NCBI GenBank assembly: GCA_021777225.1
Contig: JAJYDQ010000019.1
Span: 1-56,553, forward strand
Source of the DNA: Deltaproteobacteria bacterium
GTDB lineage: Bacteria > Desulfobacterota > Desulfomonilia > Desulfomonilales > Desulfomonilaceae
Direction of reading: 5' to 3'
DNA length: 56,553 bases
This document shows positions 1 through 56,553 of this stretch, in pieces. A model generated the notes under the pieces. That model was not told where the DNA came from. It worked only from the letters and a program-made list of their open reading frames with translations, and did no database searches. The position numbers and the translations under genes are program-made. Each line of letters begins with the position of its first letter. Positions within the stretch are counted from its first letter, which is position 1.

Positions 1-89
1 TATATGCCTCGCCCTCAACTGGGTAGTGAACCGGAAAGATCAAAACCAAAAAACATGCGCCATTAAGACAAAACTTTAGGCAAAGGCTA

Positions 90-794
90 TATATCATAAA
101 TGGACAAAAGACATTCATAACTAATGGATATTTTGCAGACCTGATCGTCTTGGCTTGCAAGACCGATCCAAACGCAGGACATCGCGGCATTAGTCTTATC
201 CTTGTGGATAAGGGTGCGCCAGGATTTCATCGAGGCCGAAAACTGGAAAAAATGGGCTATCATATGCAGGATACGGCCGAGCTTTTCTTTGAAGATTGCC
301 GTGTGCCCATCACGAACTTGCTTGGGGAAGAAGGTAAGGGTTTTAAGTACATGATGGAAAAACTCCAGCAAAAGCGACTGGAAGTTTCTATCAAGTGTCA
401 GGTCTTGGCCGAAGAAGCGCTTAAAGAGGCTCTTAATTATGTGAAGGTAAGGGAGGCTTTCGGTAAACCCATCGGGAATTTTCAATATAATGCGTTCAGG
501 TTGGCGGATATGGCCACTGAGGTTCAACTGGGCCGCACTTTTTTAGATAGCTTGATTAAGGACCATATTGCAGGAAAGAGCATTGTTCAGAAAGTTTCCA
601 TGGCCAAGTACTGGCTAGGGGAGATGGTAAATCGAATCGCTTATCAAGCCGTACAGCTACATGGCGGTTATGGCTACATGGAAGAATACCGGGTGTGTAA
701 AATTTATAAAGATGTCCGATGCCTATCAATTTTTGCTGGGACAAGCGAAATCATGAAACTCATTATCAGCAGAGCCATGGGACTAAATCCTTGA
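90..794 (+). CDS. Acyl-CoA dehydrogenase, C-terminal two thirds, 5' end disrupted or cut
   Basis: FAD-dependent acyl-CoA dehydrogenase, which oxidises a CoA thioester at the alpha-beta bond and passes electrons to ETF. The family text is clear from about base 90 (INGQKTFITNG) through the middle beta domain (LFFEDCRVP) and the C-terminal helical domain: a REAFGKPI motif, QLHGGYGYMEEY, and the end GTSEIMKLIISRAMG. Upstream of base 90 the same frame stays open to base 30 but does not read like the family. Weak family-like pieces (CLAL, GSE, KIKTK) sit in three different frames between bases 2 and 50, which suggests frameshifts or poor sequence at the window edge. No convincing start is visible; a TTG at 150 is in frame but lies inside the conserved domain. 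A broken acyl-CoA ligase follows, so the locus may be decaying. Family assignment is sure; substrate unknown. Confidence 0.8.
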   Translation, partial: YIINGQKTFITNGYFADLIVLACKTDPNAGHRGISLILVDKGAPGFHRGRKLEKMGYHMQDTAELFFEDCRVPITNLLGEEGKGFKYMMEKLQQKRLEVSIKCQVLAEEALKEALNYVKVREAFGKPIGNFQYNAFRLADMATEVQLGRTFLDSLIKDHIAGKSIVQKVSMAKYWLGEMVNRIAYQAVQLHGGYGYMEEYRVCKIYKDVRCLSIFAGTSEIMKLIISRAMGLNP

Positions 795-851
795 TCTGTT
801 GGATTTGATGAAATGATTGATGGTCTTTTTTAGCAACAAAAGGAGATGCCC

Positions 852-1349
852 ATGAATGTTGGTGATGTCCTTAAAAGATCTGCATCCAACTTCCCCGACA
901 AGACTGCATTGATTTTTGGTGACCAGAGAATTGATTACCGTACCCTAAATATACGAGTCAATTGCTTGTCCAATAGCCTGTTGGATATGGGACTGAAAAA
1001 AGGTGACAGAGTCGCTGTTCTTTTACATAACTGTCCGGAATTCATCGAAATATATTTTGCTTGCGCCAAATCAGGGGGAATCATTGTACCGATTAACAAT
1101 CTTCTTAGGATTAAGGAACTGCAAGAAATTTTGGAGCATATTGAGCCTCGATTTCTGATTTTTGACAAAGAATTCGATGAAATTGTCCAAACAAGTTCCG
1201 TTGGAATTAATCGAAAAAGACAAAATCTTGGCAATGAAATTACCGTGTCATCCATATGCGCAATCGGGGATAAAACATATAGAGGAGTCCTTGATTTCCA
1301 GCCAACTCAGAAAATGAAGGACAACTCTTTAGAGAAATTCTGGAACTGA
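852..1349 (+). pseudogene. Acyl-CoA ligase (AMP-forming), N-terminal fragment only
   Basis: N-terminal part of an AMP-forming acyl-CoA synthetase. About the first 115 residues match the family: FPDKTALIFGDQRIDY, then LGLKKGDRVAVLL-like text, then SGGIIVPINNLLR. The remaining 50 residues do not look like the family. A full ligase has about 500 to 550 residues; the P-loop (TSGTTG type), the A8 motif and the catalytic lysine are all absent here and from the next 80 bases. The ATG at 852 is preferred because AGGAG at 841-845 sits six bases before it. The fragment lies between an acyl-CoA dehydrogenase and a molybdenum hydroxylase, so a deletion joining two catabolic loci is likely. It should not have ligase activity. 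Confidence 0.7.
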
Positions 1350-1427
1350 TTCCGTTGTGAAGGACCTTGACAACCCTTTGAGCTATCTTCAAAAATTGGA
1401 CTTCACAAAGAAAATAGAGGAAGACAA

Positions 1428-1925
1428 ATGAAGCACAGAATCAATTTTAAAGTGAACGGAGACGAATATTCACTTGCTGTAGAACCATGGAAGACTCTGA
1501 ATGAAGCGCTTCGTGAGGACCTTAACCTAACGGGCACCAAGTTGGGCTGTGGCACTGGCGATTGCGGGGCATGCACCGTCATAGTAGACGGCAAAAGTGT
1601 CAGTTCATGTTTGACCTTGGCTGTGTCGGTCGATGGGAAGAGCGTTACTACCGTTGAGGGTCTCGCTCCTTCGGGGGATGAGCTGCATCCCATACAGGAG
1701 GCTTTTGTCAAAACCGGGGCCATTCAATGTGGCTTTTGCACTGCCGGAATGGAAATGGCGGCGCTTCATCTTTTGAACCATAACCCTTCTCCTAATGAGG
1801 CGGAAATAAGAGCTGGTCTTTCAGGGCATTTGTGCAGGTGCACTGGATATAGCCAGATCGTGGAAGCTATCTCGGTTGCGGCGGAAACAATGAAGAATAG
1901 TCAATCGGAAGAGGAAGAACAATGA
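1428..1925 (+). CDS. Molybdenum hydroxylase, [2Fe-2S] small subunit
   Basis: Small electron-transfer subunit of a xanthine dehydrogenase/CO dehydrogenase-family hydroxylase, 165 residues, the usual length. It carries the plant-ferredoxin-type site near residues 40 to 62 (CGTGDCGACTV with a later SSC) and the C-terminal helical site near residues 100 to 140 (CGFCTAGM and LCRCTGY). Each site holds one [2Fe-2S] cluster, carrying electrons from the molybdenum centre to FAD. GAGGAAG stands before the ATG. The stop overlaps the next start as ATGA, so the small and medium subunits are translationally coupled. Family certain; the substrate cannot be read from this subunit. Confidence 0.93.
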   Translation: MKHRINFKVNGDEYSLAVEPWKTLNEALREDLNLTGTKLGCGTGDCGACTVIVDGKSVSSCLTLAVSVDGKSVTTVEGLAPSGDELHPIQEAFVKTGAIQCGFCTAGMEMAALHLLNHNPSPNEAEIRAGLSGHLCRCTGYSQIVEAISVAAETMKNSQSEEEEQ

Positions 1926-2797
1926 GACTGCCGAAATTTGAATATTTTACGCCTAAAACATTAAACGAAGCCCTGGCACTTCTTAAGGAACAAGGAGAAG
2001 GGGCTTATATTATGGCAGGTGGCACAGATATTGTAGTTAAAATGCTCCACGGCCGTTTAAGGCCAAAATCGGTTATCGCCCTGCAGGAAATTGACGGGAT
2101 TAACAAGATTAGTTTCAGTCCTCAAGAGGGTTTGACAATAGGCGCAACTGCAAGGATAGTTAACATTTTGTCTCATCCTGACATTCTGCAATACTACCCT
2201 GCGCTTACGGATGCCGTTAAAGTTATGGCTAACATAGAAGTCCGAAACATGGGAACGGTTGTAGGGAATCTCTGTAATGCGGCTCCGTCCGCCGATACGG
2301 CTCCCCCACTTATAACCATGGGATCAGTAGTCGTATTAACAAGCCTGGAAGGCGAGAGGCGGCTGTCCCTGGATGAATTTTTTAAGGGGCCGGGGATTAC
2401 CGCCATGAACCAGGGAGAAATAATGACCTCCGTATTTGTTCCACTTCCGCAACCACGATCAGGAGGATCTTACAAAAGGATATCGGCTCGGTGTGGTGTG
2501 GATATTGCCCCGGCGAGCGCTGGTACCATGGCCGTTTTTCGGGATGAAATCTGTTCAGATGTTAAATTGGTTTTAGGAGCGGTAGCTCCCATTCCTTTGC
2601 GCGCGTATAGGACTGAGAATCTCCTGCGGGGAAAACAATGGACGCATGAACTGATACAAGACGCTGGTTATGAAGCTGCTGAAGAATCTATGCCCATTTC
2701 GGATTGTAGAGCAAGCGCAGAATGGCGAAAAAAGATGGTGGCCGTATTAACTCGCCGAACCCTTGTGGAAGCCTATGAGCGGTCAAAGAAAAACTAG
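1922..2797 (+). CDS. Molybdenum hydroxylase, FAD-binding medium subunit
   Basis: FAD subunit (291 residues) of the same heterotrimer. It shows the two flavin-binding motifs of the family: AGGTDIVV near residue 33 and a TVVGNLCNAAPSAD stretch near residue 115. 4-Hydroxybenzoyl-CoA reductase medium subunits carry an additional roughly 40-residue loop with four cysteines for a [4Fe-4S] cluster between the second flavin motif and the following domain. That loop is absent here, as in most xanthine dehydrogenase-type subunits. The protein should therefore run the usual oxidative direction, or at least lacks the low-potential cluster used for benzoyl-CoA-type reduction. It overlaps the upstream gene by four bases and is followed by the large subunit after 18 bases. 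Confidence 0.92.
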   Translation: MRLPKFEYFTPKTLNEALALLKEQGEGAYIMAGGTDIVVKMLHGRLRPKSVIALQEIDGINKISFSPQEGLTIGATARIVNILSHPDILQYYPALTDAVKVMANIEVRNMGTVVGNLCNAAPSADTAPPLITMGSVVVLTSLEGERRLSLDEFFKGPGITAMNQGEIMTSVFVPLPQPRSGGSYKRISARCGVDIAPASAGTMAVFRDEICSDVKLVLGAVAPIPLRAYRTENLLRGKQWTHELIQDAGYEAAEESMPISDCRASAEWRKKMVAVLTRRTLVEAYERSKKN

Positions 2798-2815
2798 CGC
2801 ACACTGAAAGGAAAA

Positions 2816-5158
2816 ATGATGAAAGAATTCAGTATTATAGGGAAAGATGTGCCAAGAACCGACGCGATTGTAAAGGCAAGGGGAGCGGCTGCTTATACGG
2901 ATGACATGAAGTTGCCCGGAATGCTTCACGGACGCATCTTAAGAAGCCCATTACCGCATGCCCTGATAAAAAATATCGACACAAGTAAAGCCGCTTCTTT
3001 GCCTGGAGTAAAATGCGTTGTCACGGCCGAAGATACCCCCAAAATCAAATACGGTAACTGGAGGCTTTTTCCGGAAACTCAGGATGAATACCCTTTAGCG
3101 ATTGACAAGGTTCGGTTTATTGGAGATGAAGTAGCCGCAGTAGCCGCGATAGACAAGGATATAGCTGAAGAGGCCTTAGAACTGATTGATGTGGAATACG
3201 AGGAACTACCCGCCGTATTTGATGTAGACATCGCAATGAAATCAGAAGCGCCTGTGCTCCATGATTATTGTCCTACCAATATAAGCGTCAATCGGAAAAT
3301 CAAATATGGCGATGTAGAAAAGGGGTTTGCAGAGTCAGACTATGTGAGGGAAGATACTTTCACGGTGCATGGCGTGAGCCACGCTTACCTTGAACCATGC
3401 TCCGCCTTGGCCCAGGTAGATTTGGATGGTAGAATCACGATCTGGACGTCTACTCAAGTCCCCTACATAGTGCAATGCCTGCTGGCTTCAACACTTGGCA
3501 TGAGGGAAAACGACATCAGAGTCATCAAGCCCTTTGTGGGTGGAGGGTTCGGTGGAAAAATGGAATTGCGCACATGGGAATTCTGCGCAGCTTTAATGGC
3601 CAAGAGGACTGGTCGGCCTGTAAAGTTCACTCTAAGCAGAGAAGAAGAATTTCTTGCAGGAAGACGCAGGCACCCCATGAAGCTTCATTCAAAAATCGGA
3701 TTTAAGAAGGACGGAACCATCGTTGCCAAGGATTTGAAAATCCAGCTGGATGGGGGAGCCTATAATGCAATGGGTCCAACAGCGACATTTTTATGTGGTA
3801 ATTTTGGGGCCATGCTTTACCGTTATCCTAACTACAGATTTCATGGACAGCATATTTACACAAATAAACCGCCTGCCAGCGCTATGCGTGGATTCGGAGC
3901 GCCCCAATCACTTTATGCCACCGAAATCCAGATGAATATCGCGGCTGAGGATTTGGGAATCGATCCGATTGATATCAGACTCAAAAATGCCCAAGTTAGT
4001 GGGGACAAAATTCCCGACGTCGCTACTATTTCGAGTTGCGGCTTTGTTGAATCAATACAAAGGGTCGCTGAAATGAGCGGATGGAAGGAAAAGCGAAACA
4101 GCCTCAAACTAGGTCAAGGCATTGGCATTGGTTGTTACAGTTTTATTTCAGGAGGAGTGTTTAACTGGTTTAACACTCAATATCCTTTTTCCGCAGCCGA
4201 AGTTAGGGTGTTTTCAGATGGCACAGCGCATCTCCTCACTATGGCCGCCGATATTGGACAGGGATCGGATACAGTGCTCAAACAAATACTTGCAGAGGAA
4301 CTCGGCCTCACCATGGAAGACATACGAATGACTTCAGCAGATACGGCTATGACTCCTCAGGGGGACTTAGGCTCATGGGGCAGTAGAGTTACACTTATGG
4401 CCGGAAATGCGGTAGTCAATGCTGCCAAGAAAATAAAGGAAGAGCTGTTTGGTGCTGTGTCAGCTCATCATAACCTAAACGTCATTCACGAAATCGAATG
4501 TAAGAATGGAAGAGTGCAGGCAAAGACAAGACCTGATTATGGGTTGTCCTTTGGAGAGGCGGTTGCTTTAGTTCAGAAAGCAAACAGGGGCGAGCCCCTT
4601 GTAGCGCGTGGATCGTACACGCCTCGAGGTAAAGGATTAGTAACCCCCGCTTTTGGTTTTGGCGCCCAAGTAGCTGAAGTTGAAGTTGATAAAGAAACCG
4701 GTCTCGTGAAGGTAAAAGAAATGTGGACGGCCCATGATTGTGGAACAGTAATCAACCCGCGGAGTGTTGAAGGACAACTAGCCGGTTCTATCCAAATGGG
4801 GCTGGGTTATGCGCTTTCCGAACAATTTGTCATGGATGGTGGCAAAACGCTGAACGCAAACTTTGCGGACTATAAGATGCCAACAGCCATGGATATGCCA
4901 CTGAGTCATGTGACACACGTTGATACGTACGAGAACGAAGGACCAATGGGCGCGAAGGAGTGCGGGGAAGGGCTTGCCTCACCAACCGCGCCGGCAATTT
5001 CTGACGCTGTTTATCATGCGACAGGCTATCGCTGCAAAGATTTGCCAATTACCCCGGAAAAAATCTTGGAACATGTGGAGAAAACAGAGGACGTTGGTTT
5101 GGAAAGTAGAAAAACTTTACACTGCGATCTAGAGCCAGAGCCATACAAAATAGGATGA
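2816..5158 (+). CDS. Molybdenum hydroxylase, molybdopterin-binding large subunit
   Basis: Catalytic subunit, 780 residues, binding Mo-molybdopterin cytosine dinucleotide or a related cofactor. Visible landmarks are GGGFGGKM near residue 242, AMRGFGAPQ near 356, a glutamine-glycine cofactor loop (DIGQGSDT) near 480, GSWGSRVT near 520, and GAKECGEG near 711 carrying the catalytic glutamate. The aerobic CO dehydrogenase active-site loop (AYRCSFR) is not present, so it is not a form I CO dehydrogenase. The overall text resembles the large subunits of 4-hydroxybenzoyl-CoA reductase and xanthine dehydrogenase. A purine, N-heterocycle or aromatic CoA thioester are all possible substrates. GAAAGG precedes tandem ATG codons. 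A perfect hairpin follows the gene and separates it from the convergent MarR gene. Confidence 0.92.
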   Translation: MMKEFSIIGKDVPRTDAIVKARGAAAYTDDMKLPGMLHGRILRSPLPHALIKNIDTSKAASLPGVKCVVTAEDTPKIKYGNWRLFPETQDEYPLAIDKVRFIGDEVAAVAAIDKDIAEEALELIDVEYEELPAVFDVDIAMKSEAPVLHDYCPTNISVNRKIKYGDVEKGFAESDYVREDTFTVHGVSHAYLEPCSALAQVDLDGRITIWTSTQVPYIVQCLLASTLGMRENDIRVIKPFVGGGFGGKMELRTWEFCAALMAKRTGRPVKFTLSREEEFLAGRRRHPMKLHSKIGFKKDGTIVAKDLKIQLDGGAYNAMGPTATFLCGNFGAMLYRYPNYRFHGQHIYTNKPPASAMRGFGAPQSLYATEIQMNIAAEDLGIDPIDIRLKNAQVSGDKIPDVATISSCGFVESIQRVAEMSGWKEKRNSLKLGQGIGIGCYSFISGGVFNWFNTQYPFSAAEVRVFSDGTAHLLTMAADIGQGSDTVLKQILAEELGLTMEDIRMTSADTAMTPQGDLGSWGSRVTLMAGNAVVNAAKKIKEELFGAVSAHHNLNVIHEIECKNGRVQAKTRPDYGLSFGEAVALVQKANRGEPLVARGSYTPRGKGLVTPAFGFGAQVAEVEVDKETGLVKVKEMWTAHDCGTVINPRSVEGQLAGSIQMGLGYALSEQFVMDGGKTLNANFADYKMPTAMDMPLSHVTHVDTYENEGPMGAKECGEGLASPTAPAISDAVYHATGYRCKDLPITPEKILEHVEKTEDVGLESRKTLHCDLEPEPYKIG

Positions 5159-5197
5159 AAAACTAGCGCCATAGGTCTTGTGGTATGCTGGTCACCC

Positions 5198-5228
5198 AAA
5201 TCTCCCCTTTACCCCCTAGGGGAGATTT
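5198..5228. terminator. Hairpin between convergent genes
   Basis: A perfect 10-bp inverted repeat (AAATCTCCCC at 5198-5207, GGGGAGATTT at 5219-5228) with an 11-base loop. It lies between the molybdenum hydroxylase operon and the convergent MarR gene. There is no long T-run on either side, so it may work with weak U-tracts or as an RNA-stabilising 3' end for both transcripts. Confidence 0.6.
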
Positions 5229-5287
5229 GATAAAAGATAATGAAACCACATCTTTTCAGGCCAGAAGTCTTGTATGCAGTCTAACAA

Positions 5288-5740
5288 TTAATTGGTTTGC
5301 TTGAGAATACCTTGTAGTATTCTCAGGAGTGACGATTTTTGTTCATGGGAATATTCCATCAGGTATTTTTCCAATCCCTGATCTTTGTAGACGGAAATAT
5401 CCTTCAACACATGTTTTCCTAGGGAAGTAATTTGTAGCCTTTTTAATCTGTCATCCTTGGGATCGTTTGTTCGAACAATAAACCCGTTTTTTTCTAATCT
5501 CTTTGCAATTCCCGTCATGTTTGCGCCCGAGATCAACATGATTCTGTTCACGTTCTTCATAGTATTTTGGCCATTCACTGAGGCATCCAAGACCCTTAGC
5601 AGATTGTATTGAGAGAATGTCAGGTCCCAGTTCTTGACTATGGCTGACGAGTTCTTCTTAAAGCGTTCGGCGACTCTCACGATTGCCATCATCACCCTCT
5701 CATCAATGCTCATGTCACTTTTGTAATTGTTGTCGGACAT
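5288..5740 (-). CDS. MarR-family transcriptional regulator
   Basis: Winged-helix regulator of about 150 residues. The MarR order is visible: an N-terminal dimerisation helix, then a helix-turn-helix region with LTFSQYNLLRVL and ISGANMTGIAKRLEKNG, then the wing with DPKDDRLKRLQIT (family DxRxxxxxLT type). The ATG at 5740 is chosen because AGGGGAAGG lies about ten bases upstream; an upstream extension of 15 residues has no such site. It is divergent from the DUF3237 gene with 110 bases between, and convergent with the molybdenum hydroxylase operon. It may control either or both in response to a phenolic or acyl-CoA ligand, which is inference from the family. Confidence 0.88.
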   Translation of the reverse strand: MSDNNYKSDMSIDERVMMAIVRVAERFKKNSSAIVKNWDLTFSQYNLLRVLDASVNGQNTMKNVNRIMLISGANMTGIAKRLEKNGFIVRTNDPKDDRLKRLQITSLGKHVLKDISVYKDQGLEKYLMEYSHEQKSSLLRILQGILKQTN

Positions 5741-5767
5741 AGTTCTAAAAACCTTCCCCTGATAATG

Positions 5768-5799
5768 TTGCAAGAGGCATAACAATCAGGCTATATAAT
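5768..5799 (+). promoter_or_regulatory. Possible promoter of the DUF3237 gene
   Basis: TTGCAA at 5768-5773 and TATATAAT at 5792-5799 lie in the divergent gap between the MarR gene and the DUF3237 gene, 18 to 20 bases apart depending on the -10 chosen. The spacing is on the long side, as often seen at regulated promoters. No clear long MarR palindrome was found. Confidence 0.35.
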
Positions 5800-5850
5800 A
5801 TCTCTGGTAACGAGCGCCACCATATTTGTTTATTAGAGGAGAAATGGGAA

Positions 5851-6420
5851 ATGAGCAAGAGGAGTTTGATCATTTTGACGGCTTTAATAGCCTTAGTAAT
5901 CCCTGACCTAACATATTCTTTGACAAGAACTGTTAGCGACTCACCGGTTAACGAACCTCCGAAACCACATCTCCAGTACATGGCTCGTTTTTCAGTAGAC
6001 CTTATTGCTCCCATTTGGGAACTGGGAAAGACCAGTGATCTTGGCAAACGTCGGATCATTCCTATTACCGGGGGAAAATTCGAGGGCCCTCTTTTGAGCG
6101 GGGAGATCATGAATAATGGTGCGGACTGGCAAATAGTCACCGAAGATGGGGTGGCGATTATCGATACAAGATATCTGTTGAAAACCAATGATGGAGCACT
6201 AATTATGCTTCAAACGAAAGGCTTCCGTTACGGTTCTCCGGAAGTCTTAGCAAAAATCGCTAAAGGTGAGATAGTAGACCCGAATGAATACTTCTTTAGA
6301 TTGTACATGCAATTCGAAACCAGCGCTCCGCAATATAAGTGGCTAAACAGCGCCATGGCGATTGGAATTGCAATGCGACTAGGTAACGCTGTTGTGTATG
6401 ATGCATATTTGATCAAGTAG
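5851..6420 (+). CDS. Secreted DUF3237 (UPF0311) family protein
   Basis: 189 residues. An N-terminal signal peptide (hydrophobic run after MSKR, likely cut after residue 23) is followed by a complete DUF3237 domain. Recognisable pieces are APIWELGKTSDLGKRRIIP, TGGKFEGP, NNGADWQ, VAIIDTRYLLKTNDGALI, DPNEYFFR, FETSAPQYKWLN and VVYDAYLI. The biochemical role of the family is not established; members form a small beta-barrel and often occur near aromatic or CoA-ester catabolism genes. Most family members I know of are cytoplasmic, so the signal peptide is noteworthy. AGGAG lies nine bases before the ATG. It is divergent from the MarR gene. Confidence 0.85.
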   Translation: MSKRSLIILTALIALVIPDLTYSLTRTVSDSPVNEPPKPHLQYMARFSVDLIAPIWELGKTSDLGKRRIIPITGGKFEGPLLSGEIMNNGADWQIVTEDGVAIIDTRYLLKTNDGALIMLQTKGFRYGSPEVLAKIAKGEIVDPNEYFFRLYMQFETSAPQYKWLNSAMAIGIAMRLGNAVVYDAYLIK

Positions 6421-6671
6421 GCCAATAATGCCTTTGGGTTGTCCTGGGCGTGCCCCCTAATTTTTTACTTTTTTCACGCAGGATATAAGCAAAAAATTTG
6501 GCGATTGCTCTTTGATTGAATCAATCTATTTCCGAAACGTCAAACTCGAACCGTCTCTTGACCAACAAGGCTGAGCGAACAATTTTAATTGATATGAAAG
6601 TACTTTTTACTATAGTTTGATCAGGGACAGGAAAATGAGATAACGATCGGGAAGAAATCTTCATAGAAATT

Positions 6672-7910
6672 ATGAAAAAAGATGTACTTATAGTTGGCGG
6701 AGGAATCACGGGCCTGAGTTTGAGCTGGGAACTCTCATGTCTCGGTATTAACTCAATACTGGTGGAAAAGGCGCCTTTTTTGGGTGGCCATGTATCACAA
6801 TTTGCGTGCAAGGCTACGGAAACATGCCAAAAATGCGGCGCCTGTCTTCTTGAAGACTGTCTCAGCAAATTGGCTGGCGCCGAGTGTTCTGATATCTTGG
6901 TAAATTCAACAATCGATTCGTTCAGAGAGGCAAGTCGAAAATTTAACGCTCTCATCTTGCAACGGCAATCTCAAGTCATTAATGAAAAATGCGATGATTG
7001 TGGCCTTTGTTCAAAAGTTTGTCCTGTAGAAGGCGCGTTATTAAGGCCATCATTAGACTCCAGATTGTATATCTCTAACAATAAATGTCTGAAGTCGCTA
7101 GGTATTCAGTGTGAAGCGTGTGCTCAGATTTGTCCGCAGGGAGCTATAGAGCTTGCAGAAAAAACTAAAGAGATAAAAATAGAAGCTTCGGCTGTCGCTG
7201 TATGCACAGGTTTCACGCCATTTGACGCGTCAAGGAAGCCCAGACTGGGATACCAGAGAGTTCCCGGTGTCTTAACTACACTAGAACTCGATTCCCTGCT
7301 AAGGACTGGAAACTTCGAACCTCTTCTACCTGCCGATGAGTTGAAATCAGTAGCGTTTATCCAATGTGTCGGCAGCCGAGACGCCAAGTCGGGAGCAAAT
7401 TACTGCTCACGGATTTGTTGTGGAGTTTCGATCAGGTTGGCCCGTCTTCTTAAGAATAAATACCCGCAGGCTGAATCTACAATCTTTTATATGGACACAC
7501 AAACTTTCGAAAGGGAATTCGATAAAACATTTGGTCAGGCCCAAAATGAAATGACTTTCGTCAGGGCTATGCCAGCGGAAATTAGATCCGGGGAAGACGG
7601 TCGGCCGGAAGTAACTTATCACGGCAATGACGATACAAAACAAAAGGTGGCGTTTGACCTGGTTATACTGAGTATAGGAATTGGTCCTCGTGATCCTGAC
7701 CTGCCTAGAAGTTTTCCCACTCTGTGGAATAATCGTGACGGTTTCATTGGTTCTGATGACATTGATGTTAGCGGTGGCCACCCTGGAATCTTCGTAGCGG
7801 GTGCTAATCAGGGTCCGAAATCTATAACCGATTGTGTTTCGCAATCAATTTTGGCGGCGTCTCAGATAAAGAAATATCTCGATCGCGTCAAAATGGGAGA
7901 ACAGTTGTGA
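6672..7910 (+). CDS. HdrA-like FAD and iron-sulfur protein
   Basis: 412-residue protein related to heterodisulfide reductase subunit A and QmoA. It begins with a Rossmann FAD site (DVLIVGGGITGLS), followed by an HdrA-type cysteine group (CQKCGACLLEDC, residues about 52 to 64). Next come two [4Fe-4S] ferredoxin motifs (CDDCGLCSKVCP and CEACAQICP, residues about 108 to 160), a second nucleotide-fold part with IQCVGSRD, a cysteine pair in YCSRICCGVS, and a C-terminal flavin loop (PGIFVAGANQGPKSI). It is shorter than methanogen HdrA (about 650). Predicted role is a cytoplasmic hub moving electrons between the partner encoded next and HdrB/HdrC. The stop overlaps the next gene's GTG start. Confidence 0.85.
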   Translation: MKKDVLIVGGGITGLSLSWELSCLGINSILVEKAPFLGGHVSQFACKATETCQKCGACLLEDCLSKLAGAECSDILVNSTIDSFREASRKFNALILQRQSQVINEKCDDCGLCSKVCPVEGALLRPSLDSRLYISNNKCLKSLGIQCEACAQICPQGAIELAEKTKEIKIEASAVAVCTGFTPFDASRKPRLGYQRVPGVLTTLELDSLLRTGNFEPLLPADELKSVAFIQCVGSRDAKSGANYCSRICCGVSIRLARLLKNKYPQAESTIFYMDTQTFEREFDKTFGQAQNEMTFVRAMPAEIRSGEDGRPEVTYHGNDDTKQKVAFDLVILSIGIGPRDPDLPRSFPTLWNNRDGFIGSDDIDVSGGHPGIFVAGANQGPKSITDCVSQSILAASQIKKYLDRVKMGEQL

Positions 7911-9541
7911 ATCGACGGGTCACAGAATCCGTTTTCTTGAAAGGCAATTACAGGGTTCGAGATCAGATTTCAAACAGGGCGTTGATCTTGGGCGGCGATG
8001 AATATGGAATTCAAATAGCCGATCTTCTAAAGAGAAATGGATTTGAAGCTACAATTTTTGTTGGATTTAGGGACGCCCATCCATCAAGTCCAACACTTGA
8101 TGTAATTAAGGGTAAAATAGAGAAGATTACTGGATTCATAGGGGATTTCAACGTCGCAATTCGTACGTCGACTGATTTGCATGAAATCAGATTTGGTTTT
8201 ATTATAGCCGCTCAACCTGCCCATCGACGATCCAAAACCAGCTCCTTTGGCGCCGCCGGCCTGAACAAAGTCTATAACCTTTCAGAATTCAAACAATTCT
8301 TGGATTCAAGTGGTAGGTCATTGCTGAATAACGACAGAAACTGGCGACACATTGCGTTCTTTTTTGATTTGAAAGGTTCTTCTGAAGTCTCTCAATTCGA
8401 CATCTTGCTTTCGGTACTCGACCGGCTTGAGATGTTGGACCAAGTTCAGTCGTATATCTTTACTCGTAATGTCAAAGTAGCTTCTGGTGGTCTTGAGGCG
8501 CGGTATCGGTATCATCGTCAACATGGTGTTGTATTTTTCAAGTTCGATGAAACGGAGCCACGTATTGTCCAGGATGGAAAAAACCTGATTATAGAATTCG
8601 TAGAACCTCTCTTAAGAGAGGAAATGGAATTGACGCCGGATATTATTGTAATAGATGAAATTCTAAGCCCTGCTGATTCTCTTGAGCCGATTTTGAATTT
8701 GATCCCTTCTGCTCATGTCTCCGCCCCCTATCTGCAGCCCGAATCGACAAGGTTTAATGGTGTTGAGACCCAGAAGGCAGGGATTTATGCCGTTGGTCCA
8801 GCGAGAGGAGCCTTTGATCAAGAATCTCTCAAGGCCGACGTAGAAGCTGTCATGATCTCACTATTTAAGGCCATGCCTCAACTGTCGGATTTTACCCCGA
8901 AGCTGGTGGCTCATGTAGATCACGATAAATGCACGTTTTGCTTAACATGTGTGAGGTTGTGTCCCCATGGGGCTATAGGGTTTCATTCCCGTCCAGAAGT
9001 CGATCCATTATCCTGCAAGGCCTGTGGCGTTTGCGTAGTCGAATGTCCCATGGGCGCAATCGAGATGCGTTGCGGAGACGTAGTCCCGCCGACAACGGAA
9101 AAACCTTTACTTTATGGCGCCGGCTTCAAAGGACACGGACGAATCAAATTGTTTCTTTGCGCCCGATCCGGGCTACAAGCGGCTTCAAGAATTAACTCAA
9201 GCCTGTTGTCCGATGTAGAAATATGCGAACTCACCTGTGCCGGCTCCCTGAGCCCCAATTTTCTTCTCAAGTGTTTTCGGGATGGAGTAGCGGGAATAAT
9301 AGTGGCAGGTTGCTTTAAGGGTAATTGCGCATCGATTTATGGTTCTACTCTTGCGGATGAGAGGGTGGCCCAGGTCTCCAGAACGCTCGAGCAAGCAGGT
9401 ATCGATCCGAAAAGGCTCGAATTTGTTTACGTCGCGGGGAATACTCCCAGTTTGATAGTGGAGGCAATATTCAAAGTTAAGGGTCGGGTTGGCGATCTCA
9501 ACCAATTTCAGTTTCCGGATTCTCATGATGGGACAACATAA
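7907..9541 (+). CDS. QmoB-like protein: HdrA-like half, ferredoxin domain and MvhD domain
   Basis: 544 residues from the GTG at 7907, chosen because GGGAGA lies just upstream and the codon overlaps the previous stop. The N-terminal half is a degenerate HdrA-like flavin fold (LILGGDEYGIQIADLL, and GIYAVGPARGAFD as a worn version of the C-terminal flavin loop). Two [4Fe-4S] motifs follow near residues 345 to 385 (CTFCLTCVRLCP and CKACGVCVVECP). The C-terminal 130 residues match MvhD, the [2Fe-2S] delta subunit, with CELTCAGSL and AGCFKGNC. This HdrA-plus-MvhD order is that of QmoB. Together with the upstream HdrA-like protein it gives a QmoA/QmoB-type pair, but followed by soluble HdrC and HdrB instead of membrane QmoC. 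The start overlaps the HdrA-like gene; the end overlaps hdrC as TAATG. Confidence 0.82.
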   Translation: MNRRVTESVFLKGNYRVRDQISNRALILGGDEYGIQIADLLKRNGFEATIFVGFRDAHPSSPTLDVIKGKIEKITGFIGDFNVAIRTSTDLHEIRFGFIIAAQPAHRRSKTSSFGAAGLNKVYNLSEFKQFLDSSGRSLLNNDRNWRHIAFFFDLKGSSEVSQFDILLSVLDRLEMLDQVQSYIFTRNVKVASGGLEARYRYHRQHGVVFFKFDETEPRIVQDGKNLIIEFVEPLLREEMELTPDIIVIDEILSPADSLEPILNLIPSAHVSAPYLQPESTRFNGVETQKAGIYAVGPARGAFDQESLKADVEAVMISLFKAMPQLSDFTPKLVAHVDHDKCTFCLTCVRLCPHGAIGFHSRPEVDPLSCKACGVCVVECPMGAIEMRCGDVVPPTTEKPLLYGAGFKGHGRIKLFLCARSGLQAASRINSSLLSDVEICELTCAGSLSPNFLLKCFRDGVAGIIVAGCFKGNCASIYGSTLADERVAQVSRTLEQAGIDPKRLEFVYVAGNTPSLIVEAIFKVKGRVGDLNQFQFPDSHDGTT

Positions 9542-10026
9542 TGACTAAAATTAATCTAAATAGGCTGGATCCGCAATTCAAGAACAGGGTTGCGGAACAA
9601 CCCGGAGGAGAAGGTCTGAAAGCTTGTTTTGCATGTAAAGCCTGTACTGCCGCCTGCCCGATTCAGCCCCTGGACAAGCGCTATGATCCCAGAAAGATCA
9701 TCCGGATGGTCCTTCTCGGAATGAAAGACCAAGTTCTCGGCAGCGATTTCATCTGGTTGTGTTCGTCCTGTTATAGTTGTCAGGAAGTTTGTCCGCAAAA
9801 TGTACGTTTCACAGAGGTTATGTACGCCATAAAGAACCTGGCTGCTCAGGAGGCGTGCATTCCACCAGGATTGATGGCGCAACGGTCTCTCCTGAGAAAA
9901 CATGGAAGACTCTATGAGGTTGGAGAATTCGAAAACGAGAAACGTCTCAAATTTGGGCTGCCTCCAATCATAGAACACCCTGAAGATTTTGAAAAATTGC
10001 TGCCGGATCAATCTGTAGGCGTATGA
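9541..10026 (+). CDS. hdrC: Heterodisulfide reductase subunit C-like protein
   Basis: 161-residue soluble electron-transfer protein with two [4Fe-4S] motifs, CFACKACTAACP near residue 30 and CSSCYSCQEVCP near residue 75. The helical spacing and the length fit HdrC. No membrane segment is present, which separates it from QmoC and DsrM. It should carry electrons between the HdrA/QmoB-like pair and HdrB in the cytoplasm. The start overlaps the previous stop by one base (TAATG), so translation is likely coupled. HdrB follows after 56 bases. Confidence 0.88.
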   Translation: MTKINLNRLDPQFKNRVAEQPGGEGLKACFACKACTAACPIQPLDKRYDPRKIIRMVLLGMKDQVLGSDFIWLCSSCYSCQEVCPQNVRFTEVMYAIKNLAAQEACIPPGLMAQRSLLRKHGRLYEVGEFENEKRLKFGLPPIIEHPEDFEKLLPDQSVGV

Positions 10027-10082
10027 TTGGGTTAATACGGTTAAAATTTGGATTTTTAATAGTTTTCAACAGGTAAATTTTC

Positions 10083-10958
10083 ATGGAAGCCCTTTTGTAT
10101 CTTGGCTGCACAGTCCCAATTAGAAATTTAAACTACGAGGTTTCTGCGAGATTGACCGCAAAGGCCCTAGGGATTACTTTCCGGGACCTCGAGGAGTTCA
10201 GTTGCTGTGGATTCCCATTAAAATCACTAAATGTAGAAGATACAATGGTTACTGCGGCAAGGAACCTTGCACTCGCTGAGAGGGAGGACCTGGATATATG
10301 CGCATTGTGCAACGCTTGCGCCGGCACCTTGAACGAAGTGGCTCATCAGATTAGAACCAGACCTGAAATACGGGAAAAAATCAATCAGCGGCTAAGACCT
10401 ATTGGGCTTCATGTTGAAGGAAAAGTTAGAGTACGAAACTTTATGAGATTACTCTGGGAAGAAATTGGAGTTGAGGGCATTCGAAAGGCGGTTACCAGAC
10501 CCCTGGAAGGTATAATGTTGGCGCCTCATTACGGTTGTCACTATCTCAAGCCATCAGAGTTGAATGTTGGTTTCGATTCGTCGGAAACTCCAAGGACTCT
10601 ATCAGAGATGATTGGCGCCACAGGGGCAGAGGTGGTAAATTATCCCTCGCTTCTGGACTGTTGCGGTGGTGGGTTGCTTGGTATGTCGGAAGAAGTCGCC
10701 AACGCGATGGCGGCTCGCAAACTTGTGGATGTATCCAAAACCGGCGCACATGCCTTGGTTCTGGTCTGCCCGTTTTGCAATGTGATGTATGAGGGGCAGC
10801 AGAAGAAAATCGCCAAATCAACGGGTCTTGACCTCAAGACTCCTGTAGTTTACTATCCTCAAGTGTTGGGACTTGCTCTTGGCATGACGTCCGAACAGTT
10901 AGGTTTTAAACTGAACAGGATTAAACCGGCAAGCCTCCTAAAAATAGTCGAAGGTTGA
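10083..10958 (+). CDS. hdrB: Heterodisulfide reductase subunit B-like protein, two CCG domains
   Basis: 291-residue catalytic-type HdrB. Both cysteine-rich CCG domains are complete: the first has LGCTVP, SCCGFPLKS and CALCNAC, the second has HYGCHY, LDCCGGGLL and CPFCN. In methanogen HdrB each full set binds a non-cubane [4Fe-4S] cluster that splits a disulfide; full conservation here argues for a real thiol/disulfide or related catalytic role. The physiological disulfide is unknown, since no coenzyme M or B genes are nearby. A GcvH-like lipoyl protein follows 77 bases later, so a protein-bound dihydrolipoyl dithiol is an attractive partner (inference). Confidence 0.9.
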   Translation: MEALLYLGCTVPIRNLNYEVSARLTAKALGITFRDLEEFSCCGFPLKSLNVEDTMVTAARNLALAEREDLDICALCNACAGTLNEVAHQIRTRPEIREKINQRLRPIGLHVEGKVRVRNFMRLLWEEIGVEGIRKAVTRPLEGIMLAPHYGCHYLKPSELNVGFDSSETPRTLSEMIGATGAEVVNYPSLLDCCGGGLLGMSEEVANAMAARKLVDVSKTGAHALVLVCPFCNVMYEGQQKKIAKSTGLDLKTPVVYYPQVLGLALGMTSEQLGFKLNRIKPASLLKIVEG

Positions 10959-11035
10959 TCTATTGTTGTTGTTTGCTCTCCCAATCTGTTGTTGGGATGC
11001 AGTTTGAGTTTCGGTTGTACCGTTAGGAGATCAAA

Positions 11036-11464
11036 ATGGAGTTCGAAGGTTATTCTTTTCCGGATGATCTAAAATTCGAGAAGAATCATTATTGGGCCAA
11101 AATGGACGGCGACGTTGTGATAACTGGCGCCGGTGAATTTATTTCCAAGCAGGCGGGAGAAATTACTTTCGTTGATCTTCCTGAAGAAGGGGATGAATTG
11201 ACACAGGGTAAGCCTTATGGTTCGATCGAATCGGGAAAATGGGTAGGCCGGATTTATGCGGTTGTTTCCGGTGAGGTGTTGGAAGTGAATGCAGCTTTGG
11301 AAGATGAACCTGAAAAGATCAACGCTGATCCATACAACGAGGGATGGATATGCAAGGTTAAACCATCGAAATTGTCTGATGAATGGAACTCTCTTATGTC
11401 TGTAGATGAATCGTTCAGGAATTTTATCGAAGAGGAAATCAAGAAAATTCAAGAACAGAAATAG
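11036..11464 (+). CDS. GcvH-like lipoyl carrier protein
   Basis: 142 residues with the glycine-cleavage H-protein fold. HYWAKMDGDVVITG, a FVDLPEEGDEL strand, the lipoyl loop ESGKWVGRIYA with Lys68, then VSGEVLEVN and a GWICKVKPS end are all visible. The usual loop is ESVKAVSDIYSP; here the two residues after the lysine are tryptophan and valine, and the loop is otherwise different. No gcvT, gcvP or lipoate ligase is present in the window, and the gene follows an Hdr set. In sulfur oxidisers, sHdr clusters use GcvH-like lipoate-binding proteins (LbpA) as partners, so a carrier serving Hdr chemistry is plausible here. Ordinary one-carbon metabolism is the alternative. AGGAG stands seven bases before the ATG. 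Confidence 0.85.
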   Translation: MEFEGYSFPDDLKFEKNHYWAKMDGDVVITGAGEFISKQAGEITFVDLPEEGDELTQGKPYGSIESGKWVGRIYAVVSGEVLEVNAALEDEPEKINADPYNEGWICKVKPSKLSDEWNSLMSVDESFRNFIEEEIKKIQEQK

Positions 11465-11615
11465 CGATCCTAAATTATATATTTGTGTCATTACAAACAG
11501 AGAAACTCTTGTTATTACAGGATCTTCGTTATAGCGTGAGACGCTTGTTGAAAGTGTTTCTATTTGCAAGCTTAAATCATGATTTCCACATGTTCGGAAT
11601 AGTCGGAGATAATTT

Positions 11616-12497
11616 ATGGAAAAAGGGACTGAAACGTTAAAACGTGGCCATGCTCAAATGTTAAAGGGTGGGGTCATAATGGATGTTGTCACACCGGAGC
11701 ATGCCCGTATAGCAGAAGACGCCGGAGCCTGCGCCGTAATGGCTTTGGAACGGGTACCGGCTGACATAAGGGCGCACGGTGGGGTAGCCCGAATGAGTGA
11801 TCCGGGACTTATTCTTCAAATCATGGAGTCCGTTACTATTCCCGTCATGGCCAAATGTCGAATAGGCCATTTCGTTGAAGCCCAAATTCTGGAAGCCATT
11901 GGTGTGGACTATATAGACGAAAGTGAAGTTCTAACCCCTGCTGACGAGCAAAATCATATTGAAAAGACGAAATTTAATGTTCCATTTGTTTGTGGTTGTC
12001 GTAACCTTGGCGAGGCCCTTCGTAGAATAGCTGAGGGAGCGGCCATGATCAGGACCAAAGGTGAAGCCGGGACCGGTGATGTGGTTGAAGCCGTAAGGCA
12101 TGCACGTTCAGTGATTGGAGAAATTCGCCGCGTTAGCGCAATGCGGGAAGATGAACTTGCGTCTTACGCCAAGGAGATCGGGGCGCCCCTCGAATTAGTA
12201 ATAGAAACATCTCAGAAAGGCCGAATGCCGGTAGTAAATTTTGCAGCCGGTGGCGTCGCCACTCCAGCCGACGCCGCTCTTATGATGCAGTTGGGAGTTG
12301 ACGGTGTATTTGTTGGATCGGGGATATTCAAAAGTGGAAATCCTTCCGCGCGAGCAAAGGCAATAGTTAAAGCTGTCACACACTTTAATGATCCGAAAAT
12401 ATTGGCTGAGGTCAGTCAGGGCCTTGGGGAGGCGATGGTAGGAATAGGCGTAAGCCAGTTGCCTGAAAAGGAAAGGCTTGCTGATCGCGGATGGTGA
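11616..12497 (+). CDS. pdxS: Pyridoxal 5'-phosphate synthase, lyase subunit PdxS
   Basis: 293 residues, the usual length. PdxS condenses ribose 5-phosphate, glyceraldehyde 3-phosphate and ammonia into PLP within a dodecamer capped by PdxT. Family text is continuous: [41 protein letters not shown] with the Schiff-base lysine near residue 81, [10 protein letters not shown], the second lysine in [12 protein letters not shown] near 149, and [16 protein letters not shown] with GSGIFKS at the phosphate site. GGAG lies eight bases before the ATG. It overlaps the upstream reach of pdxT and is clearly co-transcribed with it. Confidence 0.97.
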
Positions 12498-12504
12498 CCC
12501 GTCT

Positions 12505-13083
12505 ATGAAAATTGGTGTGTTGGCTTTACAGGGAGATTTTGAAGAACACTGCGGTTGTCTCACACGCCTTGAAGTAGACGCTCGAGAAGTCAGGCTACCA
12601 TCCCAACTTGATAATCTTGATGGCTTAATCCTACCTGGCGGCGAAAGTACATCAATCGGGAAACTTGCCACTGATTATGATCTGGTAGAACCTATTCAAA
12701 AATTCGCGAAATCTGCGCCTGTGTGGGGAACTTGTGGCGGACTGGTTTTTCTTGCCACAGACGTTGGCGGCGATCAGCCAACCCTTGGTCTAATCGATAT
12801 GGTCGTGGAAAGAAATGCGTTCGGCCGTCAGGTAGACAGTTTCGAGGAGGATCTCGAAATAACGGGCCTTCCCGGCGGACTTTTTAGAGGTATTTTTATT
12901 AGGGCTCCCAAGGTGGTGAAGGTGGGCCAGTCGGTAAGTATAATTTGTGAATTGAAAGGCGGCTCAATCGTGGCTGTCCGAAGTGGAAGATTTCTAGCCA
13001 CGTCGTTCCATCCTGAATTGACTACTGATACTAGAGTTCACGAGTACTTTCTGGCAATGGTAGAGAAAGCGCTTCGATCCTAA
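12505..13083 (+). CDS. pdxT: Pyridoxal 5'-phosphate synthase, glutaminase subunit PdxT
   Basis: 192-residue class I glutaminase that feeds ammonia to PdxS. KIGVLALQGDF at the N-terminus, LPGGESTSIGK for the oxyanion site, WGTCGGLVFLA with the nucleophile cysteine near residue 78, RNAFGRQ, and SFHPEL with the catalytic His and Glu near the C-terminus are all present. The ATG at 12505 begins the family-conserved text directly; an in-frame upstream extension of nine residues lies inside pdxS and is not conserved. It starts seven bases after the pdxS stop. Confidence 0.96.
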   Translation: MKIGVLALQGDFEEHCGCLTRLEVDAREVRLPSQLDNLDGLILPGGESTSIGKLATDYDLVEPIQKFAKSAPVWGTCGGLVFLATDVGGDQPTLGLIDMVVERNAFGRQVDSFEEDLEITGLPGGLFRGIFIRAPKVVKVGQSVSIICELKGGSIVAVRSGRFLATSFHPELTTDTRVHEYFLAMVEKALRS

Positions 13084-13109
13084 ATACACTCTAAAGCCTT
13101 GATACAAAA

Positions 13110-13856
13110 ATGCCTAAATTCAAGACAGTTGTCGAATACGATGGGACTAACTATCATGGATGGCAATTCCAGCCTAATGCGGTTACAATTCAAGGCGAAA
13201 TTGAAAAAGCTCTGGAGAAGATATTCCATACACGGATTACGGTTTATGGAGCGGGCAGGACTGACTCGGGAGTTCATGCGCATGGTCAGGTAACACACAT
13301 AGTAGCGTCATGGAGACATCCCTCTGAAAATCTCAAGAGAGCCATCAACTCTCTTCTTCCCGACGACATTTGCATAAAAGAAGTTTCTGAAGTGGAAGAC
13401 GATTTCCACGCGAGACATTCCGCTATTTCTAAAACTTACCGATATCAAATACTTAACCAGCGGACTCGTTCTCCCATGAAACGACTGTACTCTTGGCACG
13501 TCAATCAACAGCTTGATGTGGACGAACTCCAAGCAGCTTCAAATTTACTTTTGGGGGCACATGATTTTGCGACATTCGGGGCAGCGACATCGGGAACCCC
13601 TTCTACAGTACGAGAAATTTTCGAAGCTAGATGGTATGGTGAAAAAGGAGGCCCCAACCTGACTTTTACAATCCGAGGATCGGGTTTCCTTCGTTTCATG
13701 GTCCGCTCTTTGGTTGGTACTCTTGTAAGGGTCGGGTCAGGTAAATTAAGTGTTGAGGACTTTAGAGCCATTCTTGAATCGCGTAAGCGGGACAAATCCG
13801 GGCCGGCTGCTCCATCTCAGGGCCTGAGTCTTATTTCAGTGGAATATCCTAAATAG
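13110..13856 (+). CDS. truA: tRNA pseudouridine(38-40) synthase TruA
   Basis: 248 residues. It isomerises uridines 38 to 40 in the tRNA anticodon stem. TVVEYDGTNYHGWQ at the N-terminus, the catalytic aspartate in GAGRTDSGVHAHGQ near residue 50, FHARHSAISKTYRY, and FLRFMVRSLVGTLVRVG near residue 190 identify it. It follows pdxT by 26 bases without a clear ribosome binding site of its own. It ends the plus-strand group before a strong bidirectional hairpin. Confidence 0.96.
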   Translation: MPKFKTVVEYDGTNYHGWQFQPNAVTIQGEIEKALEKIFHTRITVYGAGRTDSGVHAHGQVTHIVASWRHPSENLKRAINSLLPDDICIKEVSEVEDDFHARHSAISKTYRYQILNQRTRSPMKRLYSWHVNQQLDVDELQAASNLLLGAHDFATFGAATSGTPSTVREIFEARWYGEKGGPNLTFTIRGSGFLRFMVRSLVGTLVRVGSGKLSVEDFRAILESRKRDKSGPAAPSQGLSLISVEYPK

Positions 13857-13880
13857 GGCGTGTGAGAATCCGTTCGTTGA

Positions 13881-13912
13881 CAACAAAGCCGACTCTTGAA
13901 CCGGCTTTGTTG
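13881..13912. terminator. Bidirectional hairpin terminator
   Basis: A perfect 11-bp inverted repeat (CAACAAAGCCG at 13881-13891, CGGCTTTGTTG at 13902-13912) with a ten-base loop. It lies between truA (+) and the convergent PA14-repeat gene (-). The arm itself ends in a T-rich stretch on both strands. Confidence 0.7.
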
Positions 13913-13952
13913 TTGAAAGATCTGTAGGTCTTATTGATTTAACGCCAGCGAT

Positions 13953-15881
13953 TTAATCAAATGAGAAGATTTTTTCCTGTCCACTTGGGGGAGTTATAAA
14001 CAATTGCACTCCATCTGGTCCGGTAGTTTGAAGGTAGTCCAGGAACATTTCGTGACTGCCCGGAGTGAGTTCTACGCTTCCTGATTGGGTCACCGGCTTG
14101 CCACCGCCGCCTTCGGCATTTACAACCATCTTCTTTCCGATGATTAAACGAGCGGAATCATCGCAAACAATTCGGAATTTGTAGGTCCCAGCCTCTTGCT
14201 CAGACAGCGAAAACTTAACGTAAAACCGGATCCCGAACCATTCTTCCCGTTTAGGTATCCCCGGGAACTCTCTAGTCCCGCGATCTATGGGGTAATCAAT
14301 TGATTTTGTGAAAAACATACCTGCGGGTGACAGTTTATTAAAATTAGGCATTTTTTTCGTATTTGTAGGAACAAAATACACAAACGCGGGGATAAGACTC
14401 AACTTACCGCTATCTGCAGGAAATCCGGTTAGTGTACGAGCAGGTGAAAAAAGCTCCTCTGGTTTGGTCGGTTGCGTCACGAACAACTGCAGTTTAGGTT
14501 CACCTTGAGGATGGAAATAATCGACTACAATCGGGTAACTGCCCTGCTGGAGAAACGCCCATCCTGTGACACCCTGCTCATTTTTCGATCCTTTAGTCAT
14601 TTCCACTATGGGGTTTTTCCCAATCATAAGTTTAGCGAAGTTGTCAGCAATTAGCCTAAATGCGAAAATGCCGGCTCCCTCAACATTAAAGAATCCCTGA
14701 TATTTCAATCCGATCATGTCCCTGCGACCAGGAATTCCAGGAAAATTTCCGCCGACGATATCCAATTGAGGAGCTATAAGACGCCCAACCGGTGTTAGTT
14801 TACCAAAATCAGGCCCTTCCGGATAATTTCCCTGAGGAACAAAGTAAATGTGGCCCCACAAAACATCGTAGGGTTTTGTAGGCTCTTTCCAACCTAGCAG
14901 GCCGTTACTAATAGAAAAAAGCTGCTCCTGTCCTGTTGGGCCCTGAACGAAAAGCTTCAACATAGGAGACCCTTTTGAATTGAAGCTGTCAAGTATTATT
15001 GAATGCACGCCTTCGGCCAGATGGATATATCCATCCTTGGACGCAGCTTGGTGAACCCCGTCATTTTCAATTATGGTCTTGTCGTCAATGCTAAGTCTGA
15101 CCCCATCTTTTGACTCAACTCTCCATCGGAAAAGGCCTTCCCCCGAAACAAGAAATGTTCCCATGAAGCGCAAACCAGTATCATCCATCTTCGCTGGGAG
15201 ATCTGATGGCTCGTTTTCTCCTTTGGCTGGATCAAGATCAATTCGATCCGTGGCAAGGACTTTGAATGGTTTAAAAGCGCTAAAATCCGGCAGCGCCGCA
15301 ATGTTGTCCGGTAACTTGAATATGCCTACATTGAAAACTGATCTGGTAGTTGCAGGTTGTTGATTTGACGCTCCCTGACCTTGCGTAGTGGTTGAAACTG
15401 GTCGTTGTTCCACACCAGACGATGGCCTGGGATGAGTTTGATCAGGCCCGTTAAAAGGAACGGCCCTTTCTGGTCCGGGGGCAGTGTGGCGTGTTGGTCC
15501 CGACATGCCCGGACCTTGTCCCTGTTTAATCTGCGGCCCTCTTTTAAATTCCTGAGGCTCCTGGATGGGGACTTTTGACCCAGAATTACTCACTGGTCCT
15601 TCATCAGACGTGGTGGCCGGTCGCTCGCCTGGAGCTTGTAGATTTTTCCCGTCGCCCCCAGTCGGGTTTAGTTGCGCTCCAGCATTTGATGGTTGAGTAT
15701 TTGGGCCGGATTCAACTTGAAAAGATTCGATCTGATCCGGAGGAAAATTCAAAGGGACTTTTTGGGTCGGCCCGCTTTTCTTCTTTATTACCAGATAATC
15801 CTCGGCAAAGCCGACGCTGGCCATCAAAAAGAACATGAGCATTAACAACGTTAAAATAGTTCGAAAAGTTGATAACTTCAT
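13953..15881 (-). CDS. Exported protein with a proline-rich linker and three PA14-like domains
   Basis: 642 residues. A signal peptide with a hydrophobic core (LLMLMFFLMASVGFA) ends near residue 26. A low-complexity linker rich in Pro, Gln, Gly, Ser and Thr follows to about residue 180. Then come three related domains of about 140 residues each (near 195-335, 340-480, 495-640). They show PA14-type pieces: SKDGVRLSIDDKTIIEN, HLAEGVHSIILD, and the matching DDSARLIIGKK, TPGSHEMFLDY and DNFAKLMIGKN, QQGSYPIVVDY. PA14 modules usually bind carbohydrate or act as adhesins or enzyme accessories. No catalytic domain is seen, so a surface binding role is inferred. The next minus-strand gene upstream is an unrecognised membrane protein 200 bases away. 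Confidence 0.75.
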   Translation of the reverse strand: MKLSTFRTILTLLMLMFFLMASVGFAEDYLVIKKKSGPTQKVPLNFPPDQIESFQVESGPNTQPSNAGAQLNPTGGDGKNLQAPGERPATTSDEGPVSNSGSKVPIQEPQEFKRGPQIKQGQGPGMSGPTRHTAPGPERAVPFNGPDQTHPRPSSGVEQRPVSTTTQGQGASNQQPATTRSVFNVGIFKLPDNIAALPDFSAFKPFKVLATDRIDLDPAKGENEPSDLPAKMDDTGLRFMGTFLVSGEGLFRWRVESKDGVRLSIDDKTIIENDGVHQAASKDGYIHLAEGVHSIILDSFNSKGSPMLKLFVQGPTGQEQLFSISNGLLGWKEPTKPYDVLWGHIYFVPQGNYPEGPDFGKLTPVGRLIAPQLDIVGGNFPGIPGRRDMIGLKYQGFFNVEGAGIFAFRLIADNFAKLMIGKNPIVEMTKGSKNEQGVTGWAFLQQGSYPIVVDYFHPQGEPKLQLFVTQPTKPEELFSPARTLTGFPADSGKLSLIPAFVYFVPTNTKKMPNFNKLSPAGMFFTKSIDYPIDRGTREFPGIPKREEWFGIRFYVKFSLSEQEAGTYKFRIVCDDSARLIIGKKMVVNAEGGGGKPVTQSGSVELTPGSHEMFLDYLQTTGPDGVQLFITPPSGQEKIFSFD

Positions 15882-16080
15882 CTGTCCACCTCATGTCGTC
15901 AAAACAGGAGCGCAAAACTAAAGAACAAGTTTAAAGAAAAAAGCTTCGATGATCAAATTTTTAGACTCAAATCATAAGACCTCATGAATATTAAGCAGTT
16001 CCAAAATCTAGAGAAAGGATTTGTTCAAATCTGTCAAAAAACATTGCGAATGGACTGTATATCGTGACATTTGAGAATCT

Positions 16081-17589
16081 TCATGCGCCCGTACAAACTC
16101 CTGGGTGTTCCTCCGGCTGTCCAATGTCTATCCCCGCCTGAATAGATTCATCCGGGATCGCCGATTTTTCTTCTACAATCTGCACTTCTGTCCAGGAACT
16201 CGGGTAACGTTCCACGAACCGAACCTGAAACGGCAGATACTTTAGATCTGTTACATCCTTTGTTAGAGTTTTCGAAGTTCCCAGTCCAATTAATTCACGA
16301 GGCCCCTCGGGGGTGACTGACTCTGAGATTGCCTCAGCGGAAAAGTAGCGAACATTAAACGCGCCTTCCCTTAAAGCGTCAAACTCTTGACGATTGGTCC
16401 TTTTCCCTCGAGCCTGATTTGCGGAATTGGCGTCAAAGTCCCCTTTGGCCTCCACAAAAACCAGGTTTGATTTGAAACGATAGACCGCCATTAAAGCCTG
16501 CGCCTGATCAAGGAAGCTCTTGCCAAAAAGAATTATCAAAGTATTGAGAAGAATGTCCACTAAGGCGGTAAACATGTAGATTCGAAAGAAATCATCATAT
16601 GCAACCGAAAAGCTGGGGTATTGCATCAAAATAAGTTGCAGAAACCCTACAAGACACATTACCGACCCAAGCATTAAACTTAACAGAGCCGCAAACCTAT
16701 TGGAGGTCCTTACGTATTCCGGAAAACTCTCAATAAGAGAACCGATCGTAGTTTCCCCATCTTGAGCCTTTGAGGCGCTTGACCGCATCACCCGATTTGG
16801 TAAGCCTCTATGGGAAAATATTTTCGATCCCTCTTCAATTATGGAAAAAAATAAACTTGGATGGCCCTTGCCTTCAACAATCATCGAATCCATTTCCCTG
16901 GAGGCTTCAGGTCTTTTTAAAGGAATAAGCAATAACGAAATCAACATCTTTAAAATGCACACAACCAATAATAACTTATAAAAAGGATATGGTGACGGGA
17001 GTAAGTAATTTGCTCCCAGCCCTAGAGATGCTAGATAATTTGGGGCTGATTGCAATATCTTGAAAAAGAAGTGGATGACAATGCCTACCGCTATCGCTTT
17101 CCAAATGAATTTCATGTTCCATTTGATAATGTGACCCGGAATTTGTGAAATATATCTTGCATTGGACCAGACTCTTCCAAGTACATAAAAAATCATCGAA
17201 GGAGCTGAATCATAAGCGGTAATCTTGCCCTCACGCAAACCTTCTGTGACCTCATTCAATCTGTAAAATTCTCTTGGGTCCTGAAAAGTCAACTTGATCT
17301 TAAAGATCCGTTTAAGTCCTCCAAATAACCAGTTCAAGCCTACGATTACACCCGCGCAGGCAGCTACTGTCGTAATGAACACGCCAAACATGAACGGGAC
17401 ATAATTTAGCAGGAATTCGTTTAGCTGCTCAGGGAGCCTAAGAGGGAAGAATTCCTTCAGTTCATACAACCTGGTGGCTGCGCCTAGAGTAATAAACGCT
17501 CCTAATGCCGAGACCACTATGCCATACAGCAGTGTATGATTAGGAATTTTAACGGAAGCGCTAGGTCTTCTCAATTTTAACGAGAACAT
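16081..17589 (-). CDS. Multi-pass membrane protein of unknown family
   Basis: 502 residues, not recognised. About six membrane segments are visible. Two are near the N-terminus (TLLYGIVVSALGAFITLGA and FMFGVFITTVAACAGVIVG), then IWKAIAVGIVIHFFFKIL, KLLLVVCILKMLISLLLIP, FAALLSLMLGSVMCLVGF, and FTALVDILLNTLIILF. A charged soluble C-terminal tail of about 130 residues follows, containing RGKRTNRQEFDALREGAFN and ending with acidic text. The central charged loop (RPEASREMDSMIVEGKGHP) lies between segments four and five. It shares strand and neighbourhood with the PA14-repeat gene but is 200 bases from it, and 209 AT-rich bases from the large operon upstream. No function is proposed. Confidence 0.7.
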   Translation of the reverse strand: MFSLKLRRPSASVKIPNHTLLYGIVVSALGAFITLGAATRLYELKEFFPLRLPEQLNEFLLNYVPFMFGVFITTVAACAGVIVGLNWLFGGLKRIFKIKLTFQDPREFYRLNEVTEGLREGKITAYDSAPSMIFYVLGRVWSNARYISQIPGHIIKWNMKFIWKAIAVGIVIHFFFKILQSAPNYLASLGLGANYLLPSPYPFYKLLLVVCILKMLISLLLIPLKRPEASREMDSMIVEGKGHPSLFFSIIEEGSKIFSHRGLPNRVMRSSASKAQDGETTIGSLIESFPEYVRTSNRFAALLSLMLGSVMCLVGFLQLILMQYPSFSVAYDDFFRIYMFTALVDILLNTLIILFGKSFLDQAQALMAVYRFKSNLVFVEAKGDFDANSANQARGKRTNRQEFDALREGAFNVRYFSAEAISESVTPEGPRELIGLGTSKTLTKDVTDLKYLPFQVRFVERYPSSWTEVQIVEEKSAIPDESIQAGIDIGQPEEHPGVCTGA

Positions 17590-17798
17590 AAATTACCCCA
17601 TCGTAAAAGCTAAGAAAACCTAGTAACAAAGATAATATATCATGTCAAATGAAAATGATATATGTAATTTTTAATGTTATGTGTTATATTCCACGGGTGA
17701 GTGTAATTATTGATTAATTTAAATTATGAAGTCGCGACTTATAAATAAAACGATGCGTGGATTCTCTCGATAGTTGCCGTGCAGGATTTGCAAGCCTT

Positions 17799-20087
17799 TT
17801 AAGCTTTGTTTATCTTGATTTTCACTGGGAACTGGCCTGAAAATTCCCTAAAGTTCACGCCTGCGGACCTCGGTTTATCTCCCCGAGATTTCAATTCGTC
17901 GATTACATTCGTTGAGGCCCCGGATCCCTTGTAACCGAATCCCTTCGCTATAGCGACTACCCCAGGTTTTATGCCTGGTGATACCTGCGCTTTGATACGG
18001 GCTGAAAAATTACCGTCGAACGTCTGGATAAAAATATTGTCTCCCTGTTTAATGTTTCGTTTAGACGCGTCTGCAGGATTGATCACCAGACTATTTTCAG
18101 GAAGCGTTTCGAGAAGCCATGAATTCACACCGGATCTGGGAGATCGATGGAACGGCAAAGTGTACGCTACCAGTACTAGGTCCTTTTCGTCCTTTTTGTT
18201 CGGCTGTGGGTTGACAGACCATGTCTCTTTACTTTCTATTTTAACAGCCACAGGTTGAATAGGAACAGCTTTTACTTCAGAAGATGGAAAAATCCCACCC
18301 CGCTCAATAATGTTGTCAACCTGGTGTCTAGAAACTTGATCGAGGCCATAGTATTGACGGTCAATATAACTGGCTGCGCTTGAAAAGACCTTTTCATAAA
18401 ACTGCCACGAGTTTAGCCCTTTACCGTTTTTATCAGGTAAAAACTCTTTCAATCCCACTGAATTCCCTAGCTGGATAAGAATATCTTCCATTATCAAATT
18501 GTCCGGCAAAAACGGAAAATAAAGTCCAGATTTAGGATCGAGCCCGCCAACGACCGGTGACCTGACACCAAATCCTGGTCCAGCGCAAGATGGCGGTAAC
18601 GAGCATACGTCCCATCTCTCAAGGTAGGTGGTATCTGGGAGAATATAATCCGCGAAAGCGGCCGATTCTGTAATAGTGCGATCTATTGCTACAAATAAAG
18701 GATTAGCCTTTTTATCGGAAAGCATCTTGGCCATTTCCTTTGGGCTATCATAAACCGGATCCGCCTCCCACATTATTAAGCCACGATTCTCTGGAGGCAA
18801 AGGAATGGCCTCGAACTTTGGCCCACTTTGTCCAGGAATTGAGATTCTCAAATGCTGTAGCATTTCCTCATTGAGGCTCAATAAACCACCTGAACCCGGG
18901 GTTGACCCCACCATCAAATTCAATGTCAGAATTAACCGTGCTGTCTGTTCTCCATCAGGCTGAGCCAGAATGCTGCTCCCACAAAGAGCGGCGCACTTTG
19001 GGCCTGCCTGTGTCATCATTTTTGCTATCTTGAAGGCAATTTGGGATTCGACACCGCAACAAGACGCCAATTCCTCGAAAGAATACTTTTTAGTGATTTT
19101 TTCCAATTCGGCGTCACGTTGCTTCAAAGCCTCGCCATGTTTTTCGAATAGGGCCTTTGCGATCGCCAAAGCAAACATGTCATCGGCGCCTGGAACAATC
19201 GGTATCCAATGATCAGCTTTGGAGGAAGAAGTTGAAACTCTGGGATCAACGACCATCCAGGACATGCACGATGATTTTAGCCTTGCGTCAGCAATTTGAC
19301 GGGCTATTGATACTAGCGGTCGCCCGGAATCCAGAGGAGTTGAGCCAAAACCCAATAAGAACGATACGTTACGATAGTCAGCGTCTAAAGGCCCGTACCC
19401 CGTCCCAAAGATTGATTCCACTGATTGACGTTCTTTAGCCTCTAAAAGGATTTCATCAGTACGCGCAAAAGAGGCTCCCGGAAACGCGGAAACAAATCTT
19501 TCCAGAAAAAAGAGAGCGCCCCAATCTATTTTGCCTGCTAACAAAGTCAGGCCTTGTCCTGAAGTCTTCAGAGTCTTTAGGCCATCAATATTGCCTTCGC
19601 CGAAAAGGTTACCACCTTCGCTGATTTCCTTGAAAGCTTGTTGCCACGAAACGGCTTGCCATTTTCGTGACCCACGAGGACCAATGCGTTTGAGCGGTTT
19701 GAGGACCCTGAAGGGATCATAAAGTGTCTGTATGCCGCTTGAACCGATGGCGCAAACGGAAGCCCCTACCTTAGACGCCTTATCCAACGGGGTTTCAAAG
19801 GTCAAGGGATCACCTTTGGAAATGGGGTGATAGGGATTCCCGCCGATTTTTACGAGAGTTCCTTGAGCGATTCTACAACTGATGCCACAATTCCCGGAAC
19901 AGAGCGAACAAATAGAATATCTGGTATCTACACCCAAGGTAGTCTCAATAACATCGACTGAAGGCGCTCCCTTTATATATTTCGGGACCAATGTTTCCTT
20001 CTCGAAAAGGGAACAACCGGCAAACAGCGATGCTCCTCCCATCAAGGAAGCGATTCTTATGAAATCTCTACGAGTAATTTTTGACAT
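17799..20087 (-). CDS. Molybdopterin-oxidoreductase-family protein, QrcB/PsrA-like, Tat lipoprotein
   Basis: 762 residues, exported. The N-terminus has a Tat motif (TRRDFIRIAS) and a lipobox (LFAGC, Cys near residue 25), so it should be folded before export and lipid-anchored on the periplasmic side. A [4Fe-4S] site follows (CSLCSGNCGISC near residue 60 with a fourth Cys in GASVC), then the family link LYDPFRVLKPLKRIG. The later fold is that of the DMSO reductase superfamily (VVDPRVSTSSSKADHW, ILPDTTYLERWDV, HRSPRSGVNSW). I cannot find the usual Cys, Sec, Ser or Asp molybdenum-ligand motif where PsrA has it, as in QrcB and ActB, so a structural or electron-path role is possible. It is the last gene of the large operon, 21 bases after the NrfD-like gene. 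Confidence 0.82.
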   Translation of the reverse strand: MSKITRRDFIRIASLMGGASLFAGCSLFEKETLVPKYIKGAPSVDVIETTLGVDTRYSICSLCSGNCGISCRIAQGTLVKIGGNPYHPISKGDPLTFETPLDKASKVGASVCAIGSSGIQTLYDPFRVLKPLKRIGPRGSRKWQAVSWQQAFKEISEGGNLFGEGNIDGLKTLKTSGQGLTLLAGKIDWGALFFLERFVSAFPGASFARTDEILLEAKERQSVESIFGTGYGPLDADYRNVSFLLGFGSTPLDSGRPLVSIARQIADARLKSSCMSWMVVDPRVSTSSSKADHWIPIVPGADDMFALAIAKALFEKHGEALKQRDAELEKITKKYSFEELASCCGVESQIAFKIAKMMTQAGPKCAALCGSSILAQPDGEQTARLILTLNLMVGSTPGSGGLLSLNEEMLQHLRISIPGQSGPKFEAIPLPPENRGLIMWEADPVYDSPKEMAKMLSDKKANPLFVAIDRTITESAAFADYILPDTTYLERWDVCSLPPSCAGPGFGVRSPVVGGLDPKSGLYFPFLPDNLIMEDILIQLGNSVGLKEFLPDKNGKGLNSWQFYEKVFSSAASYIDRQYYGLDQVSRHQVDNIIERGGIFPSSEVKAVPIQPVAVKIESKETWSVNPQPNKKDEKDLVLVAYTLPFHRSPRSGVNSWLLETLPENSLVINPADASKRNIKQGDNIFIQTFDGNFSARIKAQVSPGIKPGVVAIAKGFGYKGSGASTNVIDELKSRGDKPRSAGVNFREFSGQFPVKIKINKA

Positions 20088-20108
20088 AATAACTTTTCAG
20101 AGCAGCCT

Positions 20109-20999
20109 CTAACTCAAGGGGATGTCAAAGCCGATGAAAACAACCGAATAACGCATTAGAAAAACACCACAAATTATCAATATTGACGCAAATGATAACC
20201 ACATCTTGTCCTTGCCCGTTCTGGGGTAGATAAGAATTGCCAAGGGCACTAGCATTCCTGCAAAGATTTCTCCCCACAAATAAAATTTCTCGTGGAGCGC
20301 CAACAATATTGAGGCATGCCCATCCGCGTTCGATACAAGAAGGGTTAACCAGAAACTCCCTGTCCAAAAAAGGTCCGCCAGCAATATTCCTATCATCATT
20401 AGCCGCAAGCTTTTATAAAGATCCAACTCCAGTTTTTCGGTGCGGAAACGATCCATTATGAGTGCTACGATAACCAGAAGCGCTATTCCTGATAAAAGGG
20501 CTGAAGTGAGAAAGAAACCAGGCATTAAAGCCGAATGCCACCACGCTCTCGCCCTTACTAGCGCAAATGCGAATCCAGTATATGCGTGTACAAAAATGGC
20601 CAGCGGAACAGTCATCGTCCCTAGAATTTTGGTAACGCGATCACTTTTTACAAAAATGAAATAGATGTAGATTAGGTTGGCGATCGGATAAAGAGTCAGT
20701 AGCCAAGACCCGTATGATAGCGCTGACGTAGGATTAAAATATTCTGGAACCAAGGTGTGCCAAAATCGCAACGGTTGTTGCAGATCGAATATCAGACAAG
20801 CCGGGGCTAGTAAAAGCAGAACAAAGGAAATGATTGCAGCAGGAAGGGCCATTGGCTTAAAACGCTTGATACCGAAAACCGTTGAGAGGGTCGAAAGAAT
20901 GAATGAACCGGCGCTTAATCCTGTAAAATAGAAGTAAAGCGGAATAAAAACTTTCCAGGGAACTTCGTGAGGCACATTGTAAAGAACAGTGACTTCCAT
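20109..20999 (-). CDS. NrfD/PsrC-family integral membrane quinone-interacting subunit
   Basis: 296 residues, about eight membrane helices. Family text is visible at the N-terminus (PWKVFIPLYFYFTGLSAGSF) and in the middle (VHAYTGFAFALVRARAWWHS, and LLALHEKFYLWGEIFAGML). NrfD-type subunits (PsrC, QrcD, ActC) bind a quinone and pass electrons through a partner ferredoxin-like subunit; some are proposed to translocate protons. Here it sits between an NrfC-like Fe-S subunit (9 bases upstream) and the molybdopterin-family subunit (21 bases downstream), the normal composition of a Psr/Qrc-type complex. Menaquinone is the likely partner given the organism type (inference). Confidence 0.87.
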   Translation of the reverse strand: MEVTVLYNVPHEVPWKVFIPLYFYFTGLSAGSFILSTLSTVFGIKRFKPMALPAAIISFVLLLLAPACLIFDLQQPLRFWHTLVPEYFNPTSALSYGSWLLTLYPIANLIYIYFIFVKSDRVTKILGTMTVPLAIFVHAYTGFAFALVRARAWWHSALMPGFFLTSALLSGIALLVIVALIMDRFRTEKLELDLYKSLRLMMIGILLADLFWTGSFWLTLLVSNADGHASILLALHEKFYLWGEIFAGMLVPLAILIYPRTGKDKMWLSFASILIICGVFLMRYSVVFIGFDIPLS

Positions 21000-21008
21000 T
21001 TGCTATTT

Positions 21009-21734
21009 CTATTCCTGATTCTTCCAATAGGATGCTGTTGGACTGGGGATACTTTTCTTGTAATTGACAATGGCTTCTTCAAAATCTTCCGAGAACAAGA
21101 TTCTTCCTTTTAGAGCGTGGTCCGGCTGAATATAGTAAACTTTGGGTTTTGTTCCGAGTTCGGGTTTAATTACCGACGTAGGAGTAGTGGCTAACACGCG
21201 GGATATTTCAGACGCTGGATCATCAATGTCTCCAAATATTAATGCTCTTGAAAGACACGCTTCAACACACGCCGGATTCAGGCCGTTTTCAATTCGTGTG
21301 GAACAAAAATCACATTTATCCGCCGTATGCCTAATCGGATTAAAAAACCTGGCATCGTAGGGACAGGCTGCAATACACATTCCGCAGCCAATGCACTTAC
21401 CGTAGTACATCACCACGACACCATCTTCTGGTCTCCTCACGGTAGCTTGAACCGGGCAAACCTGAACGCAGGGCGGCGAATCACACTGGTTGCAAAGTCG
21501 TCGCAAAAACATGTTGGTTACATTCGGGAAAGTCCCCTTTTGAATTCCTTTGACCCATGAACGCCAGTAACCCAAGGGTACGTTATTTTCACTTTTACAG
21601 GCCACAGTACAACTATGGCATCCGATGCAGCGTCTCTGGTCTACAACCATTGCCCAGTGTTTGGGTTTGGCGTCAGACTTTACAAGAGGACTTGCTTCCT
21701 GTTGAAGGGTGTTTTGAATTTCAGTTTGATTCAT
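21009..21734 (-). CDS. NrfC/PsrB/QrcC-like four-cluster ferredoxin subunit
   Basis: 241 residues with four cysteine groups typical of the family: CIGCHSCTVACKSEN, CNQCDSPPCVQVCP, CIGCGMCIAACPYDARF, and CDFCSTRIENGLNPACVEACL. These should bind four cubane clusters linking the NrfD-like membrane subunit to the molybdopterin-family subunit. No Tat or Sec signal is seen at its N-terminus, so export would need to ride with the Tat-bearing partner, as known for several complexes of this class; a cytoplasmic location is the alternative. Its ATG overlaps the stop of the upstream cytochrome gene by four bases, so the two are translationally coupled. Confidence 0.9.
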   Translation of the reverse strand: MNQTEIQNTLQQEASPLVKSDAKPKHWAMVVDQRRCIGCHSCTVACKSENNVPLGYWRSWVKGIQKGTFPNVTNMFLRRLCNQCDSPPCVQVCPVQATVRRPEDGVVVMYYGKCIGCGMCIAACPYDARFFNPIRHTADKCDFCSTRIENGLNPACVEACLSRALIFGDIDDPASEISRVLATTPTSVIKPELGTKPKVYYIQPDHALKGRILFSEDFEEAIVNYKKSIPSPTASYWKNQE

Positions 21735-22273
21735 TTATTTTTATGGCAGCCGAGGCATTCAAATCTACTGAAAGATTCTTTGCCGTCATGACACGAGCCC
21801 GTTGCGCATGTAGCGCACGCTCTAGGTACTTCGTAATCTACTCTGGCTTTTTCATCCTCCGATACCGTTCCAGGCACGAAAAGCGTGGAAGCCATTTTTC
21901 CAATGTGGACCTTGACTGGGGGTGAATCCCTTAAGGCCCTTAATACAAAAGTTCCATAATGTTGGGCAGCGAACAAACCATCATGGCAGGTTTTACAATC
22001 TTTGTATTTTCCATTTTTAAACCACATGTGGGTATAATGACGAAAAACTATTGGACCTGGCGAGCCTTGGGCGTTAAATGAAACGTTTCCTCCTCCAAAA
22101 ACGCTCGATAGCGTTAATATTGCGAACAATACCCCAGACGCTATGAGCAAGGCCAGAATAATCCCACAGAAGAGGGCCTGCCGCCTCCAATAAGGGGACT
22201 GATTCCTCAGCTTAGTCAAGTAACTCAAAAAGGCTGAAAAAGGCCTTTGTTCTGTTGATGAATCTGACGCCAT
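21731..22273 (-). CDS. Membrane-anchored c-type cytochrome with about three hemes
   Basis: 180 residues. After a basic N-terminal stretch comes one membrane segment near residues 33 to 58 (LFCGIILALLIASGVLFAIL), then a periplasmic domain resembling small c7/c3-type cytochromes. FRHYTH supplies candidate distal histidines. Heme motifs are CKTCH near residue 93, a CX4CH form in CATGSCH near residue 157, and CLGCH close to the end. It takes the place of QrcA in the module that follows, though QrcA normally has six hemes. Expected role is to accept or deliver electrons between periplasmic cytochromes and the QrcB/C/D-like subunits. It starts seven bases after the flavoprotein gene ends. Confidence 0.8.
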   Translation of the reverse strand: MASDSSTEQRPFSAFLSYLTKLRNQSPYWRRQALFCGIILALLIASGVLFAILTLSSVFGGGNVSFNAQGSPGPIVFRHYTHMWFKNGKYKDCKTCHDGLFAAQHYGTFVLRALRDSPPVKVHIGKMASTLFVPGTVSEDEKARVDYEVPRACATCATGSCHDGKESFSRFECLGCHKNK

Positions 22274-22280
22274 GAAAATT

Positions 22281-23960
22281 TTATCTCAAAGATCCAATAT
22301 ACGTTGTTGTCAACTGTCGTTTTCTAACCTCAGGGTTCGCATAATCCGGCAAAACCATCGGGGAAACCCTATCCGTAACTATACCTGTTGCTTCAAGCTC
22401 TTTGTGATATTGACGGACATGGTCAACACTGAGCTTGCCAATTTCGGTTCTTTCATTCACAAATTTACCGGCAGATTCGCCGGCTAATCGACCAAACACG
22501 GTGATATCGAGGAGTGAGTTGCCCATAAGTCGATTAGCCCCATGAACCCCGCCGCCTACTTCACCTGCGACAAAAAATCCTGGAACACTTGTATATCCAT
22601 CGGGTTTGTATTCCAGTCCGCCATTTTGATAGTGAAGCGTCGGATATACCAACATCGGGAGTTTAGAAATATCTATCCCGTAACGTTTGAAAAGAATGAA
22701 TTTAGCCGGGAATTCGCGTTCAACCGTTCCAATGCCTTCCAACATGTCTATCATCGGAGAATCCAGCCAAACTCCAAATTTCCCCTTTTGTCCGGGCACA
22801 GGGATCCCTTTTCGAACCTTTTCGCATTCACGAATGATACTGGAAGATTCAATATCACGTGGCTCCCGCTCGAAAACGAATTGTTCCCCATCGATATTAA
22901 CAAGGTTTGCTCCGGCGCCGCGAACTTTCTCAGTAATAAGCAATCCTTCGGACTGCTCAGGGAATACCGCTCCCGTAGGATGATATTGAGTCGCATGCAG
23001 GAATCTTACCTTGACACCCATCCGGTATCCTATGACCAGTCCATCACCAGTAGCGCCATAGTGGTTGGTTGTCATGAATTTCTGCATGTGGAGGCGACCT
23101 GAACCACCTGTCGCCATTACTACCGCCTTTGCTTTAATCAAAAAGTATTCTTCTGTTTCGAGGTTAAAGAGCACTGCGCCGGAACAAAATCCCTTGTCAT
23201 CGAGGAGCAACTCAACTGCCGGAGAAAACTCAAGAACTCCTATGTTCTTGATTCGGTTTCTGGCTTCATCCCTGAGAGTCCTCATGATTTCCGCGCCGGT
23301 CATGTCCCCTGCATAATGCATTCTCTTTCTGCATGTCCCAGCGCCATGAAGTGTGAACATTTTTCCGTCAGGCCACTTATTAAACATGCAACCAAGGCTT
23401 TCAAGCCAACCTATTGCTTTAGGCGCCTCTGAGACCATGGTCTTGACAAGTAACGGATCATTTTCGAAATGACCGCCGCCCATGACGTCCAAATAGTGAT
23501 AATATGGAGAGTCTTTCCAGCTCTTGGTCGCCGCCTGGATACCGCCTTCAGCCATCATGGTGTTTGCGTCGCCATGCCGCAACTTGGTCGCTATTATCAC
23601 CTTGGCCCCAGCCTCTTCAGCCAGGAGCGCCGCCGCAGTCCCTGCTCCCCCGCCGCCAATGACCAACACATCAGTTTCATAGTGAACTTCGTCCAAATCA
23701 ATTTTATCTGGATCGATTCGGCTCTTGGCTTCAAATTGATCAGCTATTTCCTGCGCTACCGAATAGCCTTTACTCGGACCGACCTTTAGTTCACGAAGAG
23801 CCCCGGCCCGATAATCAGGATGATATTTCTCCAGTCTATCTTTTCTCTGCTCCAGAGTTAGTGCGGGAAATTCCTCGCCTGCTTTCTTACGATTGACGCG
23901 TAGTTGTCTTGTTTTTTCAACTTTCTTGATAAGTTCCAGTAAATCAGGGGTATATCCCAT
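22281..23960 (-). CDS. Succinate dehydrogenase/fumarate reductase-like flavoprotein subunit
   Basis: 559 residues from the ATG at 23960 (GGTGGAGG seven bases upstream). It has an N-terminal extension of about 90 residues before the Rossmann site (DVLVIGGGGAGTAAALLAEE). Dicarboxylate-site residues of SdhA/FrdA appear conserved: HPTG in ATQYHPTG, Arg in PRDIESS, His in PTLHYQNGG, and Arg in HGANRLMGNSLLD. The histidine that carries covalent FAD in SdhA/FrdA (SHT before the AxGG motif) is replaced: here the text is ANTMMAEGG, so FAD is probably non-covalent. No signal peptide, so cytoplasmic. The partner Fe-S subunit is encoded 71 bases upstream. Succinate or fumarate is likely but a related dicarboxylate is possible. 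Confidence 0.85.
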   Translation of the reverse strand: MGYTPDLLELIKKVEKTRQLRVNRKKAGEEFPALTLEQRKDRLEKYHPDYRAGALRELKVGPSKGYSVAQEIADQFEAKSRIDPDKIDLDEVHYETDVLVIGGGGAGTAAALLAEEAGAKVIIATKLRHGDANTMMAEGGIQAATKSWKDSPYYHYLDVMGGGHFENDPLLVKTMVSEAPKAIGWLESLGCMFNKWPDGKMFTLHGAGTCRKRMHYAGDMTGAEIMRTLRDEARNRIKNIGVLEFSPAVELLLDDKGFCSGAVLFNLETEEYFLIKAKAVVMATGGSGRLHMQKFMTTNHYGATGDGLVIGYRMGVKVRFLHATQYHPTGAVFPEQSEGLLITEKVRGAGANLVNIDGEQFVFEREPRDIESSSIIRECEKVRKGIPVPGQKGKFGVWLDSPMIDMLEGIGTVEREFPAKFILFKRYGIDISKLPMLVYPTLHYQNGGLEYKPDGYTSVPGFFVAGEVGGGVHGANRLMGNSLLDITVFGRLAGESAGKFVNERTEIGKLSVDHVRQYHKELEATGIVTDRVSPMVLPDYANPEVRKRQLTTTYIGSLR

Positions 23961-24031
23961 AATCGCCTCCACCCAAAAGGCCGCGTGTTTCAAGAGTTAA
24001 TGATTAATTCCAAATAAAATCTCGCTGTTCC

Positions 24032-24811
24032 TTACAAATAGTCCTTTAGGTCCGGGGTCCATTCTTCCGGAGCGGTGTGAGGCTCCATTTGCCGCTCTAC
24101 ATATAGTTTCCTAAGTGTTTCAATGTCAGAATTGATCAATCCATTGATTGGCTCTTCATAACGACCCGTATTGACCCGTTCAATCATTTCTCTGACGTGC
24201 TCCGCCCGAGGCTTGATGTGCTTGCCCGTGATTCTTCGACACATTATCCCGATGTTGTACTGGCCTAATTCCGCAGGACATCGTGCTGCGCAAATACCGC
24301 ACATGACACATGACATGGAAATTTCCGCAGCCTGTTCGATATCGCCGCGGAGCGCCGCTGAAATGTATTCCATAACCGGTATTTCCATAGGACACGACTT
24401 CGTACAAGTGTTGCATCCCATACATTTGGCCAATTCAGGGTAATATTTGAGGACGGTCTGTGCATCAGGTTTTAGATCATCAAGATTGTAAATCGCCCGA
24501 TTGGCGGGAAAGAAAGGAATCATAGTAAGGTACATGTTGGCCTGAACCACCGTCTGACATGCCAAGCCAACGTTGATCTTGGCGGTCCCCGGCAATCTGT
24601 AGACCGTAGCGCAAGCTCCGCAGATACCACCACGACAACCGCAACCTCTTATCAATTGGTAACCTGCGTATTCAAAAGCCTTTTGAATTGTCAAAGTACT
24701 GGGCACATCATATTCCTTGCCCATTATAAAAATTGGTATCAAATCGGTTCGAACAGACTCGTCATTCAAGGTTTCCATCTGTTCTGTCGACTGTTGAGCG
24801 ACCGCAGGCAT
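24032..24811 (-). CDS. SdhB/FrdB-like iron-sulfur subunit
   Basis: 259 residues. The N-terminal plant-ferredoxin domain has CRGGICGAC and a later ACQT for a [2Fe-2S] cluster. The C-terminal alpha-helical domain has CMGCNTCTKSCP and CVMCGICAARCP, two four-cysteine motifs where many SdhB proteins have one [4Fe-4S] and one [3Fe-4S]. It passes electrons between the flavoprotein and a membrane partner. No classical SdhC/D cytochrome b gene is present; the nearest candidates are the tail-anchored Fe-S protein and the heptaheme cytochrome immediately upstream in the operon. The C-terminus (EPHTAPEEWTPDLKDYL) is a short extra tail. Confidence 0.88.
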   Translation of the reverse strand: MPAVAQQSTEQMETLNDESVRTDLIPIFIMGKEYDVPSTLTIQKAFEYAGYQLIRGCGCRGGICGACATVYRLPGTAKINVGLACQTVVQANMYLTMIPFFPANRAIYNLDDLKPDAQTVLKYYPELAKCMGCNTCTKSCPMEIPVMEYISAALRGDIEQAAEISMSCVMCGICAARCPAELGQYNIGIMCRRITGKHIKPRAEHVREMIERVNTGRYEEPINGLINSDIETLRKLYVERQMEPHTAPEEWTPDLKDYL

Positions 24812-24853
24812 CTTCTAAATCCTTTCTCAATATTACACTGAACTCATGTTAAA

Positions 24854-25333
24854 TCATCGAGCAATAAAAATACCTATCACAATCCCAATTATCAGGGCGA
24901 CCAATCCCATAAAATAATTATCAAGCGCTGTTATTCTTGGCGCTGGTTGAATTGTTTCAGGCACTACCTCGTCAACTATGTAATCCTTGTATGCGGTATC
25001 CACCTGAGGGCAGGCCAAGACACAAGAGTAACATTGCTCACAATCTTCACCTACACATGATTCCAGAGCGAACGAAGTTCGCTGGGCGGTTTTATCGAAG
25101 CGTTTCGGGTCCTTTCGCAATACCGGACAGGAATCAATGCAATTACCACAAGCCAGGCACGCTTTGTCACCTGTGACATCGGAATCCGGATCAGGTATGA
25201 AAAGCCTGTGGTAAGGCTCCATACCCTTTGAAAGTAACCGAAAACGGGCCACAGGAGGTTCCTTAGTGTTTAGGATTGTATTAGCAACGTCACGGTTAAT
25301 GCTATCTTTTGATTTATCTCTTGCTGTTGGCAT
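24854..25333 (-). CDS. Ferredoxin-type Fe-S protein with C-terminal membrane anchor
   Basis: 159 residues. Two cysteine groups are visible, CLACGNCIDSCP near residue 56 and CEQCYSCVLACP near residue 98, the second preceded by an extra CVGEDC. One membrane helix closes the protein (NYFMGLVALIIGIVIGIFIAR). The Fe-S domain should face the cytoplasm, tying the SdhB-like subunit to the membrane. The ATG overlaps the end of the heptaheme cytochrome gene by 20 bases, with GGAG just ahead. I do not recognise a named family beyond the HdrC-like 4Fe-4S class. Confidence 0.78.
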   Translation of the reverse strand: MPTARDKSKDSINRDVANTILNTKEPPVARFRLLSKGMEPYHRLFIPDPDSDVTGDKACLACGNCIDSCPVLRKDPKRFDKTAQRTSFALESCVGEDCEQCYSCVLACPQVDTAYKDYIVDEVVPETIQPAPRITALDNYFMGLVALIIGIVIGIFIAR

Positions 25334-26345
25334 TTCCGCCGCTCCAATTCATTCTGGAATTGGGAAAATTTAATTCTAAACGATTTTCCGGCAGACCATA
25401 ATTTTGGCCTACGCTGTCGAAATTTGAAGTTAAAGAGCGCTCATCTTCAGAAGAATCATTCGATGATAACAATTCTCTGGATGTTTGAGATTTTCGGTCT
25501 TGCAAATAGCGGTTGAAGTAGTCGAGAGTCATGACCGGATGACACTTGAGGCAAATTTTGTAATCATTGCCCTCCCGACAGTCCGCAGCAAATATCCTGG
25601 TTTTATAATGAATCTGACCGTTATGGCAGCGTCTGCAAGATCTCTCGTTAGGTATGGCCACCATCCATCTAGGATTTTGAGACAGTGAATTCCAGGCTTG
25701 CCGGCGCGCCTCCACGAATTGGGGTTTGCTCAATGGTAAAAGATGGCCATTTTCGTATTCGTGTGACGCGAAGGCATGGCACGAATCACAAGCTAGATGG
25801 TTAACTTCCGCGTAATTGACTTCCTTGTCAGCTTTGCCATCGTCCTTATTCTTGAAACGTTCGTGACACTTTGCACAAGTGTCATCACGAGCCATAACGT
25901 GCTTTCTGTGGTCCATTACCAGCCCAATTTGTTTTAGTCCTTTAGGCAAATCCTTCAGGTAAACTTCTTTCCTGTATATGGCGGCGTAATGGCAATACTG
26001 ACAATTGTCACTCGGCACGCGCGTCTCGCGAAACAACCCGGTGGTCTGAGGCTGACGTGGATCAATCTGGGGGATCAGATATGTCACTGCGTGCAACAAT
26101 GATCGTCCTCTGGACAAAACGGAATTTTGAGGACTTCCCTCGATGTGGCAGTCTGCGCATGCTATCAACTCATGCGAAAAACCCTTATTTTTAATTTTCA
26201 ACTGATTGGTCATCCAACTAACGTAATCCGCCTGACGCTGGTGACAGGCTTTACATGAAAAACTTCTAATGGAAACCTCACCTGCTGCGGAAGCAAGAAC
26301 CACAACAAAAAAACCTATTAATAAATATCCATAACCACCACGCAT
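25314..26345 (-). CDS. Membrane-anchored heptaheme c-type cytochrome (NapC/NirT-like start)
   Basis: 343 residues. An uncleaved N-terminal membrane segment (YLLIGFFVVVLASAAG) is followed by seven CXXCH motifs: CKACH, CADCH, CQYCH, CAKCH, CDSCH, CRRCH and CLKCH. The first two hemes and the anchor resemble NapC/NrfH quinol dehydrogenases. The extra hemes and the hydrophilic C-terminal tail of about 70 residues are beyond that family. It should take electrons from or give them to the quinone pool and spread them along the periplasmic side. Start and upstream stop overlap by one base (TGATG), so it is coupled to the FMN-domain gene. Confidence 0.85.
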   Translation of the reverse strand: MRGGYGYLLIGFFVVVLASAAGEVSIRSFSCKACHQRQADYVSWMTNQLKIKNKGFSHELIACADCHIEGSPQNSVLSRGRSLLHAVTYLIPQIDPRQPQTTGLFRETRVPSDNCQYCHYAAIYRKEVYLKDLPKGLKQIGLVMDHRKHVMARDDTCAKCHERFKNKDDGKADKEVNYAEVNHLACDSCHAFASHEYENGHLLPLSKPQFVEARRQAWNSLSQNPRWMVAIPNERSCRRCHNGQIHYKTRIFAADCREGNDYKICLKCHPVMTLDYFNRYLQDRKSQTSRELLSSNDSSEDERSLTSNFDSVGQNYGLPENRLELNFPNSRMNWSGGNANSKR

Positions 26346-27373
26346 CAGGCGGTATCTCTCTTGTTTTCAGTCGATGTTGAGCGTTTCTTTTCCATAACTG
26401 CCTGAAAAGCCGCTGAAATAACCAATGGTCCCGAATTTCCAATAGGACATTTAGCGGCGCACCGACCGCATCCTACACAATATTTGGACAACTCCATGAC
26501 TCGTTCATAATTCCCAAGTCTCGTCAAAAGCACCAACCCCATAGGCATTTGAACGCCTTCGACCTCCTTGACCGGACAAACTCCAACACAAGAGGCGCAA
26601 TTGTAACAGTTGATGGAGCGCCCTGTACCAGGGGTGAGCATCGACTGAAACGCATATTCAAACACCATGAAAACAGCGAATAGAATTGCCAGGGCGTTCA
26701 ATGTAACGCGATTTGGGGCTTGGCCAATGAAAAGGCTAAGAAAGGTCCTTGAGAACCAATCGTAATGAGGAAAATCCGGAATCCCTTTTGATAAAGCATC
26801 CTGAATAGCGTTGACATATCCGGTAAGTGTCTGTCTGGACCCGCGAAGCATCTCAGGTTGCCCTGGAACGAACAAACGTCCTCGGGCTAATAGTCCCTGC
26901 TTGAACATTTTTATCTGATTGTCCAGCACAGAAATCAAGTCGGGATAAGCCAGAGTTTCAATACCTATTATTTTATGGTCCTTGACTTGCACTTCTACCT
27001 TGATAGGGCCGCGATAACCTTGCCCTTCTCCGATGTATTTGCCATCCGTGACCTGATAAATTCCGTCACCCCACGGGGTCATGCCGAATCGAAGCTCATC
27101 AACACTTTTTACATTAACAAATGTCACGATATATCCGATCAGCAAAAAGGCTATAAAAACCAAAAGATAAACAATATTGGGGTTTTGATTAAAACGATAT
27201 TCTTTCCTCCAAATCGAGCCTAAAGCCAGAATAACGGCCACCAATAGAATAAAACGGCTTGATGGAAATATAGACGCTACGACGATTGCATACGCGACTA
27301 ACCTAACGCCTCTGGTTTTCAGCGCGTTCCAAAAAAAGTTTACAGGGTCATGCAATAGATCTGACAACGTCAT
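26345..27373 (-). CDS. Membrane protein with periplasmic FMN-binding domain and cytoplasmic 2x[4Fe-4S]
   Basis: 342 residues from the ATG at 27373 (AAGGAA eight bases ahead). Two to three N-terminal membrane segments are followed by an FMN-binding domain of the RnfG/NqrC/NosR type near residues 95 to 195 (DGIYQVTDGKYIGEG, then IKVEVQVKDHKIIGIE, then GSRQTLTGYVNAI where the family attaches FMN to a threonine). Another membrane helix (LAILFAVFMVFEYAF) and two [4Fe-4S] motifs follow (CYNCASCVGVCP and CVGCGRCAAKCP). The layout resembles a compact NosR. It should carry electrons across the membrane between a cytoplasmic Fe-S partner and periplasmic FMN. It overlaps the upstream Fe-S gene by 26 bases. 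Confidence 0.82.
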   Translation of the reverse strand: MTLSDLLHDPVNFFWNALKTRGVRLVAYAIVVASIFPSSRFILLVAVILALGSIWRKEYRFNQNPNIVYLLVFIAFLLIGYIVTFVNVKSVDELRFGMTPWGDGIYQVTDGKYIGEGQGYRGPIKVEVQVKDHKIIGIETLAYPDLISVLDNQIKMFKQGLLARGRLFVPGQPEMLRGSRQTLTGYVNAIQDALSKGIPDFPHYDWFSRTFLSLFIGQAPNRVTLNALAILFAVFMVFEYAFQSMLTPGTGRSINCYNCASCVGVCPVKEVEGVQMPMGLVLLTRLGNYERVMELSKYCVGCGRCAAKCPIGNSGPLVISAAFQAVMEKKRSTSTENKRDTA

Positions 27374-27890
27374 CAATAAATTCCTTACCAACCAGACCCT
27401 TTTCGAGACCTCTTGTTAAAGATTCGCGCGGAACAATTCCAGCCACTATGGCGCGTCTCGTTTCTTGTTGCATTACTTCAAACATCTTGGGAAGTGGCAA
27501 ATATTGGACACAGTAACTCTGGCAATTGCCACACCTTATACACTTCAATCCACCATTTCGGATAAATCGATCATAATCCAGCACTCTACCAGCTACCACG
27601 AGTTCGGCTTGCAATGATATTCCAACCGGACATCTATCCTGCGTCGCATAGCACGCTCGACATTCATAACAATAAATCGTAGCCGGATTTCCTCGAAGCA
27701 AAGGCTTAATTATTGTGGCCAGTAGAGCTGAGACGACACCAAACAAAGCCACTCTATCGAGATTGAGGGTCCAACCACGGTCTTTCAGATTGCTGAAAAA
27801 CTGGTATCGATGAATTCCTGGAAGTATCAACGGCTGATTAGAGTCCGACCGCTTTTCACCAATTTTAGGGAGCTTTTCCGTATCCGACAT
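27348..27890 (-). CDS. Membrane-associated 2x[4Fe-4S] protein
   Basis: 180 residues. A polar N-terminus is followed by one probable membrane segment (VALFGVVSALLATIIKPLL), then two cysteine groups: CYECRACYATQDRCP near residue 74, with a longer spacing before the fourth cysteine, and CIRCGNCQSYC near residue 116. The end is helical and similar to HdrC-type proteins. It overlaps and is coupled to the FMN-domain gene, so the two likely form one membrane unit that moves electrons from the cytoplasm to the FMN. Not assigned to a named family. Confidence 0.75.
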   Translation of the reverse strand: MSDTEKLPKIGEKRSDSNQPLILPGIHRYQFFSNLKDRGWTLNLDRVALFGVVSALLATIIKPLLRGNPATIYCYECRACYATQDRCPVGISLQAELVVAGRVLDYDRFIRNGGLKCIRCGNCQSYCVQYLPLPKMFEVMQQETRRAIVAGIVPRESLTRGLEKGLVGKEFIDDVVRSIA

Positions 27891-27920
27891 CCAAATTCCT
27901 GTTTTTTACAAGCAATCAAA

Positions 27921-28073
27921 TTAATGCGGCAACATGGCCGACATCAGTAAACCAGCTATAAGCCCGCCCAATGCGCCCTGGAAAAGTTCTTTAGGTGAAG
28001 TCATTTCCAACGCATAGGCAATGATCAACCCGGATAAAACTCCTACAAAAGCAAATATGATCCACATCAACAC
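27921..28073 (-). CDS. Small two-helix membrane protein (50 residues)
   Basis: A short gene from GTG at 28073 (AGTAGGA eight bases ahead; an ATG two codons later is possible) to the stop at 27921. It encodes two hydrophobic segments, WIIFAFVGVLSGLIIAYAL and GALGGLIAGLLMSAML, joined by MTSPKELFQ. The second half closely resembles the C-terminal hairpin of the 568-residue protein encoded upstream (FQGALGGLIAG here, CQGVLGGIIAA there, both with an AxAL segment before it). It therefore looks like a free-standing copy of that hairpin and a likely subunit of the same membrane assembly. Overlooked by usual length cut-offs. Confidence 0.65.
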   Translation of the reverse strand: MLMWIIFAFVGVLSGLIIAYALEMTSPKELFQGALGGLIAGLLMSAMLPH

Positions 28074-28154
28074 TTAAAATATCCTACTCTCAGGCTACAT
28101 CCACATTTATGACGGAACCGGACACCTTCAAATACCACTGAAAAATTTACATAA

Positions 28155-29861
28155 TCATGGTGTCGGTCCAGAAAGTGTGGCGGTTAGCCTCTTCGACAAC
28201 GTCTTAGGCGCCATTAGCCCTATCAGGGCGGCAGCGATTATGCCACCCAAAACTCCCTGACAAATCTTTGTAGTGTCCAACTCAAATAGGGCAAACGCCA
28301 GAATGCCCCCTCCAATCCCACCGCTGAATAAAAAACCCAACAATTGAACAAAAAAATTGCGGGAAACATTGGGATTGAAAATTCGAGATCCCAAAAGTAT
28401 GAAAGTTATATTTACACCTGCTATTACTAGAGCGAATGCCGCTATCATATAAATGTTTCGTGCGAACCCAGGGTCCGACGGTTGAAATACCGACAGATTC
28501 AGGAATTTCATGAAAATAGCCGCCATAGGGGCCATAACGGCCATTGAAGCGAAAGTGTAAGCCCCTTTAATAAAACCGGTTTCAGCTCGCATCGTCCCTT
28601 CTCCCATCATTCCACCGCCGCCAAGAGGGGAAGGGCCGCAAGAAGTCGTCGCGTTAATTATGTACGCCGCCATGACAATAGCCAGTTGAGACCAACTAAG
28701 AAAATTAAATTGAGCTGGACCGAACAAGTAAAGTGTGGGTACCAAAGCCGCGGTCAATATTCGAGCGCACGACAGAGGAAGGATGGTCTGAAACTGAACA
28801 AAGATTGCTAGCATGCCGGCAACGCCAAGAGCTTTAATTGAAACCAGACTATTCAAGATAGACGCCAACGCTACAAACCCACCAGTTGCGGCTAGCGCTC
28901 CAGCGGCCAGAAACCCTGCGGCCATGGCTGTAACCGGTAAAAGGATTATTCCCTCGAGTAAGTCATTCAAGCGAATTCGACATACCACTATCATGAGTAA
29001 AGCGCCGGCCACCAGGACAGATTGCACCGGCATTTTGCCCAACGGCTGAAATATTGCGATTAGCAGCGACATGACAAATATTGCAAGTGCGATAAAACCT
29101 TGAATAGGAGCCTTTATCCGGATTTCCGACCCACCGCCTTGTGTCGCAATACCCGCTGGGGCTTCTCTAAGAGCAACATCATTAGGATAGAGCTTCTGGC
29201 TAATGAACTTGAGAAACAGAGCGACTACCGCTGTTCCAAGCATTAAAGCAAATGCCTGAGGGGCCCTTAAAATTCCGTCGGACGCTGTTGGGAAAAAACT
29301 CCCCAGGAACCCTTCCGCAATCTGACCTACGCCTCCAATAGGTGAAGGACCACAGGATCCCATTGAATTTCTCGTAAAAGCCCCTATCAAGACAATTAGC
29401 TGTGATTTGGTGAGTATTCCGAGACCACCTTCAAAACCGAAAGTAAAAAGCAATGGCAATAAAGCGGCCGCCAGAATTCTACCGCATGGCAATGAGGATA
29501 TTACGGGCAAGTTTATGAGTATGACGAGCGTGCCGACTAGACCGATCGGGCTGCGCCTTAAATAACCAAGAATGGCTTTGAGGGCCTCGAACCCGCCTGA
29601 CGCCTTTAGGCCTCCAGCAAGGAACAACCCGGTGAGCAAGGCTGTTATGGGATGTAGAATAATTCCGCCCAGGAACTCGTTGGGCATCAACGCCACGGAA
29701 TTCCATCCATAGGCGGTAAAACGGAACAATCCGCCAACAATCAAACACAGAATCGTGGACAACACGAGAACAGTCTGAACAGGAGTTCTTATGTAGCCAA
29801 ACAGTGTCAGCAACATTAATCCGAGGAAAATCGCCAAAGTTATATAGCCTAAGAACTCCAA
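28155..29861 (-). CDS. Large membrane protein with internal duplication, carrier-like, family unknown
   Basis: 568 residues, mostly membrane helices (about fourteen). Two halves of about 210 residues are clear repeats. The first has GGIILHPITALLTGLFLAGG, LPCGRILAAALLP and NSMGSCGPSPIGGVGQ; the second has EGIILLPVTAMAAGFLAAG, LSCARILTAALVP and NATTSCGPSPLGGGGM. Such an inverted-repeat-like layout with broken-helix SCGPSP loops is typical of ion or organic-acid carriers, but I cannot assign a family. The C-terminal hairpin (CQGVLGGIIAAALIGLM) recurs as a separate 50-residue protein. The start is TTG at 29861 with GGAG six bases ahead. The position in an electron-transfer operon suggests substrate uptake or ion coupling (inference). 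Confidence 0.75.
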   Translation of the reverse strand: MEFLGYITLAIFLGLMLLTLFGYIRTPVQTVLVLSTILCLIVGGLFRFTAYGWNSVALMPNEFLGGIILHPITALLTGLFLAGGLKASGGFEALKAILGYLRRSPIGLVGTLVILINLPVISSLPCGRILAAALLPLLFTFGFEGGLGILTKSQLIVLIGAFTRNSMGSCGPSPIGGVGQIAEGFLGSFFPTASDGILRAPQAFALMLGTAVVALFLKFISQKLYPNDVALREAPAGIATQGGGSEIRIKAPIQGFIALAIFVMSLLIAIFQPLGKMPVQSVLVAGALLMIVVCRIRLNDLLEGIILLPVTAMAAGFLAAGALAATGGFVALASILNSLVSIKALGVAGMLAIFVQFQTILPLSCARILTAALVPTLYLFGPAQFNFLSWSQLAIVMAAYIINATTSCGPSPLGGGGMMGEGTMRAETGFIKGAYTFASMAVMAPMAAIFMKFLNLSVFQPSDPGFARNIYMIAAFALVIAGVNITFILLGSRIFNPNVSRNFFVQLLGFLFSGGIGGGILAFALFELDTTKICQGVLGGIIAAALIGLMAPKTLSKRLTATLSGPTP

Positions 29862-29921
29862 GAAAAACTCCGCTACGTTAGTCTAAATCAATTGCGCCAA
29901 ATTCACATCCGACGAAAACAG

Positions 29922-30257
29922 TCAGCGGCGCGCGTGAATATTTTCAGAGAAACCGCATTGATTTTTCGATCGGAACCATACAGGGTCAATTGTGTAACCA
30001 TCTGACGAATTGAAAACTTTTACTTCCGAACCCAATTGAATTTTTGCGATGCAGGCGGCGCAATGAGTTAGCTTCGCTGTTACTTCTTCGCCGGACCTCA
30101 ATTTGACCACAGCGGTCCTTATCTCTCCAAGGAAATTTTGTGGTCCCGAATCTTCAACAGATATGATAATTCCCCTTATAGATCGTCGTGCTCGGTATAT
30201 TTCAGCCAGGATAAACACAGCGATAAGAAAAAGAAGAGTTACGTGTTCGACGTTCAT
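29922..30257 (-). CDS. Small membrane-anchored protein, unknown
   Basis: 111 residues. An N-terminal membrane helix (VTLLFLIAVFILAEIY) is followed by a small soluble domain with beta-rich text (IRGIIISVEDSG, TAVVKLRSGEEVTAKL, GSEVKVFNSSDGY), which resembles an OB-fold or SH3-like barrel, and a cysteine pair (HCAAC). It starts 28 bases after the NHL gene and ends about 60 bases before the duplicated membrane protein, so it belongs to the operon. No named family is recognised. Confidence 0.65.
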   Translation of the reverse strand: MNVEHVTLLFLIAVFILAEIYRARRSIRGIIISVEDSGPQNFLGEIRTAVVKLRSGEEVTAKLTHCAACIAKIQLGSEVKVFNSSDGYTIDPVWFRSKNQCGFSENIHARR

Positions 30258-30285
30258 TTATTAAATTTTCCGAAAGTTATAGTTA

Positions 30286-31215
30286 TCAATTTTCTGAAAG
30301 CCGAATTATATGACCCTTACCTGAATCCGCCACAAAAAGAAGCCCATCTTTTTGCGCCACCGACGTAGGTGTTTGGAACAAGCGTAAGTCTGAATGGTCA
30401 ACTTCCCAAACTTTGAGAAGTTTTCCACTATTGTCAAATTTCTGTACTCTCTGATTCCCTGTATCGGCGACTATAACCGAGCCAGAAGTATCCAAAATCA
30501 TACCCTGAGGACTGTTTAACAACCCCGGCGCTCTTCCGTCACCACCGAAACTTCTCTTGAAATTTCCGTCCTTGTCGAAGATTTTCACTAACCCATGTTT
30601 ACTATCGAGCACCAATATTTCCCCATCAGTGTTCGTTTGGCATGCCGTAGGCAATCTGAATTGATTATCTTTATCGCCCAATTCGCCTATGACTGAAACC
30701 AGCCTAAATGAATCAAAGATTTGAATTCGATGGTTTCTTGTATCTGCTACAAGCATTCTATCTCGAGGATCTAAACATACTCCTTGAGGCGTAGCGAACA
30801 ATCCACCAATGGATCCAATCGCGCCGACAATTTTGAAAAGTTTACCCGCCGGATCAAAAATTTGAATTCGGCAGTTGTTTGAATCAACTACGTAAACAAA
30901 ATCGTTAGAATCTGAAATAATTCCCTTAGGATAATTAAATGAACCTGGAGCCGAACCAGGGATTCCAAATGAATCCAAGACCTTCAACGAGCTATTCAGT
31001 CTAAATACACGATATAGGGAGGGATCAGTTACAAGTATATCCCCGGCAGAATTGAAACATAAAGAAAAAGGCGCATTGAGAGCTGATTTGTCACCCGCGA
31101 AGTGCGGCAAGGACGCTGTTTGTTTCTTGTCCGAAAACGCATTTGACGTTCCGAACGGAAGAAAGGAGATTGCGCCGGCTATTCCTATGGATTTTATGAA
31201 ATCACGCCGCTTCAT
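30286..31215 (-). CDS. Tat-exported NHL-repeat (six-bladed propeller) protein
   Basis: 309 residues from the ATG at 31215, which directly begins a Tat signal (MKRRDFIKSIGIAGAISF). A nine-residue upstream extension from a TTG has no support. The mature part consists of NHL repeats, for example GSFNYPKGIISDSNDFVYVV, NNCRIQIFDPAG, ATPQGVCLDPRDRMLVADT, NHRIQIFDS, NSPQGMILDTSGSVIVADT and NQRVQKFDNSG. NHL propellers bind proteins or ligands rather than catalyse redox reactions in most cases. It is the first gene of the large operon and could organise the periplasmic face of the complex. Tat export suggests folding or cofactor loading in the cytoplasm. Confidence 0.85.
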   Translation of the reverse strand: MKRRDFIKSIGIAGAISFLPFGTSNAFSDKKQTASLPHFAGDKSALNAPFSLCFNSAGDILVTDPSLYRVFRLNSSLKVLDSFGIPGSAPGSFNYPKGIISDSNDFVYVVDSNNCRIQIFDPAGKLFKIVGAIGSIGGLFATPQGVCLDPRDRMLVADTRNHRIQIFDSFRLVSVIGELGDKDNQFRLPTACQTNTDGEILVLDSKHGLVKIFDKDGNFKRSFGGDGRAPGLLNSPQGMILDTSGSVIVADTGNQRVQKFDNSGKLLKVWEVDHSDLRLFQTPTSVAQKDGLLFVADSGKGHIIRLSEN

Positions 31216-31420
31216 GGCGTTATTTAAACTCCTGGATTCCAAAAGGCGCGACTAGACGGCTACCAGTTTCCCCCTGGAATCATTTTCTTAAATGAAAGCA
31301 CCTTAGTCTATAAACAATACATAAAAAAGAACTGCCTGACAAACATTTCTAATCTTTTGGCAGTAGTTCGTCAATTCAAAAGCTCAGCCACCAAAGATTG
31401 CCATATAACAATTTTAGGTC

Positions 31421-32083
31421 TTAGGCAAAACGCAGAATTTCTTCCAATGGCGCCCTGTCACTTCGGAACACAGCCGCCGGTTTATCCGATTCTGGGTAAC
31501 CAATAGCTATACCAATGACTATTTTTTTTGTTTCAGGAATGTCTAGGACTCGTTTGACAATATCCGGAAAATGCATTGAAGCTGCAAGGTATATTGTGCC
31601 CAAGCCGTGAGCCATGGCGGAATAACAAATAGTTGTTCCAATTGATCCGATGTCGAGACATGAATAAGGCTCATTGAGACTGCCGTCTATAACCAGATAT
31701 AAAACGGCAGGCGCTCCAAAGAACCTGTACATATTAAGATAATGACTCATTCTAGCTTCTTTGTCTTCACGCGCGACACCCATGAAGTCCAGAAGATTTT
31801 TCCCGAGATTCATATAGCGGTCTTTATAAACGCCGGAAAAATTGAGCGGCATGGAAATACTTGGTCTGGGAGTGGCCCCTTTCTTGCTCTCTTCTTGAAA
31901 CTCGATGGCGAGTTCCTTTGCTTTAGGGCCGTCGGCGACGACTATTTCCCACGGCTGTGTATTTCCCCATGATGGCGCCCAGCGCGCCAACTCAACTATT
32001 CTGGAAATAGTTTCTCTTGAAACCAAATCAGGGCGGAAAGCTCTAACACTCTTACGATTGCGAACCACTTCTTCAAGTTTCAT
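31421..32083 (-). CDS. Nitroreductase-family flavoprotein
   Basis: 220 residues from the ATG at 32083 (GAGGAA four bases ahead). It is FMN-dependent, likely a dimer. NRKSVRAFRPD at the N-terminus holds the FMN phosphate contacts, followed by ARWAPSWGNTQPWEIVV, a central LDIGSIGTTICYSAMAHGLG helix, and IVIGIAIGYPES near the end. The reaction is NAD(P)H-dependent reduction of quinones, nitro groups, flavins or enones; the substrate is not predictable. It runs on the minus strand, 205 bases upstream of the large operon and 32 bases after the MetV-like gene, so it is probably co-transcribed with the latter. Confidence 0.88.
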   Translation of the reverse strand: MKLEEVVRNRKSVRAFRPDLVSRETISRIVELARWAPSWGNTQPWEIVVADGPKAKELAIEFQEESKKGATPRPSISMPLNFSGVYKDRYMNLGKNLLDFMGVAREDKEARMSHYLNMYRFFGAPAVLYLVIDGSLNEPYSCLDIGSIGTTICYSAMAHGLGTIYLAASMHFPDIVKRVLDIPETKKIVIGIAIGYPESDKPAAVFRSDRAPLEEILRFA

Positions 32084-32115
32084 GATCTTCCTCTTGTATC
32101 CCAAAGAAACGCAGC

Positions 32116-32778
32116 TCAGAATCTTTTTTGATAATCATCCCGTACCAATTTTGCGGGTTTTTCGCTAAGACCATAGTTGCGAGGGGGAGTTATATTAGCC
32201 AGAATGTCGAGACGAGATTGGCTTTTCAAGCGCTCTACAATTTTGACCCAAGCGCAATCCCGTTCCGGACTTGTTTCACATTTACCGTTAGATGGACCCC
32301 CACAAGGGCCATTAAGGAGGCCTTTGGCACACATTGTGACCGGGCAGATACCCCCGGTAAGGCCCAAGTAGCATTGATTGCAGGCTCTGCAGCGCTCGCT
32401 CCAGATTCCAGCTCCTTCGTTGACACCAATAAAACTCGTGTCCACACCCGGGAAAATAGGTTTATCAGGATACATTTCAGCCAGGAATTGTATCCCCGCT
32501 CCGCACGCGAGCGACAACACCGCGTCTGCCTGTTCTATGTGGCTTTTCAGCAAAGCCAGGAATTCCCGATCACATTGGCGTTCAACAGTAGCTGCGAATG
32601 ATTTAAAATTGCTATTGCGGAATACCAGTTCAAGCTGTGTCGCAATAATTCCAGCCTCTTTCTCGCCTCCAGCAAGGCAAACCGCCACGCAAGTCCCACA
32701 GCCGGCAACCAAAACCCGAGAAAAACTCCGCAACATTTCAACTACTTCCTCAAATGGTTTCGGTTTGGCTACAATCAC
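32116..32778 (-). CDS. MetV-like protein (methylenetetrahydrofolate reductase C-terminal domain family)
   Basis: 220 residues from the GTG at 32778, with GGAGG five bases ahead. The family's two parts are visible: an N-terminal domain with AGCGTCVAVC, a CDREF segment and LSLACGAGIQFLA, and a C-terminal cysteine-rich part with CRACNQCYLGLTGGICP, VTMCAKGLLNGPCGG and CETSPERDCAWV. In acetogens and other anaerobes MetV binds Fe-S clusters and pairs with MetF, linking methylene-THF reduction to electron donors. No metF is present in this window, so it is either an orphan or its partner lies elsewhere. It precedes the nitroreductase gene. Confidence 0.82.
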   Translation of the reverse strand: MIVAKPKPFEEVVEMLRSFSRVLVAGCGTCVAVCLAGGEKEAGIIATQLELVFRNSNFKSFAATVERQCDREFLALLKSHIEQADAVLSLACGAGIQFLAEMYPDKPIFPGVDTSFIGVNEGAGIWSERCRACNQCYLGLTGGICPVTMCAKGLLNGPCGGPSNGKCETSPERDCAWVKIVERLKSQSRLDILANITPPRNYGLSEKPAKLVRDDYQKRF

Positions 32779-32975
32779 GGTGACCTCCAACAGAGCTTCA
32801 GCGACTCTGACGATCTTAGCTCTTTTGACTCAGTGTTAAAAGAGGAATTTGTATAAAAACCCCGCACAAGGAGCTAGCTCTTGAGTTCCAAATGAGACAA
32901 CGTCGACAATAGCCAACGGGGATATGCATGTCAAGGTGGCTGTGAATTATCCAGAGGCAGGTTTATGGCCGCAAT

Positions 32976-34841
32976 TTACTTGACAACTTCGGTGGATAAA
33001 GATGTTTTGTCACCAAATACGGCATTCACAGTAAGTCGGGATTTTGGGTCAGATAGCAGACCGTTGTCCGCAGCATAAAGATAAATGGTTCTTCGACCGG
33101 TAACAAGAGTATTAAGTGGTCCTCCCTTGACATTAATCAACTGATAGATTTTAGGATACAAGGCCACTCCTAAAAACATTTCAGGCGCCTTGGGCTCACT
33201 TGACCATCTGACCACTCCATCCGGCCCTAAAAGGTCAACCCGCTGCAGCTTTTTATCTTCAACCTGAAGCTTCATTATGAAAGTTCCATCAAGGTATCCA
33301 TCTTTACCCGGTCGGGTGCTCGTATTAACCAGATCAGCCAGAAAGCCTCTAAACTCGCAGGTAATGAGTCCTTTAGCCTTTGGGCCCGTGTCAACTTCCG
33401 GAGCGACAGTGGAAGTTGTCGCAAGTCCCTTTTTTACCATCTGCTGATAATACGAGCCATCAGCGAGCCGGACAATTATCCTCAGGTTTTGGTTCGTCCG
33501 TGCCAGATCTCCAGGATCGTAGGCGTAAAGGTAAAATTGTGTCCTTCCTTCAATTGGAATAGAGATTGAACCGTCCGGTTTATTAAGGAGTGCGGTCGGC
33601 GCCCTTTGATAAGCCACAGCCAGACCCCACGCTCCGGCGGAGGTCCCGAAAGTGCCCCATTTTCTGACAACCCCAGTCACGCTGTTTATTTCAATCCCAG
33701 TGATTGTATTCTTCGGGTTGACATCTATATCCAAACCGAAAACCGAATCAGGCTTGCCGTCAGGTTTAATTTCAGGATAAGGCCCAACAGCGTCGGTTGG
33801 AAAGAAACCAAGCCACTCGCCCAGGAAATTGACCTTCGTTCCCTGGCCTCCGCTGGCAGCGGTTTCCTCGGAAGACTCTTTGTCGCTTAGAGGGGACTTT
33901 TCTGCCTTTGTCCAATAGATTTGTCCATCTGAAAAAGCCACATTAACCCTAAAATCCGTTTTGCCTCCTTCGATAGCGCCGCTGTCGGCGACATACAGAT
34001 TAAGATCAACCTTATCTTTAACTACAAGCTTCAACGATCCGTCCGGTTCATTGATCAATCGCGTCGGCTCGTTTTTCAAAGCAACGCCTATGGGAGGATT
34101 ATTGCTGGTTGGAACCGTGTCCCATACTGCCTTTTCGCCATCTATATTTCTAATTTCTATTGCGCTTATCTCCCTATCTTTGGTTTCAAGCTTAAGTTCG
34201 AAAAGACCGTCGGGCTTGTTGTCTCCCTCAATTTTTTTGCCGAATCCAACCGCGTCGTAATTTGAAATTCCTTTTAAGTACGCGGACATCCTTACAGGAT
34301 AAACCGTCTGCCCTGGTGTCCCTGCTGTTTGGCTTACTCCCGCCTCCTCTTGGACCTGCTTATTGAAGGTCGAACCATCCGCGAACTTCACCCGAACTTG
34401 ATATTTACGATCTTGTTTAGAAAATTTACCATCGTCAGTCATAAAAAGAAGCAAATTCTGGTCAGATAGGGGACGCGATTTAAGCTCCCCCTCCTTACGG
34501 TTTAAAATGTCTGACGGATTTTTGGCTAGGGCGATTCCGAGATAATCCGAGTTGTGATTTTCAAGATGTGAGGTCCACGATTTCGAAGGATTCGAAGCGA
34601 TGACTTCAATTTCTTCAATTCTTTTGTCCGCGAGAGGTGTTGAAAACGTAAGAGAAAATACAGCGTCAGGAACGCCGTCCGGCTCTGGTTTCGTCTTGCC
34701 TACCCTGTCTGTCTTTTTTACGCCAAGGAAAGAACACGCGCCTATAGGTGCGTTTTCAGCATTGAGAATTGACGACCAATGGCACAAAATTCCCATTAAA
34801 ACAAACAATAAGACTATTCTTTTCAGCTTGCCGGAGTACAG
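32976..34841 (-). CDS. Exported protein made of four repeated ~130-residue domains, unknown
   Basis: About 620 residues. A signal peptide is evident (KLKRIVLLFVLMGILCHW, cut near AENA). The basic part of it lies upstream of the first ATG/TTG choices, so the start is probably the CTG at 34841, nine bases after GGAGGT; a TTG at 34808 is the later alternative. The mature protein is four repeats. Each begins with a short beta strand plus a PDG-x-D-x-hydrophobic segment (EPDGVPDAVFSL, NKPDGLFELKL, KPDGKPDSVFGL, GKDGYLDGTFIM). Each continues with an I-x-x-I-E/D segment and a tryptophan (AVWDT, RKWGTF, VRWSS), then a LN-PDGSL segment, and ends LYAADxG. Looks like a calcium- or ligand-binding beta-sandwich; not recognised. 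Confidence 0.7.
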   Translation of the reverse strand: MYSGKLKRIVLLFVLMGILCHWSSILNAENAPIGACSFLGVKKTDRVGKTKPEPDGVPDAVFSLTFSTPLADKRIEEIEVIASNPSKSWTSHLENHNSDYLGIALAKNPSDILNRKEGELKSRPLSDQNLLLFMTDDGKFSKQDRKYQVRVKFADGSTFNKQVQEEAGVSQTAGTPGQTVYPVRMSAYLKGISNYDAVGFGKKIEGDNKPDGLFELKLETKDREISAIEIRNIDGEKAVWDTVPTSNNPPIGVALKNEPTRLINEPDGSLKLVVKDKVDLNLYVADSGAIEGGKTDFRVNVAFSDGQIYWTKAEKSPLSDKESSEETAASGGQGTKVNFLGEWLGFFPTDAVGPYPEIKPDGKPDSVFGLDIDVNPKNTITGIEINSVTGVVRKWGTFGTSAGAWGLAVAYQRAPTALLNKPDGSISIPIEGRTQFYLYAYDPGDLARTNQNLRIIVRLADGSYYQQMVKKGLATTSTVAPEVDTGPKAKGLITCEFRGFLADLVNTSTRPGKDGYLDGTFIMKLQVEDKKLQRVDLLGPDGVVRWSSEPKAPEMFLGVALYPKIYQLINVKGGPLNTLVTGRRTIYLYAADNGLLSDPKSRLTVNAVFGDKTSLSTEVVK

Positions 34842-35032
34842 TTTGCTGATACCTCCAGAATAAATCGACAGTTTCTGAAATTCATTTACAATTCAAAATC
34901 TATTGCATAACATATTGTAATGTCAATCTATAAGTGCTGAAAAATTGTAATCTTTTCAGAAAACAGAACGAGTCACGCAAGCGGATACATTTTTTTACAA
35001 TCTTAAATTCTAATAGAATAAAGGAGACAGTT

Positions 35033-35818
35033 TTGATCAAGATTGGGATCATTGGTGGATCAGGATTCGATGAGCCGGATTTTCTGTCGTTCTCCAAATC
35101 AATTAAAATGGGCACACCTTTTGGACATCTTTCCGCTGACCCTGTGATAGGATTGCTGGGTTCAACAGAGGTTGTGTCGCTGAATCGTCATGGTAAGGGC
35201 CACAGAATAGCTCCTTCCCAAGTAAACTATAGGGCTAATATCTGGGCCATGAAAGAACTCGGAGTTACCCATGTAATAGCTACGACCGCTTGTGGTTCCC
35301 TAAGGGAGGAAATTGAACCTGGCCACCTGGTTTTCCCTGACCAATTCATTGATTGGACCAGGAATAGAAAGTCAACTTTTCACGAAGGTGACCAGGTGGC
35401 GCACGTATCTATGGCGGACCCCTTCTGCGGACGTATGCGGAAGGTGTTGATAGATGCGGCGAATGTCCAATCGATAAAATTTCATGCCGCTGGAGTTGTT
35501 GTAACGATTGAAGGACCCAGGTTCTCTACAAGAGCTGAAAGTAAAATGTTTCGTGCCTTGGGGGCCGACATAGTCAATATGTCAACATCGCCGGAGGCGA
35601 CTCTGGCCCGGGAATCGGGGATATGTTACGCAGTAGTGGCAATGACCACTGATTATGACTGCTGGCGACACTCTGATGAAGCCGTTACCTGGGAAATGAT
35701 AGCCTCCACCATGAAAAAAAACGTTTTGAACGTCAAAAAGATATTTTTGACAGCGGCGCCTGCAATAAATTTCGAAGACTGCGACTGTCGCAGAGCTTTG
35801 GAAGGCGCTCTTGTTTGA
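35033..35818 (+). CDS. mtnP: S-methyl-5'-thioadenosine phosphorylase
   Basis: 261 residues from the TTG at 35033 (AAGGAG six bases ahead), where the conserved IKIGIIGGSGFDE begins. It is a trimeric or hexameric purine nucleoside phosphorylase of the MTAP type: phosphorolysis of methylthioadenosine to adenine and methylthioribose 1-phosphate. SLNRHGKGHRIAPSQVNYRAN carries the phosphate and substrate residues, VTIEGPRFSTRAES and NMSTSPEATLARE follow, and MTTDYDCW near residue 205 is the aminopurine-type signature. An S-methylthioinosine variant is less likely because of that motif. Adenine deaminase is encoded 62 bases downstream, which uses the adenine released. Confidence 0.92.
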   Translation: MIKIGIIGGSGFDEPDFLSFSKSIKMGTPFGHLSADPVIGLLGSTEVVSLNRHGKGHRIAPSQVNYRANIWAMKELGVTHVIATTACGSLREEIEPGHLVFPDQFIDWTRNRKSTFHEGDQVAHVSMADPFCGRMRKVLIDAANVQSIKFHAAGVVVTIEGPRFSTRAESKMFRALGADIVNMSTSPEATLARESGICYAVVAMTTDYDCWRHSDEAVTWEMIASTMKKNVLNVKKIFLTAAPAINFEDCDCRRALEGALV

Positions 35819-35880
35819 GCTACTAAATTGGGTAATGCCTGATCATTACAAACAATTTTTTGAAACATGGAGTAATTGGT

Positions 35881-37593
35881 ATGGATTTAAAAGAAAAAAT
35901 TACCCTGGCTCTTGGAAATGAACCAGTTGACTTGTTGCTGAAAAACGCAAATGTCGTCAACGTTTTCTCCGGCCGAATACACAACGCGTCTATCGCCGTG
36001 CATAAGGATCTAATAGTAGGATTTGGAGATTATGAAACTAAACATGCGGTTGATTTGAATGGAGCTTTTGTTGCTCCGGGCTTTATTGACGGTCACATCC
36101 ATCTTGAATCCAGCATGCTCACCATAGCCGAACTGGCTCGCAATGTTGTTCCTCTAGGCACTACCTCTGTAGTGACCGATCCTCACGAAATAGCAAATGT
36201 TCACGGTCTGGCGGGGATAAAGTATATTCTGGATTCAAGTGAGGGCCTGCCTCTGCGCGTTTTCGTGATGTTTCCATCGTGTGTCCCAGCGACACCTTTT
36301 GAGACATCGGGCGCCACGTTAGGATCGGATGATATGGTTAAATTTCGGGAACATGAGAGAATCTTAGGTTTGGCCGAAATGATGAATTTCCCTGGCGTGA
36401 TTCTAATGGATCAGGATGTTCTAAAGAAGATCAATGTATTCAAGGATAAAATAATCGACGGGCATGCCCCCGGCCTCTCAGGGAAAAACCTCACCGCATA
36501 CAGAATAGCGGGTATTGGGTCCGACCACGAATGCTGTGGTTTGGAAGAAGCGAGAGAGAAGCTGGATATCGGCATGAAAATTATGATCAGAGAAGGGTCG
36601 GCGGCAAAAAATCTGGATTCGTTATTGCCCCTTGTCGACTCTCATAATTCTCGAAACATCATGCTGGTTGCGGATGATCTACATCCAGACGATATCTTGA
36701 GTAAAGGCCATCTTAATTATCTGCTGCAACGTGTGCGCGGCAAAGGCTTGGATCCGGTGAGGGCGATACAGATGGTAACAATTAATCCAGCCTCCTATTT
36801 TGGTCTCAAAAATGTCGGGGCGATTTTGCCAGGGTATAAGGCCGATTTTGTCATCCTGGAAGACTTGGAAAAATTTAGAGTTAAATCCGTGTACAGTTCA
36901 GGCCTGAAGATTTCTGAAGAAGGGCAATACATTGGAACGTTTGCCAACTTAGATGTTTCGAAGCTTCCACCGAGTTGCAATGTGGCCTGGGACCGCGTGT
37001 CCGATTTCAAAGTAATTGCAGAAGGAGCCTCTGTAAATGTGATTCAGGTGATTCCTGGGCAAATTGTGACCAAGCGGTCTGTCGAAAAAACACCTAGCGT
37101 CAATGGAATGGTCAGTTCAGATGTTGAGAGAGACCTGCTGAAAATTGCTGTAATAGAGAGACATCGGGGTTCAGGGGCCTACGCTGTCGGCCTTATCAAA
37201 GGTTTCGGACTCAAGAAAGGAGCAATAGCGTCATCCGTTGCCCATGACTCTCATAACATTGTCGTAGTCGGTGTAAACGATTCCGACATGCTTATCGCCG
37301 CCAAGATGATATCCGAAATGGAGGGAGGGTTAGCCGTAGTGGTTGATGGAGAGGCGCGCGCATCTTTGCCTCTAACAATCGGTGGCTTGATGTCTAATCT
37401 ACCAATTCGCGAAGTTAAAACAAGGCTCACTGATTGCGAAACCGCTACTAGAAACCTGGGATGCTCCCTTGATGCGCCTTTTGCTACGCTTTCGTTTATG
37501 GCTTTAACTCCAATTCCTGAAATAAAAATTACTGATCAGGGTCTATTCGATTCAACCAACTTCCAATTCATATCCTTGTTCGAGACGTCTTGA
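35881..37593 (+). CDS. ade: Adenine deaminase
   Basis: 570 residues from the ATG at 35881 (GGAG eight bases ahead). Amidohydrolase-type adenine deaminase converting adenine to hypoxanthine and ammonia. It has metal ligands in FIDGHIHLESSM near residue 68, TDPHEIANVHG, a glutamate in LAEMMNFPGV, and DGHAPGLSGKNL, SDHECC and VADDLHPDD further on. The C-terminal domain shows GLIKGFGLKKGAIASSVAHDSHN and LPLTIGGLMS. Its length and motif order match the family. Together with the upstream phosphorylase it forms a short methylthioadenosine salvage route to hypoxanthine. Confidence 0.95.
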   Translation: MDLKEKITLALGNEPVDLLLKNANVVNVFSGRIHNASIAVHKDLIVGFGDYETKHAVDLNGAFVAPGFIDGHIHLESSMLTIAELARNVVPLGTTSVVTDPHEIANVHGLAGIKYILDSSEGLPLRVFVMFPSCVPATPFETSGATLGSDDMVKFREHERILGLAEMMNFPGVILMDQDVLKKINVFKDKIIDGHAPGLSGKNLTAYRIAGIGSDHECCGLEEAREKLDIGMKIMIREGSAAKNLDSLLPLVDSHNSRNIMLVADDLHPDDILSKGHLNYLLQRVRGKGLDPVRAIQMVTINPASYFGLKNVGAILPGYKADFVILEDLEKFRVKSVYSSGLKISEEGQYIGTFANLDVSKLPPSCNVAWDRVSDFKVIAEGASVNVIQVIPGQIVTKRSVEKTPSVNGMVSSDVERDLLKIAVIERHRGSGAYAVGLIKGFGLKKGAIASSVAHDSHNIVVVGVNDSDMLIAAKMISEMEGGLAVVVDGEARASLPLTIGGLMSNLPIREVKTRLTDCETATRNLGCSLDAPFATLSFMALTPIPEIKITDQGLFDSTNFQFISLFETS

Positions 37594-37653
37594 TAAATTG
37601 AGAGGCCATTGAATTTTTGGGCCGTAAAGCGCGTGTTGACACGACAGCATTAA

Positions 37654-37672
37654 TGCTTAATTATAATTTGCA
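37654..37672. promoter_or_regulatory. AT-rich palindrome, possible PerR-type operator
   Basis: TGC and GCA flank a near-perfect AT palindrome with AATTATAATT at its core, upstream of the PerR-like gene. PerR boxes have a TTATAATnATTATAA form; the centre resembles this loosely. It overlaps a TATAAT (37662-37667) that follows TTGACA (37636-37641) at a long 20-base spacing. Confidence 0.35.
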
Positions 37673-37693
37673 AGTTTTTTGACCAGTTATATA

Positions 37694-37720
37694 TTGACAT
37701 TATGTATTCAACGCGTTAAT
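37694..37720 (+). promoter_or_regulatory. Possible promoter for perR-rbr
   Basis: TTGACA at 37694-37699 is followed, 15 to 17 bases later, by GTTAAT/TAATCA at 37715-37722, about 40 bases ahead of the perR start. The -35 is consensus; the -10 is weak, which would fit regulation. Confidence 0.35.
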
Positions 37721-37757
37721 CAGTAATAGTTACCATTATGGATTGTGTGTGGTCCAA

Positions 37758-38210
37758 ATGACCGAACACCTGAGAGAAACTTCGCAAAGACGGGTCATAC
37801 TTGAAGAGTTAGGTAAACTGACTTCACATCCTACGGCAAATGAAATCTATGAATTGGTGCGCAAACGTTTGCCGAGGATCAGCTTGGGGACTGTTTATCG
37901 AAACCTGGAATTGTTGTCTCAATCAGGATTGATTCAAAAACTTGAAATGGCCGGAACGCAAAAACGTTTCGATGGAACCATTGGTAATCATTACCACATC
38001 AGATGTATTGGTTGTGGAAGGGTTGATGATTTGCGATTACCTGCAATGAAATCAATTGATGAAGCGGCCGCCGATCTGAGCGATTACGAGATCTTGTGGC
38101 ATAAAATGGAATTTGGGGGATTCTGTCCGGATTGTATCACTCCAAGATCAAAAAGAGGGGAAATCGAGATTTTAGACATCAAGAAAAACATTATTGGAAG
38201 GAAAGATTAA
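37758..38210 (+). CDS. perR: Fur-family regulator, PerR-like
   Basis: 150 residues from the ATG at 37758. The winged helix has RRVILEELGKLTSHPTANEIY and LGTVYRNLELLSQSGLI. The metal and dimer domain has RFDGTIGNHYHIRC and two CXXC zinc pairs (CIGC near residue 87 and CPDC near residue 122). The pattern fits PerR, which senses hydrogen peroxide by metal-catalysed histidine oxidation; a Fur role cannot be excluded by eye. The rubrerythrin start follows the stop directly (TAAATG), so the two are co-transcribed. It is the natural master of the oxygen-defence island downstream (inference). Confidence 0.88.
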   Translation: MTEHLRETSQRRVILEELGKLTSHPTANEIYELVRKRLPRISLGTVYRNLELLSQSGLIQKLEMAGTQKRFDGTIGNHYHIRCIGCGRVDDLRLPAMKSIDEAAADLSDYEILWHKMEFGGFCPDCITPRSKRGEIEILDIKKNIIGRKD

Positions 38211-38786
38211 ATGGTTTCACTAAAAGGATCAGAAACAGAAAGAAACCTGATAACTTCATTTGCTGGAGAATCTCAGGCGCGCAACAGATACACATATTTC
38301 TCTTCTCAGGCCCGTAAAGAAGGTCTGATTCAAATCGCGCAGATTTTTGATGAAACAGCTAACCAGGAAAAAGAGCACGCAAAGCGTTTTTTCAAGCAGT
38401 TGGAAGGTGGCGAAACCGTTGTTCAGGCGGCTTTTCCTGCGGGAATCGTGTCTGTAACAGCCGATAACCTAAGGGCTGCCGCAGCGGGTGAGCATTTCGA
38501 ATGGACAGAAATGTATCCCGGATTTGCTAAGGTAGCAAGATCTGAAGGCCTTGAAGTTGCTGCGCGAGTTTGGGAAGCAGTTTGTGTTGCGGAAAAGCAA
38601 CATGAAAAGCGTTATCTGGACCTTCTCAAAAATGTTGAATCAGGCAAGGTTTTCAAAAAGGACAAGCCTGTAGTGTGGCGTTGCATTAACTGTGGCTATC
38701 TGCATGAAGGGATAGCGGCCCCGGATTCCTGTCCAGCTTGCGCTCATCCGAAGGCTTACTTCGAGATCCTTGCGGAAAACTGGTGA
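38211..38786 (+). CDS. rbr: Rubrerythrin
   Basis: 191 residues, canonical length and order. The ferritin-like diiron domain has FAGESQARNRYTYF, NQEKEHAKRFF, GEHFEWTEMYPGFA and VAEKQHEKRY as the ExxH-type ligand sets. The C-terminal rubredoxin domain has CINCGYLHEG and CPACAHPKAYF. Rubrerythrin reduces hydrogen peroxide to water in the cytoplasm, drawing electrons through rubredoxin; two rubredoxins are encoded nearby. GGAAGG lies before the ATG inside the end of perR. Confidence 0.96.
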   Translation: MVSLKGSETERNLITSFAGESQARNRYTYFSSQARKEGLIQIAQIFDETANQEKEHAKRFFKQLEGGETVVQAAFPAGIVSVTADNLRAAAAGEHFEWTEMYPGFAKVARSEGLEVAARVWEAVCVAEKQHEKRYLDLLKNVESGKVFKKDKPVVWRCINCGYLHEGIAAPDSCPACAHPKAYFEILAENW

Positions 38787-38890
38787 TTCATCCGCTAGGT
38801 TCTAGTATATTATAGGGTGTTTACTAATCGGTCAGTTTTTTAAGATTGGAACGAGCCTAAGTAAAAGAAACACGTGGAGGTATTTTGAAA

Positions 38891-39265
38891 ATGACGGAAT
38901 TACTACAGATTTACAAATGTGAAGTTTGTGGAAACATTGTTGAGACGATTCACACCGGTCAAGGTCAACTTGTTTGTTGTGGCCAACCAATGAAGCTGTA
39001 CGTAGAGAACACCGTTGACGCAGCGAAAGAAAAGCATGTTCCGGTAAAGGAGTCTACCAACGGTGGATTGAAAGTCAAAGTCGGCAGTGTTGCCCACCCG
39101 ATGGAAGAGAAGCATCATATTGAATGGATAGAGATCATCGCTAATGATGGGAAGGCCTACCGGCAATTCCTCAAGCCGGGAGAAGCTCCGGAAGCCTTCT
39201 TCTCTGTTTCAGGCGAGTTCACGGCCCGTGAGTACTGCAATCTACACGGTCTGTGGAAAGCCTAG
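38891..39265 (+). CDS. dfx: Desulfoferrodoxin (superoxide reductase, two-iron type)
   Basis: 124 residues from the ATG at 38891 (GGAGG ten bases ahead). The N-terminal desulforedoxin domain holds centre I (YKCEVCGN and LVCCGQPM). The superoxide reductase domain holds centre II, with ligands visible in [14 protein letters not shown] and the C-terminal CNLHGLW. It reduces superoxide to hydrogen peroxide without making oxygen, taking electrons from rubredoxin. It lies 100 bases after rubrerythrin with its own ribosome site, and a rubredoxin follows. Confidence 0.96.
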
Positions 39266-39352
39266 AATTCTCAGTCAATTGCGCTTACCAGTGCTTGCTA
39301 TCGCAACTGAAAAGATGACATCAGCGATTCATTACAGTTAAGGTTTGTTTAG

Positions 39353-39405
39353 CGCCGGTTTGAATGACCTCCAAAAGGACAGTGTATTAAGGAATCAATC
39401 CGGCG
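39353..39405. repeat. Long-loop inverted repeat ahead of rubredoxin gene
   Basis: CGCCGGTTTGA (39353-39363) and TCAATCCGGCG (39395-39405) pair at ten of eleven positions across a 31-base loop. It lies in the dfx-rubredoxin gap, 30 bases ahead of the rubredoxin start. It could be an operator pair or an RNA stem-loop adjusting the amount of rubredoxin. Confidence 0.4.
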
Positions 39406-39436
39406 TAACACTTGGGAGGTGATTGTGGAAGGCGGT

Positions 39437-39607
39437 ATGAAAATTTATCAATGTCAAACTACAAATTGCGGTTACATGTACAATCCCGAAAAAGGTGACC
39501 GGAAGGGAAAAATTGCTAAAGGGGTAGCTTTTGAAGATCTACCTGACGACTGGAAATGTCCGATATGTGGAGCAGGGAAAAAGATGTTCAGACCAATGGG
39601 CAGTTAA
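39437..39607 (+). CDS. Rubredoxin, CX4C (type II) form
   Basis: 56 residues. The second iron site half is normal ([13 protein letters not shown]) with the usual EDLPDDW ahead of it. The first half is [10 protein letters not shown]: four residues between the cysteines instead of two. This is the type II rubredoxin pattern known from some Desulfovibrio. [11 protein letters not shown] replaces the usual short middle loop. The start is uncertain: ATG 39437 has GGAAGGCGG close by, while a GTG at 39425 has GGGAGG five bases ahead. It likely serves superoxide reductase or rubrerythrin. Confidence 0.88.
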
Positions 39608-39647
39608 ATAGTTTTTCGGATCTTTTGAATCACTGATTGGGGCGAAT

Positions 39648-40229
39648 ATGAAAAAAGCTCATGTTTTAATGGTCTTTTTTATTGGGTTAATGTCGCTGGC
39701 GCCTGAACTGGTTATTTGTCAAAATTTGGCCGTGAATTCAAATGTCTTGACGAATCTTAATTTTGACGCTCCGGAAAACCTTGCCGATAAAAAGTATTTG
39801 GGACTTAACGATGGACCGAATTTCAAGCTTTCCCAGATAAGGGCAAAATTTATTATCATTGAGATCTTTAGTATGTACTGCCCTATTTGTCAGGGTGACG
39901 CTGCCGTAGTAAATGAGTTACACGATCTTGCGCTTAAGGTCCCCAAACTTCGGGACAGCATTAAAATTGTAGGAATTGGGGCAGGCAACACCCCGTATGA
40001 AGTAAGCGTTTTCAAAAAAAAGTTTAATGTTTCTTTTCCACTTATAGCTGATGACAATTTCCTCGTGCAGAAAGCCTTAAGCGAGAACATTCGCACACCC
40101 ACTTTTTTGGTTGGAAAATTAATGATGGATGGCAAGTTCAAAATAGTTTTCACCAAGGTTGGAGCTATAAAGAACGCTGGTGAATTTTTAAAAGAGGTTG
40201 TGACTGCGTCGAATTCGGGTAGAGGTTGA
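39648..40229 (+). CDS. Exported thioredoxin-like (TlpA/AhpC-TSA type) protein
   Basis: 193 residues. The signal peptide runs through VLMVFFIGLMSLAPELVI, with cleavage near residue 25. The thioredoxin fold has an active site CPIC (SMYCPICQGD, residues about 84 to 87) and the cis-proline region TPTFLVG near residue 150. A periplasmic thiol-disulfide or peroxide-reducing role is likely. The stop lies just before the start of a second exported peroxiredoxin-like gene, so the two act as a pair. Confidence 0.82.
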   Translation: MKKAHVLMVFFIGLMSLAPELVICQNLAVNSNVLTNLNFDAPENLADKKYLGLNDGPNFKLSQIRAKFIIIEIFSMYCPICQGDAAVVNELHDLALKVPKLRDSIKIVGIGAGNTPYEVSVFKKKFNVSFPLIADDNFLVQKALSENIRTPTFLVGKLMMDGKFKIVFTKVGAIKNAGEFLKEVVTASNSGRG

Positions 40230-40234
40230 TCGCT

Positions 40235-40837
40235 ATGCGTAAGATACAGAGTGCTATTGTGTTCGTGGCTTTTACTGGTTTATGTCAGCTCATGACCTTA
40301 TCGTTTTCCTGGGGCGCCTCGGTCCCCGCTGATTCGTCAATTTACGATCCCGGGAAGCTGAAGGCGATTGACAGCTCTACAATTCTCAAGGTTGGAGACA
40401 TCGCACCTGATTTTTCGGCGCCATCATTGTCGGGCAAACTCATTACACTGAGTCAATACCTCAATAAGAAAAATGTCGTTTTGTCATTTGTCCCCGCTGC
40501 CTGGACTCCTGTATGCTCTCAACAGTGGCCCGGTTACAATATTGCTAAAGACCTGTTCGACAAGTATGACACTCAATTGATTGGGATTTCCGTAGACAAC
40601 ATTCCGACTCTGTACGCATGGACAAAGGAAATGGGCCATTTGTGGTTCCCTGTGGTTTCTGATTTTTGGCCTCACGGGGCAGTGGCGAAAAAATATGGTA
40701 TTTTAAGATCAAATGGTGTGTCGGAAAGAGCATTGTTTGTAATCGACAAAAAAGGTGTCATCCGATACATAGATGTCCATGACATAAACTCCATGCCAAA
40801 GCTCGAAAACCTTATCAGGGAGCTTGAAAAATTGTAG
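40235..40837 (+). CDS. Exported peroxiredoxin-like protein
   Basis: 200 residues from the ATG at 40235 (AGAGG nine bases ahead). A signal peptide is followed by an AhpC/TSA domain: KVGDIAPDFSAPSLSGK, then PAAWTPVCSQQWPGY with the peroxidatic cysteine near residue 89 in a PxxxTxxC setting, and LFVIDKKGVIRYI near the end. No resolving cysteine is evident elsewhere in the mature part, so it is 1-Cys-like and may be reduced by the thioredoxin-like partner encoded directly upstream. The setting suggests peroxide removal outside the cytoplasm. Confidence 0.83.
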   Translation: MRKIQSAIVFVAFTGLCQLMTLSFSWGASVPADSSIYDPGKLKAIDSSTILKVGDIAPDFSAPSLSGKLITLSQYLNKKNVVLSFVPAAWTPVCSQQWPGYNIAKDLFDKYDTQLIGISVDNIPTLYAWTKEMGHLWFPVVSDFWPHGAVAKKYGILRSNGVSERALFVIDKKGVIRYIDVHDINSMPKLENLIRELEKL

Positions 40838-40984
40838 GAGCCAATTACGACTTTACGAGACTTGACTCAGACACGGGTTCACCAGAACTCTATTAATTGA
40901 TCCAGAAATATTTATGACAAATGTAAACCATTTTAAACTTCCATTTATTGTTCAATGACTTTTGTTTTCAGGCGGTGTGGGACG

Positions 40985-42490
40985 ATGGATAAATTCAGCG
41001 AAGATTTTTCGTCACGACACATTTTTTTGATGGTTTTATTGTGGACATTTTTTTGGTGTTCCCTGTCTTTTGCTGCGGAACAACCTGTCAGCGATTTAAC
41101 CCAAGATTGCATCGCCTGCCACAGTTCGGTTACACCAGCGATTGTAGCTGATTGGAGGCGTAGCGCGCATTCTAAAATAACCCCGACAAAAGCTCTTGAA
41201 CGCCCGGAACTCGAACGACGTATATCGACAAACACTTTACCGGAGCAACTCAAAAATGTGGTTGTAGGTTGCGCAGAATGTCATATGGTCAATTCAGAAG
41301 CCCATGCCGATATAATGAATCACAATGATCAAAAGGTCCATTTGACGGTTACGTCAAAGGACTGTGCAACTTGTCATTCTGTTGAAGAATCGCAGTTTCA
41401 GAAAAATATTATGGCTTTCGCCCACACAAACCTTTCCCAGAACCCCGTGTTCGGGATGCTCATGAAGACAATAAACGGTACCCAGGAGCTTAGTAAAAAG
41501 GGTACGACAATTAAGGAACCTGATGAAAAGACGAATTCAGAATCCTGTTACTCCTGTCATGGCACGGAACTTAAAGTAACTGGTAAGAAGACGCGTTCAA
41601 CTGACTATGGTGATTTGGAATTCGTTGAATTGTCGGGTTGGCCGAATGACGGAGTTGGCCGTTTAAATCCTGACGGGAGCCGAGGGTCATGTTCCGCTTG
41701 TCACACACGTCATCAATTTTCAATTGAGATGGCGAGAAAACCCTATACTTGTTCACAGTGTCACAAGGGCCCCGACGTGCCGGCATACAAGATTTATTCG
41801 GTAAGCAAGCATGGGGTTATGTTTTCATCACTCAACAAAGAATGGGACTTTAAGGCTGTTCCGTGGACAGTGGGAAAGGACTTTAACGCCCCTACGTGCG
41901 CGGCTTGCCATGTGAGTCTCTTGGTAAATCAGGAACGATCGGTCATTGCCAAAAGAACCCATCAGATGAATGATCGACTTCCGTGGAGAACCTTTGGATT
42001 GATTTACGCGCATGCTCATCCAAAATCTCCGGACACGTCAATAATTCGAAATGCCGATGGATTACCCCTGCCCACTACTTATTCGGGGGTCCCGGCATCC
42101 GAGTACCTCATAAGTCCTCAAGAACAGAAAACCAGGAAAGAAACGTTACAAAGTGTGTGTTTGGCATGTCATACCCCTGACTGGGTTCAAGGTCATTGGG
42201 GCCGTTTCGAGAATACCTTAAAAACAACGGACGCAATGACTCTTTCTGCCACCAAAATCCTGATGAAGGCCTGGGATCAAAAACTTGCGGACAAAACAAA
42301 CCCGTTTGACGAGGCTATTGAAAAGCAATGGACAGAAGAATGGCTGTTTTACGGCAATTCTACCCGTTTGTCTTCAGCTATGTTGGGAGCTGACTACGGT
42401 GTTTTTGATCGGGGGCGGTGGTTCATGGGGAAAACTATTCAGGAAATGCTGGACAGGTTGAACTTTCTGGCCGGTTCTAAAAGAAAGTGA
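40985..42490 (+). CDS. Octaheme cytochrome c, hydroxylamine oxidoreductase (HAO) family
   Basis: 501 residues from the ATG at 40985. Signal peptide (IFLMVLLWTFFWCSLSFA), then eight CXXCH motifs: CIACH, CAECH, CATCH, CYSCH, CSACH, CSQCH, CAACH and CLACH. The stretch GWPNDGVGRLNPDGSRGSC, with TRHQFS, KGPDVPAY and SKHGVMF, is strongly HAO-like. In organisms without ammonia oxidation such proteins usually work in reverse, reducing nitrite or hydroxylamine. Whether the Tyr cross-link to the catalytic heme exists cannot be decided by eye; GADYGVFDRGRW near the C-terminus is the candidate region. Placement within the oxygen-defence island suggests detoxification of reactive nitrogen species. Confidence 0.87.
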   Translation: MDKFSEDFSSRHIFLMVLLWTFFWCSLSFAAEQPVSDLTQDCIACHSSVTPAIVADWRRSAHSKITPTKALERPELERRISTNTLPEQLKNVVVGCAECHMVNSEAHADIMNHNDQKVHLTVTSKDCATCHSVEESQFQKNIMAFAHTNLSQNPVFGMLMKTINGTQELSKKGTTIKEPDEKTNSESCYSCHGTELKVTGKKTRSTDYGDLEFVELSGWPNDGVGRLNPDGSRGSCSACHTRHQFSIEMARKPYTCSQCHKGPDVPAYKIYSVSKHGVMFSSLNKEWDFKAVPWTVGKDFNAPTCAACHVSLLVNQERSVIAKRTHQMNDRLPWRTFGLIYAHAHPKSPDTSIIRNADGLPLPTTYSGVPASEYLISPQEQKTRKETLQSVCLACHTPDWVQGHWGRFENTLKTTDAMTLSATKILMKAWDQKLADKTNPFDEAIEKQWTEEWLFYGNSTRLSSAMLGADYGVFDRGRWFMGKTIQEMLDRLNFLAGSKRK

Positions 42491-42522
42491 CTTAAAAAAT
42501 CATACAGGGAGGTTTGATAAAA

Positions 42523-42696
42523 ATGGAAAAGATTACATGGAAATGTTCAAAATGCGGTTACACCTATGAGGCTGACCCCGGGGTTGTTCCACCGGAAACC
42601 TGTCCTACCTGCAAGGACAAGTGTGAGTTTGTGAATGTGACCTGTTACATCCCGGAGTGTGGAATGACTGGGCAGGACCCGAGGTTAAAAGGATAA
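42523..42696 (+). CDS. Small rubredoxin-like zinc/iron protein
   Basis: 57 residues from the ATG at 42523 (GGGAGG about ten bases ahead). [13 protein letters not shown] starts like a rubredoxin, and [11 protein letters not shown] gives a second pair plus an extra cysteine; a further CYIPECG pair follows. Rubredoxins of this short form bind one iron or zinc with the first two pairs. The extra cysteines are unusual for a plain rubredoxin. It follows the octaheme cytochrome by 32 bases. Confidence 0.72.
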
Positions 42697-42758
42697 AATC
42701 GTCGATAACATCTGACTAAATTGGATCATAATGGCAAGATGTTATAGGAGTGGATAAA

Positions 42759-43106
42759 ATGACTCGAGTCGCTTTGGTCGCTTTCAATGGTGACCAGATG
42801 TGCTTTGTTCATGTTCTTTTGAATTCGCTCGACATGAAAAGAAAGGGATTTGACGTGCGAATAGTCATAGAAGGCTCAACTACAAAGCTGCTCCCAGATC
42901 TGGTTAAGGCGGGCAATCCACTAAATGGCCTTTATAATCAGGTCAGGGAGCAGGGCCTTATATTTGCTGTTTGTAAAGCCTGTGCATTAAAAATGAATGT
43001 CTTGGAATCCATCATGGCAGAGGGCCTTCCTATCGCTGACGAATTATCAGGACATGTCAGTTTAGCTGATTATATTAAAGAAGGTTATCAAATAATTACC
43101 TTCTGA
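42759..43106 (+). CDS. DsrE-like small cytoplasmic protein
   Basis: 115 residues from the ATG at 42759 (AGGAG eight bases ahead). TRVALVAFNGDQMCFVHVLLN, then VRIVIEGSTTKLLPDL, then FAVCKACALKMNV with two nearby cysteines in the place of the DsrE-type active cysteine, and ISGHVSLADYI-like text at the end. DsrE/DsrF-like proteins carry sulfur or bind small thiols; the present one is not part of a dsr operon. The role here is not known. It sits between the rubredoxin-like protein and an iron-sulfur flavoprotein. Confidence 0.7.
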   Translation: MTRVALVAFNGDQMCFVHVLLNSLDMKRKGFDVRIVIEGSTTKLLPDLVKAGNPLNGLYNQVREQGLIFAVCKACALKMNVLESIMAEGLPIADELSGHVSLADYIKEGYQIITF

Positions 43107-43158
43107 GACGATACAACACAGTGGTCAACGTTATGAAACTTTGGGAATAGATTTTATC

Positions 43159-43755
43159 ATGAAACTTTTAGGGATCTACGGTAGTCCGCGTGAGGGTGGC
43201 AATAGCGACCTGCTGTTGAATGAGGCCCTTAAGGGAGCAGAATCAATTGGCGCTGAGGCACATGCCATTCGTTCGTTTGATTTAAACTTAAGTGGATGCC
43301 GGGAATGCGGTGGTTGCGATAAAACTGGCAAATGTGTGATCAAAGACGATATGGATATTGTTTATCCTCAGTTGCTAGAATCAGAAGTAATAATTTTAGC
43401 CAGTCCCATGTTCTTTTATGGGATTACATCTAGTGCGAAAGCCTTGATAGACAGATGCCAAGCTTTGTGGAACAGACGAATGCTTGAAAAGCCACCAGAC
43501 CGTAGACGGCAATACGATTCCGGGCGAGGCTATATGATCGCTGTGGGGGCCACTAAGGGGGCTAATTTATTTGAAGGTTCAGAAATGGTGGCCAAATATT
43601 TTTTTGACGCCTTGGACAAAAGTTATGAAGGCGGGTTGTTCGTTCGCTCAGTAGAAAAGAAAACCGCCATTTCGGAACGACCGGATATATTGAAGGAGGC
43701 TTTTGAGCTGGGTAAAGCGGCTATCCTCGGGAAAAAATTTCACGTAAGCAGGTGA
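43159..43755 (+). CDS. NAD(P)H-dependent FMN reductase / iron-sulfur flavoprotein-like
   Basis: 198 residues from the ATG at 43159. Flavodoxin-like fold: LLGIYGSPREGGNSDLLL as the FMN phosphate loop, ILASPMFFYGITSSAKALIDR as the flavin-ring strand. A cysteine group CRECGGCDKTGKC near residue 45 has the CX2CX2CX5C pattern of iron-sulfur flavoproteins (ISF), which reduce oxygen or peroxide using ferredoxin in anaerobes. It is therefore a probable part of the defence island. A plain NADPH:FMN reductase is the alternative. Confidence 0.82.
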   Translation: MKLLGIYGSPREGGNSDLLLNEALKGAESIGAEAHAIRSFDLNLSGCRECGGCDKTGKCVIKDDMDIVYPQLLESEVIILASPMFFYGITSSAKALIDRCQALWNRRMLEKPPDRRRQYDSGRGYMIAVGATKGANLFEGSEMVAKYFFDALDKSYEGGLFVRSVEKKTAISERPDILKEAFELGKAAILGKKFHVSR

Positions 43756-43831
43756 ATAACGGGTACGAAGCGTCAACAAACTTGTTCCACGGTTGCTCGA
43801 TATTTTCAATTAATTTTAAAGGAGACGCAAG

Positions 43832-44272
43832 ATGGCTAAAGCTCTAATAGTTTTTGCCACAAGGTCTGGTCAGACCCAGAACATAGCTGACCTAGTCGCT
43901 GAGGGAATACGATTTACCGGAGTGGACGCAAAAGTTGTGTCCGCGACTCAATTAACCAAACAAGAGGAAATGGATGGTTACGACGCTTATGTATTTGGCT
44001 CCGCGACTTATCACGGGGAAATGATGCAGGCCATGAAAACGCTTTTATTTTTGGCGGCTAAGTTGGACCTCGACGGTAAAGTGGGCGGTTCGTTCGGAGC
44101 ATTTGGCTGGAGTGGTGAAGCGCCTGACAGGATTTATGACACAATGCAAAACATTCTCAAGATGGACATGGTTGGGAGTCCGTTAAGACTCAAATCCGCT
44201 GTAATTCAGGGTGGAATGCAGATGGCCCAAGATTATGGCAGGGAAATAGGCAAGAAAATCTCAGGGAAATAG
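43832..44272 (+). CDS. Flavodoxin
   Basis: 146 residues, the short-chain flavodoxin length. [20 protein letters not shown] is the FMN phosphate loop, [11 protein letters not shown] and [14 protein letters not shown] bind the isoalloxazine ring. It carries single electrons at low potential in the cytoplasm. AAAGGAG lies seven bases ahead of the ATG. Its text is very close to the C-terminal domain of the flavodiiron protein encoded downstream (GAAFGSYGWSGEA), as expected for the domain family. Likely electron carrier for the oxygen-reducing enzymes around it. Confidence 0.9.
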
Positions 44273-44363
44273 GGTTGAGAAAAATCTCTCAGGTTTTTAC
44301 CGTGTCAGAAATGATCTAGAGTATCTAGTATTAGGTTTTAATTTAAAAAAGGGAGTTTATAAA

Positions 44364-44522
44364 ATGGAAAAATATGTTTGTCAGGTATGTGGCTACGTTT
44401 ATGATCCAGCAGTCGGAGACCCGGATAATGGTGTAAACCCCGGAACGTCATTCGCCGATCTTCCCGCGGACTGGGTTTGTCCAGTATGCGGAGCGGACAA
44501 GGACTCATTTTCGCCCGAATAG
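44364..44522 (+). CDS. rub: Rubredoxin, CX2C (type I) form
   Basis: 52 residues, complete and canonical: [18 protein letters not shown], then [18 protein letters not shown] and a short DKDSFSPE tail. One iron on four cysteines. GGGAG lies seven bases ahead of the ATG. It is the direct electron donor of the flavodiiron protein encoded next. It is too short for many gene finders. Confidence 0.95.
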
Positions 44523-44541
44523 TATGATTGTGGAGGAAAAA

Positions 44542-45744
44542 TTGCGAACAGTTGTTGAGATAAAAAAAGGGGTACACTGGGTTGGCGCAGTGGACTGGCA
44601 TGTCAGGGATTTCCATGGCTATTCGGTTGACAAAGGGTCCACGTATAATTCCTACTTGGTGATGGATGACAAAGTTACACTCTTTGACGCAGTAAAGAAG
44701 CCATTCAAAAGTGATATGCTTCACAATATTTATAAAGTCATCGACCCCGGAAAAATAGATTATCTTGTTGTGAACCACGTAGAACCCGATCATTCGGGAT
44801 CTATTCCGGAAATAATAGAAGCGATAAAGCCCGAAAAAGTTTTTTGTTCATCAAGGGGCAAGAAAGCGCTATTGGATCATTATCACAGAGATGACTGGCC
44901 GTACGAAATTGTTGAGTCTGGCCAGGAAATTTCAATAGGAAAGAGGACAATCACGTTTCTGGAAACGCGAATGCTCCATTGGCCGGACAGCATGTTTTCC
45001 TACATCAAAGAGGAATCACTATTGATATCAAGCGACGCGTTCGGTCAGCATTGGGCCACAAGTGAAAGATTCAACGACCAGGTTGACAGTTCTGAACTTA
45101 TGGCGCACGCAGTCAAGTATTACGCGAACATCCTTCTCCCATATTCAGGGCTGGTTCAAAAACTCATTGCTGAAGTTAAGAAGATGAACATCAAAATAGA
45201 CATGATAGCCCCGGATCATGGATTAATTTGGCGAGAGGACCCGCTTCAGATTGTTGAGGCTTATGACAAATGGAGTAAACAGGGGTGCAAACGCAAGGCT
45301 TTAATCATCTATGACACCATGTGGCACAGCACCGAAATGATGGCTAAAGCCATAGCTGATGGTTTGATCGAATCGGGCATAAGTGTAAAGCTTATGAATT
45401 TGGCTTGTGATCATAGAAGCGACGTGATTACTGAAATGATAGATTCGAAAGCGGTCATTTTGGGGTCTCCTACGCTTAACAATGGAATGCTTCCCAGAAT
45501 GGCCGATATGCTTTGCTACATGAAGGGTTTGCGGCCAATTAACAAATTTGGAGCGGCTTTTGGATCGTATGGCTGGAGTGGAGAGGCAGTAAAACAACTT
45601 GCCAAATCGCTGGAAGAAATGAAGATGAAGCTCTTCGGCGCCGGTATAAATTTGCAGTTTGTACCTAATCATGAAGGATTAAAAAAATGTGTCGACCTCG
45701 GTCGAGAAATAGCCGCTGCAATAAAGGACTCAGTACCAGTGTAA
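44542..45744 (+). CDS. roo: Flavodiiron protein (rubredoxin:oxygen oxidoreductase)
   Basis: 400 residues from the TTG at 44542 (GTGGAGG five bases ahead; the ATG at 44524 has no ribosome site). The N-terminal metallo-beta-lactamase domain has the diiron set HVEPDHSG near residue 79, MLHWPDSMF, SSDAFGQH and APDHGLIW. The C-terminal flavodoxin domain has LIIYDTMWHSTEMMA and FGSYGWSGEA. It reduces oxygen (and in some members NO) to water in the cytoplasm with electrons from rubredoxin, encoded 20 bases upstream. Position 20 bases after rub makes a translationally close pair as in Desulfovibrio. Confidence 0.95.
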   Translation: MRTVVEIKKGVHWVGAVDWHVRDFHGYSVDKGSTYNSYLVMDDKVTLFDAVKKPFKSDMLHNIYKVIDPGKIDYLVVNHVEPDHSGSIPEIIEAIKPEKVFCSSRGKKALLDHYHRDDWPYEIVESGQEISIGKRTITFLETRMLHWPDSMFSYIKEESLLISSDAFGQHWATSERFNDQVDSSELMAHAVKYYANILLPYSGLVQKLIAEVKKMNIKIDMIAPDHGLIWREDPLQIVEAYDKWSKQGCKRKALIIYDTMWHSTEMMAKAIADGLIESGISVKLMNLACDHRSDVITEMIDSKAVILGSPTLNNGMLPRMADMLCYMKGLRPINKFGAAFGSYGWSGEAVKQLAKSLEEMKMKLFGAGINLQFVPNHEGLKKCVDLGREIAAAIKDSVPV

Positions 45745-45779
45745 AGCATTGATGTCAGGAACTATGGAACAAGGCAATA

Positions 45780-46469
45780 ATGGTGGAAAGGCTGAAGGGA
45801 CGAAAGCTGAAGGAAAGGGTCGTGGAATTACTAAAGGACCCAATTTTCTGTTCCAGCCTTGAAAAGCTTCGGCAATTACCCGGTCGACTGGTTGTTAACC
45901 CATTATTGTCCTTGTTACTAGATCATGACGAATTAGTAAAATGGAGGGCCGTGACGGCAATAGGCGCCATTGTATCTTTTATGGCGGAAAAGGACGTAGA
46001 GGCGGCTCGAGTCATTATGCGCCGTCTCATGTGGAGCCTGAACGATGAGTCCGGAGGAATAGGCTGGGGCGCTCCGGAGGCAATGAGCGAAATAATGGCC
46101 CAAAGCAATACAATAGCAGAAGAATATAGCTCTATATTAATTTCGTATCTCGATGAACAAGGGAACTTCCTTGAATACGAACCGTTGCAAAAAGGTCTTA
46201 TCTGGGGTGTGGCCCGGCTTGCTACCGTTCGACCTGATCTTATGAAACCAGCTTCCATACATCTTCACAAGTACCTCAGTTCGAATGACGCCTCAATCAG
46301 GGGCTTAAGCGCTTTGAGCATAGGGCTCCTGAAAGCAATACAAGATAGAGATTATTTGGGTGAGCTATTGAATGATCACGCCGAGTTTCAAATGTTCTCA
46401 AATAATGAATTAAAGAAATTCAAAGTTTCAGATTTTGTAGTTAAGGCTATTTCGCTGTTGAATGAATGA
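45780..46469 (+). CDS. HEAT-repeat protein, DVU0298 type
   Basis: 229 residues. All-helical repeats of about 35 residues with ALxALG-like text: LLDHDELVKWRAVTAIGAIV, ARVIMRRLMWSLNDESGGIG, WGAPEAMSEIM, and PLQKGLIWGVARLA. The family is known from Desulfovibrio and relatives (DVU0298-type) and has no established biochemistry; HEAT repeats usually hold partners together. It lies between the flavodiiron protein and the cytochrome bd operon, in the same direction. Not an enzyme by appearance. Confidence 0.8.
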   Translation: MVERLKGRKLKERVVELLKDPIFCSSLEKLRQLPGRLVVNPLLSLLLDHDELVKWRAVTAIGAIVSFMAEKDVEAARVIMRRLMWSLNDESGGIGWGAPEAMSEIMAQSNTIAEEYSSILISYLDEQGNFLEYEPLQKGLIWGVARLATVRPDLMKPASIHLHKYLSSNDASIRGLSALSIGLLKAIQDRDYLGELLNDHAEFQMFSNNELKKFKVSDFVVKAISLLNE

Positions 46470-46503
46470 TTGATACATGTCATGGAAAGTATGACAATCA
46501 ATC
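46468..46503. repeat. Two-part inverted repeat between HEAT gene and cydA
   Basis: Outer arms GATTGAT (46468-46474) and ATCAATC (46497-46503), inner arms GTCAT (46479-46483) and ATGAC (46491-46495). Both can pair in one bulged hairpin. It begins inside the HEAT gene stop and ends 60 bases before cydA. It may be a terminator for the upstream gene or an operator for cydAB. Confidence 0.4.
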
Positions 46504-46564
46504 TCTTCATCGATTTGAAGTAATCAAGACCATTATCTCCTGATGTTGGCAAAAGGAGTTTCCC

Positions 46565-47869
46565 GTGGATCCTGTGTTTCTGTCCCGTTTACAATTTGCC
46601 GTTGCAACACTGTTTCATTTTATCTTTGTTCCATTGACTTTAGGGCTGAGTATCCTTGTGGCTATAATGGAGACCAGGTATGTGCGGACCGGGAATTCTG
46701 AATATAAGAAAATGACTAAATTCTGGGGACATATGTTTTTGATCAACTTTGTAGTCGGGGTTGTGACCGGCATAACATTAGAATTTCAATTTGGAACAAA
46801 CTGGGCAAGATATTCAAAATATGTGGGTGATATATTCGGGTCAATATTAGCCATTGAGGCTACTGTGGCATTCTTTTTGGAATCCACTTTTGTAGCCGTA
46901 TGGTTTTTTGGTTGGAACAAATTGAAACCTGGGACCCATGCGATTTGTATGTGGCTTGTGGCGATAGCGTCCAATCTTTCAGCTTTTTGGATTATTGCTG
47001 CGAACGCCTGGATGCAACACCCGGTCGGTTATGAAATACGGGGTGGAAGAGCAGAATTAACTGATTTCCTGGCTGTTATCACTCAATCTTACGCAATAAC
47101 AAATTATCTGCACACAATCTTTGCCGGCTATGTAGTCGCCGGTTTTTTTGTCATGGGAGTCAGCGCCTATCATCTACTAAAGAAAAATGAAATCAGTTTT
47201 TTTACGAAATCATTCAGAATAGCGCTTGTATTCTCTCTAATTTTTTCTATTAGCGAAGTTTTCATGGGCGACATAATTGGAAAGGAAGTGGCCAAATTGC
47301 AGCCTGAGAAGCTCGCTGCTGTGGAATCCCAGTGGGAGACTCAAAAGGGAGCTGATTTCTCGCTTCTCCTAATTCCTGACGAAAAACATGAACGAAACTC
47401 TGTCGAATTATTCAACATCCCAAATTTTTTGAGTTTTCTAGCTAAAGGCGACTGGAACGCGGAAATAAGGGGCCTTAAATCATGGCCTCCAGCCGACAGA
47501 CCTCCAGTGACCGCAGTTTTTGCGTCTTTTAGAATAATGGTCGGCCTAGGTTTTCTCTTTATCCTGCTCACGATAATCGGGTGGTTCAAGAGGAATAGGC
47601 TGGAGTCGAGCCCCATATACTTGAGGATTATGCTCTATTCAATTCCTTTACCATATATTGCGACCCTATTGGGGTGGATTGTCACTGAGGTCGGACGCCA
47701 GCCGTGGATCGTGTACGGTGTGCTCAAGACCGTTGACGCAAGTTCTCCGTTAGCGGGGTCCCAAGTCGCAGTATCACTGGGCGCATTTATCATTTTATAT
47801 TCAGGGCTCGGAGCCATAGCTATCTGGTTGATGGCTCGCCACGCAAAACATGGCCCCGAAACCGTTTGA
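46565..47869 (+). CDS. cydA: Cytochrome bd quinol oxidase subunit I
   Basis: 434 residues, GTG start with GGAG seven bases ahead. Family text: RLQFAVATLFHFIFVPLTLG with the proximal heme histidine, GTNWARYSKYVGDIFGSILA, EATVAFFLESTFVAVW, NAWMQHPVGYEI, and the GRQPW loop (TEVGRQPWIVYG). The periplasmic quinol loop is of the short type. It reduces oxygen at high affinity using quinol and is common in sulfate reducers. CydB follows after 73 bases. Confidence 0.96.
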   Translation: MDPVFLSRLQFAVATLFHFIFVPLTLGLSILVAIMETRYVRTGNSEYKKMTKFWGHMFLINFVVGVVTGITLEFQFGTNWARYSKYVGDIFGSILAIEATVAFFLESTFVAVWFFGWNKLKPGTHAICMWLVAIASNLSAFWIIAANAWMQHPVGYEIRGGRAELTDFLAVITQSYAITNYLHTIFAGYVVAGFFVMGVSAYHLLKKNEISFFTKSFRIALVFSLIFSISEVFMGDIIGKEVAKLQPEKLAAVESQWETQKGADFSLLLIPDEKHERNSVELFNIPNFLSFLAKGDWNAEIRGLKSWPPADRPPVTAVFASFRIMVGLGFLFILLTIIGWFKRNRLESSPIYLRIMLYSIPLPYIATLLGWIVTEVGRQPWIVYGVLKTVDASSPLAGSQVAVSLGAFIILYSGLGAIAIWLMARHAKHGPETV

Positions 47870-47942
47870 CAACAATTGAGATCGTTGATTCGAGTCATCA
47901 ATTTTCAAATTGTAACCGGTTGGATTGAAAGGCAGATTGATC

Positions 47943-48968
47943 ATGCTTGAAACAATATGGTTTTTGTTGTGGGGATTGATATGGGGGATTTATTTTATGC
48001 TTGACGGATTTGATTTTGGGCTTGGGATTTTGCTCCCCTTTATCGCCCGTAGCGACAAAGAAAGGAGGGTCATTTATAACGCCATGGGGCCATTCTGGGA
48101 TGGCAACGAAGTTTGGCTAATAACCGCAGGAGGAGTCACTTTTGCAGCGTTTCCAACTACTTATGCTGTCATGTTCAGCACCTTGTATACTCCATTGTTA
48201 ATGATATTATTTGCTCTGATAATTAGAGCGGCGTCCTTCGAGTTTAGGAGTAAAATAGCTGGCTTATCCTGGAAGTCCTTTTGGGACGCTTGCTTGTTCA
48301 TAGGGAGTTTAGCGCCCGCTTTGTTGTTCGGTGTGGCGTTCGCTAATATCTTCAGAGGCATACCATTTGATAACAACTATGTTTTTCAAGGAAATCTTCT
48401 TACGTTACTTAACCCTTACGGCCTCCTCGGAGGCGTTTTGTTTATTGCTCTTTTCCTGGTTCACGGGTCAATCTGGCTGGCGATCAAATCCGATGGAAAC
48501 CTGCAGCTAAAGGCCAAAACAGCCGCATCCTCAATCTGGATTTTCCTGTTAGTCGTATCAGTGGTGTTTCTTGGTTGTACATGGTTTGCAACCCCTCTGT
48601 ACAAAAACTATCTTGGTAACCCAATCTTGTTTATTCTCCCGCTAATTACAGTATTGGCCCTACTTGCGACGCGTTTATTTATATTCCAGAACTCATTTTG
48701 GAAAGCATGGACAGCGTCGAGTTTAACCATATTGACAGCAGTCCTGTTTGGGATCGTAGGACTTTTCCCAAACATGTATCCCTCAAGTATTGATTCGACA
48801 CTTAGTCTTACTGCCTTTAATTCGTCTTCTAGTCCCCTTACCCTGAAAATTATGCTTGGGGTTGTTCTGGTTATGGTTCCAATTGTGATCGCATACCAGA
48901 CTTGGGCTTATCACCTGTTTAGTGGAAAAATTGATGAAGCCATGCTGTCTTCAAAAGAATCCTATTAG
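47943..48968 (+). CDS. cydB: Cytochrome bd quinol oxidase subunit II
   Basis: 341 residues from the ATG at 47943, where the conserved LETIWFLLWGLIWGIYFMLD begins. FDFGLGILLPF, GPFWDGNEVWLITAGG, AAFPTTYAVMFS and RAASFEFRSK identify CydB. It has about nine membrane helices and pairs with CydA. The final VPIVIAYQTWAYHLF segment is typical of the family end. No CydX-like small gene is apparent in the 50 bases that follow. Confidence 0.96.
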   Translation: MLETIWFLLWGLIWGIYFMLDGFDFGLGILLPFIARSDKERRVIYNAMGPFWDGNEVWLITAGGVTFAAFPTTYAVMFSTLYTPLLMILFALIIRAASFEFRSKIAGLSWKSFWDACLFIGSLAPALLFGVAFANIFRGIPFDNNYVFQGNLLTLLNPYGLLGGVLFIALFLVHGSIWLAIKSDGNLQLKAKTAASSIWIFLLVVSVVFLGCTWFATPLYKNYLGNPILFILPLITVLALLATRLFIFQNSFWKAWTASSLTILTAVLFGIVGLFPNMYPSSIDSTLSLTAFNSSSSPLTLKIMLGVVLVMVPIVIAYQTWAYHLFSGKIDEAMLSSKESY

Positions 48969-49022
48969 GCAATTGGACCACGAACTTTTTAAAGCTACAT
49001 TCAATTAATGAAAGGAATTCCT

Positions 49023-49538
49023 ATGACTGAACGAAAAGGATTGGTGACTATAAAAGGTAATCCTCTAACACTGGTAGGCGCCGAGATCAAAGAGGGGGAT
49101 ATGGCTCCCGATTTCACCGCGATCACCAATGACCTGTCAACTGCCGGTTTGTCGTCATATAAGGGAAAGACTCTAATTATATCATCTGTTCCCTCTCTAG
49201 ACACGCCGGTTTGTGACATGTCCACTCGTCGATTCAATCAGGAGGCTATCGCGCTAGGTGGCGACGTGACGATCTTAACGATCAGTATGGATCTCCCATT
49301 TGCTCAGGCTAGGTGGTGTGGAGCTGCGGGCGTGCAGAACATCGTGACGCTATCGGACCACAGGGACGCCTCTTTTGGTATGGCTTATGGATTGTTAATC
49401 AAAGAACTTCGGTTATTGGCAAGGGCCGTGTTTGTCATTGATAAGAACGGGAAAATTCAATATCTTCAACTTGTGCCCGAGGTAGCCCAAGAGCCGGATT
49501 ATGACGGGGCCCTTGATGCTTTGAAAAAAGTTAAATAG
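49023..49538 (+). CDS. tpx: Thiol peroxidase (Tpx)
   Basis: 171 residues from the ATG at 49023 (AAAGGA six bases ahead). KGNPLTLVGAEIKEGDMAPDF at the start is typical, then SVPSLDTPVCDMSTRRFN with the peroxidatic cysteine near residue 59, and the resolving cysteine in FAQARWCGAAGV near residue 93. VFVIDKNGKIQY closes the fold. A cytoplasmic (no signal) atypical 2-Cys peroxiredoxin reduced by thioredoxin, acting on peroxides and lipid hydroperoxides. Confidence 0.95.
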   Translation: MTERKGLVTIKGNPLTLVGAEIKEGDMAPDFTAITNDLSTAGLSSYKGKTLIISSVPSLDTPVCDMSTRRFNQEAIALGGDVTILTISMDLPFAQARWCGAAGVQNIVTLSDHRDASFGMAYGLLIKELRLLARAVFVIDKNGKIQYLQLVPEVAQEPDYDGALDALKKVK

Positions 49539-49583
49539 GAATTTTATAAAAGCCGTAGTAAAAAAATTCGGGAGGCGTAAGTC

Positions 49584-50039
49584 ATGAAACAATGGAATTC
49601 TGTAGTTGAGATCCTTGATTTTGCTATCGTTAACGAACAGGAGGCCCACGACTTTTACAACGAGCTGGCCGGTAAGATGGACCGTCCATGGATGAGCCAA
49701 ATATTTAAGAACTTTGCCAAAGAAGAACTGGGTCACAAAAAGAAACTGGAAGATATTAAGGCAGGCAAGAAATGGGGTCCATCCGAAAAAAAGGCCTTGG
49801 ATCTACAAATCGGCGACTATCTGGTGGCGGATCAACCGGGTCCACAGATGGATTATCAGCAAGCTTTAATCCTGGCAATGAAAAAGGAAAAGAAGGCGTT
49901 CAGGCTATATACGAATTTAGCCGAAACCTGCGGAGATGCCAACCTGGAAAATGTCTTTCTCGCTTTGGCGCAAGAAGAAGCTAAACATAAACTGAGGTTT
50001 GAAATCGAATATGATGACTATATTATGACGGAAAATTAA
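49584..50039 (+). CDS. Rubrerythrin-like ferritin-fold protein without rubredoxin domain
   Basis: 151 residues. Two ExxH-type diiron sets are visible: VNEQEAHDFYNELAG with AKEELGHKKKLEDI, and AMKKEKKAFRLYTNL with AQEEAKHKLRFEIEYDD. The rubredoxin part is absent, so an external rubredoxin or other reductant is needed. The function is probably peroxide reduction or iron handling. GGAGG lies nine bases before the ATG. It closes the defence island. Confidence 0.85.
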   Translation: MKQWNSVVEILDFAIVNEQEAHDFYNELAGKMDRPWMSQIFKNFAKEELGHKKKLEDIKAGKKWGPSEKKALDLQIGDYLVADQPGPQMDYQQALILAMKKEKKAFRLYTNLAETCGDANLENVFLALAQEEAKHKLRFEIEYDDYIMTEN

Positions 50040-50074
50040 CAGATTCTGAAACTGGTGGTTATCTTTGGGGCATG

Positions 50075-50112
50075 CGCCATGAGTAATTCTAGTGAGATAT
50101 TGACTCATGGCG
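50075..50112. terminator. Strong hairpin after the rubrerythrin-like gene
   Basis: A perfect ten-bp inverted repeat, CGCCATGAGT at 50075-50084 and ACTCATGGCG at 50103-50112, around an 18-base loop. It lies 35 bases after the stop of the rubrerythrin-like gene. No T-run directly follows, but a GTTTTGTTTT stretch comes about 20 bases later. Confidence 0.5.
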
Positions 50113-50184
50113 TTCGCAAGTATTGCTGGTTTTGTTTTGCAATTAATTGCAGGGGTCTGTTTTTGGTTAGGAACTGTTTTTTTT

Positions 50185-50199
50185 TCGAAGATTCTTCGA
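50185..50199. promoter_or_regulatory. Short palindrome ahead of the efflux adaptor gene
   Basis: TCGAAGA and TCTTCGA flank one central T, making a 15-base near-perfect palindrome 40 bases before the adaptor start. A run of nine T bases precedes it. It has the size of a dimeric-repressor operator, but no regulator gene is adjacent. Confidence 0.35.
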
Positions 50200-50239
50200 C
50201 GAAGTTCAATGCTATCAAGTGGATTCTAACGGAGATTTG

Positions 50240-51292
50240 ATGACAAAATTTAAATTACTCACCGCTGCTGTTTCTGCAATTGCATTGATACTGATTCTTA
50301 TATGGATTCAAGGCGGTTTTCACCATAAAGTCCCTGCAGGCGAGACAAAACTCCCTAAGGAACAGATTGCCAACGTAAAGACCGTCAAGGCCGAAAAGGT
50401 CGAGACGTCGGGCGAAGTGACCGTCTCTGGAACCGTGCTAGCTCGAGATACAGCCAAAATTGCCGCACGCGTCGGCGGCTATGTTACAGAGTTAAAAGTT
50501 GACGCCGGCAGCACAGTAAAGAAGGGAGATCTTCTGCTGAAAATCGAGGCCAGAGAGCTGGAAGAACGCTCGGCCCAAGCCAAAGCGGCCTTGGAAAGCG
50601 CCAAGGTGGACATGGAAAAAACCAAACAGGATTTCGAGCGTTATAAAATCCTGTTTCAGGAACAGGCTATAGCCAAAAAGGAATACGACGACGTTTCGGC
50701 CCGTTATGAGATGGCTCAAGCTTCGGTAAACAAGGCAGAATCAGCGTTGGCGGAAGCTCAAACATTTCTGTCATACGAACTCGTAACAGCTCCTTTTGAT
50801 GGGGTTGTTTCTGAAAAGGATGTCAACCAGGGTGATCTAGCCGTAGTTGGTAAAGACCTGTTGACAATTTACAATCCTAAAAGTCTTGAAATGGTTGCCG
50901 CAGCCGGTGAACAATACGCCCCTTTCCTGTCTATCGGTTCGCCGGTCATTGTGACTGTGCCATCGTTGAACATCAAAGAGAACTGTTCTATCAGGGAAAT
51001 AGTTCCCCAGCGGGACGAAAAAACAAGAACAATTACAGTTAAAGCGCCTTTACGTGATACCGAGAAGATGACACCAGGACTGTATGGCACACTAAGCTTT
51101 AAAACGATGTCTTCGCCGGTAATTGTAATCCCTGCGGTTGCAGTCAAAATTGTGGGCCAGCTCGAAACCGTGCGCGTGTTAGACAATGGAGAAATCAAAA
51201 CCAGGCATGTCAGGACCGGTAGGACTTTGGATGATGGTAAAATAGAAATTTTGTCTGGGTTGGAACCCGGAGATGAAGTAGTCGTAGACTAA
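50240..51292 (+). CDS. Periplasmic adaptor of an RND efflux pump (membrane fusion protein)
   Basis: 350 residues from the ATG at 50240 (GGAG six bases ahead). An N-terminal membrane anchor or signal (LTAAVSAIALILILIWIQG) comes first. A biotinyl-lipoyl-like domain follows (VGGYVTELKVDAGSTVKKGDLL), then a coiled-coil hairpin with ARELEERSAQAKAALESAKV and QASVNKAESALAEA, the second lipoyl half (TAPFDGVVSEKDVNQGD), and a beta-barrel (RTITVKAPL with GLYGTLSF). It should link an inner-membrane RND pump to an outer-membrane channel. Neither partner follows; a 580-base region without a recognisable gene and then the cyo operon come next. It may use a pump encoded elsewhere or be the stump of a broken operon. 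Confidence 0.88.
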   Translation: MTKFKLLTAAVSAIALILILIWIQGGFHHKVPAGETKLPKEQIANVKTVKAEKVETSGEVTVSGTVLARDTAKIAARVGGYVTELKVDAGSTVKKGDLLLKIEARELEERSAQAKAALESAKVDMEKTKQDFERYKILFQEQAIAKKEYDDVSARYEMAQASVNKAESALAEAQTFLSYELVTAPFDGVVSEKDVNQGDLAVVGKDLLTIYNPKSLEMVAAAGEQYAPFLSIGSPVIVTVPSLNIKENCSIREIVPQRDEKTRTITVKAPLRDTEKMTPGLYGTLSFKTMSSPVIVIPAVAVKIVGQLETVRVLDNGEIKTRHVRTGRTLDDGKIEILSGLEPGDEVVVD

Positions 51293-51871
51293 CTCTTGTT
51301 TTCGCACTGGATCAATATTAGAAATATCCTGGGCTCTATAGGCAACTTATAGTTCTGCGATTTTGGCGTCAATAGACTGAAATTGTAAATGAATCGCTTT
51401 AAAATCGCTGGCGTTCCTGCCATAGACAGTTTGTCATCAAACTGAGTGGGAATGCCCATGCCTAAGCTAAATCTGCCACAACCATTTCTGTCAAACGGTC
51501 AATGGAATAGCACATCAGGCTTCTGATTAAGGTCAGAGCGAAAGTAGCGCATCATGGTCAAAGGAAGGAAGTCCATATGATGTCGGCCTTTCCCTCCTCG
51601 CTCGACACGGACAAGCTGTTTTTGGTTGAAGGCCAAGCCGTTGTGGTTGACGAAGAGGCGGAGGGTGTGAGATACGCTAGACACAGGGAAACTACAAATA
51701 TTGTTATCAACGCGACGACCGCTTTGCCTTCCTCCTGCCGAAAGAACGACCGTCCAGGTTTTTTTCAGACGCCAGGGGGACACTGCGGAGACTGGATTCC
51801 GTGGCAGATGTCCAAGGACCAACAAACTGGCTCATAATCCGGGTCAAGACCCTTAAAACTTTGGGGGATAA
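51293..51871 (+). other. Intergenic stretch of 580 bases, no recognisable gene
   Basis: It lies between the orphan efflux adaptor and cyoA. Open frames exist here, including one of 86 codons on the plus strand (51577-51837) and one of 108 codons on the minus strand (51499-51825), but neither reads like a known protein. Both look like non-coding or decayed sequence. Composition changes from AT-rich near 51300-51500 to more GC-rich after about 51570. A broken mobile element or degraded gene is possible but not shown. GGGGG ahead of the cyoA ATG is its ribosome site. Confidence 0.6.
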
Positions 51872-52798
51872 ATGGAGAGAAAGAAATATTTTGTTTTTGT
51901 CGGGTTGTTATCCCTGTGTGCCGTAACTTTCCTCGGTGGTTGTAGCACGATACTCTTGTTTAACCCCAAAGGACCGATCGGCGAATCGGAGCGCTTCGTC
52001 ATCATTGCGGCCATCGTTCTCATGCTGATAGTCATCATTCCTGTCTTCATCATGGCTTTCTGGTTTCCCCTAAAGTACAGAGCTTCCAATACCAAATCGA
52101 CTTATATGCCGAAATGGGTTCATTCCGCTAAAATCGATTTTTTCATGTGGGGGGTTCCCATTGCCATTGTCACGCTTCTTGCGATCCTGGCCTGGACCAG
52201 GACCTATTCTTTGGATCCCTACAAGCCCATCCCTTCGGCCCACAAGCCCATCAACATCGAAGTCGTATGCCTGGATTGGAAATGGCTCTTCATCTACCCG
52301 GATCAAAACATCGCGACTGTCAATCAAATCACTTTTCCCGTGAATGTTCCGGTAAGTTTCAAAATCACCTCGGACACCGTAATGGCTTCCTTCTTCATTC
52401 CGCAGTTGGGCAGCCAAATTTACGCCATGGCGGGAATGCAAACCCGTTTGCACCTCCTGGCCGATAAACCGGGGACTTATGCCGGTCAAAATCAACAATT
52501 CACCGGTCGCGGTTTCGCTGACATGCATTTCAAGGCGAATGCGGTTTCCTATGAAGAGTTTCAATCGTGGGTTGAAAAGATCAGGCAATCTCCAGAAAAG
52601 CTTGATCTGGAACGATATAGCAAGCTCGCAAAGCCTAGCGTTGGTTATTACCCCGTGACCTATTTCTCTTCAGTCAAGCCCGACCTGTTTGAGTATATCC
52701 TGCGCAAGTTCAATCCGAATCTGGACAAAAATTTCGGTCCTATGAGCGGAGGCCCCGATTCTAAACACGCAGGGAGCGACGTTTCGGAGGAAAATTGA
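51872..52798 (+). CDS. cyoA: Cytochrome bo3 quinol oxidase subunit II
   Basis: 308 residues. A lipoprotein signal with lipobox-like FLGGC near residue 24, two membrane helices, then the cupredoxin domain: [37 protein letters not shown], then [12 protein letters not shown] and a GRGFADMHF segment. The CuA ligands of cytochrome c oxidases are absent, as expected for a quinol oxidase. The C-terminal tail is of CyoA type. It is followed by cyoB with one base between the genes. Codon usage is richer in G and C at third positions than in cydAB. Confidence 0.95.
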
Positions 52799-52799
52799 T

Positions 52800-54776
52800 A
52801 TGTTTGGAAAGTTGACCCTTTCAGCGATTCCTTATGACAATCCGATCACCATGACTGCTGTAGCTGGCGCAGTTTTTATGGCCTTCGTGATCTTGGGCTT
52901 GATCACTTACTACAGAAAATGGACCTACCTTTACAACGAATGGCTCACCACTCTGGATCACAAAAGGATCGGCATGATGTACGTTATCCTCGCATTGGTC
53001 ATGCTGCTGCGCGGGTTCGCCGACGCCATTTTGATGCGCTCTCAGCAGGCCATTGCTGCGGGTGGGTCCCTCGGCTTTTTGTCTCCTGATCACTTCAATC
53101 AGATATTCAGCGCTCACGGCTCGATCATGATCATCTTCATGGCCATGCCGTTTATGGTTGGGTTGATGAATATCGTTGTGCCGCAGCAACTCGGCGCACG
53201 CGATGTAGCCTTTCCCTTTATGAATTCGCTCAGTCTCTGGCTAACCACAGCGGCGGCGTTACTGGTTATGGTATCTTTGGGTTATGGGGAGTTCTCCAAA
53301 GCCGGATGGTCGGGATATGCTCCGCTGACCGAACAACAGTACAGCCCCGGTGTAGGGGTGGACTATTGGATATGGGCCTTCCAGATCGCCGGCGTCAGCT
53401 CAACCATGACCGGTATCAATTTCCTTGTCACCATACTCAAAATGCGCGCTCCGGGCATGAACCCTATGCGGTTGCCATTGTTTGTTTGGACGACCTTTTT
53501 CACCATGCTACTCGTGGTTTGGGCATTTCCGGTTTTGACGGTCGATCTCGCCCTGTTAACGCTGGATCGCTACCTGGGTATGCATTTTTTCACCAACACG
53601 CTTGGCGGTAACATGATGATGTATGTGAACCTATTCTGGACCTGGGGGCATCCCGAGGTTTATATCGTGATCCTGCCGGCTTTCGGGATCTTTTCGGAGG
53701 TCGTCGCCACTTTTTCCGGAAAACGGCTGTTCGGCTATAAATCAATGGTTTATGCCACTTCGGTCATAACGATCCTGTCCTTTTCCGTCTGGTTACATCA
53801 TTTTTTCACCATGGGCGCCAGCCCGAACGTCAATATCTTTTTCGGGATTGCGACTATGTTGATTGCGGTTCCTACCGGGGTGAAGATCTTTAACTGGCTT
53901 TTCACCATGTATCGTGGCCGCATAAAATTAGCTACGCCGATGTACTGGACCCTGGCATTTATCGTGACCTTCGCTGTCGGCGGGTCTGCGGGCGTCATGA
54001 TGTCTATACCGCCAGCTGATTACGTGCTCCACAACAGCCTGTTTCTGATCGCTCATTTCCACAATGTGTTGATCCCCGGTTCGCTGTTCGGTTTTTTTGC
54101 AGGTTTTTATTATTGGTTCCCAAAGGCCATCGGCTTTCGTTTGAATGAAGATTGGGGCAAACGCGCTTTCTGGTGCTGGCTGATCGGCTTCTACCTTGCC
54201 TTTATCCCTCTGTATGTGCTGGGCTTTATGGGTATGCCCCGCCGCATGGCGCATTATGCCAACCCGGCCTGGCATCCCTATCTGCTCGTCGCTGCACTTG
54301 GCGCTGCCGTCATTCTGCTCGGCATCGTCTTTCAGGGAATTCAATTGCTAGTCAGCATTAAAGAGCGCCATGCCCTTAGAGATCCTACCGGCGATCCCTG
54401 GGGTGGCCGTACGTTGGAGTGGCTGACATCTTCTCCTCCTGCAATCTATAACTTCCCGAAAATACCCGTCGTAGATGAACTCGACGCCTTTATGGACATG
54501 AAGGAAAGAGGCGTGGCATATCTGCGGCCGGATCAATATGACGATATTGAGATGCCGAAAACCTCGCCGCACGGCTTTATCATCGGAGCATTGGCTTTCA
54601 TGTTCGGATTTGCCATGATCTGGCACGTCTGGTGGCTGGCCATACTAGCCGCTCTAGGTACGCTTTTCACGGTTATTATACGCTCGATGGATGACGACAT
54701 ACATTACATCATACCCGCTGCCGAGGTCGAGCGGATCGAGAATGAACGCTATCGACAGTTGGGATCAATCGCATAG
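52800..54776 (+). CDS. cyoB: Cytochrome bo3 quinol oxidase subunit I
   Basis: 658 residues, a heme-copper oxidase with fourteen or fifteen helices. The quinol-site residues of E. coli CyoB are matched: Arg and Asp in [10 protein letters not shown] and His in [11 protein letters not shown]. The D-channel aspartate lies in [26 protein letters not shown] gives the cross-linked His-Tyr and the glutamate, and [10 protein letters not shown] and [12 protein letters not shown] give CuB and heme ligands. It reduces oxygen to water and pumps protons with quinol as donor. Pairing with ubiquinol is suggested by the CyoB site, although this organism type usually has menaquinone. Confidence 0.97.
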
Positions 54777-54786
54777 AAACGTCCAA

Positions 54787-54813
54787 CAGATTCATGGACC
54801 GTCCCAGAATCTG
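54787..54813. repeat. Intercistronic hairpin between cyoB and cyoC
   Basis: CAGATTC (54787-54793) pairs with GAATCTG (54807-54813), and GGAC-C-GTCC lies within the loop. It may stabilise or divide the cyo transcript. No T-run follows. Confidence 0.4.
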
Positions 54814-54827
54814 TACCGGAGATCTAA

Positions 54828-55445
54828 ATGAGGACAACAAACGCTTCGACCACCGGCATCGCTCATAACGAAGAAATTGAACACCCCAATACCGTCTCGA
54901 TTCAGATATTCGGTTTCTGGATTTATCTTATGAGCGACCTCATCATGTTTGCGACGCTCTTCGCTACCTTCGTCGTCTTAAGCAACGCCTACGCCGGGGG
55001 GCCTACGGGGAAGGAATTGTTTGACCTCCCCTACCTGTTGGGTGAAACCCTGTTACTGCTGTTCAGCAGTGTAGCCTATGGCCTGGTCATGCTGGCCGTG
55101 CACGACGGCCAGAAGAAGTTGGTTCTGATTGGACTCGTTGTTACACTTCTGCTGGGGCTTGGATTTGTCTCCATGGAAATCAATGAGTTCCGCGGCATGA
55201 TTGCCGGGGGCCACGGACCAGATCGTAGCGCCTTCCTTTCGAGTTTTTTCACCCTGGTAGGGACTCACGGTATCCATGTGGCTTTCGGGCTGATCTGGAT
55301 GGCGGTCGTGATATGGCAGGTCGCCATCAAAGGGTTGACATCTCCCGTTCAATCACGGCTGATGCGTCTGAGTATGTTCTGGCATTTTTTAGATATTATC
55401 TGGATAGGAATTTTCAGTATCGTCTACCTGATGGGAGTTGTGTAA
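54828..55445 (+). CDS. cyoC: Cytochrome bo3 quinol oxidase subunit III
   Basis: 205 residues, five membrane helices. FGFWIYLMSDLIMFATLFATF starts the family text, then GETLLLLFSSVAYGLVML, GTHGIHVAFGLIWM with the conserved His-Gly pair, and FWHFLDIIWIGIFSIVYLMG at the end. CyoC stabilises the catalytic core. It overlaps nothing; CyoD follows directly after the stop. Confidence 0.95.
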   Translation: MRTTNASTTGIAHNEEIEHPNTVSIQIFGFWIYLMSDLIMFATLFATFVVLSNAYAGGPTGKELFDLPYLLGETLLLLFSSVAYGLVMLAVHDGQKKLVLIGLVVTLLLGLGFVSMEINEFRGMIAGGHGPDRSAFLSSFFTLVGTHGIHVAFGLIWMAVVIWQVAIKGLTSPVQSRLMRLSMFWHFLDIIWIGIFSIVYLMGVV

Positions 55446-55772
55446 ATGAATCAAACTTCTATTGATAGCATAGGCGCAAGAGGGGGAAGTCTCAAATCTT
55501 ACGGCGCCGGCTTCGTTCTTTCCTTGATTCTGACAGCCATTCCGTTTGCATTGGTGATGAGCGGTGCCTTGCCGTCCTCGGTGACCCTAGCCGGCATATT
55601 CAGTGCGGGCATTGTGCAGATTCTGGCGCACTTGCATTACTTCCTGCATCTGGACACTTCATCGGCGGCGTCTTGGAATGTGCTGGCCTTGATGTTCACT
55701 TTATTGATCATGGCCCTCTTCGTCGGAGGAACCATCTGGATCATGTACAACCTGAATTATAGAATGATGTGA
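55446..55772 (+). CDS. cyoD: Cytochrome bo3 quinol oxidase subunit IV
   Basis: 108 residues with three membrane helices. [20 protein letters not shown] at the start, [16 protein letters not shown] near the middle, and a [23 protein letters not shown] end are all CyoD-like. It assists assembly of subunit I with its copper. ATG comes immediately after the cyoC stop. Confidence 0.94.
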
Positions 55773-55774
55773 TA

Positions 55775-56553
55775 ATGCATGAAAGGATCAAAAACTATTT
55801 GCTGATTGCCAAACCGGGGATCGTTTTCGGCAACCTGGTTTCTGCTGCAGCCGGCTTTTTTCTTGCTTCCAAAGGGCTTGTTGATGGCCTTGCTCTCGCA
55901 ACGACTCTCATCGGCATATCTCTGGTTGTTGCTTCCGGTTGCGTTTTCAACAACTGCGTCGATAGAAAAATAGATAGAATAATGATCCGGACACGCAACC
56001 GTGTCCTTGCCAAGGGGCTTATCTCACTGAAGATCGCCTTATGCTACGCCACGATTTTGGGCATTGGGGGTCTGGCGCTACTCTGGATGGCGACAAACCT
56101 ACTGTCTGCTGCCATCGTGCTGGCTGGCCTTGTGATTTATGCGGGCGTGTACAGCCTGTACATGAAGCGCAATTCCGTTTATGGCTCTTTGATCGGCAGT
56201 CTGGCAGGAGCCACACCTCCACTCGCTGGATATTGCGCAGTCACCGGTCGCTTCGACATGGGGGCATTGATATTGTTGTCCATCTTCAGCCTTTGGCAGA
56301 TGGCTCACTGCTATGCCATCGCTGTCTTTCGGTTTGATGATTATGCTGCTGCGGCCATCCCTATTCTGCCGGTCAAGCAGGGAATAGCCGCAGCAAAAAG
56401 GCGTATTGCTGGTTATATTTTGGCCTTTGTTGCCGCCACGCTTATGCTGACTTTTGGTGGGTACTCCGGGTACAGCACCTTTGCCGTGGCGACAGTGTTG
56501 GGCCTGTCCTGGCTGTACATGGCCTGGTCTGGCTATAATGCTTCCGAAGAGCG
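55775..56553 (+). CDS. cyoE: Heme O synthase (protoheme IX farnesyltransferase), cut by window end
   Basis: The first 259 codons of a UbiA-family prenyltransferase; the gene continues past the window. [19 protein letters not shown] near residue 11, [13 protein letters not shown] near residue 60 as the first Asp-rich prenyl-diphosphate site, [30 protein letters not shown] with ATPPLAGY, then [20 protein letters not shown] carrying the second Asp-rich part. It makes heme O for CyoB. The ATG lies two bases after the cyoD stop. Confidence 0.93.

Follow-up and report, generated by a model that had tools for sequence, protein, structure and literature searches.

The window analysed here, a 56,553-nucleotide stretch of a Desulfomonilaceae contig belonging to a 4.0-Mb genome (completeness 97.6%), carries a redox operon of about 14 genes (17799–31242) that is found in the same order in several families of Desulfobacterota, Desulfomonilaceae among them. 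Embedded in this operon is a duplicated membrane protein of 568 residues, which is the subject of this study, followed by a 50-residue protein that resembles its C-terminal end. The genes and features of the operon, in the order in which they are read, are:

30286–31242, minus strand: NHL-repeat beta-propeller protein with a Tat-like signal, first in the conserved order (NHL, E=1.6e-37)
29922–30257, minus strand: 111-residue membrane-anchored protein with an invariant CxxC, directly upstream of the large gene in both operon types
28155–29861, minus strand: 568-residue duplicated membrane protein (the large protein) with an IT-superfamily-like fold, as judged by fold matches, and four invariant Cys; the ORF starts with TTG
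28206–28364, minus strand: two-helix hairpin at the C-terminus of the large protein (residues about 500–552), homologous to the 50-residue protein
27921–28073, minus strand: 50-residue two-helix membrane protein, a free copy of that hairpin, with a GTG start; a conserved neighbour
27348–27890, minus strand: 180-residue membrane-anchored ferredoxin with two 4Fe-4S motifs (Fer4_8)
26345–27391, minus strand: 348-residue NosR/RnfG-like protein with TM helices, a degenerate FMN_bind domain (E=0.017) and two 4Fe-4S motifs
25314–26345, minus strand: 343-residue membrane-anchored heptahaem cytochrome c with an NrfH/NapC-like start (seven CxxCH in 7/7 homologues; NrfH-like, E=2e-8)
24854–25333, minus strand: 159-residue HdrC-like 4Fe-4S protein with a C-terminal TM helix
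24032–24811, minus strand: 259-residue SdhB/TfrB-like iron-sulfur protein (ferredoxin motifs; order conserved)
22281–23993, minus strand: 570-residue SdhA/FrdA/TfrA-like flavoprotein (TfrA, E=2.6e-98, under the equivalog cut-off)
21731–22273, minus strand: 180-residue membrane-anchored protein with two CxxCH, a small c-type cytochrome by motif count (order conserved)
21009–21734, minus strand: NrfC/TtrB-like 4Fe-4S subunit
20109–20999, minus strand: NrfD/DsrP-like integral membrane subunit
17799–20087, minus strand: molybdopterin oxidoreductase, TtrA/PhsA-like, with a Tat-like signal (order conserved)

We found no published description of this operon. In one relative (genome G051), the molybdoenzyme (L062:3745–6645) and the ferredoxin (L062:13738–14529) each consist of two separate ORFs, a split probably due to frameshifts or assembly errors. 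Elsewhere in the window, HdrA/HdrB/HdrC-like genes recognized by eye on the plus strand (6672–10958) appear to form a separate heterodisulfide-reductase-like cluster, and genes resembling cytochrome bd oxidase and haem-copper oxidase (46565–48968 and 51872–55445, also by eye) are present in what is a lineage of anaerobic sulfate reducers.

The large protein is built from two homologous halves. Residues 1–228 and 250–462 align over 204 columns at 40% identity (profile comparison with hhalign; E=2e-46, probability 100%), and each half contains one copy of an SCGPSP loop (169–174 and 407–412) and of a CxRIL segment (C126-G-R-I-L and C365-A-R-I-L), as had been proposed from the sequence of this single protein. 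Relatives sharing 64–96% identity occur in Desulfomonile/Desulfomonilaceae and related MAGs, and the family is encoded by 17 of the 18 Desulfomonilaceae genomes searched, by none of 24 genomes from the other family of the same class and by 9 of 395 genomes in a sample of the phylum, with further representatives in the order of G218; no relatives were detected in the viral contigs and plasmids searched. Two divergent homologues share only 33–34% identity with it, one (L036) from a 6.5-Mb genome that is nearly closed and belongs to the family of the source genome and the other (L053), which lacks the C-terminal extension, from genome G285. Neither single sequences nor profiles of the large protein matched a family in Pfam, NCBIfam, PHROGs or the sequences of the PDB.

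The C-terminal hairpin lies outside the two repeats. When the large-protein profile is searched against whole genomes, the 50-residue gene is the sole other match in all 17 Desulfomonilaceae genomes that encode the large gene (one of which also has a paralogue), with E-values of 6e-5 to 5e-8 in these genomes and as low as 1.2e-9 in relatives from other families; between the single sequences from the source genome, E is 0.003. The small gene has a pN/pS of 0.21 over 20 copies and is hence a real gene under purifying selection. At all main-type loci checked whose sequence extends far enough, it lies next to the large gene: the contig of L052 ends 155 bp downstream of the large gene, in L010 the small gene is intact at a distance of about 430 bp, and the copy in L018 has an ATG start and follows the large gene directly. 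The original prediction that the last hairpin recurs as a separate small protein, a split or duplicated module kept beside the large gene, is thus borne out in Desulfomonilaceae and in other families alike. In the main operon type the small gene constantly accompanies the large one; at the two divergent loci of the second type, described below, none was seen. The 50-residue protein probably packs against the large protein as a small structural subunit. The contig of L018, deposited as "Pseudomonadota bacterium", carries the main operon type and encodes a small protein identical letter for letter to that of L070, a genome locus from the order of G218 in the phylum of the source genome, and the deposited name may be wrong.

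Among 25 nonredundant homologues, including those at 33% identity, Cys is invariant at just four positions (C126, C170, C365 and C408), which are arranged symmetrically, two per repeat. The Cys at positions 39 and 294 are not invariant and are lost in divergent members. Also invariant are R128, R367, N165, E183, E421, Q29 and Q280, of which E183 and E421 sit in EG motifs. The four Cys fall in two motifs that occur once in each repeat, motif A (PCGR in repeat 1 and [SA]C[AS]R in repeat 2, the latter being PCGR in divergent members) and motif B (SC[GS]xS[PR]):

29478–29489, minus strand: motif A of repeat 1, P125-C126-G-R128, at the predicted tip of hairpin 1 (C126 and R128 in 25/25; C-x9-P spacing)
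29340–29357, minus strand: motif B of repeat 1, S169-C170-GPSP, in the predicted unwound loop L5ab (C170 in 25/25; DASS loop register in the global profile alignment)
28761–28778, minus strand: motif A of repeat 2, PLSC365AR, at the predicted tip of hairpin 2 (C365 and R367 in 25/25; hhalign with the DASS hairpin-2 tip)
28626–28643, minus strand: motif B of repeat 2, SC408GPSP, in the predicted unwound loop L10ab (C408 in 25/25)

SCGPSP and CxRIL were read at the outset as signatures of the repeats; what that reading missed is that their Cys are the only four invariant Cys of the family.

The fold of the large protein was addressed with structure prediction and profile comparison. AlphaFold models from an alignment of 15 close homologues are of low confidence and not readable in detail, both for the full-length protein (mean pLDDT 50.5) and for a core without the C-terminal extension, which did not raise confidence (mean pLDDT 44.9). 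The models nevertheless retrieve a consistent set of carriers. ArsB (10tp, probability 0.97) and AtDiT1 are among the top fold matches of the full-length model, and VIA-align pairs it with NaDC1 (Z 11.3, rmsd 4.4, 242 residues aligned), AtDiT1 (Z 11.0, rmsd 4.5, 223 aligned) and other DASS chains. For the core-only model, six DASS chains rank first (VcINDY, probability 0.87), and nearly all of the top 22 rows in VIA-align are DASS, MtrF and TRAP chains. Helical models can reach a Z of about 13 by chance in VIA-align, and the weight therefore rests on the consistency of the lists and on the sequence motifs. GPCR-like, MATE and CLC rows in Foldseek were discarded as low-probability matches between helical bundles.

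The motifs carry features of the IT superfamily. In both repeats the tip of the predicted hairpin has a C-x9-P spacing equal to that of SN-x8-P and DN-x8-P in the phylum's own DASS and CitMHS proteins, and it is followed by the GG/GP loop of a predicted unwound helix. In a global alignment of profiles with DASS (E 2.3e-4, versus 0.53 for a reversed control, at a probability of 1–20%), the four Cys motifs are in register with hairpin 1, L5ab, hairpin 2 and L10ab, and their spacing (126/170/365/408) is similar to that in VcINDY (about 151/199/378/420, where we take about 199 to be the position of L5ab). The SNT motifs of DASS proteins are missing at both tips, where PCGR and SCAR, SCSR, ACSR or PCGR stand instead, and 11 members gave no match to PF00939 or PF03600 (DASS/CitMHS) even at E<=10, with hhalign probabilities of at most 20%. 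In VcINDY, for which N151, N378 and A420 serve as the reference positions, the first hairpin tip and L5ab form the Na1 site, the second hairpin and L10ab form Na2, and the substrate is held between them (PMC9098524). Taken together with the motif spacing, the low-confidence models make it likely that the large protein has an IT-superfamily fold and is a divergent relative of elevator carriers. Since the Cys motifs would lie on the same clamshell elements as in VcINDY, the four invariant Cys most likely face the site where IT carriers hold their ions and cargo. The protein is thus duplicated and carrier-like, as first supposed; that no known transporter family fits it holds for sequence (Pfam, NCBIfam and PDB), but the fold comparisons point consistently to the IT superfamily.

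The neighbours of the large gene are dominated by electron-transfer proteins. The 111-residue protein encoded directly upstream has no match in Pfam or NCBIfam; its CxxC is invariant in nine aligned homologues. In five of six homologues it has 0–1 Lys/Arg ahead of the TM helix and 3–4 behind it (L059 is ambiguous), and by the positive-inside rule its CxxC domain is probably cytoplasmic. In the 180-residue ferredoxin, positive charge tends to be higher ahead of the TM helix, a bias that would place its clusters on the outer side of the membrane, but no Tat signal was seen that would go with such a location. The 348-residue NosR-like protein reads RGA-x where the flavinylation motif is (S/T)GAT, so that the flavinylated Thr is not conserved, and its flavin, if it has any, may be noncovalent. 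We therefore rejected it as a covalent-FMN partner of the RnfG/NosR kind, given the missing Thr and an FMN_bind match of only E=0.017.

Divergent homologues of the large protein occur in a second type of cluster, each with a pair of membrane-anchored proteins that resemble reductive dehalogenases (pairs at L060:5973–8972 and L059:9750–13087; 144–154 bits against the RDH model, whose cut-off is 160). These clusters also encode a prenyltransferase-fold/DUF4430 protein (DUF4430 being, we assume, a transcobalamin-like domain), a DsbD_2-type protein (PF13386 in L060, a look-alike in L059) and more ferredoxins, and may be regarded as candidate organohalide-respiration clusters of unusual make-up. 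The order CxxC protein, large-protein homologue, membrane ferredoxin is kept in them. The CxxC protein, the four-Cys protein and the ferredoxin are hence a constant unit that occurs with two different enzymes, which argues for electron transfer over the transport of one enzyme's substrate.

We hypothesize that in the large protein the IT fold has been adapted into an electron conduit across the membrane, with a redox centre of four Cys inside the bilayer, a tentative proposal to which we give slightly less than an even chance and in which the fold is likely and the cofactor and function are the conjectural parts. Because its invariant Cys are placed at the cargo site of a carrier and its constant neighbours are electron-transfer proteins, the large protein probably moves electrons and not solutes; an electron role in either form, cluster or dithiol, is on balance probable. 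In each clamshell, formed by the hairpin tip and the unwound helix of one repeat, two invariant Cys would replace the usual Ser-Asn-Thr chemistry, and the four together would hold a [2Fe-2S] cluster as in RnfA/E and NqrD/E or, alternatively, act as two redox dithiols as in CcdA. Electrons would enter from one side, with the cytoplasmic CxxC protein as partner, and be passed to the membrane ferredoxin and then to the NosR-like and haem subunits, the hand-over possibly being achieved by an elevator movement; the cofactor, the electron transfer itself, its direction and any coupling to ion movement are what we infer. That a single cluster is bound by all four Cys ranges from doubtful to as probable as the conduit itself: DASS geometry puts the clamshells on either side of the substrate, so the two Cys pairs may be too distant for one cluster. 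Other points that speak against the proposal are the low confidence of both models, the low profile probabilities with DASS and CitMHS, the lack of a sequence link to RnfA/E and the Thr missing from the NosR-like partner. A literature search returned no report of Fe-S clusters in IT-superfamily proteins. The most specific form of the proposal, a single-chain electron pump or conduit with a four-Cys [2Fe-2S] that is convergent with RnfA/E and NqrD/E and serves a respiratory complex of 14 subunits that is so far undescribed and, in its divergent form, membrane-anchored reductive dehalogenases, is doubtful.

The main rival, which we judge unlikely, is that the protein is an IT transporter whose four-thiolate site binds and translocates soft ligands, either metal(loid)s or sulfur species (arsenite, sulfide or polysulfide, thiosulfate, a metal or part of a cofactor), on behalf of the redox enzymes encoded nearby. 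In its favour, transport is what IT carriers do, and ArsB is among the top fold matches; thiols fit soft ligands, the invariant Arg fits an anion, the operon includes a TtrA/PhsA-like molybdoenzyme and YeeE/TsuA (PF04143) is a precedent for thiosulfate uptake through Cys. The clustering with redox genes would equally fit a transporter that serves them. However, the molybdoenzyme has a Tat-like export signal, which makes import of its substrate unnecessary and therefore disfavours such a role; the reductive-dehalogenase-like clusters combine the same three-protein unit with another enzyme and another substrate; and the ArsB, YeeE and other transporter Pfam models are unmatched. The initial suggestion of a multi-subunit ion or solute channel is not supported: the fold matches are elevator carriers, for which reason we rejected a channel, Cys stand at the substrate-site motifs and the constant partners are redox proteins.

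Two further possibilities differ from the transporter in what the Cys would do. One, distinctly unlikely in our estimate, is a thiol-disulfide conduit in which the dithiols C126/C170 and C365/C408 shuttle reducing equivalents across the membrane from the cytoplasmic CxxC protein, in the manner of CcdA, DsbD or ScsB, so that periplasmic enzymes with haem, Fe-S or corrinoid cofactors could be matured or reactivated. The IT scheme does yield two Cys pairs, one per clamshell, the constant neighbour is an invariant CxxC protein with a cytoplasmic topology, CcdA is itself an elevator-type thiol electron carrier (PMC7329351) and the L060 cluster and, with its look-alike, L059 encode DsbD_2-type proteins. 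That last point cuts both ways, as the function would be doubled in clusters that already encode a DsbD-like protein, and the main operon has no periplasmic thioredoxin-like partner, its nearest constant partners being ferredoxins and haem proteins. The other, which we regard as improbable, is a structural or ion-conducting subunit that has no redox centre of its own, in which the Cys form disulfides and the large and 50-residue proteins together provide a path for ions that is coupled to the redox complex. The invariant E183 and E421 would suit such a path, and multi-subunit redox complexes often have transporter-like ion-pumping subunits, such as the antiporter-like subunits of complex I; yet invariant Cys placed symmetrically at all four central elements exceed any structural need, and the Cys columns 39 and 294 are lost in divergent members.

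If the electron-conduit reading is true, a carrier fold with an RnfA/E-like four-Cys layout would show how a subunit that moves electrons can arise from a transporter, a role not known for the IT fold, and redox-driven alternating access would become directly testable in a single chain. The electron route to reductive dehalogenases in Desulfomonile-type organisms is poorly known, and the present family marks both a conserved respiratory operon and a candidate electron-transfer module for these enzymes.

Among known systems, the IT carriers of the DASS type and their relatives (VcINDY, NaDC1, AtDiT1, CitMHS and ArsB) have two repeats, each of some five TM helices that include an unwound helix and a re-entrant hairpin, a layout also predicted for the large protein, and they share with it a Pro exactly 10 residues on from the hairpin tip. 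Unlike these carriers, the large protein has PCGR/SCAR in place of SNT/DN tips, four invariant Cys, an added C-terminal hairpin with a free 50-residue copy and a location in a redox operon, and it has no match to their sequence families. YeeE/TsuA similarly combines a Cys-based site with an internally symmetric membrane protein, whereas its motifs are different, the large protein does not match the Sulf_transp model (PF04143) and no TusA/YeeD-like CPxP partner accompanies it. CcdA carries reducing equivalents on a Cys pair by an elevator-type mechanism and is an inverted repeat (PMC7329351); the large protein differs from CcdA/DsbD in having four Cys where these have two, over twice their size and a CxxC partner of unknown fold, and it does not match the DsbD or DsbD_2 Pfam families.

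RnfA/RnfE and NqrE/NqrD are duplicated pairs of inverted topology whose four Cys-bearing half-helices surround a [2Fe-2S] cluster, their complex also containing ferredoxin and FMN_bind-like subunits, and they are described as lacking structural homologues, yet as reminiscent of alternating-access symporters (PMC12174285). The large protein shares with them four invariant Cys, two per repeat, whose location in broken helices would follow from the IT assignment. It is unlike them in being one chain instead of two, in being larger than 2 x 6 TM helices, in having a partner without the covalent-FMN motif and in that its cluster is putative. Membership of the RnfA/E family itself was rejected: the large protein has no Pfam match to PF02508, and hhalign against the genome's own RnfA/E, a profile built on two sequences only, gave a probability of 0.2%. 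The description that suits the large protein best is that of a new and deeply divergent branch among the IT-fold proteins, one that may work like RnfA/E or CcdA.
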